Shown piece after piece: positions 1 through 49,667 of a DNA stretch of 49,667 nucleotides; position 1 is the stretch's first letter; each line of letters starts with the position of its first letter. The notes below the pieces were generated by a model. That model was not told the DNA's origin and did not search any database. It saw nothing but the letters and a program-made list of their open reading frames with translations. The DNA is from Bacillota bacterium (lineage in GTDB: Bacteria > Bacillota > Clostridia > Oscillospirales > Oscillospiraceae), in assembly GCA_029225225.1 (NCBI GenBank), contig JAQXWB010000012.1:1-49667 (forward strand), in the 5' to 3' direction. A program made the translations under genes and the position numbers.

Positions 1-474
1 TAAGCCAATCGTTGCCAAAATGAACAGAAGATGCTCCGGCGGCTCCTCGATGATCTTCAGTAAGGCGTTGAAAGCGCTGATCGAGAGCATATGCACCTCG
101 TCGATGATATATACGCGCATTTTAACTTCCGAGGGCGTATAGATCGCGTCATCTCGCAGGGCTCGGACGTTGTCCACACCGTTATTGGATGCCGCGTCAA
201 TCTCCAGCACGTCCATACAGGCGCCTGAGGCGATGCTTTTACAGGAGGGGCAGCAGTTACACGGATTGCCGTCAATCGGATTTTCGCAGTTGACTGCCTT
301 TGCCAAAATCTTTGCGCAGGTGGTCTTGCCCGTGCCGCGCGTACCGGTGAACAGATATGCGTGACTCAAGCGATGGTTGATGATCTGGTTTTTTAAGGTC
401 TGCGTTACCGGCCCTTGCCCGACCACATCGTCAAAGGTCTGCGGGCGGTATTTACGATACAAGGCCTGATACAT
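1..474 (-). CDS. dnaX: DNA polymerase III subunit gamma/tau, N-terminal part (truncated by window start)
   Basis: Reverse-strand translation MYQALYRKYRPQTFDDVVGQ...HAYLFTGTRGTGKTTCAKILAKAVNCE...EIDAASNNGVDNVR...YIIDEVHMLS; Walker A, zinc cysteines and DEVH-type box of DnaX. Confidence 0.96.
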   Translation of the reverse strand, partial: MYQALYRKYRPQTFDDVVGQGPVTQTLKNQIINHRLSHAYLFTGTRGTGKTTCAKILAKAVNCENPIDGNPCNCCPSCKSIASGACMDVLEIDAASNNGVDNVRALRDDAIYTPSEVKMRVYIIDEVHMLSISAFNALLKIIEEPPEHLLFILATIGL

Positions 475-528
475 ACCGTTCCCCTCCGATCCATATCAGT
501 ATAAACGAAAACGGACAAAATTGCAACC

Positions 529-562
529 AAAAAACACGCGGAGGTCAGACAAACCTCCGCGT
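529..562 (-). terminator. Rho-independent terminator of the SRP RNA
   Basis: Perfect stem acgcggaggt / acctccgcgt followed on the minus strand by a T-rich run (gttttttgg). Confidence 0.85.
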
Positions 563-565
563 GGT

Positions 566-872
566 AAGCTTCGACCCATGACAAGATCGCACACCCGCAT
601 TTGAATCTGCAACCATACCCGTTTCCCGCGCAGCCGGCTCAGAAACGGCTGGCTCGCGGCACACGAACAGATCCGCTTAATGCTGCTCGGTTCCCCGCCT
701 GACATGGTTCACGGGAGCTCGTTGCGCGAGACCGATCCCTCAACACCACTTACGCGGACAGGCGGCACAGCGCAGACCCGGGTGCGGGAATTCATCCCTG
801 CTATAGCGGATTGCAGGTAACAGGGCACCGCTATCTCCCCGACTAGTGCGACCTTGTCATAGGTCGAAGCTA
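566..872 (-). ncRNA. ffs: Bacterial large signal recognition particle RNA (scRNA/4.5S-like)
   Basis: Minus strand contains the SRP domain motif catgtcaggcggggaaccgagcagcattaag; 5' AGCTTCGACCTATGACAAGGTCGCAC pairs with 3' GTGCGATCTTGTCATGGGTCGAAGCT; located just upstream of dnaX, as is common in Firmicutes. Confidence 0.93.
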
Positions 873-884
873 TGTAGATATTGA

Positions 885-1118
885 CTATTCGATTTCTGAC
901 AGCTTGTCCTCAATATAGTCCGCAAGGTCGCCCAGCGTCTCCAGCTTCATATCGCCTTCCATTTCAAAATCGACGCCGAGCTCTTCCTCCATGTCCATGA
1001 CCATTTCGACCATATCCAAGGAATCGAGGTGCAGACTCTCAAAGGTCGTATCGCGGCTCATTTCCTCAACGGGAATGTCAAGCTGCTCAGAAAGGTAGGT
1101 TCTGATTCTGTCGTACAT
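885..1118 (-). CDS. acpP: Acyl carrier protein
   Basis: MYDRIRTYLSEQLDIPVEEM...LHLDSLDMVEMVMDMEEELGVDF; DSL phosphopantetheine site. Confidence 0.95.
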   Translation of the reverse strand: MYDRIRTYLSEQLDIPVEEMSRDTTFESLHLDSLDMVEMVMDMEEELGVDFEMEGDMKLETLGDLADYIEDKLSEIE

Positions 1119-1200
1119 TTTCTTTCCCTCCACAGTAGTCTGTGTCTTTCTTCCTATATGATACGATTTTTTTTGATAATGTCAAGAAAAATTTTTTCTA

Positions 1201-1362
1201 AGGAAGCTCTGAATCCATCTGCAAGAGCGGTCAGCGAGGGATTTTGCCGCAAATTGTGGTTGGAAAACCGCGGAATACTTTGTGTATTTCAAGGTTTTCA
1301 AGCCGAAAAGTTGCGGCGAAAGATCCGCTGAGCGCCGCCGCTGATTTTTTCAGAGGTTCCCT
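1201..1362. repeat. Foldback (MITE-like) palindromic element between acpP and rpoD
   Basis: Ends AGGAAGCTCTGAA ... TTCAGAGGTTCCCT; inner arms (tcagcg...ttttgccgcaa / ttgcggcgaaagatccgctga; ggttggaaaaccgcggaatac / gtatttcaaggttttcaagcc) pair along the whole element; flanked by TA on both sides. Confidence 0.7.
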
Positions 1363-1366
1363 ATGC

Positions 1367-2494
1367 TCAATTGAGGAAGTCTTTCAGAATCTTTGAACGC
1401 GAGGGATGACGCAGCTTACGGAGCGCTTTTGCCTCAATTTGGCGAATGCGTTCACGCGTAACTTCAAATTCGTCGCCAACCTCCTCAAGTGTATGCATCT
1501 TGCCGTCGATCAGACCGTAGCGCAAACAGAGAACCTTTTCCTCACGCGGCGTCAGCGTCTTTAAAACGCCCGCAAGCTGCTCACGCAGCATCGCGTAGGA
1601 GGCAACATCGGCAGGCTCCGATGCATCCTCATCTTGAATGAAGTCACCGAGATGACTGTTATCCTCTTCCCCGACAGGCGTCTCCAAAGAGATCGGCTCC
1701 TGCGCAACGCGGAGGATCTCCTCAACCTTCTCGTGGGAAATATGCAGCCTTTGGGCAATCTCCTCCGAAGACGGATCTCTTCCAAGCTCTTGCAGTAGCT
1801 CATGCTGCGCGCGAGATACACGGTTGATTGTCTCTACCATATGCACGGGAATGCGAATGGTACGGGCATGATCGGCAATTGCGCGGGAAATGGACTGCCG
1901 GATCCACCATGTCGCATAGGTGGAGAACTTGTAGCCCTTCGTATAGTCAAACTTTCCGACCGCCTTGATCAGTCCGAGGTTTCCCTCTTGGATCAGGTCA
2001 AGGAAAGGAAGTCCCCTGCCGACATAGCGCCTTGCGATGGAGACAACAAGTCGAAGGTTTGCTTCTACCATCTGGTTATGCGCAGCTTCATCGCCCTCGG
2101 CAAGTCGCTTGGCGACCTCCGTCTCCTCCTCACTTGTCAAAAGCGGGATCTTGCCGATCTCCTTGAGGTACATACGGACAGGATCGTTGACGCTCATCGC
2201 GTCGGACATCTCCTCGGTATCAATCAGCTTCTCCTCTTCGATCAGTTCCAATTCCTCTTCACTTGGTGCCATATCGTCCGGCTTTGTCAGCATTTCCACG
2301 ACATCTGAGACGTCAATCTCAACGCCGGCGGCTTCCAAAGCTTCATAGATCATGTCGGTCTGCTGTTCATCCGCGTCGATGGAATCCAACGCGTCGATCA
2401 GGTCCTTCGATGCGATCCGTTTCTCCTTCTTCGCATTCTGCAAAAGCAGCTGCAGCTTTTCATGCAGCCGAGTTTCCTGTTGCATCTCGTCCAT
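1367..2494 (-). CDS. rpoD: RNA polymerase primary sigma factor RpoD/SigA
   Basis: [57 protein letters not shown]...[38 protein letters not shown]; start set at MDEMQQ with GGAGGT upstream. Confidence 0.97.
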
Positions 2495-2495
2495 G

Positions 2496-4247
2496 CTATG
2501 TACCTCCATATCCTTTCTTTTTGCGCAGGCTCTCCTGCATGGCCCGCAGGCTGCTTGCGTCACTTACCTGCGCATGACGGTACTCCTCTCGAATGATACG
2601 GACGCAGTCGTCAAATGCATCATCCGACAAAGGTGCGTCCTGCTTTTGCAGCACGCCCGTCAAATGCGACATTTCGGCAGAGCTCAGTCCTTCTGCAAGG
2701 CACGACAAGTCAAGCGGAAGATCCTCAAGATGTCGCTGTTTCCACACGGAGAAAACCTTGCCAAACATCGGCACGGAAAACGTCTCCTCCGTCAGACCGC
2801 CGGTGCGGTCAAACAGTGCGGGTTCCCGCAGGAGCATCCGCAAAACGCCCTCCTCCGCCATTGCGGAGCGCACATTGTCATAGCGCAGCTCGCGCGCTCT
2901 GGGCTGCCTTGCGGCGGCAATCTCCAAATCCCGCTTCTCCTGCGTTTTTTTCTCCGTCGCCGCGCGCCGTTTGAATGCTTTGCCGATCTCCAGCTTCATG
3001 GTCTCAGGGGATAAGCCTGCCATCTCCGCTGCTCTAACGCCGTAAATTTCCCGTTCAACTGCGGTCGAGTAGGTCGAGATCAGCTCCGCCGCCTGCTTTG
3101 CAAACTCCACCTTCTGCTCGTCCGTCGTAAGATCAAACTTCATCCGCAGCGAACGAAGGCGATACTCCGCCTGATTCTCCGAGCCTTCCAAAAGGAGCTT
3201 GAAGCGATCCGCGCCGTATTTTTTCAGAAACTCGTCGGGATCCTTCGCGCCCTGCATCCGCAAAACCTTCACACGCAGACCCGTCTTTTCCAGCATCGGG
3301 ATCGCACGCTGTGTCGCGTTCTGCCCTGCCGCGTCGCCGTCATAGGTCAGCACGATCTCATTTGTATATTTGGACAGCATGTCCGCGTGCTCCTGCGTCA
3401 GCGAGGTGCCGAGCGACGCGACCGCGCAGTCAAACCCATACTGGTGCAACGCAATGGCATCCATGTAGCCCTCGGTCAGAATGATAAAGCCCTGCTTGCT
3501 CTTTTTGACGATATTCATCGCAAAAAGGTTTCGTCGTTTATTAAAAATAATCGTCTCGGGTGAATTGAGATATTTCGGCGTCGAATCATCCATGACGCGT
3601 CCGCCGAAACCGATCACATTTCCGCGCACATCAATGATCGGAAACATCAGACGATTGCGGAAACGGTCGTAAAAGGTGCCCTTTTCGCGGTTTTGCAGGA
3701 CAAGTCCGGCGTCGTAAAGCTCCTCTTTGGTAAAGCCCTTCGCCGTCATTGCGTCCAGCAGCGCGCTCCACGCGTTCGGCGCAAAACCGAGACCGAAGCG
3801 CGTCACGGTTGCGCGAGAAAGTCCGCGCTTGGCAATATACGCGCGCACCTCGCCCGCGTTTGGCGAGCGGAGCTGTTCGTTGAAAAAGCGCGCACTTTCC
3901 TTGCACAGCGCCCACAGGCGTTCTTTTTTCTTGTACTGCGACTGATTTGTGCCATCCTCCGGCACCTCAAGCCCGGCGCGCTTTGCCAGAAAACGCACCG
4001 CATCCGGATAGCTGAGGTTTTCGATCTCCATGATGAAGTTGATGACACCGCCGCCCTTATGGCAGCCGAAGCAGTAGTAAATGCCCTTCTCAGGCGCAAC
4101 GGAAAAAGACGCGGTCTTCTCTCCGTGGAAGGGGCAAAGGCCGAAAAGGTTGCTGCCCTTGCGGGTCAAGGCGACATACTGCCCCACGACATCCTCGATC
4201 GGGTTGCGGCTATTCAGTTCGTCGAGAAACGCAGAGGGAAATGCCAT
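2496..4247 (-). CDS. dnaG: DNA primase
   Basis: N-terminal CHC2 zinc finger ([29 protein letters not shown]), [20 protein letters not shown]...[10 protein letters not shown]; adjacent to rpoD. Confidence 0.97.
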
Positions 4248-4262
4248 CCGTCTTACCCCTTT

Positions 4263-5279
4263 CTATCCCCGCACCTGCCATGCCGTAGGGATGAACAGCT
4301 CATCGTATTTGTACATGGCGTATTTATCCGTCATACCCGCGATATAATCGCAGATAACACGTTCCATTCCTTCAAAGTCGATCTGCGGCTGGAAATCCGC
4401 AGGGATCGCCTCGGGATGCTTGCTGTAATACTCATAAAGCTGCTGCAAAATGCGCCGCGCCTTTACCTCCTCGCCCTTGGCGACGGGGTTTTTATAGACG
4501 CGTTCAAACATAAAGCTGCGCAGCGCCTCCATCGCTTGCTCGACCTCCGCCGTCATACCCAGCACCCCTGTGTCAAGGGTTTGAAAGATCATGTCCGTTA
4601 CCAGCGAATTGATCCGGTCACGGTGATTGCTTCCCAAGATATCGGATATTTCCTTGGGAATGTCGGAATCGGTCAAAATACCCGCGCGCATGGCGTCGTC
4701 GATGTCATGGTTGATATAGGCAATCTGATCCGCTTTGCGGACGATTTGCCCCTCCAGCGTCTCCGGCAGACGGCTCGAACGCGTATGGCCGAGAATGCCC
4801 ATGCGCACCTCGTAGGTCAGGTTCAGCCCTTGTCCGTCCTTTTCCAAAAAATCCACCACCCGCAGGGATTGCTCATTATGCCGGAAGGGCTTTCCCATGA
4901 CCTCCGACAGCGCGACCTCTCCCGCGTGCCCAAACGGCGTATGTCCGAGGTCATGTCCAAAAGCAATCGCCTCGGCGAGATCCTCATTAAGCCGCAGCGC
5001 CCGCGTGATCGTGCGGGCAATCCGCGCGACCTCTAAGGTATGGGTCATGCGCGTGCGGTAGTGGTCGCCCTCCGGCTGCAAGAAGACCTGTGTCTTGTGC
5101 ATCAGGCGTCGGAAGGATTTGCTGTGCAGAATGCGGTCGGAATCACGCTGATAGCAGGTGCGCACATCGTTTTCCGTCTCCGCCTCCACGCGAGGGCGTC
5201 CCCGAGTGGCATCGGAAAACTGCGCTTTTTCCGAAAATCGGAGATGTTCCTCCTGCTCTAACCGCTCTCTGATCGTCAT
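4263..5279 (-). CDS. dgt: Deoxyguanosinetriphosphate triphosphohydrolase-like HD protein
   Basis: SKSFRRLMHKTQVF...DHYRTRMTHTLEVARIARTI...EAIAFGHDLGHTPFGHAGE; HD-domain dGTPase signature. Confidence 0.93.
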   Translation of the reverse strand: MTIRERLEQEEHLRFSEKAQFSDATRGRPRVEAETENDVRTCYQRDSDRILHSKSFRRLMHKTQVFLQPEGDHYRTRMTHTLEVARIARTITRALRLNEDLAEAIAFGHDLGHTPFGHAGEVALSEVMGKPFRHNEQSLRVVDFLEKDGQGLNLTYEVRMGILGHTRSSRLPETLEGQIVRKADQIAYINHDIDDAMRAGILTDSDIPKEISDILGSNHRDRINSLVTDMIFQTLDTGVLGMTAEVEQAMEALRSFMFERVYKNPVAKGEEVKARRILQQLYEYYSKHPEAIPADFQPQIDFEGMERVICDYIAGMTDKYAMYKYDELFIPTAWQVRG

Positions 5280-5755
5280 AGCTTTTCCTCCGTTCGGAAA
5301 CAAAGTCGATAACAGTTGCCGTCTTTGGTTGCAGCCGCTTTTTGAAAACCACAGCCTTCAAATAAACGCTGCGAAGCAGTGTTGTCTTGATAGATTTCCT
5401 CTACAGCAAGGTGATCCCAGCCGCGGCGTTTCGCCTCATGGATCAAACCAAGGATCACACGCTTTCCGATACCTCTGCTCTGAAAATCCGGCGCGATCAC
5501 AATCGGCAGGTCATCACGGCAGAACGTTACGTCTCCGACAGGGACATATGTATCATCACATAGTAGCTCAATAAAATACAACTCTCCCTTTTTGTCGAGG
5601 AAAGAATACATCCTTTTCAAAAGCTCCATATTATAAGGCTCGGTTCGGTGATCTACCATCCAAACCGTATGCGCATCAAGATACCACGGCAGGGCAAATT
5701 CACAAACACCGTCATATCGGCGCAAACGCAGCGTATCGTCAATTTGCAACATCAT
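5276..5755 (-). CDS. GNAT family N-acetyltransferase
   Basis: VGDVTFCRDDLPIVIAPDFQSRGIGKRVILGLIHEAKRRGWDHLAVEEIYQDNTASQRLFEGCGF. Confidence 0.88.
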   Translation of the reverse strand: MMLQIDDTLRLRRYDGVCEFALPWYLDAHTVWMVDHRTEPYNMELLKRMYSFLDKKGELYFIELLCDDTYVPVGDVTFCRDDLPIVIAPDFQSRGIGKRVILGLIHEAKRRGWDHLAVEEIYQDNTASQRLFEGCGFQKAAATKDGNCYRLCFRTEEKL

Positions 5756-6387
5756 CCATCCGTTCCTATCGGAAAATCACGGTATTCGCTGTCGCCGACA
5801 AGGCCCTCAATTGTGCCCGAGGAAAGGTCAAATACGCGGGCAAGGAACGGCTGTGTCTGGGCTTCGGGGAGTAAAAGGTCAAAGCTGACATCCGCGCCGA
5901 AGTCGGTATCCTTGATGATGCCGCCAAAGACGGCAATCTCAAGCTTGATCCTTTCATACCAGCTATAGGGGCACGGCAAATAGACATTCGTCCATACGCG
6001 CTTCATGGAACGCCCAGCAGCGTCTAAGCCGATTTTTGCGCTGTGCGCATAGGCACGCACCAAGCCGCCCGCGCCGAGCAAAATTCCTCCGAAATATCTC
6101 GTTACGACGCAAGTCACATTAAAAATTCCTTCGCGCTGAAGCACCTGCAAAACAGGCATTCCTGCCGTACCGCCCGGCTCTCCGTCATCGGAAAACCGCG
6201 TTGCGCCGTCTTTGATAATATAGGCGTATACATTATGCGTCGCGTCCCAGTATTTTTCGCGCATCTGCTTCAGCCGCGCAAGCGCCTCCTCCTCTGTCTC
6301 GGTACGGAAGATGTGACCGATAAATCGCGAGCGGCGCTCGATAAATTCGGCGTCGGCATCCTTCGTCGGCACCAAATATTCCGTCAT
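5752..6387 (-). CDS. YigZ/IMPACT family protein
   Basis: RRSRFIGHIFRTETEEEA...DATHNVYAYIIKDGATRFSDDGEPGGTAGMPVLQVLQREGIFNVTCVVTRYFGGILLGAGGLVRAY; YigZ hallmark. Confidence 0.93.
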   Translation of the reverse strand: MTEYLVPTKDADAEFIERRSRFIGHIFRTETEEEALARLKQMREKYWDATHNVYAYIIKDGATRFSDDGEPGGTAGMPVLQVLQREGIFNVTCVVTRYFGGILLGAGGLVRAYAHSAKIGLDAAGRSMKRVWTNVYLPCPYSWYERIKLEIAVFGGIIKDTDFGADVSFDLLLPEAQTQPFLARVFDLSSGTIEGLVGDSEYRDFPIGTDG

Positions 6388-7655
6388 GCTCTCTGCTCCT
6401 TTACAAAGCGCCGGAGCTTGCCGTAAAGCGTCTCGGAGCAGATCGTCTCGACCTCCACACCCTCAGCGGTATAGTCGGTTTTCAGCACCTGCGCCTGTTC
6501 ATGCAAAAGCTCCAATGTGCCCGCCTCGGCATAGGGAAGCAAAAGCGTGACATGATATAGCTGCCCGAGCAAAACCGATTCCACGCGTGCAAGCAGCTCC
6601 TCCATACCGACACCGTTTCTTGCGCAAGTCGTCACGCAGTCGTCGCCAATCGGGCAGGCGGTAACATCCTCCAGCAGATCCGCTTTATTATAGCAGCGGA
6701 GGACAGGCACGTCAGGTTTCGCAAGCTTCGCAATCAGCTTGTCTACCACCGCGATATGTGCCTCTCGCTGCGGGTCGGAAGCATCAATGACATGGATCAA
6801 AAGGTCGGCATATTCCAATTCCTCCAAGGTCGCTTTAAAAGCCTCCACAAGATGGTGCGGCAGCTTTGCAATAAAGCCAACGGTGTCGGAAAGCAGGATT
6901 TCCAAATGATCGGATATTTTCAGGCGGCGCGTCGTTGTGTCCAGCGTGTCAAACAGGCGGTTGTTTGCCGGAATGCCCGCGTCGGTCAGTTGGTTCAAAA
7001 GGGTGGATTTTCCCGCGTTCGTGTAGCCGACAAGCGCCACCACGGGGACGGAATTCTTAATTCTCCGCTCTCTCTGCACGGCGCGTACCTTACGAACCTC
7101 CGCAAGCTCCTGCTGCAAGCGGTTGATCCGCTCGCGGATGTGCCTGCGGTCAGTCTCCAGCTTCGTCTCACCGGGGCCGCGCGTGCCGATGCCGCCGCCC
7201 AAACGGGACATGGACTTACCCATGCCCGAAAGCTTCGGCAGCAGATATTGATACTGCGCCAGCTCGACCTGCAAGCGTCCTTCGGCTGTCTTGGCTCGCT
7301 GGGCAAAAATATCGAGGATCAGCGCGCTGCGGTCGAGAACGGTCACATCCGTGATTTCCTCCAGTGCGCGAATCTGCGAAGGAGAAAGGTCATTGTCAAA
7401 GATGACCATATTGGCTTCCGTCGTCTGCAAAAGCTCGCAAAGCTCCTGCGCCTTTCCCTCTCCGATAAAGCTGTGCGGATCGGGCGCATGGCGATTTTGC
7501 AGCACCTTTGCCGCACAGGAACCGCCTGCGGTTTCCAAAAGCGCCTCCAGCTCATCCAGCGTCTCATATGTGGCAGTTTCCTCCGGCTTGAAGCAGTCTG
7601 CGTTCAGACCGACAAGCACCGCTTTTTCACAAACCATGCGCTCGTTTTTTTCCAT
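6384..7655 (-). CDS. hflX: GTPase HflX
   Basis: GIGTRGPGETKLETDRRHIRERI...VALVGYTNAGKSTLLNQLTDAGI...LLSDTVGFIAKLPHHLVEAFKATLEE. Confidence 0.96.
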   Translation of the reverse strand: MEKNERMVCEKAVLVGLNADCFKPEETATYETLDELEALLETAGGSCAAKVLQNRHAPDPHSFIGEGKAQELCELLQTTEANMVIFDNDLSPSQIRALEEITDVTVLDRSALILDIFAQRAKTAEGRLQVELAQYQYLLPKLSGMGKSMSRLGGGIGTRGPGETKLETDRRHIRERINRLQQELAEVRKVRAVQRERRIKNSVPVVALVGYTNAGKSTLLNQLTDAGIPANNRLFDTLDTTTRRLKISDHLEILLSDTVGFIAKLPHHLVEAFKATLEELEYADLLIHVIDASDPQREAHIAVVDKLIAKLAKPDVPVLRCYNKADLLEDVTACPIGDDCVTTCARNGVGMEELLARVESVLLGQLYHVTLLLPYAEAGTLELLHEQAQVLKTDYTAEGVEVETICSETLYGKLRRFVKEQRA

Positions 7656-7721
7656 GCAATTCTCCCAAAATGTGACAAAGAATGAAAAAAGTCCGCACCG
7701 ATACGATGCAGACTTTACTCA

Positions 7722-7922
7722 TTACTTCAGGCCAAACTTCTTGTTGAAGCGGTCAACGCGTCCGCCGGTATCAACCAGCTTTTGCTTGCCGGTATAGAAA
7801 GGGTGGCACTTGGAGCAAATTTCGACCTTGATGTCCTTCTTGGTGGAACCGGTCGCAATGACCTCACCACAAGCACAACGGATCGTCGTCTGTTCGTACT
7901 TCGGATGGATACCTTCCTTCAT
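7722..7922 (-). CDS. rpmE: 50S ribosomal protein L31 (zinc-binding type)
   Basis: [66 protein letters not shown]. Confidence 0.97.
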
Positions 7923-8090
7923 CACATTCACCTCTTTCTGTTCATCGTAAAAGGGCATGCTGCCCCGTCTTTTTTCCATGCCCGAGTATTTTAGCACACT
8001 TCCTGTAGAAATGCAAGCCTTTTTTTCATATTTTTTTAGAACCGCGCAGGAGTTCGCGGAAACTCTCCATGATTTTTCAGAGAAAGCTCG

Positions 8091-8119
8091 TTGACAATCC
8101 GTGTCGGTTTCTGTATAAT
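8091..8119 (+). promoter_or_regulatory. Consensus sigma-A promoter
   Basis: TTGACA (8091-8096) - 17 nt - TATAAT (8114-8119), upstream of the Fe-S scaffold gene. Confidence 0.88.
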
Positions 8120-8216
8120 AGATAAGGAAACTGTGAAAAGCGGCTTTTTACGGTTTCGTGCATAAATTTGTTAATTTTTTGCGTTCCACGCGGAGCGCAC
8201 GGAAAGGATTTTTGCA

Positions 8217-8909
8217 ATGATTTACACAACAGAAGTACAGCATATGTGTCCGGTTGCAAAGGGCGCATACCACGGTCCCGCTCCCATCCCCGAAGAGGGC
8301 AAGTGGGTGCAGGCAAAGCAGATCAGCGATATTTCCGGCTTTACGCACGGTGTCGGCTGGTGCGCACCGCAGCAGGGTGCCTGCAAGCTGACCCTCAACG
8401 TGAAGAACGGCATCATCGAAGAAGCGCTTGTCGAGACGCTGGGCTGCTCCGGCATGACCCACTCCGCCGCAATGGCATCGGAGATTCTGATCGGCAAGAC
8501 CCTCCTTGAGGCACTCAATACCGACCTTGTCTGCGACGCCATCAACACCGCAATGCGTGAGCTGTTCCTTCAGATCGTCTACGGCCGTACCCAGAGCGCT
8601 TTCTCCGAGAACGGTCTTGCCGTCGGCGCTTCTTTGGAAGACCTCGGTAAGGGCCTGCGCAGCCAGGTTGGCACGATGTTCGCCACCAAGGAAAAGGGCC
8701 CACGTTATCTCGAGATGGCAGAGGGCTACTGCACCCGCGTTGCGCTGAATAAGGATGACGAGATCATCGGTTACGAGTTCATCAACCTCGGCAAGATGAT
8801 GGACTTCATTAAGAAGGGCGACGACGCCAATGTCGCGCTGGAGAAGGCCAAGGGCCACTACGGTCAGTTCGACAACGCCGCGAAGTACATCGACCCGCGT
8901 CAGGAATAA
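8217..8909 (+). CDS. IscU/NifU-like iron-sulfur cluster assembly scaffold family protein
   Basis: LTLNVKNGIIEEALVETLGCSGMTHSAAMASEILIGKTLLEAL; conserved small-domain scaffold features; paired with the GGGtGRT gene. Confidence 0.82.
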   Translation: MIYTTEVQHMCPVAKGAYHGPAPIPEEGKWVQAKQISDISGFTHGVGWCAPQQGACKLTLNVKNGIIEEALVETLGCSGMTHSAAMASEILIGKTLLEALNTDLVCDAINTAMRELFLQIVYGRTQSAFSENGLAVGASLEDLGKGLRSQVGTMFATKEKGPRYLEMAEGYCTRVALNKDDEIIGYEFINLGKMMDFIKKGDDANVALEKAKGHYGQFDNAAKYIDPRQE

Positions 8910-8925
8910 GAAGGAGGACGGCACA

Positions 8926-9927
8926 ATGGCTTTGTTTGAAAGTTACGAAAGAAGAATCGACAAAATCAACGGTGTCCTCGCGCAGTACGGCATCGGCTCC
9001 GTTGAAGAGTGCAGAGAAATCTGCAAGGAAAAGGGTTTTGATCCCTACGAGATCGTCAAGGGCATTCAGCCCATCTGCTTTGAAAACGCCTGCTGGGCAT
9101 ATTGCGTCGGCGCTGCCATCGCAATCAAGTCCGGCGTGAAGTCCGCTGCGGACGCCGCTGAGGCAATCGGCATCGGCTTGCAGGCCTTCTGCATTGACGG
9201 CTCCGTCGCCGACGATCGCAAGGTCGGCATCGGTCACGGCAAGCTCGGCGCAATGCTCCTGCGCGACGATACTAAGTGCTTTGCGTTCCTCGCAGGTCAC
9301 GAGTCCTTCGCCGCCGCGGAAGGCGCAATCGGCATCGTCCGCAACGCGAACAAGGCGCGCAAGGAAGAGCTGCGCGTGATCCTCAACGGCCTTGGTAAGG
9401 ACGCTGCACAGATCATCTCCCGTATCAACGGTTTCACCTATGTCCAGACGCAGTTTGACTATTTCACCGGTGAGCTGAAGATCGTCCGTGAGATCCGCTA
9501 TTCCGAGACGGAGCGTGCAAATGTCCGCTGCTACGGCGCTGACGATGTCCGCGAGGGCGTTGCCATCATGCACCACGAGGGTGTCGATGTCTCCATCACC
9601 GGCAACTCCACCAACCCCACCCGCTTCCAGCATCCCGTCGCCGGCACTTACAAGAAAGAGTGCATCGAGCAGGGCAAGAAGTACTTCTCCGTTGCCTCCG
9701 GCGGCGGCACAGGTCGTACCCTGCATCCGGACAACATGGCAGCCGGCCCCGCTTCCTATGGCATGACCGACACCATGGGCAGAATGCATTCCGACGCGCA
9801 GTTCGCAGGCTCGTCCTCCGTCCCCGCGCACGTCGAAATGATGGGCTTCCTCGGCATGGGCAACAATCCCATGGTCGGCGCTACCGTCGCTGTCGCAGTT
9901 GCAGTCAGCGAAGCACTCAAAGACTAA
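8926..9927 (+). CDS. GGGtGRT protein family (function unknown)
   Basis: Contains the family-naming motif SGGGTGRTLHPDNMAAGPASYGMTDTMGRMHSDAQFAGSSSVPAHVEMMGFLGMGNNPMVGATVAVAVAV; RBS AGGAGG upstream of ATG. Confidence 0.88.
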   Translation: MALFESYERRIDKINGVLAQYGIGSVEECREICKEKGFDPYEIVKGIQPICFENACWAYCVGAAIAIKSGVKSAADAAEAIGIGLQAFCIDGSVADDRKVGIGHGKLGAMLLRDDTKCFAFLAGHESFAAAEGAIGIVRNANKARKEELRVILNGLGKDAAQIISRINGFTYVQTQFDYFTGELKIVREIRYSETERANVRCYGADDVREGVAIMHHEGVDVSITGNSTNPTRFQHPVAGTYKKECIEQGKKYFSVASGGGTGRTLHPDNMAAGPASYGMTDTMGRMHSDAQFAGSSSVPAHVEMMGFLGMGNNPMVGATVAVAVAVSEALKD

Positions 9928-9956
9928 TCGGTTTTCTTCCCATTCCATGGTAATGT

Positions 9957-9986
9957 AGCGGTCTGCCACCGGCAGACCGCTCTTTA
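9957..9986 (+). terminator. Terminator hairpin after GGGtGRT gene
   Basis: AGCGGTCTGCC acc GGCAGACCGCT followed by cttt. Confidence 0.6.
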
Positions 9987-10016
9987 ATTCCCATCCGCAA
10001 TGCTGCGCATTGCTCT

Positions 10017-10067
10017 CCCATGGTCGGCGCTACCGTCGCGGTTGCAGTCGAAGAATCGCTCAAGTAA
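10017..10067 (+). pseudogene. 3'-terminal remnant of a second GGGtGRT gene copy
   Basis: ccc atg gtc ggc gct acc gtc gcg gtt gca gtc gaa gaa tcg ctc aag taa = PMVGATVAVAVEESLK*, matching the intact gene end PMVGATVAVAVAVSEALKD*. Confidence 0.8.
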
Positions 10068-10089
10068 TTCACCCCAATACACAGAATTC

Positions 10090-10130
10090 CGCCGCTCCCT
10101 CAAATCACAAGGGAGCGGCGGTCGTTTTTT
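10090..10130 (+). terminator. Rho-independent terminator
   Basis: CGCCGCTCCCT ... AGGGAGCGGCG followed by gtcgtttttt. Confidence 0.85.
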
Positions 10131-10163
10131 GCTACATTGGTGCAAAATAAATGTTTCTGCAAA

Positions 10164-10233
10164 CGGGCGGATAATATCCGCCCCTACAGCGCAAATTGGT
10201 TCGACGGTTGTAGGGGCGGCTATTAGCCGCCCG
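10164..10233. repeat. Intergenic palindromic repeat pair (gggcggataatatccgcccctac / gtaggggcggctattagccgccc)
   Basis: Two related palindromes in inverted orientation separated by about 25 bp. Confidence 0.65.
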
Positions 10234-10301
10234 CGTTGTCCACACACAGTCGGCGATTCCTGCACGCGCCGCGTACATGTCCCCGCTCTACTGTGGCGTT
10301 T

Positions 10302-10796
10302 TTATGCCCACGGGTCGTCCTTTGTGGGAATGCGGATGCCGGAGAGAATCGAGGAATACTCCCAGAGATACCAGTTCTCCCCTTTTCTGCGGAGCTTGAT
10401 CGGTCTCGGCGAGTCCGCGCCGGCGGTTTTGAGGAAGACACGGAAATAGCCGTCCTCCACATCCTGCGGGCGCGGATCGGAAAGGACCTGAAGCGTCAGC
10501 GGCTGTAACGGTGTGTAATTGTTCTCGGGGGTCGCACCGTCAAAATACGCAAGCGGAAGATAGCGCTTGTCACGCAGGCGGTCGCGCAGAAATTGAATGT
10601 CATACGGCGTTAAAGGTCTCGGCCCGCGCAGAAGATTGATTGCCTCAACACCGGCGTCCTTCTCATTGATATAAAGCTGTAATCCCAAGAGCAGCATAGC
10701 GCAGGTGTTTTCCGGCTTTGTCAAATCCATTTGCGGCATTGACGCAAATTCCGCCGCAGTCGTCGGAAGCTTCTGAATAGTTACGATCATATGCAT
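10302..10796 (-). CDS. Uncharacterised protein (possibly DUF6935-like)
   Basis: 164-aa ORF ...LLGLQLYINEKDAGVEAINLLRGPRPLTPYDIQFLRDRLRDKRYLPLAYFDGATPENNYTP; family assignment from memory only. Confidence 0.6.
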   Translation of the reverse strand: MHMIVTIQKLPTTAAEFASMPQMDLTKPENTCAMLLLGLQLYINEKDAGVEAINLLRGPRPLTPYDIQFLRDRLRDKRYLPLAYFDGATPENNYTPLQPLTLQVLSDPRPQDVEDGYFRVFLKTAGADSPRPIKLRRKGENWYLWEYSSILSGIRIPTKDDPWA

Positions 10797-10861
10797 CCTC
10801 CTTGTAAACTTTTAATTTGTGTTGGCTGATTGTTTCATGATATGCAGCAAGCTACAGTTAA

Positions 10862-12628
10862 TCAAAAAGTGGTGCAGAAGCGGTGGAAGATCGCGGCGAC
10901 TTGACAACGGCTCGCATTGCCTGCCGGCATCAGATACAGACCGTCCTTTTCATTGCTTCCGGTGATCATGCCGGTGCCGACCGCCCAGCTCACGGAATCA
11001 GCCGCCCAGCTCGAAACCTTTGCATAATCCGCAAAACCTGCAAGCATGGCGCAATCCTCGCTGTCATAAACACCTTTGAACTGCGCATAGCGGCAGAGGA
11101 TCGTTGCAAGCTGTTCACGGGTAATGTTCGCCTCAGGAGCAAACTTTCCTTCGCCGACACCCTTGACGATCTCATTCTCCGCTGCCCAAATAATGGCCTC
11201 CGTATACCACTCGCCGGCTTTTACATCCTTGAACGGATTCTTCCCGCTGTGCGTCGGGCTGTTCTCAATGCGGTACAGTACCGTTACAATCATCGCACGC
11301 GTGCAATTTCCGTTCGGGTCAAACTTGTTGTTGCCGACACCGTTCATTATGCGGTTGTAATAGGCATATTCCACATCGCCGTAGAACCAATCGGAGGTCT
11401 TCACATCGTCGAAGAACATGGAGGGCATCGGAGATTGCACCTTCGGGAAGGTGTAGGAGACCTTCATCTCCTTAGCACTTTGGGAAACAATCTTTGCAAG
11501 CTTTCCGTTGATATAGGGCTTGACACTTTCGGGGAACACATAGCCTTCTTCCGCCTCCAGCGTAACGACAACTGTATACACCTTATCCGGCTCGAATTTT
11601 GCGTCGCTCGGATCCCAAGAGACATTTGCAATCGTGTAGCCTTCATAGCAGTCCGGCAGGTTCGCGGCCGTTGTAATGCTCATGTCAAGGACAGGCTCAT
11701 CCGTCATTACAGCAACGCCGGATATCTCCTGCAGCTTTGGGAAGGTGTAGGAGATCTTCATTTCGTCAGCACTTTGGTAGATGACCTTTGCAACCTTTCC
11801 GTTGATATAGGGCTTGACGCTTTCAGGGAACACATAGCCTTCTTCCGCCTCCAGCGTGACGACAACCGTGTACACCTTATCTAACTCGAATTTTGCGTCG
11901 CTCGGATCCCAAGCGACATTTGCAATCGTGTAGCCTTCATAGCAGTCCGGCAGGTTCGCGGCCGTTGTAATACTCATGTCGAGGACAGGCTCATCCGTCA
12001 TTACCGCAACACCGGTAATCTCTTGCTTGCGCTGTACCTTGACCGCATCAATGCCAATGGCGAACTGATCGCTGGCCTCATGATGACGGAACACAATGTG
12101 AACGGTCTGCCCCACGTATTCGCTCAGGCTGAGTTCACGATGCGCAGGCGTATCGCAGTCTTCCCCTTTCGCAAGCGTTTCACTGAACAGGAGCGTCTCG
12201 CCCTTGCCCGCAGCAAAAACATAGACACTGTAATGCTCTGCGGTTTTTAACGGACTCTGCGCAAAGACGTCATAAGTGAGATAAACATCGCCGGAAGCAG
12301 GAATCTCGATTTCGGGAGAATATGCCTTGTTATCCGGTGTCAGCGGCAGGTTCGTGTTGTTGTCAAAAGAATAACTGAACAGAGCGCAGTTCCCTTCAGT
12401 ATGTCCGTAAGCATTGCCGACCCCACCGTCGTCAACCTTTCTGACCCAGCCTTGTCCGTCGCCGTCTGCGTCAACAAAGCTCCACTGCTCCAACTCCGCC
12501 TCGGTCTCAAAACCGCAGGAATACAGCGTCTCTCCGCCTGTCGCAGCCGCGCTCATACCGAGGGCAGGCAGCAGGGATAGCAAAAGGCAAACCGCCAGCA
12601 GCGCAGAGATCATTTTCTTGGTTTTCAT
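10862..12628 (-). CDS. Secreted S-layer homology (SLH) protein with a lectin/adhesin-like N-terminal domain and two near-identical 98-aa repeats
   Basis: Signal peptide MKTKKMISALLAVCLLLSLLPALGMSAAA; cleaved-adhesin-like ETLYSCGFETEAELEQWSFVDADGDGQGW; SLH motifs FFDDVKTSDWFYGDVEYAYYNRIMNGVGNNKFDPNGNCTRAMIVTVLYR and following. Confidence 0.88.
   Translation of the reverse strand: MKTKKMISALLAVCLLLSLLPALGMSAAATGGETLYSCGFETEAELEQWSFVDADGDGQGWVRKVDDGGVGNAYGHTEGNCALFSYSFDNNTNLPLTPDNKAYSPEIEIPASGDVYLTYDVFAQSPLKTAEHYSVYVFAAGKGETLLFSETLAKGEDCDTPAHRELSLSEYVGQTVHIVFRHHEASDQFAIGIDAVKVQRKQEITGVAVMTDEPVLDMSITTAANLPDCYEGYTIANVAWDPSDAKFELDKVYTVVVTLEAEEGYVFPESVKPYINGKVAKVIYQSADEMKISYTFPKLQEISGVAVMTDEPVLDMSITTAANLPDCYEGYTIANVSWDPSDAKFEPDKVYTVVVTLEAEEGYVFPESVKPYINGKLAKIVSQSAKEMKVSYTFPKVQSPMPSMFFDDVKTSDWFYGDVEYAYYNRIMNGVGNNKFDPNGNCTRAMIVTVLYRIENSPTHSGKNPFKDVKAGEWYTEAIIWAAENEIVKGVGEGKFAPEANITREQLATILCRYAQFKGVYDSEDCAMLAGFADYAKVSSWAADSVSWAVGTGMITGSNEKDGLYLMPAGNASRCQVAAIFHRFCTTF
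11438..12025 (-). repeat. Tandem 294-bp coding repeat (2 copies)
   Basis: QEI(T/S)GVAVMTDEPVLDMSITTAANLPDCYEGYTIANV...SYTFPK occurs twice; the DNA is also near-identical (11438-11731 and 11732-12025). Confidence 0.9.
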
Positions 12629-12677
12629 ATTGTTCCTCCTTGTCATTGTTTGTATTTTGAGTCATATAATGCTGAGA

Positions 12678-12860
12678 TCAGGATTCCTTAAAACGAACAC
12701 AGAAGTGATGGAAGATGGCTGTAACCCGGCAGCGCAGTATGTTCTAAGCTGCTCACGGGTAATGATCGTATCCGGCTCAAACTTTTCTTAGCCGAAACCG
12801 TTTACAATATTGTTCTCAGCCACCCAAATAACAACATATGTGTACTATCATTCGTTTTTC
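12678..12860 (-). pseudogene. Degraded C-terminal remnant of an SLH-domain protein gene
   Basis: Minus-strand reading gives *YTYVVIWVAENNIVNGFG*EKFEPDTIITREQL then after a frameshift/deletion CRVTAIFHHFCVRF; aligns with WYTEAIIWAAENEIVKGVGEGKFAPEANITREQL and CQVAAIFHRFCTTF of the adjacent SLH gene. Confidence 0.85.
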
Positions 12861-12900
12861 AAAACCGTTCGCATTCCTTTCTGTGAAGTTATCGCTTTGA

Positions 12901-13737
12901 TCAGCCGTAAGCAAGCTCTGGATAGATATAATGGTAATACCAATCCGCACCTGCCATGGAGGCGATGCGTGCAATGACGACGATCTCGCCATGCTCATCC
13001 GGGTAGAACATGAGGTTCTCCAAATTGATGTTTTCATCAGAGACCGTCCACGCAAGGCATGCGTCATAGCCGTATAACTCGCGCTCCTCCTCGGAGATAT
13101 CACCGAAGTAGGAAACAAAGCACTCTTCTGCCGCCGCACGCGCGGCCTCAAGGAAGCTTTCTTCCTCAATATACAGGTATTCCAAAAGCGCACTGCCCTG
13201 CAGCCATTCACCGGTTGTCTGATTATAGCAATACACGCCGTAAGACGAAAAATCGCTGACGCTTTCTGCGGCGATCACGAGCACCAACAGGTCACGATAG
13301 AGGGTAGGATACCAATTCACAACGTTGTAGTTCAGAAACCAACCGTCCTCCATCGCCTTGTATTCCTCCTCAATCAGCGCGCCGAAGGTCTCGCTGATCG
13401 ACTGATTGATCGCTATGGCGTCTTCGGTAAAAGCGGTAATCTCAGGCAAATGAAAGGAATAATAGAAGGTATCGCTGGTATTCTCGTCATAATGATACTC
13501 ATATTCTCCTGCGTCGTTAAAATACTCACTGACGAGGTTTTCCACACCCATTGTGGGTTCTTCCGGCTCCGTGGGCGAGGAAGTTTGTTCCTCAGTGGAG
13601 AGTTCTGCCGGTTTGGTGCTTTCCGTAGTAGGCAAGGTGATGCTCTCAAACGGTCTGAGTGTGGGCTGTTTTTCACCGCAAGCCGTCAAGGAAAACAGGA
13701 AAAGAAGGGCAAGCGCAATTGCCGTAAGCTTTTTCAT
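12901..13737 (-). CDS. Putative lipoprotein, function unknown
   Basis: MKKLTAIALALLFLFSLTACGEKQ lipobox, 278 aa. Confidence 0.75.
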   Translation of the reverse strand: MKKLTAIALALLFLFSLTACGEKQPTLRPFESITLPTTESTKPAELSTEEQTSSPTEPEEPTMGVENLVSEYFNDAGEYEYHYDENTSDTFYYSFHLPEITAFTEDAIAINQSISETFGALIEEEYKAMEDGWFLNYNVVNWYPTLYRDLLVLVIAAESVSDFSSYGVYCYNQTTGEWLQGSALLEYLYIEEESFLEAARAAAEECFVSYFGDISEEERELYGYDACLAWTVSDENINLENLMFYPDEHGEIVVIARIASMAGADWYYHYIYPELAYG

Positions 13738-13808
13738 CGGAATTCCTCCGTTCATTCCTATAGTACTTTGGGGACAACGGCTGGAAGCCGCTGCCCCGTT
13801 GTTTTTTC

Positions 13809-15257
13809 TTAGTTTACCACTTGGATCGAATAGAGAACCGACTCCACTGCCGCAGAACGGCACTCTTCGAAGCTGTTGTAAGAGCGCACACTGATGCAGA
13901 TGCCCTGATACTCTCCGGCATCCTCGCCGAAGTTAATACAAGTATCTACATAGTAGTCTCCCCAGCAGTTATAGGTGATCTGGACAGCCTCATAGCCTGC
14001 GATCATCACTTCCTGCATTGCGAAGTCCTCATAATCGGAATAGCTGTCATAATTCCCCAGCGTAGTCTGGAACTCCTCCTGCGTCCGGTCGGCATAGAAG
14101 GTCATTCGCAGATCGCCGTCTGCCGTTTCCAAGGCATCAATGCCGAAGCTGGCATCAAAGGTGAAGATATCAGAGGGATAGGAGAACAAAATCGCGCCTT
14201 TTTCATTATAATCGTACACCGCGTCTCCGACAACGGTTCCGTTCCCCTCCAAGCCGCTGTCATCAGGTTCGCCGACGTCAGACAGTTCAAAGTATTCGGG
14301 TGCTGCTTCACTTCCCGCTTCAATCAGCGGCAGATACCAGTCGTCATAGTATTTCGGCATCATGTCCTCATAAGGGAAGTCCTCTGTGTCGGCGTAACGC
14401 ACATCCTCCCAGTCCATGCCCCACGGACGGAGATAGAAAGCATAATCGAACCAGCTTTCTCCATCGTCGTCAGGATCCTCATAAGTACCGTCAATGCAGA
14501 TCATATGATCGATTGCGCTGACCGTAGAGGCACCCGGGTCAATAATCCAGTCGGCATGCCCAACTTCATCGTCCCAAAAGTAGCCGTCTTCGGACATCAT
14601 GCAGCCATTTTCTGTCGTACCCGCGCCAAAGGAGACATCAACGTCGATCATATGATCGTCAAGCGTGCTGTTTTCATCCCAAATTTGGATGTAGCCGCTG
14701 CCATCTTCATAGAACGAGATGCGCGCGCAGGCGTCCCAGTAGCTGCCTACCGAATCGGAATAGCTGCCGCCTGCATTCTTCACGATCCACCAGCCGTACC
14801 AGTCGCCGCCCCACCATGCATCGCCGAGGCTCTGCGGTTCCTCTGTCGGTTCGTCGGTCGGCTTGTTTGCCGTATCTGTCTTAGGAGCGGTCGCACCTTC
14901 TTTGACAAAGGTCATCTGTATCCCCTGCCCCATAAAGTCAATTGCTAATACGCCGTCCTTTAGCGTACCCGTAGAATCCACGTCCTCAACAGTGAGGACG
15001 ACATCATTGCCATCGAGCTTCCACTTGCCGCTTACGCTGTCGCCGTCAAGCACGAACACGCACTTCCCGCCGGAGCGCAGCTCAATATAGTTTTCGCCCT
15101 CGGAGTAGATCTCGGAGATATTCACATCTTCGCCGAATACCTCAACCGTCGCGCCGACATATTTCCCTAAATTGGCATCGTTATCCTTTTCTCCGCCGCA
15201 TGCAGTCAAGGCAAACAGCATGACGAATGCAAGCAGTAATGCAATATACTTTTTCAT
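13809..15257 (-). CDS. Putative lipoprotein, function unknown
   Basis: MKKYIALLLAFVMLFALTACGGEKDND lipobox; acidic, Trp/Tyr-rich extracellular protein. Confidence 0.78.
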   Translation of the reverse strand: MKKYIALLLAFVMLFALTACGGEKDNDANLGKYVGATVEVFGEDVNISEIYSEGENYIELRSGGKCVFVLDGDSVSGKWKLDGNDVVLTVEDVDSTGTLKDGVLAIDFMGQGIQMTFVKEGATAPKTDTANKPTDEPTEEPQSLGDAWWGGDWYGWWIVKNAGGSYSDSVGSYWDACARISFYEDGSGYIQIWDENSTLDDHMIDVDVSFGAGTTENGCMMSEDGYFWDDEVGHADWIIDPGASTVSAIDHMICIDGTYEDPDDDGESWFDYAFYLRPWGMDWEDVRYADTEDFPYEDMMPKYYDDWYLPLIEAGSEAAPEYFELSDVGEPDDSGLEGNGTVVGDAVYDYNEKGAILFSYPSDIFTFDASFGIDALETADGDLRMTFYADRTQEEFQTTLGNYDSYSDYEDFAMQEVMIAGYEAVQITYNCWGDYYVDTCINFGEDAGEYQGICISVRSYNSFEECRSAAVESVLYSIQVVN

Positions 15258-15313
15258 TTTACTCCTCCATGATGTATACAAGGGCGGCAGCAAGCTGCCG
15301 CCCTTATAATAAA

Positions 15314-15718
15314 TTAGCCCTGCTTATTCTTCGCTGCACCGATGATAAACAGCACAGGGAGTACAAGACCGAGAATGAGCGAGAACACAGGGAACTCGCC
15401 GCCGCCGGCAACGGTGAGGATGCAGCCGACAACACACAGCACCGCAACAACGATGCCCCACGCCATACATGTGCCCGCTTTATCGGCACGCTTGGCATTA
15501 ACAACGCCGATAATACCGGTCACCAATTCCGCAACCGCACTGATAAGAGTCAGAGCGCCGGCAGCGTACAGCATGCCGGAAGAAGCTCCCAGTAGTGCAA
15601 GTGTCGCGATACCAAGCAGCGCTGCGATTGCAACGATCAGAGAGATGCCTCCGCCGATAATCATGAGGATGCCGGTTACCTTCAAAAAGCTCGCGCCCTT
15701 CGGTGTAGTCTGTTCCAT
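15314..15718 (-). CDS. Small integral membrane protein (about 4 TM)
   Basis: Hydrophobic segments GILMIIGGGISLIVAIAALLGIATLALLG, LVLPVLFIIGAAK; 134 aa. Confidence 0.7.
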   Translation of the reverse strand: MEQTTPKGASFLKVTGILMIIGGGISLIVAIAALLGIATLALLGASSGMLYAAGALTLISAVAELVTGIIGVVNAKRADKAGTCMAWGIVVAVLCVVGCILTVAGGGEFPVFSLILGLVLPVLFIIGAAKNKQG

Positions 15719-15814
15719 AACAATTGACCTCCTTTTTAATATTGTCTACCGCCGTAGCGGGTCAACACAGGAATATGCTTTTTCGTTTCGAAAGGGGATC
15801 AAAACCGATCTCCC

Positions 15815-16585
15815 TTAATTATTTACGGAGCCTCCGCAGAATTCGCAGCGCCCGGATGCATCCGGTGTCGTTGTCGCGCCGCACCACGGACAGGTGATCA
15901 CCTGCTTCGGTGCGGCAGCCTCCTCCGCTTGCTTGCGCACCTGACGGCGCACCTGCGTCAAGGCGGTGCGGATCTCATTTGCCATCCGCTCGCGCTCCTG
16001 ATATTCCACATTTTGACGGGGATTCACGCTTGCACCGACACGGCTGCCGACAGCGTCAACTTCTACGTCATTCCCCAAACGGAAACGAAGCTTGTCAAAC
16101 CACGGACTGTTGACATGAATGTTCACGTTGAATTCGTAGCTGTAGTGATAGCGCGGCGGATTGTAGCTGACCTCTTTGCCGTCGGGCAGCTTACGTTTTT
16201 CCTCCGTCTTACTCTCGTCGATATCCACATCGCAGCCCGTAACCTGCGTGAAGTCCAGTATGTCCGGGTTGGCCTCCTGCCAGCGCTGCGCCGAGGTCAC
16301 GAGGAATTTTCCTGCGTCCTCATCGAGCAGCACCTTGGTTCCGAGTCCGAGCGTTCGAGTAACATGGAACTTTTCGACCTCTGCGCGGTTTGCATCTCGG
16401 TAATCCAATTGGGCGCGGATCTCCTCCACCGTGCTTTGTCGGCGCTCGGAAAACCACGGCGAAAGCTTTTTGGCACACTCCTTGCAGAGATTCCCGTCTT
16501 CTAACTTTCGGTTGCCCAAAAGTCCGATTTCGCCGCCGCAAATATCGCAGTTTTTCTTTTCAAACAGTTTGCCGAAGAAACCCAT
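15815..16585 (-). CDS. DUF4428-type zinc-binding domain protein with C-terminal zinc ribbon
   Basis: MGFFGKLFEKKNCDICGGEIGLLGNRKLEDGNLCKECAKKLSPWF...; C-term CPWCGATTTPDASGRCEFCGGSV. Confidence 0.82.
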   Translation of the reverse strand: MGFFGKLFEKKNCDICGGEIGLLGNRKLEDGNLCKECAKKLSPWFSERRQSTVEEIRAQLDYRDANRAEVEKFHVTRTLGLGTKVLLDEDAGKFLVTSAQRWQEANPDILDFTQVTGCDVDIDESKTEEKRKLPDGKEVSYNPPRYHYSYEFNVNIHVNSPWFDKLRFRLGNDVEVDAVGSRVGASVNPRQNVEYQERERMANEIRTALTQVRRQVRKQAEEAAAPKQVITCPWCGATTTPDASGRCEFCGGSVNN

Positions 16586-16648
16586 CTTTCGTTTCCTCCC
16601 TATCTGATATGAATCATAACACGGGGCTGCTAAAAAAACTCCGCCCTG

Positions 16649-16770
16649 TCATTGCGAGGAGCGCGGCGACGTGGCAATCTAATGGGAAGTGTGTTGTTTC
16701 CGCAGAAAATTAGACATATTGCGTGATTCCACAAGATTGCCGCACCCCCTTCAGGGTCTCGCAATGACAC
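16649..16770. repeat. Dispersed TGTCATTGCGAG palindromic element, copy 1
   Basis: gtcattgcgaggagcgcggcgacgtggcaatct ... agattgccgcaccccttcagggtctcgcaatgac. Confidence 0.8.
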
Positions 16771-16811
16771 AACAATCATTTTTTAACAGCACTGTCAGTA
16801 TGTAATTTGAA

Positions 16812-17360
16812 TTACTTTACTTCAATGCTGGCAATGATTGCCTGCACATCGACGTCTTCCAAAGCGATCTTGCCGCCGTCATTTTCAAGGATCATCGTGA
16901 TCTGGATCTGCACATCACCATCCGTATAAAGCACGGCGGTCGGATAATCCATGTTATTGCAGGTAAAGCCGTTCCATGTGTACCCGCCAATCTGTGTCGG
17001 CTCGAGATCTACGACATCATCGTACCAATCCGAGGAAACATACATTGTATTATCCGGGTAATAGTTGATCTGGACATAGGGCTTGGTAAAGAGATCAAAA
17101 TCATTCTCGCCGCCCTTGCAGATTTGCAGCGCGGTCGGATCGTTCTCGCCGTCGTACTCATCAAACAGATCAGACACTGGGAAAGCCTTCCAGCCGTTCG
17201 GGACAAGTGCGCTGACATTGCCGGCGTCGTAGGTCTCACCCTTGACCTCGTCCGCCGTCTTGGGCGCTTCCTCCTTATCGCCGCCGCAGCCGGCGAGCAT
17301 CGCCGTGCAGAGTACGAGGGCAAGCATAAGTGCCATTACTTTTTTAACGTTCTTTTTCAT
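16812..17360 (-). CDS. Putative lipoprotein, function unknown
   Basis: MKKNVKKVMALMLALVLCTAMLAGCGGDKEE lipobox. Confidence 0.78.
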   Translation of the reverse strand: MKKNVKKVMALMLALVLCTAMLAGCGGDKEEAPKTADEVKGETYDAGNVSALVPNGWKAFPVSDLFDEYDGENDPTALQICKGGENDFDLFTKPYVQINYYPDNTMYVSSDWYDDVVDLEPTQIGGYTWNGFTCNNMDYPTAVLYTDGDVQIQITMILENDGGKIALEDVDVQAIIASIEVK

Positions 17361-17379
17361 ATTTTTTCATCCTTTCCTT

Positions 17380-17754
17380 TCATATGACTGCCTCGATGAG
17401 AGGCGGCATGACCGGAGCGCCTTGCTCATTTAGCTGAGAAGCACAGTGAATGCACATATCCAGATCCTCGCAGATCAGGAAGCATCGATTGCAGACCGTT
17501 CTGCGGCAAATGGGGCAATAATTAAAGCTCTCTGCCGCATCACTGACCGCCGCGTTTCTCGCCCGCTCGTGTTCCTTTTGATAGAGGGTGTCGAATACGA
17601 TACGCTTCCCCTCGCTCAGCGGAGACACGCCCGCCTTTGAAAAACGGATCTGTCTGCTTTTCCAGACTTCCCCGCATTCGGCGCAGCGGACAGAGAAGGA
17701 AAATACTTCGCGCGTCGAGCAATCCTTCAAGATGGCATCTACGATTTCTCTCAA
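17380..17754 (-). CDS. Small Cys-rich zinc-ribbon protein
   Basis: RCAECGEVW...YCPICRRTVCNRCFLICEDLDMCIHCASQL; multiple CxxC. Confidence 0.62.
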   Translation of the reverse strand: MREIVDAILKDCSTREVFSFSVRCAECGEVWKSRQIRFSKAGVSPLSEGKRIVFDTLYQKEHERARNAAVSDAAESFNYCPICRRTVCNRCFLICEDLDMCIHCASQLNEQGAPVMPPLIEAVI

Positions 17755-17953
17755 CGATATTCACCGCCCTTTGCGTTTCGGTTTGGCAACAGCATAACAG
17801 AGAATACGCAGGAAATCCATGGTACTCAGAGTACTTTACTGGGAAAGTAGCCCAAGGATAAGTATAGATTGCACAATTATCATCGCAGTGTTTTGTGCAT
17901 TTTGCGCATTCTTGAGGAAGGGACCCGTCTGTCATTCCTATCCCCCCTGCATG

Positions 17954-17999
17954 AAAAAGGCCACCCGGTGCGCGCGAATCCTCGTGCGCACCGGGTGGG
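17954..17999 (-). terminator. Rho-independent terminator of the LuxR-like gene
   Basis: CCACCCGGTGCGC...GTGCGCACCGGGTGG with poly-A (poly-T on minus strand) at 17954-17958. Confidence 0.82.
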
Positions 18000-18013
18000 T
18001 AGCAGTATAAAAT

Positions 18014-19606
18014 TCAAACACAATCCGTCAGCTCGTTCAGGCGGTCGAGGCGGCGAAAAAGGTCGATATACAGCATCAGTTCATCCCTGGAAGCAATGCC
18101 TAATTTTTGATAGATATTGCTGTTATGCTTTTTCACGGTGTGGATACTGACAAACGCCAAATCGGGAATTTCCGTGATCTCATGTCCGTCAATATAATAC
18201 TTCAAAATACCTCGTTCTGCCGTGGAGAGCGTCTTTGCCCGCTCGGAGAAGGTATGAAACAATTCCTCAATGTTCGGAGGTAAGGCATTGGCCGCTTGCA
18301 GCGTCTTTGCGTTTGATTTGGAATGTACAAACTGCACCAATTCGTCCAGCTCTGCAATGCCTGTTACGCTGTTCTCCGGAATTTCGTCGGATTGGATGAC
18401 CTGTATTGTGTGCAAAATCGGCTGCACAAAACGTTTCGAGAGGAAGAGAGATAGGCATAGCGCAATCGCAAACAACAGTACTGAGCATCCGATCAGGAGC
18501 AGACGGTTGGTATTACGATATGCGCCGTAAGTATTTTCAGGAATCAGCACCGCCGTGACCAGTTCGTTGCCGTCAGCCCCGCGTACACTTGTTTTGCAGT
18601 GCAGACCGATATATCGGTTGCCGCCGTCAAAATATGTGTTAAAATATTTTCCTTTCTGAACGGCAAGTGCATTCGCATCTGACAGGAAAGTACCGTCAAC
18701 GCTGCCGGTTAATCCTTTATCCAGCAAAAGCTTTCCGCTCTGCACAGGTGCAAGCAAGGTAATCATCGGGCCAAACGAGCCGTTCAGTTCCGGATAAGAA
18801 AGGTAACAGTAGAGAGAAGACAGCTCCACGCCGCACAAACCGCAGACCCTGCCGTCTGGAGTCAGTATCGGAACGCACAGGAGCTGCACATCCTCCCAAG
18901 TATCCGTCAGCCGAAAGCGCTCCGTCCAGCAGCAGGCATCCGCTAAGCGCTCCACCTCTGCCTCCATCCAAGCGTCATAGCCGGGAAAACGTTCGGTGTC
19001 AAACTCCAAATTCCAGCGGTTGTGCAGTTCCAGCCGCTCTGCGCGGGCAATGTCCGGAATTCCGCGGAAGAAAACAACATCCTGCTTCGCCGTGCCTTTT
19101 GCGCTGAGATTTGCATAGCGCAGATAGATCCCGGTGGCTGAATGTGACGCCTTGTCAGCGCCGGTGTTGGTTGTGGCATTCAGCACCAGATAAGCGCCGC
19201 TGCATTGGGATAGCTGTAAGGTCATATACAAACGCGGCAACAAATCCTCTTGCAGTTTTTGCAGAAGCTCAGGGTTATCGTTGAGGTCATTTATTGTCAA
19301 CCCGTTTCCGGTCAGCACACTTTCCAGCGTTCGTGAAATCTGTTCAGACAGGGCGATGCTGTTGGCATCCAGCGACTCCATATGCTGTTCGAGCTGTAAT
19401 TGGGCATTATCGAGCTGTAATTGCAGTGTTTCGCCGGCTTTTTGCGCATCATTGGAAAAAACGCCGGCAACGCTGAGGATCAGAACCAGCACTGCGGCAA
19501 GGCCCAACAGCATCGAAAGCCAATAGAGCAGCAGCCGCCGCTGCATGCTGACACTCTGCTTCTTAATTTGGGCGGTTAAGCGGAGAATTTCTTTTATTCT
19601 GCTCAT
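18014..19606 (-). CDS. Membrane-anchored LuxR-family transcriptional regulator with extracytoplasmic sensor domain
   Basis: N-term TM LLLYWLSMLLGLAAVLVLILSVAG, second TM LLLIGCSVLLFAIALCLSLFL, C-term HTH LSTAERGILKYYIDGHEITEIPDLAFVSIHTVKKHNSNIYQKLGIASRDELMLY. Confidence 0.82.
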   Translation of the reverse strand: MSRIKEILRLTAQIKKQSVSMQRRLLLYWLSMLLGLAAVLVLILSVAGVFSNDAQKAGETLQLQLDNAQLQLEQHMESLDANSIALSEQISRTLESVLTGNGLTINDLNDNPELLQKLQEDLLPRLYMTLQLSQCSGAYLVLNATTNTGADKASHSATGIYLRYANLSAKGTAKQDVVFFRGIPDIARAERLELHNRWNLEFDTERFPGYDAWMEAEVERLADACCWTERFRLTDTWEDVQLLCVPILTPDGRVCGLCGVELSSLYCYLSYPELNGSFGPMITLLAPVQSGKLLLDKGLTGSVDGTFLSDANALAVQKGKYFNTYFDGGNRYIGLHCKTSVRGADGNELVTAVLIPENTYGAYRNTNRLLLIGCSVLLFAIALCLSLFLSKRFVQPILHTIQVIQSDEIPENSVTGIAELDELVQFVHSKSNAKTLQAANALPPNIEELFHTFSERAKTLSTAERGILKYYIDGHEITEIPDLAFVSIHTVKKHNSNIYQKLGIASRDELMLYIDLFRRLDRLNELTDCV

Positions 19607-19704
19607 CATCGCCCCTCCTAAGCTGTGACATATCATGCGATTTTATGATCAACGGCAGTTCGCCGCGTCGCACCCCGATAAACGAAACGACCACTGTACG
19701 GCGG

Positions 19705-19805
19705 AGACATGTCCCCAATGACCGCGTAAGCGGCAGATGGCAGACATAAAGAAATTTCTACCCATTCGGTAGTTCCTACAGCGGCGGGGACATGTCCCCG
19801 CCCTA
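19705..19805. repeat. Intergenic GGGGACATGTCCCC palindromic repeats
   Basis: ggagacatgtcccc and ggcggggacatgtccccgccctac within about 90 bp. Confidence 0.6.
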
Positions 19806-19830
19806 CATCAGCCGACCGAAAAATTTAAGC

Positions 19831-21159
19831 CTATTTCCCGTAATATTGCTGCAGATCTTGCAAAGCTTTTGAAGCCGCAGCGCTCAGATCCTCGCCTCCG
19901 TCGTATTCCTTCAGCGCGGCGCTGAGAAGCAAACGCACCTGGGCTTCAAAGGAAGTCTCCAGTGAAAGATAGTCCTCCCGCTGTGGCGGTGTGTAGAAGG
20001 AATATTCCTCCTGTGTCTTTAAGAACGCGCGATACAGCTCCCTGTATTTCGGATTCTCTAACCTTTCGATTGCCTGCGGAAGATAAGTATCAAACGCCTC
20101 CTGCGTCACGGGCATATAGCCCAAGCGGGTCACCAGCTCGACATTTTGCTCCGGTGCGGTCAGCCACTTCAGGAAAACCATTGCCGCCTTCTCGCGCTCC
20201 GGCGTGGATCTCACCGTGCAGATCCCTGCGCCGCGCTGCATGACGAGCTTCTCGCCGCCTTCAAAAATCGGGCACGGGCGGGCAAGATACTCGACCGCCT
20301 CGGAGGTGTTGTCCGGATATGTCACAATGTCGGAGTAGTAAAGGACGCTTGCAGAGGAGGCAACGGAGACTACCGCATCACCCGTGCGCAACGGCTCCGT
20401 CGCGTAACCGTCATAGAGCCACACACCGCCTTGCAGTGCTGCCTCGGCGTAGGGCTGCCAAGCCTTTGCGAACGCAGAACCGAAAGCAATGCCGTCCTCA
20501 TCGAAGAAGGATTCTCCTAAGGCTTCAACGCCGACCTGAAAATAATTAAAATGATAGTCGTGTACAAAGAAGGTCTTTCCTCCACTCCACTCGGTATAGC
20601 GCGCCGCCGTTGCAAAGAGCCCTTCCCATGTATCAAGATCATCAACCGTAGCGCCGGTGTCCGCCGCGAAGCGGTCAAACAGCGTTTTGTTGATAAACAG
20701 GATCTCCGTCGATTTTGCGACCGGCAGGATGGCGAGACGGCCATGGATCGTGCCTTCCTCGACAAACGCGGGAATAAAAGCAGACAGCTCCTGCTCTGAG
20801 AAATAATCCCGGTAATCCACAAGTATATTTTCATCCGGCATGGCGAGCACTGTCTTCGGATAGGAGATGAACATATCAGGAAGCTCCGCCGCGCCCGGAT
20901 CGTTGTTGGCTGCCGACAATACAGCTTCGTGAATGGTATTCGTGTTGGTTACGGAGGTCACTTGTATCGTGATATTGTGTTCCTTGCCGACGGTCTGATT
21001 GAATTGAGCAATCAGGTCATTCAGCGGAGAGTCCGTCTGCCCGCCGTAAACATGCCAAATGGTCAGCGTAATCGGCTGTTCCTCCTGCGCGCTGTCACAG
21101 CCGCCAAGGGTGAGCAGTAAGAGCACGCACAGCAAAAAGGCTAAGAAGCGCTTCATCAT
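19831..21159 (-). CDS. Extracellular solute-binding lipoprotein (sugar ABC-transporter type)
   Basis: MMKRFLAFLLCVLLLLTLGGCDSAQEEQPITLTIWHVYGGQTDSPLNDLIAQFNQ...; KAAMVFLKWLTAPEQN. Confidence 0.88.
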   Translation of the reverse strand: MMKRFLAFLLCVLLLLTLGGCDSAQEEQPITLTIWHVYGGQTDSPLNDLIAQFNQTVGKEHNITIQVTSVTNTNTIHEAVLSAANNDPGAAELPDMFISYPKTVLAMPDENILVDYRDYFSEQELSAFIPAFVEEGTIHGRLAILPVAKSTEILFINKTLFDRFAADTGATVDDLDTWEGLFATAARYTEWSGGKTFFVHDYHFNYFQVGVEALGESFFDEDGIAFGSAFAKAWQPYAEAALQGGVWLYDGYATEPLRTGDAVVSVASSASVLYYSDIVTYPDNTSEAVEYLARPCPIFEGGEKLVMQRGAGICTVRSTPEREKAAMVFLKWLTAPEQNVELVTRLGYMPVTQEAFDTYLPQAIERLENPKYRELYRAFLKTQEEYSFYTPPQREDYLSLETSFEAQVRLLLSAALKEYDGGEDLSAAASKALQDLQQYYGK

Positions 21160-21284
21160 TTACCTCCGCACCACAGCCGAACAGGGTCGCCTCCCGTTCG
21201 GCGCAAAAAAAGTTGAGTATCCTAAACCATTATATTATTATACAGCTTTTTTCCATTCCTGCATGAATCGAAAGATCTATAGAA

Positions 21285-21375
21285 AATAGAGATTGCCACG
21301 GCGCAAGCGCCTCGCAATGACAGATAAGCAACCCCCATTTGTCATTGCGAGGAGCGAAGCGACGTGGCAATCTCA
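21285..21375. repeat. Dispersed TGTCATTGCGAG palindromic element, copy 2
   Basis: agattgccacggcgcaagcgcctcgcaatgaca ... tgtcattgcgaggagcgaagcgacgtggcaatct. Confidence 0.85.
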
Positions 21376-21432
21376 GAGTGTAAATTTGTACGCAGTCAGT
21401 AATTCCAGCGCCCCAAGGATCAAGCCTCGCTG

Positions 21433-22074
21433 CTACTCGGCGCAAGGCTCCAAGCTAATCGCAATGCCGCTGACCCTTGCTTGGATGGCCAGCGCCGTGC
21501 GGCTCTCGCAGCCGGTTTTTTCCAGCATATGATGAATATGGTTTTTCACGGTACTCTCTGAAATACAAAGCTGTTTTGCGATGGCGGCATTTGAAACACC
21601 GGTAGTCATAATGCGCAGCACCTCCAGTTCGCGTTCGGTAAATTCCGTACTGGTTGCGATGCCGAGCTTAACGGGCTGCACACTGTCGGGGTAGACCGAC
21701 TCGCCCGCTATCGTCCGATCCATCACCTGTAGAATCGACTCTTTCGAGGCTTCCTTATACCAAAAACTGTCGATGCCAATCGCCCGCGCCTTTTTCAGCC
21801 ATGAGGCCTCCGGCATAGAGGTCACGGCAATGATCTTTATCTCCGGGCAGTGCTTTTTGATTCTCGCCGCCGCGTCCAAGCCGTTGGAGCCGTCCGACAT
21901 AAGAATGTCCATAAGGACAAGATCAATGGCGTGCTTCAGAACAAACGTGTCCGCGAACGCAGCGGATTCGACGGAATAAACCATCTCATATGCCTCCGAA
22001 GAATTTACGATCATCTCAAAAAGCTGCCTCGATATAAATTGGTCATCGACAATCATCACTTTTGTCTTTGTCAT
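21433..22074 (-). CDS. NarL/FixJ-type response regulator
   Basis: VMIVDDQFISRQLF...LVLMDILMSDGSNGLDAA...FTERELEVLRIMTTGVSNAAIAKQLCISESTVKNHIHHMLEKTG. Confidence 0.94.
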   Translation of the reverse strand: MTKTKVMIVDDQFISRQLFEMIVNSSEAYEMVYSVESAAFADTFVLKHAIDLVLMDILMSDGSNGLDAAARIKKHCPEIKIIAVTSMPEASWLKKARAIGIDSFWYKEASKESILQVMDRTIAGESVYPDSVQPVKLGIATSTEFTERELEVLRIMTTGVSNAAIAKQLCISESTVKNHIHHMLEKTGCESRTALAIQARVSGIAISLEPCAE

Positions 22075-22075
22075 T

Positions 22076-23365
22076 TTAGCATACTCCTTTGGGCAGCTCT
22101 ATCCGCAGTAAAAAGCGTGGCGTTGCCTCCGTTTTCATTGTTCCTCCTGCCGTCTCCACGGTATTGCGCAGATTCAAAAGTCCGCCGGTTTCGCATATCG
22201 CTCCCGTAGGCGGAATGCCGTTGTTGGTCAGCGTCGCCGTAAGTACGGTTTCGTTTGAGCAGAGCTTCAAGTACAATTTGTTGCCCTTTGCGTGCTTTAC
22301 GGTATTTGTCAGACATTCATGCACCGCCGCAATGATCACCGCTCTCTCGCGATCATTCTCCGGCACCTCTCCGTCTTGTACAATCTGCACATCGACCGAT
22401 TGCGCTGCCTTGGAAAGCAGCTCCCAATCACTGCACCGTCTGACCGGTGAAGCCTCGTTTCTCAGCACCGCTACGGTTTGCCGCCATAGGAGCAATAGCG
22501 CATCGCGGTTTCGCTCCGCCATCGGCTGATCCAAATAGGCGCGAAACGCAAGCAAAGAACGTCCCACATCATCATGCACCCGCATCTTCGCGGTCAACAG
22601 TTCTTTTTCCATCGTGCTGCGCTCTACCTCGCGGCTGTACCGCCGCAGGCGCTCATTCACCCGCTTCAAGGCTGCGTTCCGGGCATCCAATTCCTCCCCA
22701 AGATGGTGCTGTTCCGTCACATCGTAGGCAATCAGCTCCTGCACTGCGGCGCGTCTTACCGTAAGCGTTCTGACGCGAAAGTCCCAAACCTTCCCGTCTT
22801 CCGTACGCACGATCACCGTCGGCTCGGTACGAAGAAACTCCGCCTTTTCCTCTCCGTGCCGCAAGCTTTGCAGAAAAGCGTCCGCATTGAGCAGCGTCGT
22901 ACCGAACAGCTCGGCACTGATGCGATTCATTCGCATATTAACCAGTAGCGGCTGACCGTCCGCATGAAAAAAGCAAATGCCGTCAGGCAGTGCGTCAAGG
23001 CTTTCCTTTACTGACATCGACGTAAGCATCGTTTTCCGCTGTTGTCTCAAATGCTGCAAGAGCGCCGCTTCCGCCGAGGCCATCAGAGTCAGAAGCGCAG
23101 CCAAAACGCCATAAGGCATTGCTCCAGTCATTTTACCGAGATTCACGGGTGTAAAGCCGTTGACTTTGCAATTGGAAACATCGCCGATTCCCTGCAACAG
23201 CAAGACGGCAATCGCAGTTAGAAGCACCGAAAAAGCCAAACGCCAATCTCTTCGCCGCATAGAGCAGACAGAGACGAGAAGATACACCGCGCCCGCCATC
23301 AGCAGAAGTGCAAAAACACCAAAAAAGCCTTGCGTTGCATTCGAAAGCGTGTCATAGCGGCTCAT
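22076..23365 (-). CDS. Sensor histidine kinase
   Basis: TM N-terminus; MRVHDDVGRSLLAFRAYL phosphoacceptor region; VIIAAVHECLTNTVKHAKGNKL N box; GGLLNLRNTVETAGG. Confidence 0.85.
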   Translation of the reverse strand: MSRYDTLSNATQGFFGVFALLLMAGAVYLLVSVCSMRRRDWRLAFSVLLTAIAVLLLQGIGDVSNCKVNGFTPVNLGKMTGAMPYGVLAALLTLMASAEAALLQHLRQQRKTMLTSMSVKESLDALPDGICFFHADGQPLLVNMRMNRISAELFGTTLLNADAFLQSLRHGEEKAEFLRTEPTVIVRTEDGKVWDFRVRTLTVRRAAVQELIAYDVTEQHHLGEELDARNAALKRVNERLRRYSREVERSTMEKELLTAKMRVHDDVGRSLLAFRAYLDQPMAERNRDALLLLWRQTVAVLRNEASPVRRCSDWELLSKAAQSVDVQIVQDGEVPENDRERAVIIAAVHECLTNTVKHAKGNKLYLKLCSNETVLTATLTNNGIPPTGAICETGGLLNLRNTVETAGGTMKTEATPRFLLRIELPKGVC

Positions 23366-25041
23366 TTTGCTGCACCTCCCATGGGCAGAATCAGGCAGAT
23401 GTATTCCGTCTGTTCTTCGGTCTCTATCGTCAATGTGCCGTGCTGCGCATGGATCTCAGCTTGCAGCGTCTTCTCAGGCAAGAAGCTGCTCGGCGCATTC
23501 AGTTCCATTTGCAGCGTCAGTCTGCCGTCATCAATGCGTAAACGCACGAATAGCGCGTCCATATCCGGAAGTGCAGCCTCTAAGGTCTCCTCAAACAGCG
23601 CATAGGCCAGCAAGATCGCTTCGCCGCCGAGCATCGCATCGCCGGAAACCTCTGCGTGTGCCTGTACGCCGTATAGACGCAGATATTCTAAGGATTCGGT
23701 AATCGCAAGATGCAGCTCGTTGCTTTCGATCTGACCTTTCTGATGGAATAGCAGTAATAGATTCGAACACCGTTTGACATAGGTATTCAAGATGCAGGCA
23801 TATTTCATCATCTGCTCAAAGGCTGCCTCCTCCTGCGGCGGTGCAGCAAGGAGGGTGCTGATCCGGTCAAGCTGCGGTTGGACGCTTCTTGCAATGCTGT
23901 CACATAAACGGTTTTGCTGTTCAATGCGGACGCGCTCCTCTGCCAGCGTGTTCTCCGCGTCCAGCATCGCATTCTCCTCCGCTATCACATCGCCCAATTC
24001 CTTCAACGCCCGATGCAAACGGTTGATTTCGGAGATATCCTTCGTCCAAAAGCCAAAGCCGCCGTGAATCGCGTGACTTCGCAGGGCAACGCTGCCGTCT
24101 TGCAGTAAAACCTCCCCTTCCTCCGCCGCACGAATCTGCGCCGGCGTCACGGTGTTTTTCTGTGCTGCACTGTAACGGATCGAGCCGTTTTGGTCCATAA
24201 CCCCCGCGCCGATGGAGGACGCGTTCCACAGATCGTTATAGCTGTCATTTGAGGGAAGCAGCCCCGCTAAAATCAGCCCCTCCATAAACGAACAGTAAAC
24301 AAAGCAGATGATCTCCGGTACCATAAACAGCGCGAGAATTCCATTGTCACCCCAGATAAAATAGCTCGCGAAGCACAACGCGCCAAGCGCCAACGGCATA
24401 AGCGGCATCCATATCTTTTTCCGGTTGCCATACACGGCGCATCGCCGAACCGAAACGGCAATCATCGCCACAAACAGCAAAAGCACCCACGCCATAGATG
24501 CAAAATAAAAAATGCCGTGGCTGTAGTTGTCCTCAGAGGAAACCACGCCGCCGGGAAAGCGAAAAGCGAGATGATGCAGATCGTTTGTGACAATGGCAAG
24601 CACGATGACGGCGGCGGGGATATACAGCAGCCTCCAAAGACGGCTGATCGGCTGATCCGTCGGTCTTCCGATATACAGCACGGAAAAGAACATCGGCAGC
24701 AGAATGAAGGTCTGCGGGAAATAGTAGAAGTACCAGCAGAGCCGCTCCCCAAGGGAATTGTGTGCGGTAAAAATATATTTTATCGTCCGCAGCATCATCC
24801 ATAGGATCACAAATACCGCAACGGCGATCAGATTCCTTCGGATTTCCGGCTGTATGATCCGGCGCTGAAGCTGCGAAATCCAGATAAGTGCCGCAGCAGT
24901 AAAGAGCGTGCAGATCAGCATATTGTAGGTAAAGCCTTCCATATTCTGTAAACAATACCGAACGACACCCGACAGCAGCACAAGTATGACGCAAACGCCG
25001 TTCAGCACTTTTGTTTTTTTACTGTTACGCACAGGCAACAC
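23362..25041 (-). CDS. 7TM sensor protein with degenerate histidine-kinase C-terminus
   Basis: Seven hydrophobic segments of the HK N-terminal 7TM type; C-term AYALFEETLEAALPDMDALFVRLRIDDGRLTLQMEL resembles a HATPase with altered N box. Confidence 0.72.
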   Translation of the reverse strand: MLPVRNSKKTKVLNGVCVILVLLSGVVRYCLQNMEGFTYNMLICTLFTAAALIWISQLQRRIIQPEIRRNLIAVAVFVILWMMLRTIKYIFTAHNSLGERLCWYFYYFPQTFILLPMFFSVLYIGRPTDQPISRLWRLLYIPAAVIVLAIVTNDLHHLAFRFPGGVVSSEDNYSHGIFYFASMAWVLLLFVAMIAVSVRRCAVYGNRKKIWMPLMPLALGALCFASYFIWGDNGILALFMVPEIICFVYCSFMEGLILAGLLPSNDSYNDLWNASSIGAGVMDQNGSIRYSAAQKNTVTPAQIRAAEEGEVLLQDGSVALRSHAIHGGFGFWTKDISEINRLHRALKELGDVIAEENAMLDAENTLAEERVRIEQQNRLCDSIARSVQPQLDRISTLLAAPPQEEAAFEQMMKYACILNTYVKRCSNLLLLFHQKGQIESNELHLAITESLEYLRLYGVQAHAEVSGDAMLGGEAILLAYALFEETLEAALPDMDALFVRLRIDDGRLTLQMELNAPSSFLPEKTLQAEIHAQHGTLTIETEEQTEYICLILPMGGAAK

Positions 25042-25231
25042 CTCTTTTCTGTGCAGGGTTTCGCTACGCCTATTATCCCGAAGGTTGATTTATTTGTCAA
25101 GTCAGTTTGTCCCGACTGTAAGCACTTTTTCCGCCATTGCCACGAAAAAACCTCGGAAGACCCACGCTTCGCTCGCTCTTTTTCCAAAAACGCATGAAGC
25201 GGAAAAACATGAAAAGATGAACAGTTTGGAA

Positions 25232-25260
25232 TTGACAACACGCAGGCTATAGGCTATAAT
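25232..25260 (+). promoter_or_regulatory. Consensus sigma-A promoter
   Basis: TTGACA (25232-25237) - 17 nt - TATAAT (25255-25260) upstream of the lipoprotein at 25312. Confidence 0.85.
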
Positions 25261-25311
25261 TAAATTGACTTTACAAAATTGCAAAATATTTTCCAAACGG
25301 AGTTATGTTAA

Positions 25312-26184
25312 ATGAAGATACTTTTGAGTGTTCTCATACTTCTCTCAACGCTCCTACTTGTCGGCTGTAAGACGCAGGAGGCATTGCCGAACGAACGGGG
25401 CGGCAGCACGGCTTCCTCCGGTCCTCCATCACTTTCGGAAGCACCGTCGCAGCAAGACGGTACCGCAGCGGAAAGCACGGATCCCGATTCCGAAAGCGAA
25501 CACGGACAGCAGGGAACCGAGACACAGGAGGGCGGATCGAACGGGCAGGTATCCGAATCATCGGGCACTGAAAGCGATCAGCCAACCTATCCCGCGCCGA
25601 CGGGCGAGCCTTGGGTCTCTGATGTGCCGATCGAAAAAACCGAACCGGTAGAGCTTGACGGGCTTCGCTTTACCTCCTTCGGCAGATACTCTGGCACTTA
25701 TTTTGAAGACGGAAGCGATAAGGCAGTAGAAGATGTCGCTGTCGTGCTGGTCGTGAATACCACTGAGCGTTATTTGGAGCTTGCGATCTTTTCGTTTGAA
25801 ATCGACGGGGCGCCGGCGACCTTTACGGTAACAAATTTGCCTCCGCAAAAAGGCGCTTGGGTCTTGGCGCGGGATGCGTTGATCGTCAACAGCGGCGCAA
25901 GCTTTGTCCTGAAGGGCGGCACGACCACCTTCTGCACACCGGAAGATATTCCTACCATCACCGCGCAGCCGCTGGACGGTACCGTTTTAGTCGAAAACCG
26001 CTCTGAAACCGAAGCGTTTTCCGGATACATATATTATAAGACCGTTTATGAAGACGGCAACTATCTCGGCGGGGTCACTTACCGCTCACTGATTGAAGAT
26101 CTCCCTGCGCAGAGCCGCACCGAGATCACTGCCGCGCACTGCGATGAGACTGCCGAGATCGTCCGTATCGTCACGACGGAGTAA
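25312..26184 (+). CDS. Putative lipoprotein with Ser/Glu/Thr-rich linker
   Basis: MKILLSVLILLSTLLLVGCKTQ lipobox. Confidence 0.78.
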   Translation: MKILLSVLILLSTLLLVGCKTQEALPNERGGSTASSGPPSLSEAPSQQDGTAAESTDPDSESEHGQQGTETQEGGSNGQVSESSGTESDQPTYPAPTGEPWVSDVPIEKTEPVELDGLRFTSFGRYSGTYFEDGSDKAVEDVAVVLVVNTTERYLELAIFSFEIDGAPATFTVTNLPPQKGAWVLARDALIVNSGASFVLKGGTTTFCTPEDIPTITAQPLDGTVLVENRSETEAFSGYIYYKTVYEDGNYLGGVTYRSLIEDLPAQSRTEITAAHCDETAEIVRIVTTE

Positions 26185-26297
26185 AGTCCTATCGTGCGGC
26201 ACACTCCTCCCCTCGTGCGCATAAAAATAATTGGTTGGATGCTTGCATCTGCCATCAATATACATACAAGCCTCCCGCTCCTCAATAGCGGGAAATA

Positions 26298-29200
26298 ATG
26301 AAAGGAAAGGGAATGAACATGAAGCACAAATTATTGAGAAACACAGTCTCTCTTCTGTTGGCGGTCAGCATGCTGTTTGGGCTGCTGCCTATTTTCGCGC
26401 CCGAAGCCACCGCGGCATCAACTCCCGCGGTTCTGGCCGACGGTATCTACGAGATTTCCAACGAGCGTTTCTCCAACTATTGCTGGGACTATGTCGACCG
26501 CGACTTTGAGGGCAGCAGCATTACCTCCCTCTACTCAAAGCCGAGATCCGCCTCCTCTCAGGCACAGAAATGGCGTTTCGAGCGCTCCGGCGAGTATTAC
26601 ACCATCCAGAACTGTAATTCCGGTCTCTATTTGGAAGTGGTGGACAAGTCCAACATGAGTGACCTCAACGGTACTGCGCTGGCGCTGCGCTCCGCAACCG
26701 TAAGCTCAGACGCTTTCTACTTCAAAATCGCCTACAACCAAACCTACGGTACATACGAGATCACCTCGAAACGCTATCCCTCCCTTTATCCCCACCTGAG
26801 CGACGGAGGAAACTCTGAAATCACAACGCACATTCATTTATGGGGCGGCAGTGCGGGACAGTCGCGGTATTTCATCAACGCAGTTGTGATCGACGGTGTG
26901 TATGAGATTGCCTCCGCTCTGGATACGGATTATGTTTTAGACATTCAGGATAACTCCGCCAATAGTGAAGGAAATGACGGTCAGCTCTGCCTGAACCGTC
27001 GTGACAGCAGCGACAACGCACAGAAGTGGGTCGTTCAGCGCGTCTATGATTCGGAAAGCGGCCTGCAGCTCTACTACAGCATTCGCAATCTGGACGCCAA
27101 CCGCTATCTGGATGTGGACAGCAACACCCAGACAAAGCTGCATACCTACGGAGATGATCTCAACGCCAACAGGTACTTCTGTCTGGACATGAACAATGAC
27201 GGAACCTTCTCCATCCGTTCCAATCTCTATGCAGGAAAATACGCGGCGGTGGATGGCAGCGTCGGCGCAAACGTCACGGTCTCGTGCAAAACCGATGTGC
27301 GCAATACCGCAGCGGGCCGATTCTATCTGAAGCCTGTGACCTATTCCTACACTCCTTCGGATAAGGATGCTTTCAATAACGGCGGCATTTTCTACGTCAA
27401 AGCCTCCACAAACCCCGACCTTGCCTTCGATGTAAAGGATGTCAACACAAATGCAGGCGCAAAGGTACAGCTATATAACTACCAAGAAGGACAAAACTAC
27501 CAGCAATTCTCGTTCATCCCCACGCAGGATGGCCACTATACCATCCGCGCGTCGCTGAACGACCGCCTGATGACCTCGGAAGCAAATGTTATCGCCGGGA
27601 CATCGATCACTCTGCAAAGCACCGGCGCAGCCACCCTTTTACGGGAAAAATGGAATGTTGTCCCCCATGTCGACGGCACCTTCGCCTTTGTCTCCTGCTA
27701 TAACGGTCTGTATATGGACGCCGCAGGCAGTGTCAGCGCCGGGGCTGAAATCCACCATTGGACTTCGCACTACGGAAACAACCAAAAGTTCAATCTTGTC
27801 AGCGTGAACACCTCTAAGACCCAGGGTGTCCGATATAACGGCGAAACAAACATCTACGCCGACACCTTCGACACGAGCGACACCATCAAGCTTCCGATTG
27901 AGATCTACGACTACAAGGCAGACGGTCTGCTCTTTGAGTATGCTGAATCACAGGAAACATCAAAAATGACGGTTGCCGATTCTTCCGGTTCTACTGAAAC
28001 GGTTGCAACGCTGAATAGATTCGGTGACATTAATACCACTAATGGTTGTATCGTTAGCACGGCTTCGCAAACAGAGGTAGCACTCTATCATGCAGTTGTC
28101 CTTTGTGACGCAAACGGCAAGGTTACAGCAGTTTATCCTGCCCCACACTCCGGACGGGAGCCAACGCCGAGCGGAGGCTTCTTTGTACAGGCACACGGCA
28201 CACAAGCTCCCCTTTTGGCAAAAGCACAGATCGGTGACACCGTTACCTATACCGACAATACAGTAACCATCACGCGTGGAGGTTCCGTTTCTGTCCACAT
28301 GGGCAATAACAAGGGCTTCGGTCTGCTCCGCCATTCCGACGGCGGCGGCGATGTGGTAAACAAATCGGTCACCTATACCGGCAACCTCTATTACGACAGC
28401 AATTACGGTCAGTACAGCAGCAACGCTCCTTTGGTAACAAAGGACATCGGCTCCCCCTATACCAACGCAGGCAAGATAACAGACGGCGCTTTTTCCAATA
28501 TCGTGCAGGCGGACCGCTATCATAGCTCCGCTGATATTGATTATTCCGGCGACATCAGCGCTGCATTAGGTTATACGCTGTATAGCAAAATGACTGAGGG
28601 CATAGCCACCGTCGGTCTTTTAGAGCCGACGCTGGGTGCGGACAAGAACCCTGTCTACACCGAAAACACGGTCACCTATGTGGCGCAGCTTCTCTACTCC
28701 GTCCTGCCCATCCCCGAGAAAAACAGCGACGGCTCGAAAAACTACAACTTCGCCCACGGCGAGGCGAGAAGAACCTACACAAACGATCCCAACGCAAAAG
28801 TTGATCTGCCTCAGGCGCTGCGCTGGGTCCTCGTAAATTACGTCAACAGCAACGATAACCTCAGCCAATACGACAGAAAGAATTATACAATCGGCGACTA
28901 TGACTCCACGCTGAAGAAAGCATCTTTGCTGCGCGGCAGCTGGGTGAATGTCTGGACGCATATCGAGACTTGCTACGACGCTGCCTACTACCTGCTCAAC
29001 AGCCTCTTTGACGCGGAAGGCTACCATGTGGATTCGTCGGATTTCAACTACGATGTAGCTCCTTACGATTCTCTTGTCCTGACAAAGGCCACCACCAAGG
29101 CAGGCAAGGACGGCTATGTTTTTGACGCGGGCTTTGCCACCTCCTCCTCCAATTCCCTTGCAGACCAGGCAGTGGAATATAACAGCGACACCAAGACAAT

Positions 29201-32200
29201 CCGCAACACCTCCGCAGCAGGCAAGGCAATGTACTATTATGTCGATGGCATCGGCACTACCTATTATCCCTTCCTGCCGATCACCACGCAGAACAATGGC
29301 GACGGACAGACCAAGGGCTATGACTTTGATCCGGGCATCGTCAACAACGGCACCGAATACAACAACAGAGACTATAACTATGTTCTCAAATCCAGCGGCC
29401 GTTTCGTCTATGACGCGGACAAGGATCTGTTCTTCGACTTCGAGGGCGACGACGATGTTTACCTCTTTATCAACGGTGAGCTGGTTCTGGACATCGGCGG
29501 CGCACACGGCATCACAAAGGTCGAAATGAGCCTCAACGACTATGTCAATGCGGCTTATCAGAAGATCGCCAACAATACTGCCACCGAGCGTGACCGCAAG
29601 CTGGCACTGGAGGACGGGAAGAGCTACAGCTTCGACTTCTTCTACATGGAGCGCCACGGTTATGGCGCAAATATGCGCATCTTTACGAATTTCGAGGTTT
29701 CCGCTCACGGCGCAGAGACGAATAAGCACGCCTATCAGAGCGGCGAGCTGCAATCCGGCTCTGCCGTCGACACGACGAGCCTCGTTGAGTACGGATTCTC
29801 CATCACCAACACGGCCGTGGAGGATCTGAAGTGCTTCGAGTTTGAGGATTCGCGTCTCGGCGTTCGCATTGACTACACAGACGGTCTGACCCTCCTTCCC
29901 GCCGGCAAAGGTGAGATTGTCAATAAGGACGGCGACCCCCTCACCCCCTCCGATCTGAGTATCAGTATCCTGGACGAAAACGGTGATCCCCTTCCCATCG
30001 ATGAGGGACTGCAAAATAAGCCACTGCAAACCATCCTCGGAGAGAGCGGTATCCGTCTTTCCTTCGGTCAGACCATTTTGATCCGCGGCATCTATCTGAA
30101 GAATATTGAGGGGCGGATGGACAAGAACCATTGCTTTGAAAACAAACTTGACACGACCTGCTTCACGGATACCAGCGAGAAAACCAAGATCACAGGCAGC
30201 GACACCCTCAAGCTCTATGCGCCTTCAAACCCGATGTATTATCAGTGGAAGACACAGGAGCTGAATATCTCCGGCAAAGCATTTGTAGAAGATGTTCTCG
30301 CGGCTGCTGCGGAACCGGACAACCCGCTTTACGGCAAAGCCTCCGGCCTGACTGTGGATAATTTCACTACGCTTACCGTCTGCACCGCCGGCGGCTCTCC
30401 GCTCTCCAGAAGTCCGATCAGTGTGACCGGCAGTGGGCAAACTGCGATCGTCAACATCAATTATAACGAGATCGGCACCTACACCGGATTTATCAAGATT
30501 GCTTATGAAAACTCGCAGATCGTCGTTCCTCTGCAAACCTATGTGCTGGATGCACCCTCCAATACGGTCGTCCTTGACTATGGCCTGAAGGCAGCACTCG
30601 GCAAGGCATACGCGGAAAACAACTATTTCAATGTTCCCGGCAGAGCCACGACCTTCCGCTACGAAGGCTATCAAGCTGGCGGCAAGCCCGGCTTTGATGT
30701 GAATACTGACAAAAACAGCATTATCTTCAACGCAGGCACCTCCGCGACGGTGCAGGCGCAATACGGTGAGCTTACGACCACCGACAACGGTGCGAGCTTC
30801 ACCTATACACCGAACAAATTTATGAATGGTGCGGATGAATTCTACACTGCCGTCCGCGTCACAGAGGGCGAAGCAAACAACAAGAAAATCGGTACGCTGG
30901 ATATTCACAACGAAGTTGAGATGTGGTTCAAAACTACCGTTCTTCCCGCAAGTGTCGTCTACTACGAAGATGACTTCCCCGCGATCAATTACCATAATCA
31001 GGTCATCTCCACGACCAACGCGGACAACACGACCACCCAACGCAACACCATCACGACAGACGGCAGCGGTAGTAAGGATCTCTATCAAAGCGTTGACAAC
31101 AGCGAGCAATACGGTCATGACGCAACCTATGAAAACGGCGACATCATCATGAGCGGCAACTCGGCGCATGTGATTGAGATTGTGGACACTTCCGTGATTG
31201 TGGACTTCAACTTCCGTGGCACGGGCTTTGAGTTGATCGGCAGAACCAACGCAACGGATGACACGATCCTCCTGATCGAAGTCAAGCAGCCCCAGCGCGA
31301 CGAAAACGGCACGATATTGAGGGACGATAAAGGAAACATCAAGTACAATGTCGTGCGCCGTATGCCTGTCATTCTCGAATACGACAACAACGCAGACGGC
31401 GAAAATGACACAAATAACGACGCTATTTATCAGGTGCCCATTGTCCGTGTAGACGGTCTTGATGTTGACGAGTACCTTGTGGAGATCAAGGGCGTGCCCG
31501 GCTGGCAGGGAAAGAAGACGCTCTTCTACTTTGACGGTCTGCGCATCTACCGCCCGATCTTCGGTCTGACGGACGCCTCCGGCAGCTCGTTGGAGAACGC
31601 TTACCTTCCTGCCGAGAAGAACGGAACGGTCAAAGAGCTGCGCTCTCTGATCATGAAGTCCAACGCAGGCGTCGCGACAGTGGATCAAGACGGCGTCACC
31701 ATCAGCACCGGCTTGAGCACCTACACCGAAAACCGCAATGGCCACCTTTATCCCAATGGAGAAGCGGCTTCTAAGTTTGAAGGGCATACGGTCGAGAGCG
31801 CCTATGATTATCTGATGGTCGGACCGAACAACGAGGTCTATCTTGACGGTATCTCCGCAAAGCAGGGCGTCGTCCTCTATTTCACCTTGAATGACGGTGT
31901 CACCATCGACAACGCAGAGCTGCAGATCGGTCTGCACAAGCTCGACGCGAAATCGCTGTACGGTTTTGAAGAAGATGACAGCAGCTGCGCCCTTTGGCAG
32001 AGCGCCTATCAGAATGATAGCTATGGCTGGCTGGCGGTCAACAACAGCATCACCAGCGCGACCGAGCAGTATTACCGGATCAACCTCAGCGCCTGCAAGG
32101 AAGTCTCCGAGGGCCGTTATGAGTTGATTCTGTTCGCTGCTGACGGTATGCTCTCTCTGACGAGTGTGAAGTATTACGGCATTACACTCAAACCGACCGA

Positions 32201-33263
32201 CGGTACGGCATGTACCTTCGCCTATGACGAGCACGGTACGTTGGTAGAGCTTGACACCTCTTCCGGAACAACCACAGAGGTATCCGCAGAGAAAGCTTCC
32301 GCTTATCCCAACTTTGCCTCTGTCAGCAAGCAAATGGCTGCCGAAACCGTCTTCCTCCCTGAAGCTGATTCCGTCACCATTCTTGTCCCCGCCGAATCGG
32401 AGAAGCCGAGTGAGCCAACCGATCCGAGCGAACCCGCTGATCCGAGTGAGCCTGTTGATCCGAGTGAGCCCACTGATCCGAGTGAGCCCGCTGATCCGAG
32501 CGAACCCATTGATCCGAGTGAACCCATTGATCCGAGTGAACCCGTTGATCCGAGTGAGCCCGCTGATCCGAGTGAACCCACGGATCCGAGTAAACCCACT
32601 GATCCGAGTGAACCCGTTGATCCGAGTAAACCCACTGGTCCGAGTAAACCCGCTGATCCGAGTGAACCCGTTGATCCGAGCAAACCGGAAGAACCTGTCA
32701 TAGCCCCCGAGTTTACCGACGTTAAGGGCACATGGTATGAGGAGATCGTGGTCTCCTTGGCGGCAAAGGGCGTCATTCAAGGCTACGATGACGGAACGTT
32801 CCGCGGCGATTCGACGATTACCAGAGCAGAATTCGTCACGCTGATCGTGCGTGCCTTTGCGCTGGAAGCCGAGCAGGACTATTCCAATCCCTTCACCGAT
32901 GTCAGCGGCTGGGCAAAGGAATATATCGATGCGGCAGCCTCCTGCGGCATTGTCAACGGCATGACGGCTACGACCTTCGCGCCGGACGAACCAATCACAC
33001 GCGAACAGATGATGACCATCATTTACCGTGTGCAGCGCTATTGCAAGCTGACGCTCCCGAAGCTCGACCAAGTGCCGACCTTTAAGGACCAAGCCGATGT
33101 CTCCGATTGGGCGAGAGCCTCGGTGAATGCGCTGGTCTCGACCGGTCTGATCTGCGGCGACGAAACAAACAGCCTGCGCCCGCAGGGGAAGACAACAAGA
33201 GCCGAATGCGCCACCGTGCTCTACCGTCTGCTGGCAAGCATTGAAAAACAAGAGGAGGCCTGA
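26298..33263 (+). CDS. Giant secreted SLH surface protein: ricin-B-like lectin domains, fibro-slime domain, DPSEPx linker, three SLH domains
   Basis: Signal peptide; repeated QKW-type lectin motifs (SSQAQKWRFERSGEYYTIQNCNSGLYLEV; SDNAQKWVVQRV); FDFEGDDDVYLFINGELVLDIGGAHG (fibro-slime); C-term FTDVKGTWYEEIVVSLAAKGVIQGYDDGTFRGDSTITRAEFVTLIVRAF (SLH). Confidence 0.9.
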   Translation: MKGKGMNMKHKLLRNTVSLLLAVSMLFGLLPIFAPEATAASTPAVLADGIYEISNERFSNYCWDYVDRDFEGSSITSLYSKPRSASSQAQKWRFERSGEYYTIQNCNSGLYLEVVDKSNMSDLNGTALALRSATVSSDAFYFKIAYNQTYGTYEITSKRYPSLYPHLSDGGNSEITTHIHLWGGSAGQSRYFINAVVIDGVYEIASALDTDYVLDIQDNSANSEGNDGQLCLNRRDSSDNAQKWVVQRVYDSESGLQLYYSIRNLDANRYLDVDSNTQTKLHTYGDDLNANRYFCLDMNNDGTFSIRSNLYAGKYAAVDGSVGANVTVSCKTDVRNTAAGRFYLKPVTYSYTPSDKDAFNNGGIFYVKASTNPDLAFDVKDVNTNAGAKVQLYNYQEGQNYQQFSFIPTQDGHYTIRASLNDRLMTSEANVIAGTSITLQSTGAATLLREKWNVVPHVDGTFAFVSCYNGLYMDAAGSVSAGAEIHHWTSHYGNNQKFNLVSVNTSKTQGVRYNGETNIYADTFDTSDTIKLPIEIYDYKADGLLFEYAESQETSKMTVADSSGSTETVATLNRFGDINTTNGCIVSTASQTEVALYHAVVLCDANGKVTAVYPAPHSGREPTPSGGFFVQAHGTQAPLLAKAQIGDTVTYTDNTVTITRGGSVSVHMGNNKGFGLLRHSDGGGDVVNKSVTYTGNLYYDSNYGQYSSNAPLVTKDIGSPYTNAGKITDGAFSNIVQADRYHSSADIDYSGDISAALGYTLYSKMTEGIATVGLLEPTLGADKNPVYTENTVTYVAQLLYSVLPIPEKNSDGSKNYNFAHGEARRTYTNDPNAKVDLPQALRWVLVNYVNSNDNLSQYDRKNYTIGDYDSTLKKASLLRGSWVNVWTHIETCYDAAYYLLNSLFDAEGYHVDSSDFNYDVAPYDSLVLTKATTKAGKDGYVFDAGFATSSSNSLADQAVEYNSDTKTIRNTSAAGKAMYYYVDGIGTTYYPFLPITTQNNGDGQTKGYDFDPGIVNNGTEYNNRDYNYVLKSSGRFVYDADKDLFFDFEGDDDVYLFINGELVLDIGGAHGITKVEMSLNDYVNAAYQKIANNTATERDRKLALEDGKSYSFDFFYMERHGYGANMRIFTNFEVSAHGAETNKHAYQSGELQSGSAVDTTSLVEYGFSITNTAVEDLKCFEFEDSRLGVRIDYTDGLTLLPAGKGEIVNKDGDPLTPSDLSISILDENGDPLPIDEGLQNKPLQTILGESGIRLSFGQTILIRGIYLKNIEGRMDKNHCFENKLDTTCFTDTSEKTKITGSDTLKLYAPSNPMYYQWKTQELNISGKAFVEDVLAAAAEPDNPLYGKASGLTVDNFTTLTVCTAGGSPLSRSPISVTGSGQTAIVNINYNEIGTYTGFIKIAYENSQIVVPLQTYVLDAPSNTVVLDYGLKAALGKAYAENNYFNVPGRATTFRYEGYQAGGKPGFDVNTDKNSIIFNAGTSATVQAQYGELTTTDNGASFTYTPNKFMNGADEFYTAVRVTEGEANNKKIGTLDIHNEVEMWFKTTVLPASVVYYEDDFPAINYHNQVISTTNADNTTTQRNTITTDGSGSKDLYQSVDNSEQYGHDATYENGDIIMSGNSAHVIEIVDTSVIVDFNFRGTGFELIGRTNATDDTILLIEVKQPQRDENGTILRDDKGNIKYNVVRRMPVILEYDNNADGENDTNNDAIYQVPIVRVDGLDVDEYLVEIKGVPGWQGKKTLFYFDGLRIYRPIFGLTDASGSSLENAYLPAEKNGTVKELRSLIMKSNAGVATVDQDGVTISTGLSTYTENRNGHLYPNGEAASKFEGHTVESAYDYLMVGPNNEVYLDGISAKQGVVLYFTLNDGVTIDNAELQIGLHKLDAKSLYGFEEDDSSCALWQSAYQNDSYGWLAVNNSITSATEQYYRINLSACKEVSEGRYELILFAADGMLSLTSVKYYGITLKPTDGTACTFAYDEHGTLVELDTSSGTTTEVSAEKASAYPNFASVSKQMAAETVFLPEADSVTILVPAESEKPSEPTDPSEPADPSEPVDPSEPTDPSEPADPSEPIDPSEPIDPSEPVDPSEPADPSEPTDPSKPTDPSEPVDPSKPTGPSKPADPSEPVDPSKPEEPVIAPEFTDVKGTWYEEIVVSLAAKGVIQGYDDGTFRGDSTITRAEFVTLIVRAFALEAEQDYSNPFTDVSGWAKEYIDAAASCGIVNGMTATTFAPDEPITREQMMTIIYRVQRYCKLTLPKLDQVPTFKDQADVSDWARASVNALVSTGLICGDETNSLRPQGKTTRAECATVLYRLLASIEKQEEA
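32404..32692 (+). repeat. In-frame 18-bp tandem repeat encoding (D)PS(E/K)PX linker, about 16 units
   Basis: gatccgagtgagcccgct-type units repeated in tandem. Confidence 0.95.
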
Positions 33264-33265
33264 TC

Positions 33266-33526
33266 ATGAAAAGAGTATATCAAAAGCCGCATCTTGAAAT
33301 CGAGAGCTTTGTTCTGACGCAGCAGATCACCTCTTGCAGCTTTTTGAAGGTCGGTTTCAGTAACGAAGCCTGCGTCAATAAGGATGCGGATTCCACAGAG
33401 TATATGAAGCGCTTAGCATTAGCGGGTATTTTCTCCGATGGCTGCGCAACCCCGCCGATATTTGCCCCTGAAGGCAATGACGGCATTTGCTATCACACAA
33501 GCATCAACATGGCTTTCACCTCTTAA
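33266..33526 (+). CDS. 86-aa Cys-containing small protein; candidate modified-peptide precursor
   Basis: MKRVYQKPHLEIESFVLTQQITSCSFLKVGFSNEACVNKDADSTEYMKRLALAGIFSDGCATPPIFAPEGNDGICYHTSINMAFTS; GAGGAGG RBS overlapping the end of the SLH gene; 2 nt between stop and start. Confidence 0.75.
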   Translation: MKRVYQKPHLEIESFVLTQQITSCSFLKVGFSNEACVNKDADSTEYMKRLALAGIFSDGCATPPIFAPEGNDGICYHTSINMAFTS

Positions 33527-33538
33527 CTTATTTCCCCT

Positions 33539-33846
33539 TGAGGCTGTCAAAAGAGCCTCGCAATGACTTGGAAAGGCGCCCACACTTGTCATTGCGAGAA
33601 GCGTAGCGACGTGGTAGCGCAGCCGTTCGCGAGGAACGAGCGTTACGGAGGCGGCATACCCCTTGCGGGTGCAATCCCCAATTTGTCATTGCGAGTCCAG
33701 TGCGCACACTGGTCGTGGCAATCTCCGGTTTTAGGTTTGTACGCAGTCCGTACTTCCTGCACGAGATTGCCACGGCGCAAGCGCCTCGCAATGACAAAAG
33801 AGGGCAGCCTGTTCTGTCATTGCGAGGAGCGCAGCGACGTGGCAAG
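33539..33846. repeat. Compound array of TGTCATTGCGAG palindromic elements, copy 3
   Basis: At least four half-units: cctcgcaatgac; tgtcattgcgagaagcgtagcgacgtgg; tgtcattgcgag...cgtggcaatct; gagattgccacggcgcaagcgcctcgcaatgaca; tgtcattgcgaggagcgcagcgacgtggcaa. Confidence 0.85.
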
Positions 33847-33972
33847 CTGCTGACCAAACGATTGTTTAAGACCTCCGAGGAGAAAAAGAAATCCCTTTGA
33901 GCACCATTTCCCGAAGAATCCCTTCATAATAGAAATAAAGAATAATAATAATGAAAGAAAAGGAAGCGTGAT

Positions 33973-36801
33973 ATGAAAAAAAGCTTAAAGCGAATCGGCG
34001 CTCTGGCGGTTTTGTTGGTGATGCTCTTCAGTCTCGTACCGCTGCATGCCGACGCGGCGATCACGGAGAACGCAAGTCTTAAAAAGCTCACCGATAGCTA
34101 CACGAGCGGAGACGGGAGCTTTACCTTGAAAGTCGGCGCGCGCCTGTTTGTGCTCGCTGATGCGGAACCGTCCGAGGCGCTTCAACAGACGGCGTCGCTG
34201 ATCAGCGCGGAATTCGGCGCGGCAGGGCTTCCCTCCTCCGCAGCGCTGCCACAGGTTTGGGGCGCAGCAGAAGATGTTTTAAAGGGCGATATTATTTTGG
34301 AATTGGTTGAAGGTCTTGCCGCTGACGGCTATCGCTTGACCATCACCGCAGACAACCTCAAAATCTCCGCGAGTGATACGGACGGTCTTCTTTACGGCGC
34401 ATTTATGGCGATCAAGCATTTCCGAGTGTATGCGGAATACGGCATGCAGATCCCTGCCTGCACCGTGCAGGACGAGCCGGACACGAAGAAGGAACGCACC
34501 GTTATGCTCGACTGCGCGAGAAAATACTGGTCCGTGGAGTGGATCAAAAACCTGATCCGGCAAATGGCTTGGATGGGTTATAATACGCTGGAGCTGCACA
34601 TGACCGAGGATCAGGGCATCCACGCAAACATTTGGCGTGATGCGAACGGCAATGTCGTAACGGACTGCAACGGCAATGATTTCGGTTGGCTGCCCGGCTA
34701 CAAAGAAGCCAAATGGGCAAGTGATTCGGGCAACGGACAGAACATTACTTCCGGCGTTCAGGATCCCAACGGCACCAATAATTATAACAGAGATGAACTG
34801 ATTGAGATCCTCAACTGCGCAAAAGAGTATCACATCGAGGTCATTCCCGGCGTCGATGTTCCGGGGCATTGCGATTATCTCATTTATCAATGGGCTAATT
34901 CAGGCGCTTCCGGCAGCTTTACCTTTAACTATAAGGGTACGAATTACTCCAACCGCCCCTCCGCAATCTACATTTCAGATTCCTGGCTCTATCCGAATGA
35001 CACCTATAAGAGCTACGGTACTCTGGATGTAACAAATGATTATACCAAAAAAATGTCTCTCGCACTGATCGAAGCTTACGCAGCCTTTTTCCAAGAATAC
35101 GGCAACAGCACAAAAATGAACATCGGCTGCGACGAGATTCGCGGCTCGCTCAGCTACGATTCTTTTGTCAGCTATGTCAACGAGGTTTGCGCCATGCTCA
35201 AGTCCCACAACTACAGAGTCCGCGCCTTCAATGACTATCTCTATGATAGTTCAAATGTTCCATTAGACAGGGATCTTGAGATTTGCTATTGGCAAACCTC
35301 CGATAATGCTTCCGTTGCGAATTATATCGCCGACAACAGAACGGTCTATAACTGCATCAACGTCTTTACCTATTATGTCCTTCGCTATAATAAGACCCAG
35401 GGCGATGCGCGCAGTGAAACATGCCTGCAATGGGCGTTCCATCACAGCACCGAGGAGCGTATCTTCAGCGGCTGCGGCGGTAATTGCAAAAAAAACAATT
35501 ACAATCCCTGCTATTCGTCCACCGGCTGGAACCCGAGCAAGCTTTGCTCCGTTCAGGACGCGTCGCAATACACTTATAGCGGCGAACAGCTCGGCGGCGG
35601 CTACTTCCTCATCTGGGGCGACTGGGCAGGCTGGAGTACGGAAGTACAGGTCTGGAATGGCATCGACAGCAACGGCACCTACAATCTCATTGACCGTATG
35701 TGGTCCAATTCCATCAAAATGTGGAATTGGGATGTTGACAGCGCCAGCAGCAGTAACGGCTTGTCCTATTCCGATTACTGGCCGCTGCGGAATCGCTACC
35801 GCCTCTATCCCGGCTTTACGGCACCCTCTGCCGCACCTTCTATTCCGACAGCAAGCGCCATACATCAGGTCGCTAATTTCACCGAATTGGAAGACCAGAT
35901 CGCCGTAGAACCGGCTTATGAAAGCAGCAAGTATACGGCAAGCAGTTATTCCGCTTACTTAGAAGCACTGAACAAGGCGAATGCCGTTCTAAGTAATACC
36001 GCTTCGACGCAAGCCGAGGTTGACGCGGCAGTCATCGCTTTGCAAAGCGCTTATAACGGGCTCGAACGCGCTACTGCTCACATCCTTTATAAGACGATTG
36101 TCAACGGAGAGCCGAGGGTCATTGAAGACATTCGTTTTGATGGCGGCAAGATCACGCTGGAGGTCACCGGACGCAGAGGCTACCGCTTCCTGCGCGTAGA
36201 GGGCGACGCCAGCTTGCAGCCGTACTATTCCGGCGCGGAGGGCGGCATCGTCACAGGCACCGTGACCGAGCAAGAGCCAATCGTCATCTGGTATGAGAAC
36301 AACCCGCAGCTTGCAACCTTGGAAGCACTTCTCTCTGCCGACGACACGGCGATCGATACCGAGGCTAACCCCGTTTATCAGGAAGCGAAGCGCGATGCGC
36401 AGGCTCTCTATAACAGCATAAAGTCTTCCCCCAAAACATTGGCAACACAGGACGAGATCGACGCCGTAGCGGATAAACTCATTGCGGCAAAAACCAATGC
36501 GGTCATACCTGCCGATGTGACGAAGATCATCACCCTCAAGAGCACGACGGATGTTGTCGCGCAGGGGAAATCCGCAGTGCTCCTTGTGACCACCTCTCCC
36601 GATGTCAAGAGCCTTTCCATTGAAGGTGTGACCTTCAACGATTACGAGAGCAAGCCCACCGTGACCGACAGCGGCGAGCAAGTGAAGATTTGGTATCTGT
36701 CCTTCATCATGACTACTGCGCGCGAAGAGGCATATACCTATACCGTAACCGCTGTCGGCGCGCAAACCGTGACCGCTGAGATCAGCATTTACTGCAACTA
36801 A
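33973..36801 (+). CDS. Secreted glycoside hydrolase family 20 (beta-N-acetylhexosaminidase-like) with FIVAR-type helical modules
   Basis: Signal peptide; VMLDCARKYWSVEWIKNLIRQMAWMGYNTLELHMTEDQGIHANIW...IPGVDVPGHCDYL; YSAYLEALNKANAVLSNTASTQAEVDAAVIALQSAYNGL. Confidence 0.88.
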   Translation: MKKSLKRIGALAVLLVMLFSLVPLHADAAITENASLKKLTDSYTSGDGSFTLKVGARLFVLADAEPSEALQQTASLISAEFGAAGLPSSAALPQVWGAAEDVLKGDIILELVEGLAADGYRLTITADNLKISASDTDGLLYGAFMAIKHFRVYAEYGMQIPACTVQDEPDTKKERTVMLDCARKYWSVEWIKNLIRQMAWMGYNTLELHMTEDQGIHANIWRDANGNVVTDCNGNDFGWLPGYKEAKWASDSGNGQNITSGVQDPNGTNNYNRDELIEILNCAKEYHIEVIPGVDVPGHCDYLIYQWANSGASGSFTFNYKGTNYSNRPSAIYISDSWLYPNDTYKSYGTLDVTNDYTKKMSLALIEAYAAFFQEYGNSTKMNIGCDEIRGSLSYDSFVSYVNEVCAMLKSHNYRVRAFNDYLYDSSNVPLDRDLEICYWQTSDNASVANYIADNRTVYNCINVFTYYVLRYNKTQGDARSETCLQWAFHHSTEERIFSGCGGNCKKNNYNPCYSSTGWNPSKLCSVQDASQYTYSGEQLGGGYFLIWGDWAGWSTEVQVWNGIDSNGTYNLIDRMWSNSIKMWNWDVDSASSSNGLSYSDYWPLRNRYRLYPGFTAPSAAPSIPTASAIHQVANFTELEDQIAVEPAYESSKYTASSYSAYLEALNKANAVLSNTASTQAEVDAAVIALQSAYNGLERATAHILYKTIVNGEPRVIEDIRFDGGKITLEVTGRRGYRFLRVEGDASLQPYYSGAEGGIVTGTVTEQEPIVIWYENNPQLATLEALLSADDTAIDTEANPVYQEAKRDAQALYNSIKSSPKTLATQDEIDAVADKLIAAKTNAVIPADVTKIITLKSTTDVVAQGKSAVLLVTTSPDVKSLSIEGVTFNDYESKPTVTDSGEQVKIWYLSFIMTTAREEAYTYTVTAVGAQTVTAEISIYCN

Positions 36802-36818
36802 AAGAATCGAGGTGCGCA

Positions 36819-37094
36819 ATGCACATCATCAACGGCTTTTTGATCCGCGAGGTTGCGGATGAGCGCGTCGCCGTTCCCATCGGCGACGCGGTTCGAAAAT
36901 TCTCCGGCTTGATATCGCTGAACGACTCCGCCGCCTTGCTCCTACAGCTTCTGCATACGGAGCAGACGCCCGAAAGCTTGCTCTCCGCAATGCTTGAGGA
37001 ATTTGAGATAGATGAAGCAACAGCAAAGCAGGATATTGCGGAGTTTCTTTCGACCATGGACTCGTTGGGTCTCTTGATTGGTGGGACGCCATGA
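36819..37094 (+). CDS. PqqD-like peptide chaperone (RiPP recognition element)
   Basis: MHIINGFLIREVADERVAVPIGDAVRKFSGLISLNDSAALLLQLLHTEQTPESLLSAMLEEFEIDEATAKQDIAEFLSTMDSLGLL; canonical PqqD pattern. Confidence 0.9.
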   Translation: MHIINGFLIREVADERVAVPIGDAVRKFSGLISLNDSAALLLQLLHTEQTPESLLSAMLEEFEIDEATAKQDIAEFLSTMDSLGLLIGGTP

Positions 37095-37954
37095 ATACAA
37101 GCTTTTGCGCCACAATCGCAGGCATCGGCTTTCGTTTTGTCTCCGAATTCCCAATGGAAACGCCTGCGGAGCTTCTCCCCTTTCCGCTGCAAAGCGGTGC
37201 AGCGGAGGAAGTATTCACGCTCTCTGCAATCACGGAGCCGCTAATCTTTGATACGCCGCCGCTCTTTGTGTCAACACGATTAAATATCTATCGAACAGCG
37301 GAAGGTATCGCAAGAGAATTCCACGCAATTCACTCCACAGACGGCTGCAAAGCCGTCTGTGTTCTTCGGGAAGACAGGCAGAATCGTCTGCTGCTTCCGC
37401 AGGGCATTCTCGACCGTTTTCAGAAAAACTGCACTCTTTCCGTTCTGCTGGGCGCGGAGGCGATCTTTTTGCGGCATGACGCGCTGCTGCTGCACAGCTC
37501 CGTGGTCATCTATCAGGGAAAAGCCGTCCTGTTTTGTGGCGCGCCCGGAATCGGAAAATCAACGCAGGCAGCGCTTTGGGCAAAGACCTTAGGCGCGGAG
37601 ATCATCAACGGTGACCGCTGCGTCATTGCACGCAGAGCGGATGCTTTCTATGGCTGCGGCTCCCCTTACTGCGGTTCCTCCGGCATTTTGAGCAACAAGG
37701 AAGCGCCTATCGGTGCAATCCTTTTGCTGGGTCAGTCTTTGGAAAATCGTCTGCGCAGACTTTCGATGTCAGAAGCGTTTCGTAGAATTCTTCGAGAGCT
37801 GACCGTCAATGCATGGGATTCGGCGTTCATGGAGCGCTGCCTTTCCCTTCTGACCAATCTTGTGCAAGCGGTTCCGGTATACGAGCTGCAATGCCGTCCG
37901 GACGAAACGGCGGTTATGCTGGCAAAGGAGGAAATCACAAAGCATGAATTATGA
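37091..37954 (+). CDS. HPr kinase-like (PEP-carboxykinase-fold P-loop) protein
   Basis: LLLHSSVVIYQGKAVLFCGAPGIGKSTQAALWAKTLGAEIINGDRCVI Walker A; ATGA overlap with PqqD gene. Confidence 0.82.
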   Translation: MNTSFCATIAGIGFRFVSEFPMETPAELLPFPLQSGAAEEVFTLSAITEPLIFDTPPLFVSTRLNIYRTAEGIAREFHAIHSTDGCKAVCVLREDRQNRLLLPQGILDRFQKNCTLSVLLGAEAIFLRHDALLLHSSVVIYQGKAVLFCGAPGIGKSTQAALWAKTLGAEIINGDRCVIARRADAFYGCGSPYCGSSGILSNKEAPIGAILLLGQSLENRLRRLSMSEAFRRILRELTVNAWDSAFMERCLSLLTNLVQAVPVYELQCRPDETAVMLAKEEITKHEL

Positions 37955-39029
37955 TGTACCGATCAAGCAGCGCCTGCAGGCAAAGGCGGCGCTTGCGGGA
38001 ATTCCGATCTTAGGCACCTTTGAGTTGACGCCGCGCTGCAATTTTCAGTGTAAAATGTGCTACGTCCGATTGACCCCTGAAGAAATGCAGCCTTTGGGCA
38101 GAGAGCGGACTGCGGAAGAATGGCTCAGCCTCGGACGAACCGCCTTTGACGCGGGAATGACCTTTCTCCTTTTGACCGGCGGAGAGCCGCTTCTCCGTCC
38201 CGATTTTCCGCAGATCTATGAAGGGCTTGCAAAACTCGGCTTGTCCGTCTCTCTCAACACAAACGGCACGCTGATTTCGGAAGAGATACGAGCGCTGTTT
38301 CTACGCTATCCGCCCGCGCAAGTCAATATCACGCTTTACGGCACCACGCGCGAGACTTATGCAGCGCTCTGCGGCAACGCCGATGGCTTTGACCGTGTTA
38401 CCGACGCGCTGCACTGGCTGAAAGCGCAGAGTATTCTTGTGAATCTGAACGCCACGCTGACGCCGTGGAATGTAAACGAGTGGGCAGCCATGGAGGCGTT
38501 TGCCGCCGCGGAGCAGCTCAATTACCGTCCGACGATTTATACCTTCCCCCCTGCCCGCCGCAGCAGCGCCGATAATTACGCACGCCTGAGCGCAGAGAAG
38601 ATCGGTAGAATGCTTGCCGCAAAGGAGGTTGCGGGCAAGTCTCCGGAGCACATCAAGCAGTTTTTGCAAGAGTCGGAATACGTCGCTGCCCCGCAGAAAC
38701 CTGCTGCCGAAGGCGAACCGCTGCACTGTTTTGCGGGAAAATCGCAGTTTTGGGTTGCATGGAACGGAAAAATGACCCCCTGCGGAATGCTGAACTGTCC
38801 GCAAAGCGACCCGTTTGAAACGAGCTTCCGCGAGGCGTGGGAGGAGATTAAGGCAGAAACTGCAAAAATTCGCCTCTGCCCCGATTGCGTCTCCTGCGCG
38901 CACCGTAAGTTCTGCGCCACCTGCGCGGCAGTAAATCACGCCGAGACCGGAAGCTTTTCCGGCAAACCCGAATACATGTGCCGCATGACCCAAACCTTTG
39001 TTGAGTTCCTCCGCGCAGCAATAGAATAA
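37944..39029 (+). CDS. Radical SAM / SPASM domain protein
   Basis: FELTPRCNFQCKMCYVRL (CX3CX2C), LTGGEPLLRPDF; C-term SPASM-type cysteines CGMLNCPQ...CPDCVSCAHRKFCATCAAVNH; AAAGGAGG RBS; overlaps HprK-like gene. Confidence 0.93.
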   Translation: MNYDVPIKQRLQAKAALAGIPILGTFELTPRCNFQCKMCYVRLTPEEMQPLGRERTAEEWLSLGRTAFDAGMTFLLLTGGEPLLRPDFPQIYEGLAKLGLSVSLNTNGTLISEEIRALFLRYPPAQVNITLYGTTRETYAALCGNADGFDRVTDALHWLKAQSILVNLNATLTPWNVNEWAAMEAFAAAEQLNYRPTIYTFPPARRSSADNYARLSAEKIGRMLAAKEVAGKSPEHIKQFLQESEYVAAPQKPAAEGEPLHCFAGKSQFWVAWNGKMTPCGMLNCPQSDPFETSFREAWEEIKAETAKIRLCPDCVSCAHRKFCATCAAVNHAETGSFSGKPEYMCRMTQTFVEFLRAAIE

Positions 39030-39034
39030 AAATT

Positions 39035-39071
39035 GCGCTCCCTTTATGAGCCTGTCTCATAAAGGGAGCGC
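39035..39071. terminator. Bidirectional terminator-like hairpin, copy A
   Basis: GCGCTCCCTTTATGAG cctgt CTCATAAAGGGAGCGC, 16-bp perfect stem, 6 nt after the radical SAM stop. Confidence 0.75.
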
Positions 39072-39098
39072 CTCAGCGTGTCGAAAAAGTCCCCGACA

Positions 39099-39224
39099 TG
39101 TCATTGCGAGGAGCGAAGCGACGTGGCAATCTAATAAAAAAGTTTCGTATTTGCCGGAATACATACAAGATGCTAAATTATTCTGCGAGATTGCCACGAC
39201 CCCTTCGGGGTCTCGCAATGACAA
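39099..39224. repeat. Dispersed TGTCATTGCGAG palindromic element, copy 4
   Basis: tgtcattgcgaggagcgaagcgacgtggcaatct ... gagattgccacgaccccttcggggtctcgcaatgaca. Confidence 0.85.
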
Positions 39225-39249
39225 AGCTGTAGTTATTTGACAGTCTGAG

Positions 39250-39286
39250 GCGCTCCCTTTATGAGCCTGTCTCATAAAGGGAGCGC
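39250..39286. terminator. Bidirectional terminator-like hairpin, copy B (identical to copy A)
   Basis: GCGCTCCCTTTATGAGCCTGTCTCATAAAGGGAGCGC repeated 215 bp downstream, followed by ctttct. Confidence 0.75.
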
Positions 39287-39342
39287 CTTTCTGTAGACCG
39301 GGGAGATATCCCCGAACTACATTGGGATACAGGAAGAGGTTG

Positions 39343-39440
39343 CAACATCGCTGCGCTGCCGCAATGACACGGTCTGGCTGCCCTCATTTGTCATTGCGAG
39401 CCGAGGAACGAGGCGTGGCAATCTCGTGCAGGAACTTGCT
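39343..39440. repeat. Dispersed TGTCATTGCGAG element, copy 5
   Basis: tgcgctgccgcaatgacac ... tgtcattgcgagccgaggaacgaggcgtggcaatctcgtgcaggaact. Confidence 0.75.
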
Positions 39441-39446
39441 CAGTTT

Positions 39447-41168
39447 TTATCCGATCAGATCATAGATGCGGAGCAGTACGGTTGCAGCTTCGGCTCGTGT
39501 TGAGGTCGCTTTCGGGGCAAAGCAGTTATTTCCCTGCCCTTTGATCAGGCCGCAGGCGGACATACGCGCCACGCTGTCTTTTGCCCAGTCGGAAATACTG
39601 CCCGCATCCGCAAAGCTCATCGGCGCACCCTCCGTTTTTACTTCCAGCAGCATCAGCAGCCGGTCGAGGATCGCGCACATTTCCTCTCTCGAAATGCTGC
39701 GCTCCGGTCGGAAGGTCCCATCCTCATAGCCGAGAACAACGCCGTTTTCAGACGCCCACATCGCCGCGTCCGTGTACCATTGTCCGGCAGGAACATCAGA
39801 AAAGGACGCAGCTCCCTTGATGGACACATCCATTCCCTTTTCCTTTACCAGTCGGTACAGCGTCGTAACAAACATCGCGCGGGTCAATCCGGTATCCGGC
39901 TCAAAGCGGTAGGTTCCCGTCCCGTTGAAAATACCGAGCGCTACGGCAGTGTCAACATTATGAAAATACCAGCTCGTATTCGGAACATCCCAGAAGAGAT
40001 TTCCCTTTGCCGTTACATAGATCGTCTGCGTCGCAGTGCTGACATTCTCACCCAGGGCGCAGAAGCGAAGCACGCCATCATAGCAGGCAAACGGCACCGT
40101 ATAGCACCGGCTGTTTGTCGTCGGTTCTGTTCCGTCCGTTGTATAATACACACCCGCATTCTCGTTTTGGTTGGTAAAAACGAGCTTGCCGTCCTGCACA
40201 CACACAGTCGGGTCAATTCCCAATGTATCCAGCTTTTTTGTGATCGTTTCGCTGCGGCTGCCGTTTAAATCATACGCGGCGCATGCCTTAAGCGTTGCCT
40301 CTGCCGGATAGGAGAACGGTTCCGTGTACCTTGTGCCGTAGAATGCAGGCTCCGAGCCGTCCAAAGTATAATAGATTGCAGCGCCGGGATCTGCCGTCAG
40401 CTTCACCTTCATCCTGCCGTCAATCAGCTCCGCGCTGACCGTCGGTGCGGAGACGGCTTCCGTCTGCGTTCCCGTCGGCTTGCAGGAAGAATAACGATCA
40501 CCGTCTTGCGGCGTCACTCCTCTGCGTCGGAACAGCTCATTGACCGTTACAAACTCATAGCCCTCAGCCTTCAGCGTATCAATTGCCATCAGCGCGCCGT
40601 CAACTGTGGTAGAATAAATGTCGTGGCAGAGGATGATCGCGCCGTCATACGCATTGGAAACGATTCTGTCTCTGACGGTATCCGCGTTGCGGTCACGCCA
40701 GTCCACCGGATCGACCGACCAGAAAATCGCGGGCGCGTTCAGCAGTGACAGGACGCGGGAATTACAATCGCCGTAGGGCGGCCGGACATAATATGTAAAG
40801 TCCTGTCCAAGGATTTCGTTCAGGATATCCCTCGTGTGATCAATCTGCCAACGCACCTTCTCATCGGATTGCGTCGTCAGGGTCGGATGGTCGTAGCCGT
40901 GCTGGGCGACCTGATGCCCCTCTGCATAGATGCGCCGCGTGGTTTGGTCGTATTCCTCCGCGCGCATTCCCAACTCAAAAAAGGTCGCGTGTACATTTCG
41001 TTCCGCAAGTCCGTCGAGCAGGCGGTTGGTATAAGGCCCCGGCCCGTCGTCAAAGGTCAGAGCGATCAGCTTCTTCTGCCCATTCGCTGCCGCGGCCGTC
41101 ATCGGCAGGAGCGTCATCAGGCAGCAAATCGTCAGACACAATGCAATCCATTTCTTTAGCTTCTTCAT
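39447..41168 (-). CDS. Secreted polysaccharide deacetylase with chitobiase/hexosaminidase C-terminal-type modules and SLH domains
   Basis: KLIALTFDDGPGPYTNRLLDGLAERNVHATFF...GHQVAQHGYDHPTL...VRPPYGD (NodB motifs); AAIYYTLDGSEPAFYGTRYTEPF; SLH repeats at C-terminus. Confidence 0.92.
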   Translation of the reverse strand: MKKLKKWIALCLTICCLMTLLPMTAAAANGQKKLIALTFDDGPGPYTNRLLDGLAERNVHATFFELGMRAEEYDQTTRRIYAEGHQVAQHGYDHPTLTTQSDEKVRWQIDHTRDILNEILGQDFTYYVRPPYGDCNSRVLSLLNAPAIFWSVDPVDWRDRNADTVRDRIVSNAYDGAIILCHDIYSTTVDGALMAIDTLKAEGYEFVTVNELFRRRGVTPQDGDRYSSCKPTGTQTEAVSAPTVSAELIDGRMKVKLTADPGAAIYYTLDGSEPAFYGTRYTEPFSYPAEATLKACAAYDLNGSRSETITKKLDTLGIDPTVCVQDGKLVFTNQNENAGVYYTTDGTEPTTNSRCYTVPFACYDGVLRFCALGENVSTATQTIYVTAKGNLFWDVPNTSWYFHNVDTAVALGIFNGTGTYRFEPDTGLTRAMFVTTLYRLVKEKGMDVSIKGAASFSDVPAGQWYTDAAMWASENGVVLGYEDGTFRPERSISREEMCAILDRLLMLLEVKTEGAPMSFADAGSISDWAKDSVARMSACGLIKGQGNNCFAPKATSTRAEAATVLLRIYDLIG

Positions 41169-41652
41169 CTGTGATTCCTCCATTCTCTTTCTCTTTCAGA
41201 GGGAGGCGTCCGTCCTGCGTGAGCTTCAATGCAGCCGTCTGCATACCGTACACCTCTTGCGTTGTCATATCCTCCACCCACGCGGGGAATTTCAGTGCCT
41301 CCTGCTGCGGAAGCGCCAGTTTGATCGTGCCGCTGTCGTTACGGAAAAACGCCTCGTTCACGGAGACTCCCTCCAGCGTTCCGCACCATGGCAGCCACGG
41401 TCCGCGCGGGTGTCTGACCGCGAGGGCGGCTTCCGCCCCGTCAGGCAGATGACAGCGTGGAATTTTTGCCTCCAGCATTCCTTTTTCATCGGGAATCCCA
41501 AGATATTCCACGCTCCATTGATGTATGACGAAAATGCGTCGGATTTGTTCCCTATCCAAATCTATATGACAGAGAAATTTCCAGAACAACCCGTCTTGCT
41601 CCATCGTCAGCGAGCCGATCCGCTCGCCGTGTTCCGTAATTGCCAGTTCCAT
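41050..41652 (-). CDS. Uncharacterised protein
   Basis: MELAITEHGERIGSLTMEQDGLFWKFLCHIDLDREQIRRIFVIHQWSVEYLGIPDEKG; long ORF upstream of the deacetylase, overlapping its start. Confidence 0.65.
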   Translation of the reverse strand: MELAITEHGERIGSLTMEQDGLFWKFLCHIDLDREQIRRIFVIHQWSVEYLGIPDEKGMLEAKIPRCHLPDGAEAALAVRHPRGPWLPWCGTLEGVSVNEAFFRNDSGTIKLALPQQEALKFPAWVEDMTTQEVYGMQTAALKLTQDGRLPLKEKENGGITDEEAKEMDCIVSDDLLPDDAPADDGRGSEWAEEADRSDL

Positions 41653-41695
41653 AGCAGAATCCCTCCCACACAGTCTATGCGAGAGGGATCGTTCG

Positions 41696-42052
41696 TTATA
41701 CCTTCGGCAGTCCGAAACTGACTGCGATTGCATTATCCACGCGATTCATCATGCTTTCATCCAACCGCCCCATGTGCTCACGCAGACGCCGCTTGTCAAT
41801 CGTGCGGATCTGCTCGAGCAGCACTACGGAGTCCTTGCTCAGACCGACGCTTCCGCCCGTCAGCTCGATATGCGTCGGGAGCTTCGCTTTGTTGGTCTGA
41901 CTGGTAATCGCCGCAGCTATGACAGTGGGAGAATGCTTATTGCCCGTGTCGTTCTGCACGATGAGGACGGGTCTTGTGCCGCCCTGCTCGCTGCCTACCA
42001 CGGGACTGAGGTCTGCGTAGAAAATGTCGCCCCTCTTTACGGTTGTATCCAT
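41696..42052 (-). CDS. ndoA: MazF/PemK-type endoribonuclease toxin (EndoA-like)
   Basis: [64 protein letters not shown]...[16 protein letters not shown]; directly downstream of alr. Confidence 0.93.
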
Positions 42053-42174
42053 TTGCTTCACGCTCCGTAATTCGTCTCCGCGGCCGCATAGACCTCTATG
42101 TAACCGCGGTATCCTTATTCTCCCACGCAAAAGCAAAATTTATTCAGCGGAACTCCGCTTCATTCTATGTCGGC

Positions 42175-43350
42175 TCAAACAATATATTGCAGGATCTCCG
42201 TCTCATTTTCTCCGTCAAGATAAATGCGCGGGATACGCTTGTTGATGCCGCACAGGATTTCATACGGGATCGTGTTCAGGCGGCAGGAGAGGCTATCCAC
42301 CTCAATGCTGTCGTCCCCGTCCGTGCCGAAGATTGTCACCGTATCCCCAACCTGCGCTTCGGGCACGCGCGAGATATCAACCATGCACATATCCATGCAG
42401 ATACGCCCGATCTGCGGCACACGCTTGCCATGCAGCAGGAAGGAGATATTATTGGAAAAGCTTCTGGAAAGTCCGTCCGCATAGCCGATGCCCACGACGG
42501 CAATTCGCTCCGGATCGGCAGTCGTGTAAGTCCTGCCGTAGCTGACGGTGATGTTCGGCTCAAAATCGCGGATCTGGAAGATCGTCGAGCGGAGCTGCAT
42601 CACAGGCTTTAGGTCGATCCTGCCGCGCAAATCGGAAGACGGCAGCACGCCGTAGGTTGCAATCCCCGGACGGATCATGTCGAGCGCAAATTCGGGATAG
42701 AGCACGCTTGCGCCGCTGTTGCAGCAGTGGCGAATCTGCGGTTCGATACCGACACCCTTCAGTGCCGAAAGCATCTGCCGGAAGCGTTCAAACTGCGTGC
42801 GCGTAAAGTTCTCGTCCGCGCCGTCGATGGAGTCCGCAACGGGAAAATGCGTAAAGATGCCCTCGATCAGCAGATGCTTCATCGCTGCAACCTCTTGCAG
42901 CTCCGTCACCGTGCGTTCGCAATTGTAGGCAAAAAAGCCGAGGCGCGACATGCCCGTGTCCAGCTTGATATGCACGCGGATGCGCAGAGAGGTGCCCTCC
43001 AGCTTTTCATTGAGCATACGGGCATATTCGAGGCTGTGGATCTCCTGCCGCAGCCCCATTTTTGCCAGATCCTCCGCGTGCTTGGGCGGCGTATAGCCCA
43101 AAATGAGGATCGGGCCGCGAATACCGCCTCTGCGAAGCTGTACCGCCTCTTCAATATTAGAAACCGCGAGATATTCCGCGCCCAGCCCCGTCAGATAGCG
43201 GCTGATCGGCACTGCGCCATGTCCGTAAGCGTCCGCCTTCACCACGCCGAGGAAGCGGCAGGAGGCAGGCAGCTTTTCCCGCAAAGCATGGTAGTTGTGG
43301 TTTAAATTATCGAGCGAAATATCCGCCCAAGTTCGCTTTAAGTAATCCAT
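42175..43350 (-). CDS. alr: Alanine racemase
   Basis: RTWADISLDNLNHNYHALREKLP...VVKADAYGHGAVPISRYLTGLGAEYLAVSNIEEA; PLP lysine motif. Confidence 0.96.
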   Translation of the reverse strand: MDYLKRTWADISLDNLNHNYHALREKLPASCRFLGVVKADAYGHGAVPISRYLTGLGAEYLAVSNIEEAVQLRRGGIRGPILILGYTPPKHAEDLAKMGLRQEIHSLEYARMLNEKLEGTSLRIRVHIKLDTGMSRLGFFAYNCERTVTELQEVAAMKHLLIEGIFTHFPVADSIDGADENFTRTQFERFRQMLSALKGVGIEPQIRHCCNSGASVLYPEFALDMIRPGIATYGVLPSSDLRGRIDLKPVMQLRSTIFQIRDFEPNITVSYGRTYTTADPERIAVVGIGYADGLSRSFSNNISFLLHGKRVPQIGRICMDMCMVDISRVPEAQVGDTVTIFGTDGDDSIEVDSLSCRLNTIPYEILCGINKRIPRIYLDGENETEILQYIV

Positions 43351-43363
43351 ATTGTTCCTTCTG

Positions 43364-43936
43364 TCAATGAAAATGAAAATCAGAAATCGTCAGTCTGAGA
43401 ATCCGCTGATTATTATAGCACATCTCGGCATAAATTGGAACCTCATTTTCAAACCAAGTGTCCACCAAAAGCGTTTTTTCGTCAAACCCTTTTTCGTAGG
43501 TCACGCGGCACAGCCCCTCCTCGTAGCCGGCTGAGGCAATATACTCCGAAGCCCAGCACTGCGCCGTCAGCGCGGGCGCTGCAGCCGGAACAACCTCTCC
43601 GTTCGCCAGCAGTCCGAATTCCGCCGCCATCCCGTCGTAGGTGATCTTTCCGCCGCTGTCGGAGACGGTCGCGGTAATGCCGGCAATCGTCTTCGGGGCA
43701 AGGAGTGTCAGCTTCGCCGTGCCGTCCGTTACAGTCTCGCAGGCAACCGTAAAGCGCTGCGTATACTCCCCGAAGTCCGCCTCAATCTCCGCCTGAAAGC
43801 TGCATCCGTTCGCCTGCACCAAAGCGGCGCGGAATTCAATTGCCGGAGACACCGCGTTTTCTTCCCCTCCGCAGGCGCTCAGGCACAGAAGCAGGCAGAG
43901 TAAAATGCCGGAAAAAGTTCGCCGCAAGGCTATCAC
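43364..43936 (-). CDS. Putative lipoprotein (GTG start)
   Basis: (V/M)IALRRTFSGILLCLLLCLSACGGEENAV lipobox; starts 4 bp after nnrD stop. Confidence 0.72.
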   Translation of the reverse strand: MIALRRTFSGILLCLLLCLSACGGEENAVSPAIEFRAALVQANGCSFQAEIEADFGEYTQRFTVACETVTDGTAKLTLLAPKTIAGITATVSDSGGKITYDGMAAEFGLLANGEVVPAAAPALTAQCWASEYIASAGYEEGLCRVTYEKGFDEKTLLVDTWFENEVPIYAEMCYNNQRILRLTISDFHFH

Positions 43937-43940
43937 TTCC

Positions 43941-44813
43941 CTATTTGAGTAGTCGCGGCAGCATGTGCAATAGATCGGAGGGCAGCAGGCCGTATTCGCC
44001 CAAGTGCTCAGCACAGATGTCTGCGGACATCCCGTGCAGCCATGCGGCAGCGGCAGCCGCCTGCGTTGGCGGTAAGCCCTGCCCCAGCAGGGAGACAAGG
44101 ATTCCCGCCAGCACATCACCGCTCCCGCCGGTCGCTAAGCCGGGGTTGCCGCAGCGGTTGACATAGCAGCCGCCGTCTCCGCAGATCAGCGTTCGGTGTC
44201 CCTTGAGCAAAACGGTCGCGCCCGTCGCCTCATGCAGCTTCCACGCTGCTATGCGGCGATCCTCCGTCGGCTTCTGACCCATCAGGCGGGCATACTCGCC
44301 GTCGTGCGGGGTCAAAAGGACGGGACAAGCCGCGCCGCGCACTACATCTATATGCCCCTCCAGCGCGTTTATGCCATCGGCATCCACCACGACTGGGCAG
44401 ACCGCCTCGGACAGCACCGCCTCCACAACGCGCCTGACGCCCTCGCTTCTGCCCAGTCCGCAGCCGATCAGGCACGCGTCGCAGGTCTTTAAGCGGTTCA
44501 GAATGTCCGGGATTGCCTCTGCCGAGAGCATACCGTCCGTATCCGGAAGCGGGAAAACCATCGGCTCAAGCAGACCCCCGGCAATGATTGGGTAGACAGC
44601 CTGCGGCACACCAGTAAACACCAGTCCCGCGCCCGTCCGCACCGCCGCCTTTGCTGCAAGCACGGGAGCGCCGGTATAACCGACCGCGCCGCATAAAAGC
44701 AGAATGCGCCCAAAGTCCCCCTTATGGGCATTCCTCGGTCTGCGCGGCAGCCATGCGCTGATCTCCGCGCCGCCAATTGTCTCCCATGCGCGATAGGCGT
44801 TGACCTTTGCCAT
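43941..44813 (-). CDS. nnrD: ADP-dependent NAD(P)H-hydrate dehydratase
   Basis: RPRNAHKGDFGRILLLCGAVGYTGAPVLAAKAAVRTGAGLV...VLLTPHDGEYARLMG...GNPGLATGGSGDVLAGILVSLLGQG. Confidence 0.94.
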   Translation of the reverse strand: MAKVNAYRAWETIGGAEISAWLPRRPRNAHKGDFGRILLLCGAVGYTGAPVLAAKAAVRTGAGLVFTGVPQAVYPIIAGGLLEPMVFPLPDTDGMLSAEAIPDILNRLKTCDACLIGCGLGRSEGVRRVVEAVLSEAVCPVVVDADGINALEGHIDVVRGAACPVLLTPHDGEYARLMGQKPTEDRRIAAWKLHEATGATVLLKGHRTLICGDGGCYVNRCGNPGLATGGSGDVLAGILVSLLGQGLPPTQAAAAAAWLHGMSADICAEHLGEYGLLPSDLLHMLPRLLK

Positions 44814-44885
44814 CGTCTCTCCTCCTCGCTTTTCGCTTATTCTATCTATATTATAATGGAAACCGAAAAATAGTCAAATCTTTGC

Positions 44886-44914
44886 TTGCATCTTTCTCGA
44901 ATCTGTGCTAAAAT
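44886..44914 (+). promoter_or_regulatory. Putative sigma-A promoter of the pheST operon
   Basis: TTGCAT - 17 nt - TAAAAT upstream of the T-box leader. Confidence 0.55.
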
Positions 44915-44969
44915 CGGGAGGAATATGAAACAGCTTTGATCGGGCTGTCAGCTGTCGTAACGCGGTTGC

Positions 44970-45172
44970 AGAGAGGGCGCGTCGCTGGAAAGCGCCTACC
45001 GCAGGCAGATTCGGCTTTCCCCCGTGAGCTTTCGGCTGAACGCGTCTGCCTGTAGGTCGGAACGGTTTACCCCGTTATCGGTTAGAGTGCGCCGTTTTGC
45101 GCGGCGAATTGCGGGTGGTACCGCGGAAGCATGGTCTTTCGTCCCCTTTTGGACGAAGGGCTTTTATTTTTT
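44970..45172 (+). promoter_or_regulatory. T-box riboswitch leader of pheST with terminator
   Basis: AGAGAGG start, stem arms ctac..caggcaga / tctgcctgtag, T-box sequence GCGGGTGGTACCGCGG at 45111-45126, then terminator tctttcgtccccttttggacgaagggcttttatttttt. Confidence 0.92.
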
Positions 45173-45200
45173 GTGATTTCACCAAAGAAGGAGAAACAAT

Positions 45201-46244
45201 ATGAGAGAAGAACTCGAAAGAATCAAACAGCAAGCGCTGGAGGCGATGCAGGCGGCGCAGGATATTGCCGCGCTGGATGCCGTGCGCGTGCGCGTTCTCG
45301 GCAAGAAGGGCGAGCTGACCGCCGTGCTGAAGCAGATGGGCAAGCTCTCCGCCGAGGAGCGTCCCGTCATGGGCCAACTTGCAAACACCGTCCGCGCCGA
45401 GCTGGAAGCGGAGCTGGAAACGCGCAAGACGGAGCTGGAGGCAAACGCCTTGGAAGCCCGTCTCGCAGCCGAGGCGGTCGATGTCACCATCCCCGGCAAG
45501 GAGATCTCCATGGGACACCAGCACCCGATGAACAAGGTGCTGCAGGAGGTCAAGGAGATCTTTATCGGCATGGGCTATACCATTGTAGACGGTCCCGAGG
45601 TCGAAGAGGCAGCCTATAATTTCACCCGCCTCAACATTGAAGAGGGGCATCCCTCCCGCGACCGCTCCGACACCTTCTATTTTGACGATGATGACAGCGT
45701 TCTTCTGCGCACGCAGACCAGTCCCATACAGATCCGCGTGATGGAGAACCAGCAGCCGCCGATCCGCATTTTGGCACCCGGACGCGTCTTCCGTAAGGAT
45801 GAGGCAGACGCCACGCATTCCCCCATGTTCCATCAAATCGAAGGCTTGGTCGTCGATGAGGGCATTACGATGGGCGACCTCAAGGGCGCGCTGGAAACCC
45901 TCATCAAGCGGCTCTACGGTGAAGACGCGGTCGTTCGTTTCCGTCCGCACCACTTCCCCTTCACCGAGCCGAGCTGCGAGGTCGATATGCAGTGCTTCAA
46001 GTGCCACGGCACAGGCGAGGTTGCAGGTCAGGTCTGCTCCACCTGCCACGGCGAGGGCTGGATCGAGCTGTTGGGCGCGGGCATGGTGCATCCGAAGGTT
46101 TTGGAGGGCTGCGGCATCGACTCGAAAAAGTATTCCGGCTTTGCCTTCGGCATCGGTCTGGAGCGCATGGCAATGGGACGTCTGCGCTTTAACGACCTGC
46201 GCCTGATCTTCGACAACGATATCCGTTTCCTGTCGCAATTTTAA
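45201..46244 (+). CDS. pheS: Phenylalanine--tRNA ligase alpha subunit
   Basis: GHQHPMNKVLQEVKEIFIGMGYTIVDGPEVE...RFRPHHFPFTEPSCEVD...YSGFAFGIGLERMAMGRLRFNDLRLIFDNDIRFLSQF. Confidence 0.97.
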   Translation: MREELERIKQQALEAMQAAQDIAALDAVRVRVLGKKGELTAVLKQMGKLSAEERPVMGQLANTVRAELEAELETRKTELEANALEARLAAEAVDVTIPGKEISMGHQHPMNKVLQEVKEIFIGMGYTIVDGPEVEEAAYNFTRLNIEEGHPSRDRSDTFYFDDDDSVLLRTQTSPIQIRVMENQQPPIRILAPGRVFRKDEADATHSPMFHQIEGLVVDEGITMGDLKGALETLIKRLYGEDAVVRFRPHHFPFTEPSCEVDMQCFKCHGTGEVAGQVCSTCHGEGWIELLGAGMVHPKVLEGCGIDSKKYSGFAFGIGLERMAMGRLRFNDLRLIFDNDIRFLSQF

Positions 46245-46256
46245 GGAGGTACAGCA

Positions 46257-48644
46257 ATGAAACTGAACAGAAAATGGCTCAATGAGGACTTTGTTGACCT
46301 CTCGGATATTTCCGATAAGGCGTTTGTGGAAACGCTGACCGTCGCCGGTCAGAAGGTCGAGACCTATGAGCGCATGGACGCGGAGATCAAGAATGTCGTC
46401 GTCGGCAAGGTGCTCTCCATCGTGCGCCATACCAATTCCGATCACATGTGGGTCTGTCAGGTTGATGTCGGCAAGGAAGAACCGGTGCAGATCGTCACAG
46501 GTGCGCAGAATGTGCACGAGGGCGACCTTGTCCCCGCCGCACTGCACAATTCCTACCTGCCCGGCGGCATTCACATCACAAAGGGCAAGCTGCGCGGCGA
46601 GGTGTCGAACGGCATGCTCTGCTCCATCAAGGAGCTTGGACTGACCCTCAACGACGTCCCCTATGCTATCGAGGACGGCATCTGGATTTTGCAGGAGGAC
46701 TGCAAGCCCGGCGACGATATCAACGCCGTCATCGGCAACAACGACACAATCGTGGATTTTGAGATCACCAACAACCGCCCCGACTGCTACTCCATCATCG
46801 GTCTTGCCCGTGAAGCAGCTGCCGCGTTTGACCGCCCGATGCGCCATCACGAGCCGGTTGTCAAGGGCGGAGCCGCAGGGAATCTGACCGATCTGCTCGA
46901 TGTAGAGGTTCCCGCCGACGATCTCTGCCGCCGCTACACCGCGCGCATGGTGCGCAATGTCAAAATCGCACCGTCTCCGAAGTGGCTGCGCCAGCGTCTG
47001 CGTGCCAACGGTGTGCGCCCGATCAACAACATCGTCGATATCACAAACTATGTCATGCTTGAATACGGTCAGCCGATGCATGCCTTCGATTACCGCTATG
47101 TCGGCTCCGGCAAAATCGTCGTTCGCAGAAGCGAGAAGGGTGAGACGCTGACCACCCTTGACGGTGCCGTCCGTCCGCTCACGCCCGGTATGCTCGTCAT
47201 TGCCGACGGCGAAAAGCCCATCGGCTTAGCCGGCATCATGGGCGGCGAAAACAGCGAGATCGTCGCCGACACCGTGGATGTCGTTTTTGAGTCCGCAAAC
47301 TTCAACGGCACTTCCATTCGTCAGACCGCGCTTGCCCTCGGTATGCGCACGGAGGCGTCCGGTAAATTTGAAAAGAACATCGATCCCCTGCTGACCGTTC
47401 CCGCCGTCAACCGTGCCTGTGAGCTGGTCGAGCTGCTCGGCGCGGGTGAGGTCATGGACGGCATGATTGACATTCTCAATGAGATTCCGCAGCCGCGCTC
47501 CCTGCCCTTGGAGCCTGCGCGCATCAACGCCCTGCTGGGCACGGATATTTCCGAAGCGGATATGGTAGAATATCTGCGCCGTTTGGAAATTCCCGTAGAA
47601 AACGGCATGATCCTCGTTCCCTCCTTCCGTCCCGACCTTGTGCAGACGGCGGATATCGCGGAGGAGGTCGCCCGTCTCTACGGCTACAACGAGATCCCGA
47701 CCACCGCGTTCCGCAGCGCCACCGCAGAGGGCGGCTACACCGGCACGATGGTGCTCGAAAACCGTACCGGTGCGCTCTGCCGCAGCCTCGGCTACAGCGA
47801 AATTCTGACCTATTCCTTCGTCTCACCGTCTTACTTTGACATGATTCGTCTGCCCGTCGATTCCCCGCTGCGCAAGGCAATGCGCATTCAGAATCCCTTG
47901 GGCGAGGACGCTTCCATCATGCGCACAATCGCGCTTCCCTCCATGCTCTCCATCCTTGCCCGCAATAACGCTTACCACAACAGCGCGGTCAAGCTCTATG
48001 AGCTGGCAAAGGTCTACCTCCCGAAGGAAGGGCAGACACTCCCGGACGAGCCGAAGCACCTGCTGCTCGGCACCTATGGCGAGGGCGAGGACTTCTTCTC
48101 CCTCAAGGGCGAGATCGAGGCAATCCTAAAAGGAATGAACGTGCGCCCCGCCGCATATACTGCGGTAAAGGACAACCCCTCTTACCATCCCGGACGCTGC
48201 GCGAAAATCACAGTGGACGGCGTCGAGGTCGGCGTCTTTGGTCAGGTGCATCCGCTCGTTGCGAAGAATTACGGCATTGACGCGGACATCTACGCCGCAG
48301 AGTTGGACTTCACCGCGCTATCCGCCCTGCTCGCACCCGCAAGCACCTACGTTCCCCTGCCCAAATATCCCGCCGTCAGCCGTGATATCGCCGTCGTTTG
48401 CGACGAAGCGCTGACCGTTGCGGAATTGACCGCATGCATCCAAAAAGCGGGCGGCAAGCTGCTGCGTGAGGTGCGGCTGTTCGATATCTACCGCGGCAAG
48501 GGCATCGAAGACGGCAAGAAGAGCACGGCATTCAGCCTCACCCTCCGCGCCGACGACCGCACCCTGACCGACGCAGACTCCGACAGCGTGATCACCGCCG
48601 TCCTCAAAGCCCTCGAAACCGAGCTCGGCGCAAAGCTCCGCTAA
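46257..48644 (+). CDS. pheT: Phenylalanine--tRNA ligase beta subunit
   Basis: tRNA-bind domain, NNRPDCYSIIGLAREAAA, GFSL-type B5 and FDX-ACB C-terminal region. Confidence 0.97.
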   Translation: MKLNRKWLNEDFVDLSDISDKAFVETLTVAGQKVETYERMDAEIKNVVVGKVLSIVRHTNSDHMWVCQVDVGKEEPVQIVTGAQNVHEGDLVPAALHNSYLPGGIHITKGKLRGEVSNGMLCSIKELGLTLNDVPYAIEDGIWILQEDCKPGDDINAVIGNNDTIVDFEITNNRPDCYSIIGLAREAAAAFDRPMRHHEPVVKGGAAGNLTDLLDVEVPADDLCRRYTARMVRNVKIAPSPKWLRQRLRANGVRPINNIVDITNYVMLEYGQPMHAFDYRYVGSGKIVVRRSEKGETLTTLDGAVRPLTPGMLVIADGEKPIGLAGIMGGENSEIVADTVDVVFESANFNGTSIRQTALALGMRTEASGKFEKNIDPLLTVPAVNRACELVELLGAGEVMDGMIDILNEIPQPRSLPLEPARINALLGTDISEADMVEYLRRLEIPVENGMILVPSFRPDLVQTADIAEEVARLYGYNEIPTTAFRSATAEGGYTGTMVLENRTGALCRSLGYSEILTYSFVSPSYFDMIRLPVDSPLRKAMRIQNPLGEDASIMRTIALPSMLSILARNNAYHNSAVKLYELAKVYLPKEGQTLPDEPKHLLLGTYGEGEDFFSLKGEIEAILKGMNVRPAAYTAVKDNPSYHPGRCAKITVDGVEVGVFGQVHPLVAKNYGIDADIYAAELDFTALSALLAPASTYVPLPKYPAVSRDIAVVCDEALTVAELTACIQKAGGKLLREVRLFDIYRGKGIEDGKKSTAFSLTLRADDRTLTDADSDSVITAVLKALETELGAKLR

Positions 48645-48713
48645 AGCAGACGCACCTCCGCCGTAGACCGCGCCGGTGCAGGAACTACCAAGTGCGTACA
48701 CGCTGCCCATCCA

Positions 48714-48765
48714 TGTCATTACGAGGAGCGCAGCGACGCGGCAATCTCATGCAGGAACTACCGAC
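48714..48765. repeat. Dispersed TGTCATTGCGAG element, partial copy 6
   Basis: tgtcattacgaggagcgcagcgacgcggcaatctcatgcaggaactaccg. Confidence 0.75.
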
Positions 48766-48888
48766 TGGGCAAGAACTGCCGAGATATACTACGGTAACCG
48801 CATTGTTTCCAAAATGTTCATGGTTTTTTCTTTACTTTATTGGCAAATTGGTATATGATAGAGAAAACAGGCAAAGGAGGCGGGCGTT

Positions 48889-49134
48889 TTGGATCACAAC
48901 ACCATCAAATTCACCGTACCCGTAGATACCAACGAGGAAATGAAGCAGATTCTTACCGAGGTCTACCGTTCCCTCACCGAAAAGGGCTACAACCCCATCA
49001 ATCAGATTGTCGGTTATATCCTCTCTGAGGATCCGACCTATATCACCAATCACAATAACGCTCGCAGCCTCATCTGTAAGCTTGACCGCGATGAGCTTCT
49101 TCAAGAGCTCGTTCGTCACTATCTATTCGATTAG
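48889..49134 (+). CDS. ireB: IreB family regulatory phosphoprotein (TTG start)
   Basis: [90 protein letters not shown]. Confidence 0.93.
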
Positions 49135-49146
49135 TATCCACTGCAA

Positions 49147-49182
49147 CGGGGCTTTCGCGTCTGCGAAAGCCCCGTCTTTTTC
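49147..49182 (+). terminator. Rho-independent terminator after ireB
   Basis: CGGGGCTTTCGC gtct GCGAAAGCCCCG tctttttcc. Confidence 0.9.
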
Positions 49183-49287
49183 CGTTTCATAACTCCCACA
49201 ACATCCATTTTTCTACGCATCGCACACCCCGAACCGATTGCAGCACCGTAGCGCATTTGTCACGATTGTTTCCAACAAAAATTATTG

Positions 49288-49316
49288 TTGACAAAATCAT
49301 CTCTATGTGTTACAAT
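49288..49316 (+). promoter_or_regulatory. Sigma-A promoter
   Basis: TTGACA (49288-49293) - 17 nt - TACAAT (49311-49316). Confidence 0.82.
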
Positions 49317-49344
49317 CTGGTTACATTTTGTTTTGGAGGTATCT

Positions 49345-49635
49345 ATGTCCGAAAAAAATGAAGTCCTGATGTATAAGGGTCGCCCCCTCATGCGCAAGGA
49401 CAATTTGATCTATTATGGTTCGATGGCTGACGAGTATATTGTCATGCTGCAGATTCTCGAATCCAAAAAATTGGAGGATCTTGATTTGGCAACGAAGGTT
49501 TCCGTCCAGCTCCAGCGCACGGCGCAGGATGTCAAGGCGCGTGACCGCGTTGTGAAGAAAAGCGAAAAAGACGGGTTCTATACGGCTTTGGATGTTGGCT
49601 GTGTATGGCTCGAGCGTGCATTGAACGCAAAGTAA
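49345..49635 (+). CDS. Uncharacterised 96-aa protein
   Basis: MSEKNEVLMYKGRPLMRKDNLIYYGSMADEYIVMLQILESKKLEDLDLATKVSVQLQRT; TTTGGAGG RBS. Confidence 0.75.
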   Translation: MSEKNEVLMYKGRPLMRKDNLIYYGSMADEYIVMLQILESKKLEDLDLATKVSVQLQRTAQDVKARDRVVKKSEKDGFYTALDVGCVWLERALNAK

Positions 49636-49657
49636 GCAAAGACCACGGGAGGTTTTT

Positions 49658-49667
49658 ATGAAACGGT
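49658..49667 (+). CDS. Start of a further CDS truncated by the window end
   Basis: cgggaggtttttATGaaacggt; RBS plus ATG only. Confidence 0.35.

What the first reader, a model, noticed from the sequence alone, without database searches (positions are those of the whole stretch)
26298..39029. Candidate undescribed surface/peptide-modification system: SLH giant + 86-aa peptide + GH20 + PqqD/HprK-like/radical SAM
Six same-strand genes: a 2321-aa SLH protein, an 86-aa peptide starting 2 nt after its stop, a secreted GH20 enzyme, and a compact triad of PqqD-like, HPr-kinase-like and radical SAM/SPASM genes. The triad reads as one unit (ATGA overlap at 37091 and an 11-nt overlap at 37944). PqqD-like domains are RiPP recognition elements and SPASM radical SAM enzymes often modify peptides (e.g. 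PqqE, sactionine and ranthipeptide enzymes). HPr-kinase-like proteins phosphorylate some lasso peptides (paeninodin). That combination with an S-layer adhesin and hexosaminidase is not one I recognise as characterised. The substrate may be the small peptide or a surface protein; this is inference. No dedicated transporter or peptidase is visible in the window.
Basis: partly seen in the sequence, partly recalled or inferred. Interest (0 to 1): 0.88.

Follow-up and report, generated by a model that had tools for sequence, protein, structure and literature searches.

The report
Giant-linked phosphopeptide radical-SAM RiPP system
A gut Clostridia genome carries an apparently unnamed peptide-modification operon, shared by at least a dozen related genera, in which a small cysteine-rich peptide is made alongside a giant cell-surface protein and is predicted to be recognised through a lasso-peptide-type leader, altered by a radical enzyme and phosphorylated on its last amino acid.

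Summary
The six genes exist as described. A seventh, a lipoprotein at 25312-26184, belongs with them. Close relatives run PqqD-peptide-HprK-rSAM, in one case with peptide stop and kinase start overlapping (TAATG).

The peptide leader is the YxxP motif of lasso and LPP precursors. The PqqD protein keeps three RRE residues that contact YxxP in solved LppB. The kinase-like protein has the PEPCK/HPrK fold. 51 of 55 peptides end in serine, the residue that paeninodin-type kinases phosphorylate.

Best reading: a RiPP-type system related to, but distinct from, LPP (linear polyphosphorylated peptides; Popov et al. 2026) and paeninodin. It adds a radical SAM/SPASM enzyme and a giant surface-protein partner, and lacks lasso enzymes and, usually, LPP's peptidase, NTP-transferase and exporter. 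Product chemistry, export and biological role are not shown. Verdict: new variant of a known kind.

The parts
25232..25260 (+). Promoter-like site TTGACA-17-TATAAT, candidate operon promoter
   Evidence: 12 of 12 consensus match; function not tested
25312..26184 (+). Lipoprotein with low-complexity linker and a C-terminal domain of unknown function; member of a family adjacent to HprK in related loci
   Evidence: ORF; homologues; lipobox LLVGC read from the sequence
26298..33263 (+). 2321-aa secreted surface giant: ricin-B lectin repeats, PA14/fibro-slime, 3 SLH domains
   Evidence: Pfam, NCBIfam; homologous giants next to the peptide in L143 and L149
33266..33526 (+). 86-aa precursor-like peptide: YxxP leader MKRVYQKPHLEIESF, Cys-containing C-terminal part, C-terminal Ser
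33973..36801 (+). Secreted GH20 (beta-hexosaminidase family) protein with FIVAR domain
   Evidence: Pfam; orthologue 52% identical after giant-peptide in L149
36819..37094 (+). PqqD-family RiPP recognition element of lasso/LPP type; N35, D72, F76 match LppB N33, D70, F74
   Evidence: Pfam; PDB profile hits; residue counts
37091..37954 (+). HprK/PEPCK-fold kinase-like protein (H135, GKST Walker A, D175)
   Evidence: model, Foldseek, residue counts
37944..39029 (+). Radical SAM/SPASM enzyme, CX3CX2C plus SPASM cysteines
   Evidence: Pfam/NCBIfam; 11 Cys columns invariant in 33 of 33
39035..39071 (.). Inverted repeat (16 pairs) after rSAM, scored as terminator-like on the - strand; possible operon end
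   Evidence: consensus match only

Best explanation
A RiPP-type peptide maturation system coupled to a giant cell-surface protein. (1) The PqqD protein (RRE) binds the YxxP leader of the 86-aa precursor [inferred from conserved contact residues and published RRE-leader structures]. (2) The HprK-like protein, probably recruited through the RRE, phosphorylates the C-terminal Ser [inferred from the near-invariant Ser, the fold and the paeninodin precedent]. (3) The radical SAM/SPASM enzyme modifies the Cys-containing core, perhaps with C-S or C-C links [chemistry unknown]. (4) The product acts at the cell envelope together with the co-translated giant protein and the membrane-anchored lipoprotein [inferred from neighbourhood only]. 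Leader removal and export are probably done by shared enzymes elsewhere in the genome [unknown]. Shown here: gene order and its conservation, co-occurrence, orthology of the peptide, RRE type by sequence, predicted kinase fold, and conservation of the terminal Ser and of the cysteines.
For: Compact PqqD-peptide-HprK-rSAM operons in L064 and L065 hold orthologues of the window peptide; in L064 peptide and kinase overlap as TAATG. 55 distinct peptides: 41 within 12 kb of an enzyme gene, 38 abutting a large ORF on the same strand. RRE profile: best PDB hits are LppB 9x8z (2.4e-8), TbiB1, TfuB1, PbaB1, with PqqD itself far behind; D72 26/26, F76 26/26, N35 25/26 match LppB residues that contact YxxP (PMC13381572). 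HprK model pLDDT 88, Foldseek hits PEPCK and HPrK/P. Terminal Ser in 36 of 40 peptides below 60% identity, against 8.6% background. Divergence of peptide and HprK correlated, Mantel r 0.81 (core alone 0.69); with rSAM 0.65 (core 0.44).
Against: No product, mass shift or binding measured. One Asp of the HPrK/P 'ADD' pair is Gly in this family ('NGD[RK]'), and lasso kinases are reported to need a His-Lys-Asp-Asp motif, so activity is unproven. No dedicated peptidase or exporter in most loci. 14 of 55 peptides lack enzyme genes within the stretch read (some at contig ends; L143 is about 10 kb from its triad in G004). In L155 the peptide ends in Ala although HprK is adjacent. Species relatedness inflates the Mantel correlations.
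Confidence: 0.68

Rival explanations
1. The system is simply a member of the LPP family (linear polyphosphorylated peptides), with the radical SAM enzyme as an optional accessory.
For: Shared YxxP leader, RRE and HprK-like kinase; RRE profile's best PDB hit is LppB; a few loci (L104, L109, L107, L070, L111) also carry NTP_transf_5, an S24-like peptidase or an ABC transporter near the triad.
Against: LPP's SpI peptidase, NTP-transferase and MsbA exporter are absent from the window cluster and most loci. The published LPP leader consensus YxxPxVLxHQxIxFETxxS does not fit. LPP is phosphorylated at internal Ser3, whereas here the C-terminal Ser is conserved. The paper does not mention radical SAM.
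Confidence: 0.15
2. The enzymes act on the giant surface protein (or another protein), and the small peptide is an adaptor or regulator.
For: Giant and peptide are adjacent or translationally coupled in many loci.
Against: In L064, L065 and L111 the peptide sits between the enzyme genes without a directly abutting co-directional giant. Giants differ in domains between loci (GH20, GH25, GDSL lipase, SdrD_B, RicinB, PA14), while peptide leader, cysteines and terminal Ser are conserved. The YxxP motif is on the peptide.
Confidence: 0.1
3. The mature peptide is a bacteriocin or signalling peptide, the lipoprotein is its immunity or receptor protein, and the giant is incidental.
For: Cys-containing radical-SAM peptides of gut Clostridia include the sactipeptide ruminococcin C (PMC8188230 abstract); a membrane-anchored protein of one family is near 21 of 44 peptides.
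Against: No dedicated exporter in most loci; several copies per genome with diverging cores; giant-peptide cassettes occur without the lipoprotein.
Confidence: 0.2
4. The HprK-like protein is not a kinase but an ATPase or scaffold; only the radical SAM step modifies the peptide.
For: HPrK/P 'ADD' becomes 'NGD', losing one Asp that may belong to the motif needed by lasso kinases.
Against: His, Walker A Lys and the second Asp are invariant in 29 of 29; the terminal Ser of the peptide is near-invariant; the Butyrivibrio LPP-like kinase homologue also has 'DGD'.
Confidence: 0.25

Closest known systems
LPP, linear polyphosphorylated peptides (lppAKBSDN, Paenibacillus alginolyticus; PMC13381572)
   Same: YxxPx[VL] leader, discrete RRE with Asn, Asp and Phe leader contacts, HprK-like kinase, no macrolactam cyclase, Bacillota, surface or capsule setting
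   Different: Here a radical SAM/SPASM enzyme, a Cys-containing core with conserved C-terminal Ser and an adjacent giant secreted protein; SpI peptidase, NTP-transferase and exporter usually absent; leader consensus after YxxP differs
Paeninodin-type phosphorylated lasso peptides (PMC9266682)
   Same: [Y/W]xxP leader, RRE, HPrK-type kinase, near-invariant C-terminal Ser as predicted phosphate site
   Different: No lasso cyclase or B2 protease in the window or convincingly in the genome; Tyr, not Trp, in the leader, with Asp rather than PbaB1's Gln in the RRE; radical SAM present; peptides of about 74-93 aa, Cys-containing
Radical SAM/SPASM RiPPs (sactipeptides, ranthipeptides, PqqA/PqqD/PqqE, GeoRSP)
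   Same: SPASM radical SAM plus PqqD-type RRE plus short precursor with cysteines
   Different: No NCBIfam equivalog reached its cut-off; lasso-type leader; HprK-like kinase; giant surface protein partner

Membership tests
LPP (linear polyphosphorylated peptides) | YxxP leader recognised by a discrete RRE | tested here: met
   Y5 and P8 in 38 of 40 nonredundant peptides; RRE contact residues conserved; binding itself not tested
LPP (linear polyphosphorylated peptides) | Leader consensus YxxPxVLxHQxIxFETxxS | tested here: not met
   Consensus here is MKKxYxKPxLxxExFxLxxxIAxC
LPP (linear polyphosphorylated peptides) | SpI-like peptidase, NTP-transferase and MsbA exporter in the cluster | tested here: not met
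   Absent from the window cluster; present only in some relatives; NTP_transf_5 in own genome only at C56 in a locus that looks like polysaccharide synthesis; no S24-like relative found (uncontrolled)
LPP (linear polyphosphorylated peptides) | HprK-like kinase polyphosphorylating core Ser3 | not testable with these tools
   Kinase fold predicted; conserved Ser here is C-terminal
Lasso peptides (paeninodin type) | Macrolactam synthetase (Asn synthetase-like) | tested here: not met
   Only weak partial PF00733 matches in own genome, none in the window
Lasso peptides (paeninodin type) | B2 transglutaminase-like leader protease | tested here: not met
   One partial PF13471 match, 26 bits, inside a 738-aa ORF on another contig
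Lasso peptides (paeninodin type) | C-terminal Ser phosphorylated by HPrK-type kinase | tested here: inconclusive
   Ser conserved in 36 of 40 and fold met, but one Asp is replaced; activity untested
Radical SAM/SPASM RiPP | CX3CX2C radical SAM motif and SPASM cysteines | tested here: met
   11 Cys columns invariant, 33 of 33; PF04055 5e-23; PF13186 below cut-off
Radical SAM/SPASM RiPP | Precursor peptide encoded with the enzyme | tested here: met
Radical SAM/SPASM RiPP | Radical-installed crosslink or epimer on the peptide | not testable with these tools
   needs expression and MS

The most novel reading that the evidence does not exclude
A RiPP class whose product is not a diffusible compound but a stoichiometric partner of a giant surface protein: a radical-modified, C-terminally phosphorylated peptide made by translational coupling with an S-layer-type protein or glycosidase and displayed with it, so that RiPP chemistry serves cell-surface architecture.
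Probability: 0.25. Interest if true: 0.9.

Novelty: new variant of a known kind. Interest (0 to 1): 0.72.

Why it matters
It joins two separately studied kinds of RiPP (radical SAM peptides and lasso/LPP-type phosphopeptides) in one operon, and ties them to giant surface proteins in gut Clostridia, with up to seven peptide copies found per genome. The roles of LPP and paeninodin are stated to be unknown (PMC13381572); linkage to named surface proteins and glycosidases gives a concrete place to look. The conserved C-terminal Ser and the LppB-like RRE residues make direct experimental predictions.

Tried and rejected
Lipoprotein reading of the peptide (I-T-S-C resembles a lipobox): rejected, because there is no hydrophobic region before it and many homologues have an inserted residue before the Cys. 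HprK-like as the cell's carbon-control HPr kinase: rejected, a bona fide HprK/P is at G000:C52. Lasso peptide: rejected on cyclase and B2. Dedicated C39 exporter: none in own genome. AlphaFold of the lipoprotein from two sequences was uninformative (pLDDT 44). Sequence-only PDB search with HprK-like found nothing; the fold search was needed. Plasmid tblastn gave one LPP-like Butyrivibrio locus, useful as contrast. Several paper searches with PqqD/HprK/radical SAM/S-layer combinations returned nothing.

Full report
OBSERVATION. The finding's coordinates, strands, overlaps and domain calls are correct. The 86-aa ORF starts 2 nt after the giant's stop with a GAGGAGG ribosome site. GH20, PqqD, HprK-like and rSAM follow one another with a gap of 17 nt or with overlaps. 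A lipoprotein at 25312-26184, preceded by a perfect sigma-70-like site, was missed; relatives of it sit beside HprK in many loci. The window lies in a 2.09-Mb draft genome of 117 contigs.

CO-OCCURRENCE. A search of the genus with the rSAM protein found relatives in 16 of 17 genomes. Reading their surroundings showed short peptides of the MKKxYxKPxLxxExF type beside the rSAM, HprK and PqqD genes. A profile of these peptides found 3 in the window's own genome, hits in 14 of 17 genus members, in 17 of 201 family members (12 of 92 genera), and in few beyond the family. Over all stretches read, 55 distinct complete peptides were collected: 41 lie within 12 kb of at least one of the three enzyme genes (rSAM 34, HprK 38, PqqD 30) and 38 abut a same-strand ORF of at least 450 aa, usually upstream, most often by 2-20 nt. 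These loci were fetched through the rSAM or the peptide, so the percentages describe the family and are not a random sample. G004 repeats the window's plan: lipoprotein-like gene, giant, peptide, further secreted proteins, then PqqD-HprK-rSAM (L143 with L034). G004 contig 47 repeats giant-peptide-GH20 with a 52% GH20 orthologue. In L103, L104 and L109 a GH20 domain is inside the giant just upstream of the peptide.

ORTHOLOGY OF THE PEPTIDE. The rSAM relatives closest to the window's in the named genome collection (54% and 52%; L064 goat caecum MAG, L065) lie in PqqD-peptide-HprK-rSAM operons. Their peptides align with the window's over the whole length; in L064 the peptide stop and kinase start overlap (TAATG). 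So the window's peptide, though separated from the triad by GH20 and a repeat-bearing gap, is the cognate one by orthology.

RECOGNITION. The leader YxKPxL is the [Y/W]xxPx[L/V] motif of lasso and LPP precursors (PMC13381572). The PqqD profile matches LppB (9x8z, 2.4e-8), TbiB1, TfuB1 and PbaB1 in the PDB well ahead of PqqD proper. In LppB, D70 hydrogen-bonds the leader Tyr, N33 fixes the Pro kink and F74 packs on the Pro. The window's D72, N35 and F76 align to these and are conserved in 26/26, 25/26 and 26/26; the residue correspondence was read from the printed alignment, assuming an 18-residue tag offset in the 9x8z chain. PbaB1, whose leader has Trp, has Gln at the Asp position (PMC13381572; alignment). 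Tyr in the leader and Asp in the RRE therefore agree. Binding itself is inferred.

KINASE. Sequence searches gave only weak HprK_rel_A and adenylate-kinase matches. The AlphaFold model (pLDDT 88, pTM 0.85) retrieved PEPCK and HPr kinase/phosphatase from the PDB. H135, GK[ST]T and D175 are invariant in 29/29; the first Asp of the HPrK/P ADD is Gly in most. Paeninodin kinases phosphorylate the C-terminal Ser, described as extremely conserved in precursors of kinase-bearing clusters, and need a His-Lys-Asp-Asp motif (PMC9266682). Here 51 of 55 peptides, and 36 of 40 at below 60% identity, end in Ser, against 8.6% of long ORFs (the binomial value 2e-34 ignores shared ancestry). Three of the four exceptions have Ser one residue before the end (SF, SL, SY). 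The contrasting Butyrivibrio LPP-like peptide ends in Trp. C-terminal phosphorylation is thus a strong prediction, with the missing Asp as the main doubt.

RADICAL SAM. CX3CX2C and the SPASM cysteines are invariant in 33/33. No NCBIfam equivalog passes its cut-off. Peptides mostly carry 4-5 cysteines (range 3-7), so a thioether is plausible but not shown. Divergence of peptides tracks HprK (r 0.81, core alone 0.69) more than rSAM (0.65, 0.44) or PqqD (0.43, 0.14); relatedness of species inflates all of these.

PROCESSING AND ROLE. No lasso cyclase, convincing B2 protease or C39 peptidase was found in the genome. A few relatives have LPP-like accessory genes or an ABC transporter. Several giant-peptide cassettes have no enzymes nearby, in genomes that carry triads elsewhere, which suggests enzymes acting in trans. 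The giants differ in domains; those scanned carry glycan-binding, glycan-cleaving, lipase-like or S-layer-type domains. An envelope role is therefore the best guess, and only that.

NOVELTY. Paper searches found no description of PqqD + HprK + radical SAM; only open-access papers were searched. LPP is the nearest described system, and two of its defining features were tested and not met, so this is filed as a new variant of a known kind.

Noticed in passing
L143:5045-5188(-), L149:1184-1318(-), L060:7317-7448(+), L063:127-267(-) and 2145-2300(-): A second family of short peptides (43-51 aa, roughly MKxFxxPxxxxxxFxxxDxLTxS, acidic tail) sits next to giant secreted proteins and, in L060 and L063, next to a more distant radical SAM gene; possibly a parallel system.
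   Followed up: partly
L146:1932-3569: Giant ORF runs in frame into the peptide (fusion at GNTNV|VKKEYTKP); its relative in L147 has a separate giant stop and peptide. Could be a real fusion or a MAG assembly join.
   Followed up: partly
window 16648, 21341, 33588, 33816, 39100, 48715: Dispersed repeat GTCATTGCGAGGAGCGNAGCGACGTGGCAA, six copies in the window against none expected; two lie between peptide and GH20.
   Followed up: partly
window 21433-25041 (-): 7TM histidine-kinase-like protein and LuxR-type response regulator transcribed divergently from the operon; possible regulators.
   Followed up: no
L119 (Butyrivibrio fibrisolvens plasmid pNP243): Plasmid-borne LPP-like cluster: HprK-like, 57-aa MKKAYVKPEL peptide, PqqD, S24/S26 peptidase, NTP-transferase, glycosyltransferases.
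   Followed up: partly
L075:8675-11017 (own genome contig 106): Second giant-peptide-lipoprotein-HprK-PqqD locus whose radical SAM gene is reduced to a 43-aa fragment; its peptide may depend on another rSAM in trans.
   Followed up: partly
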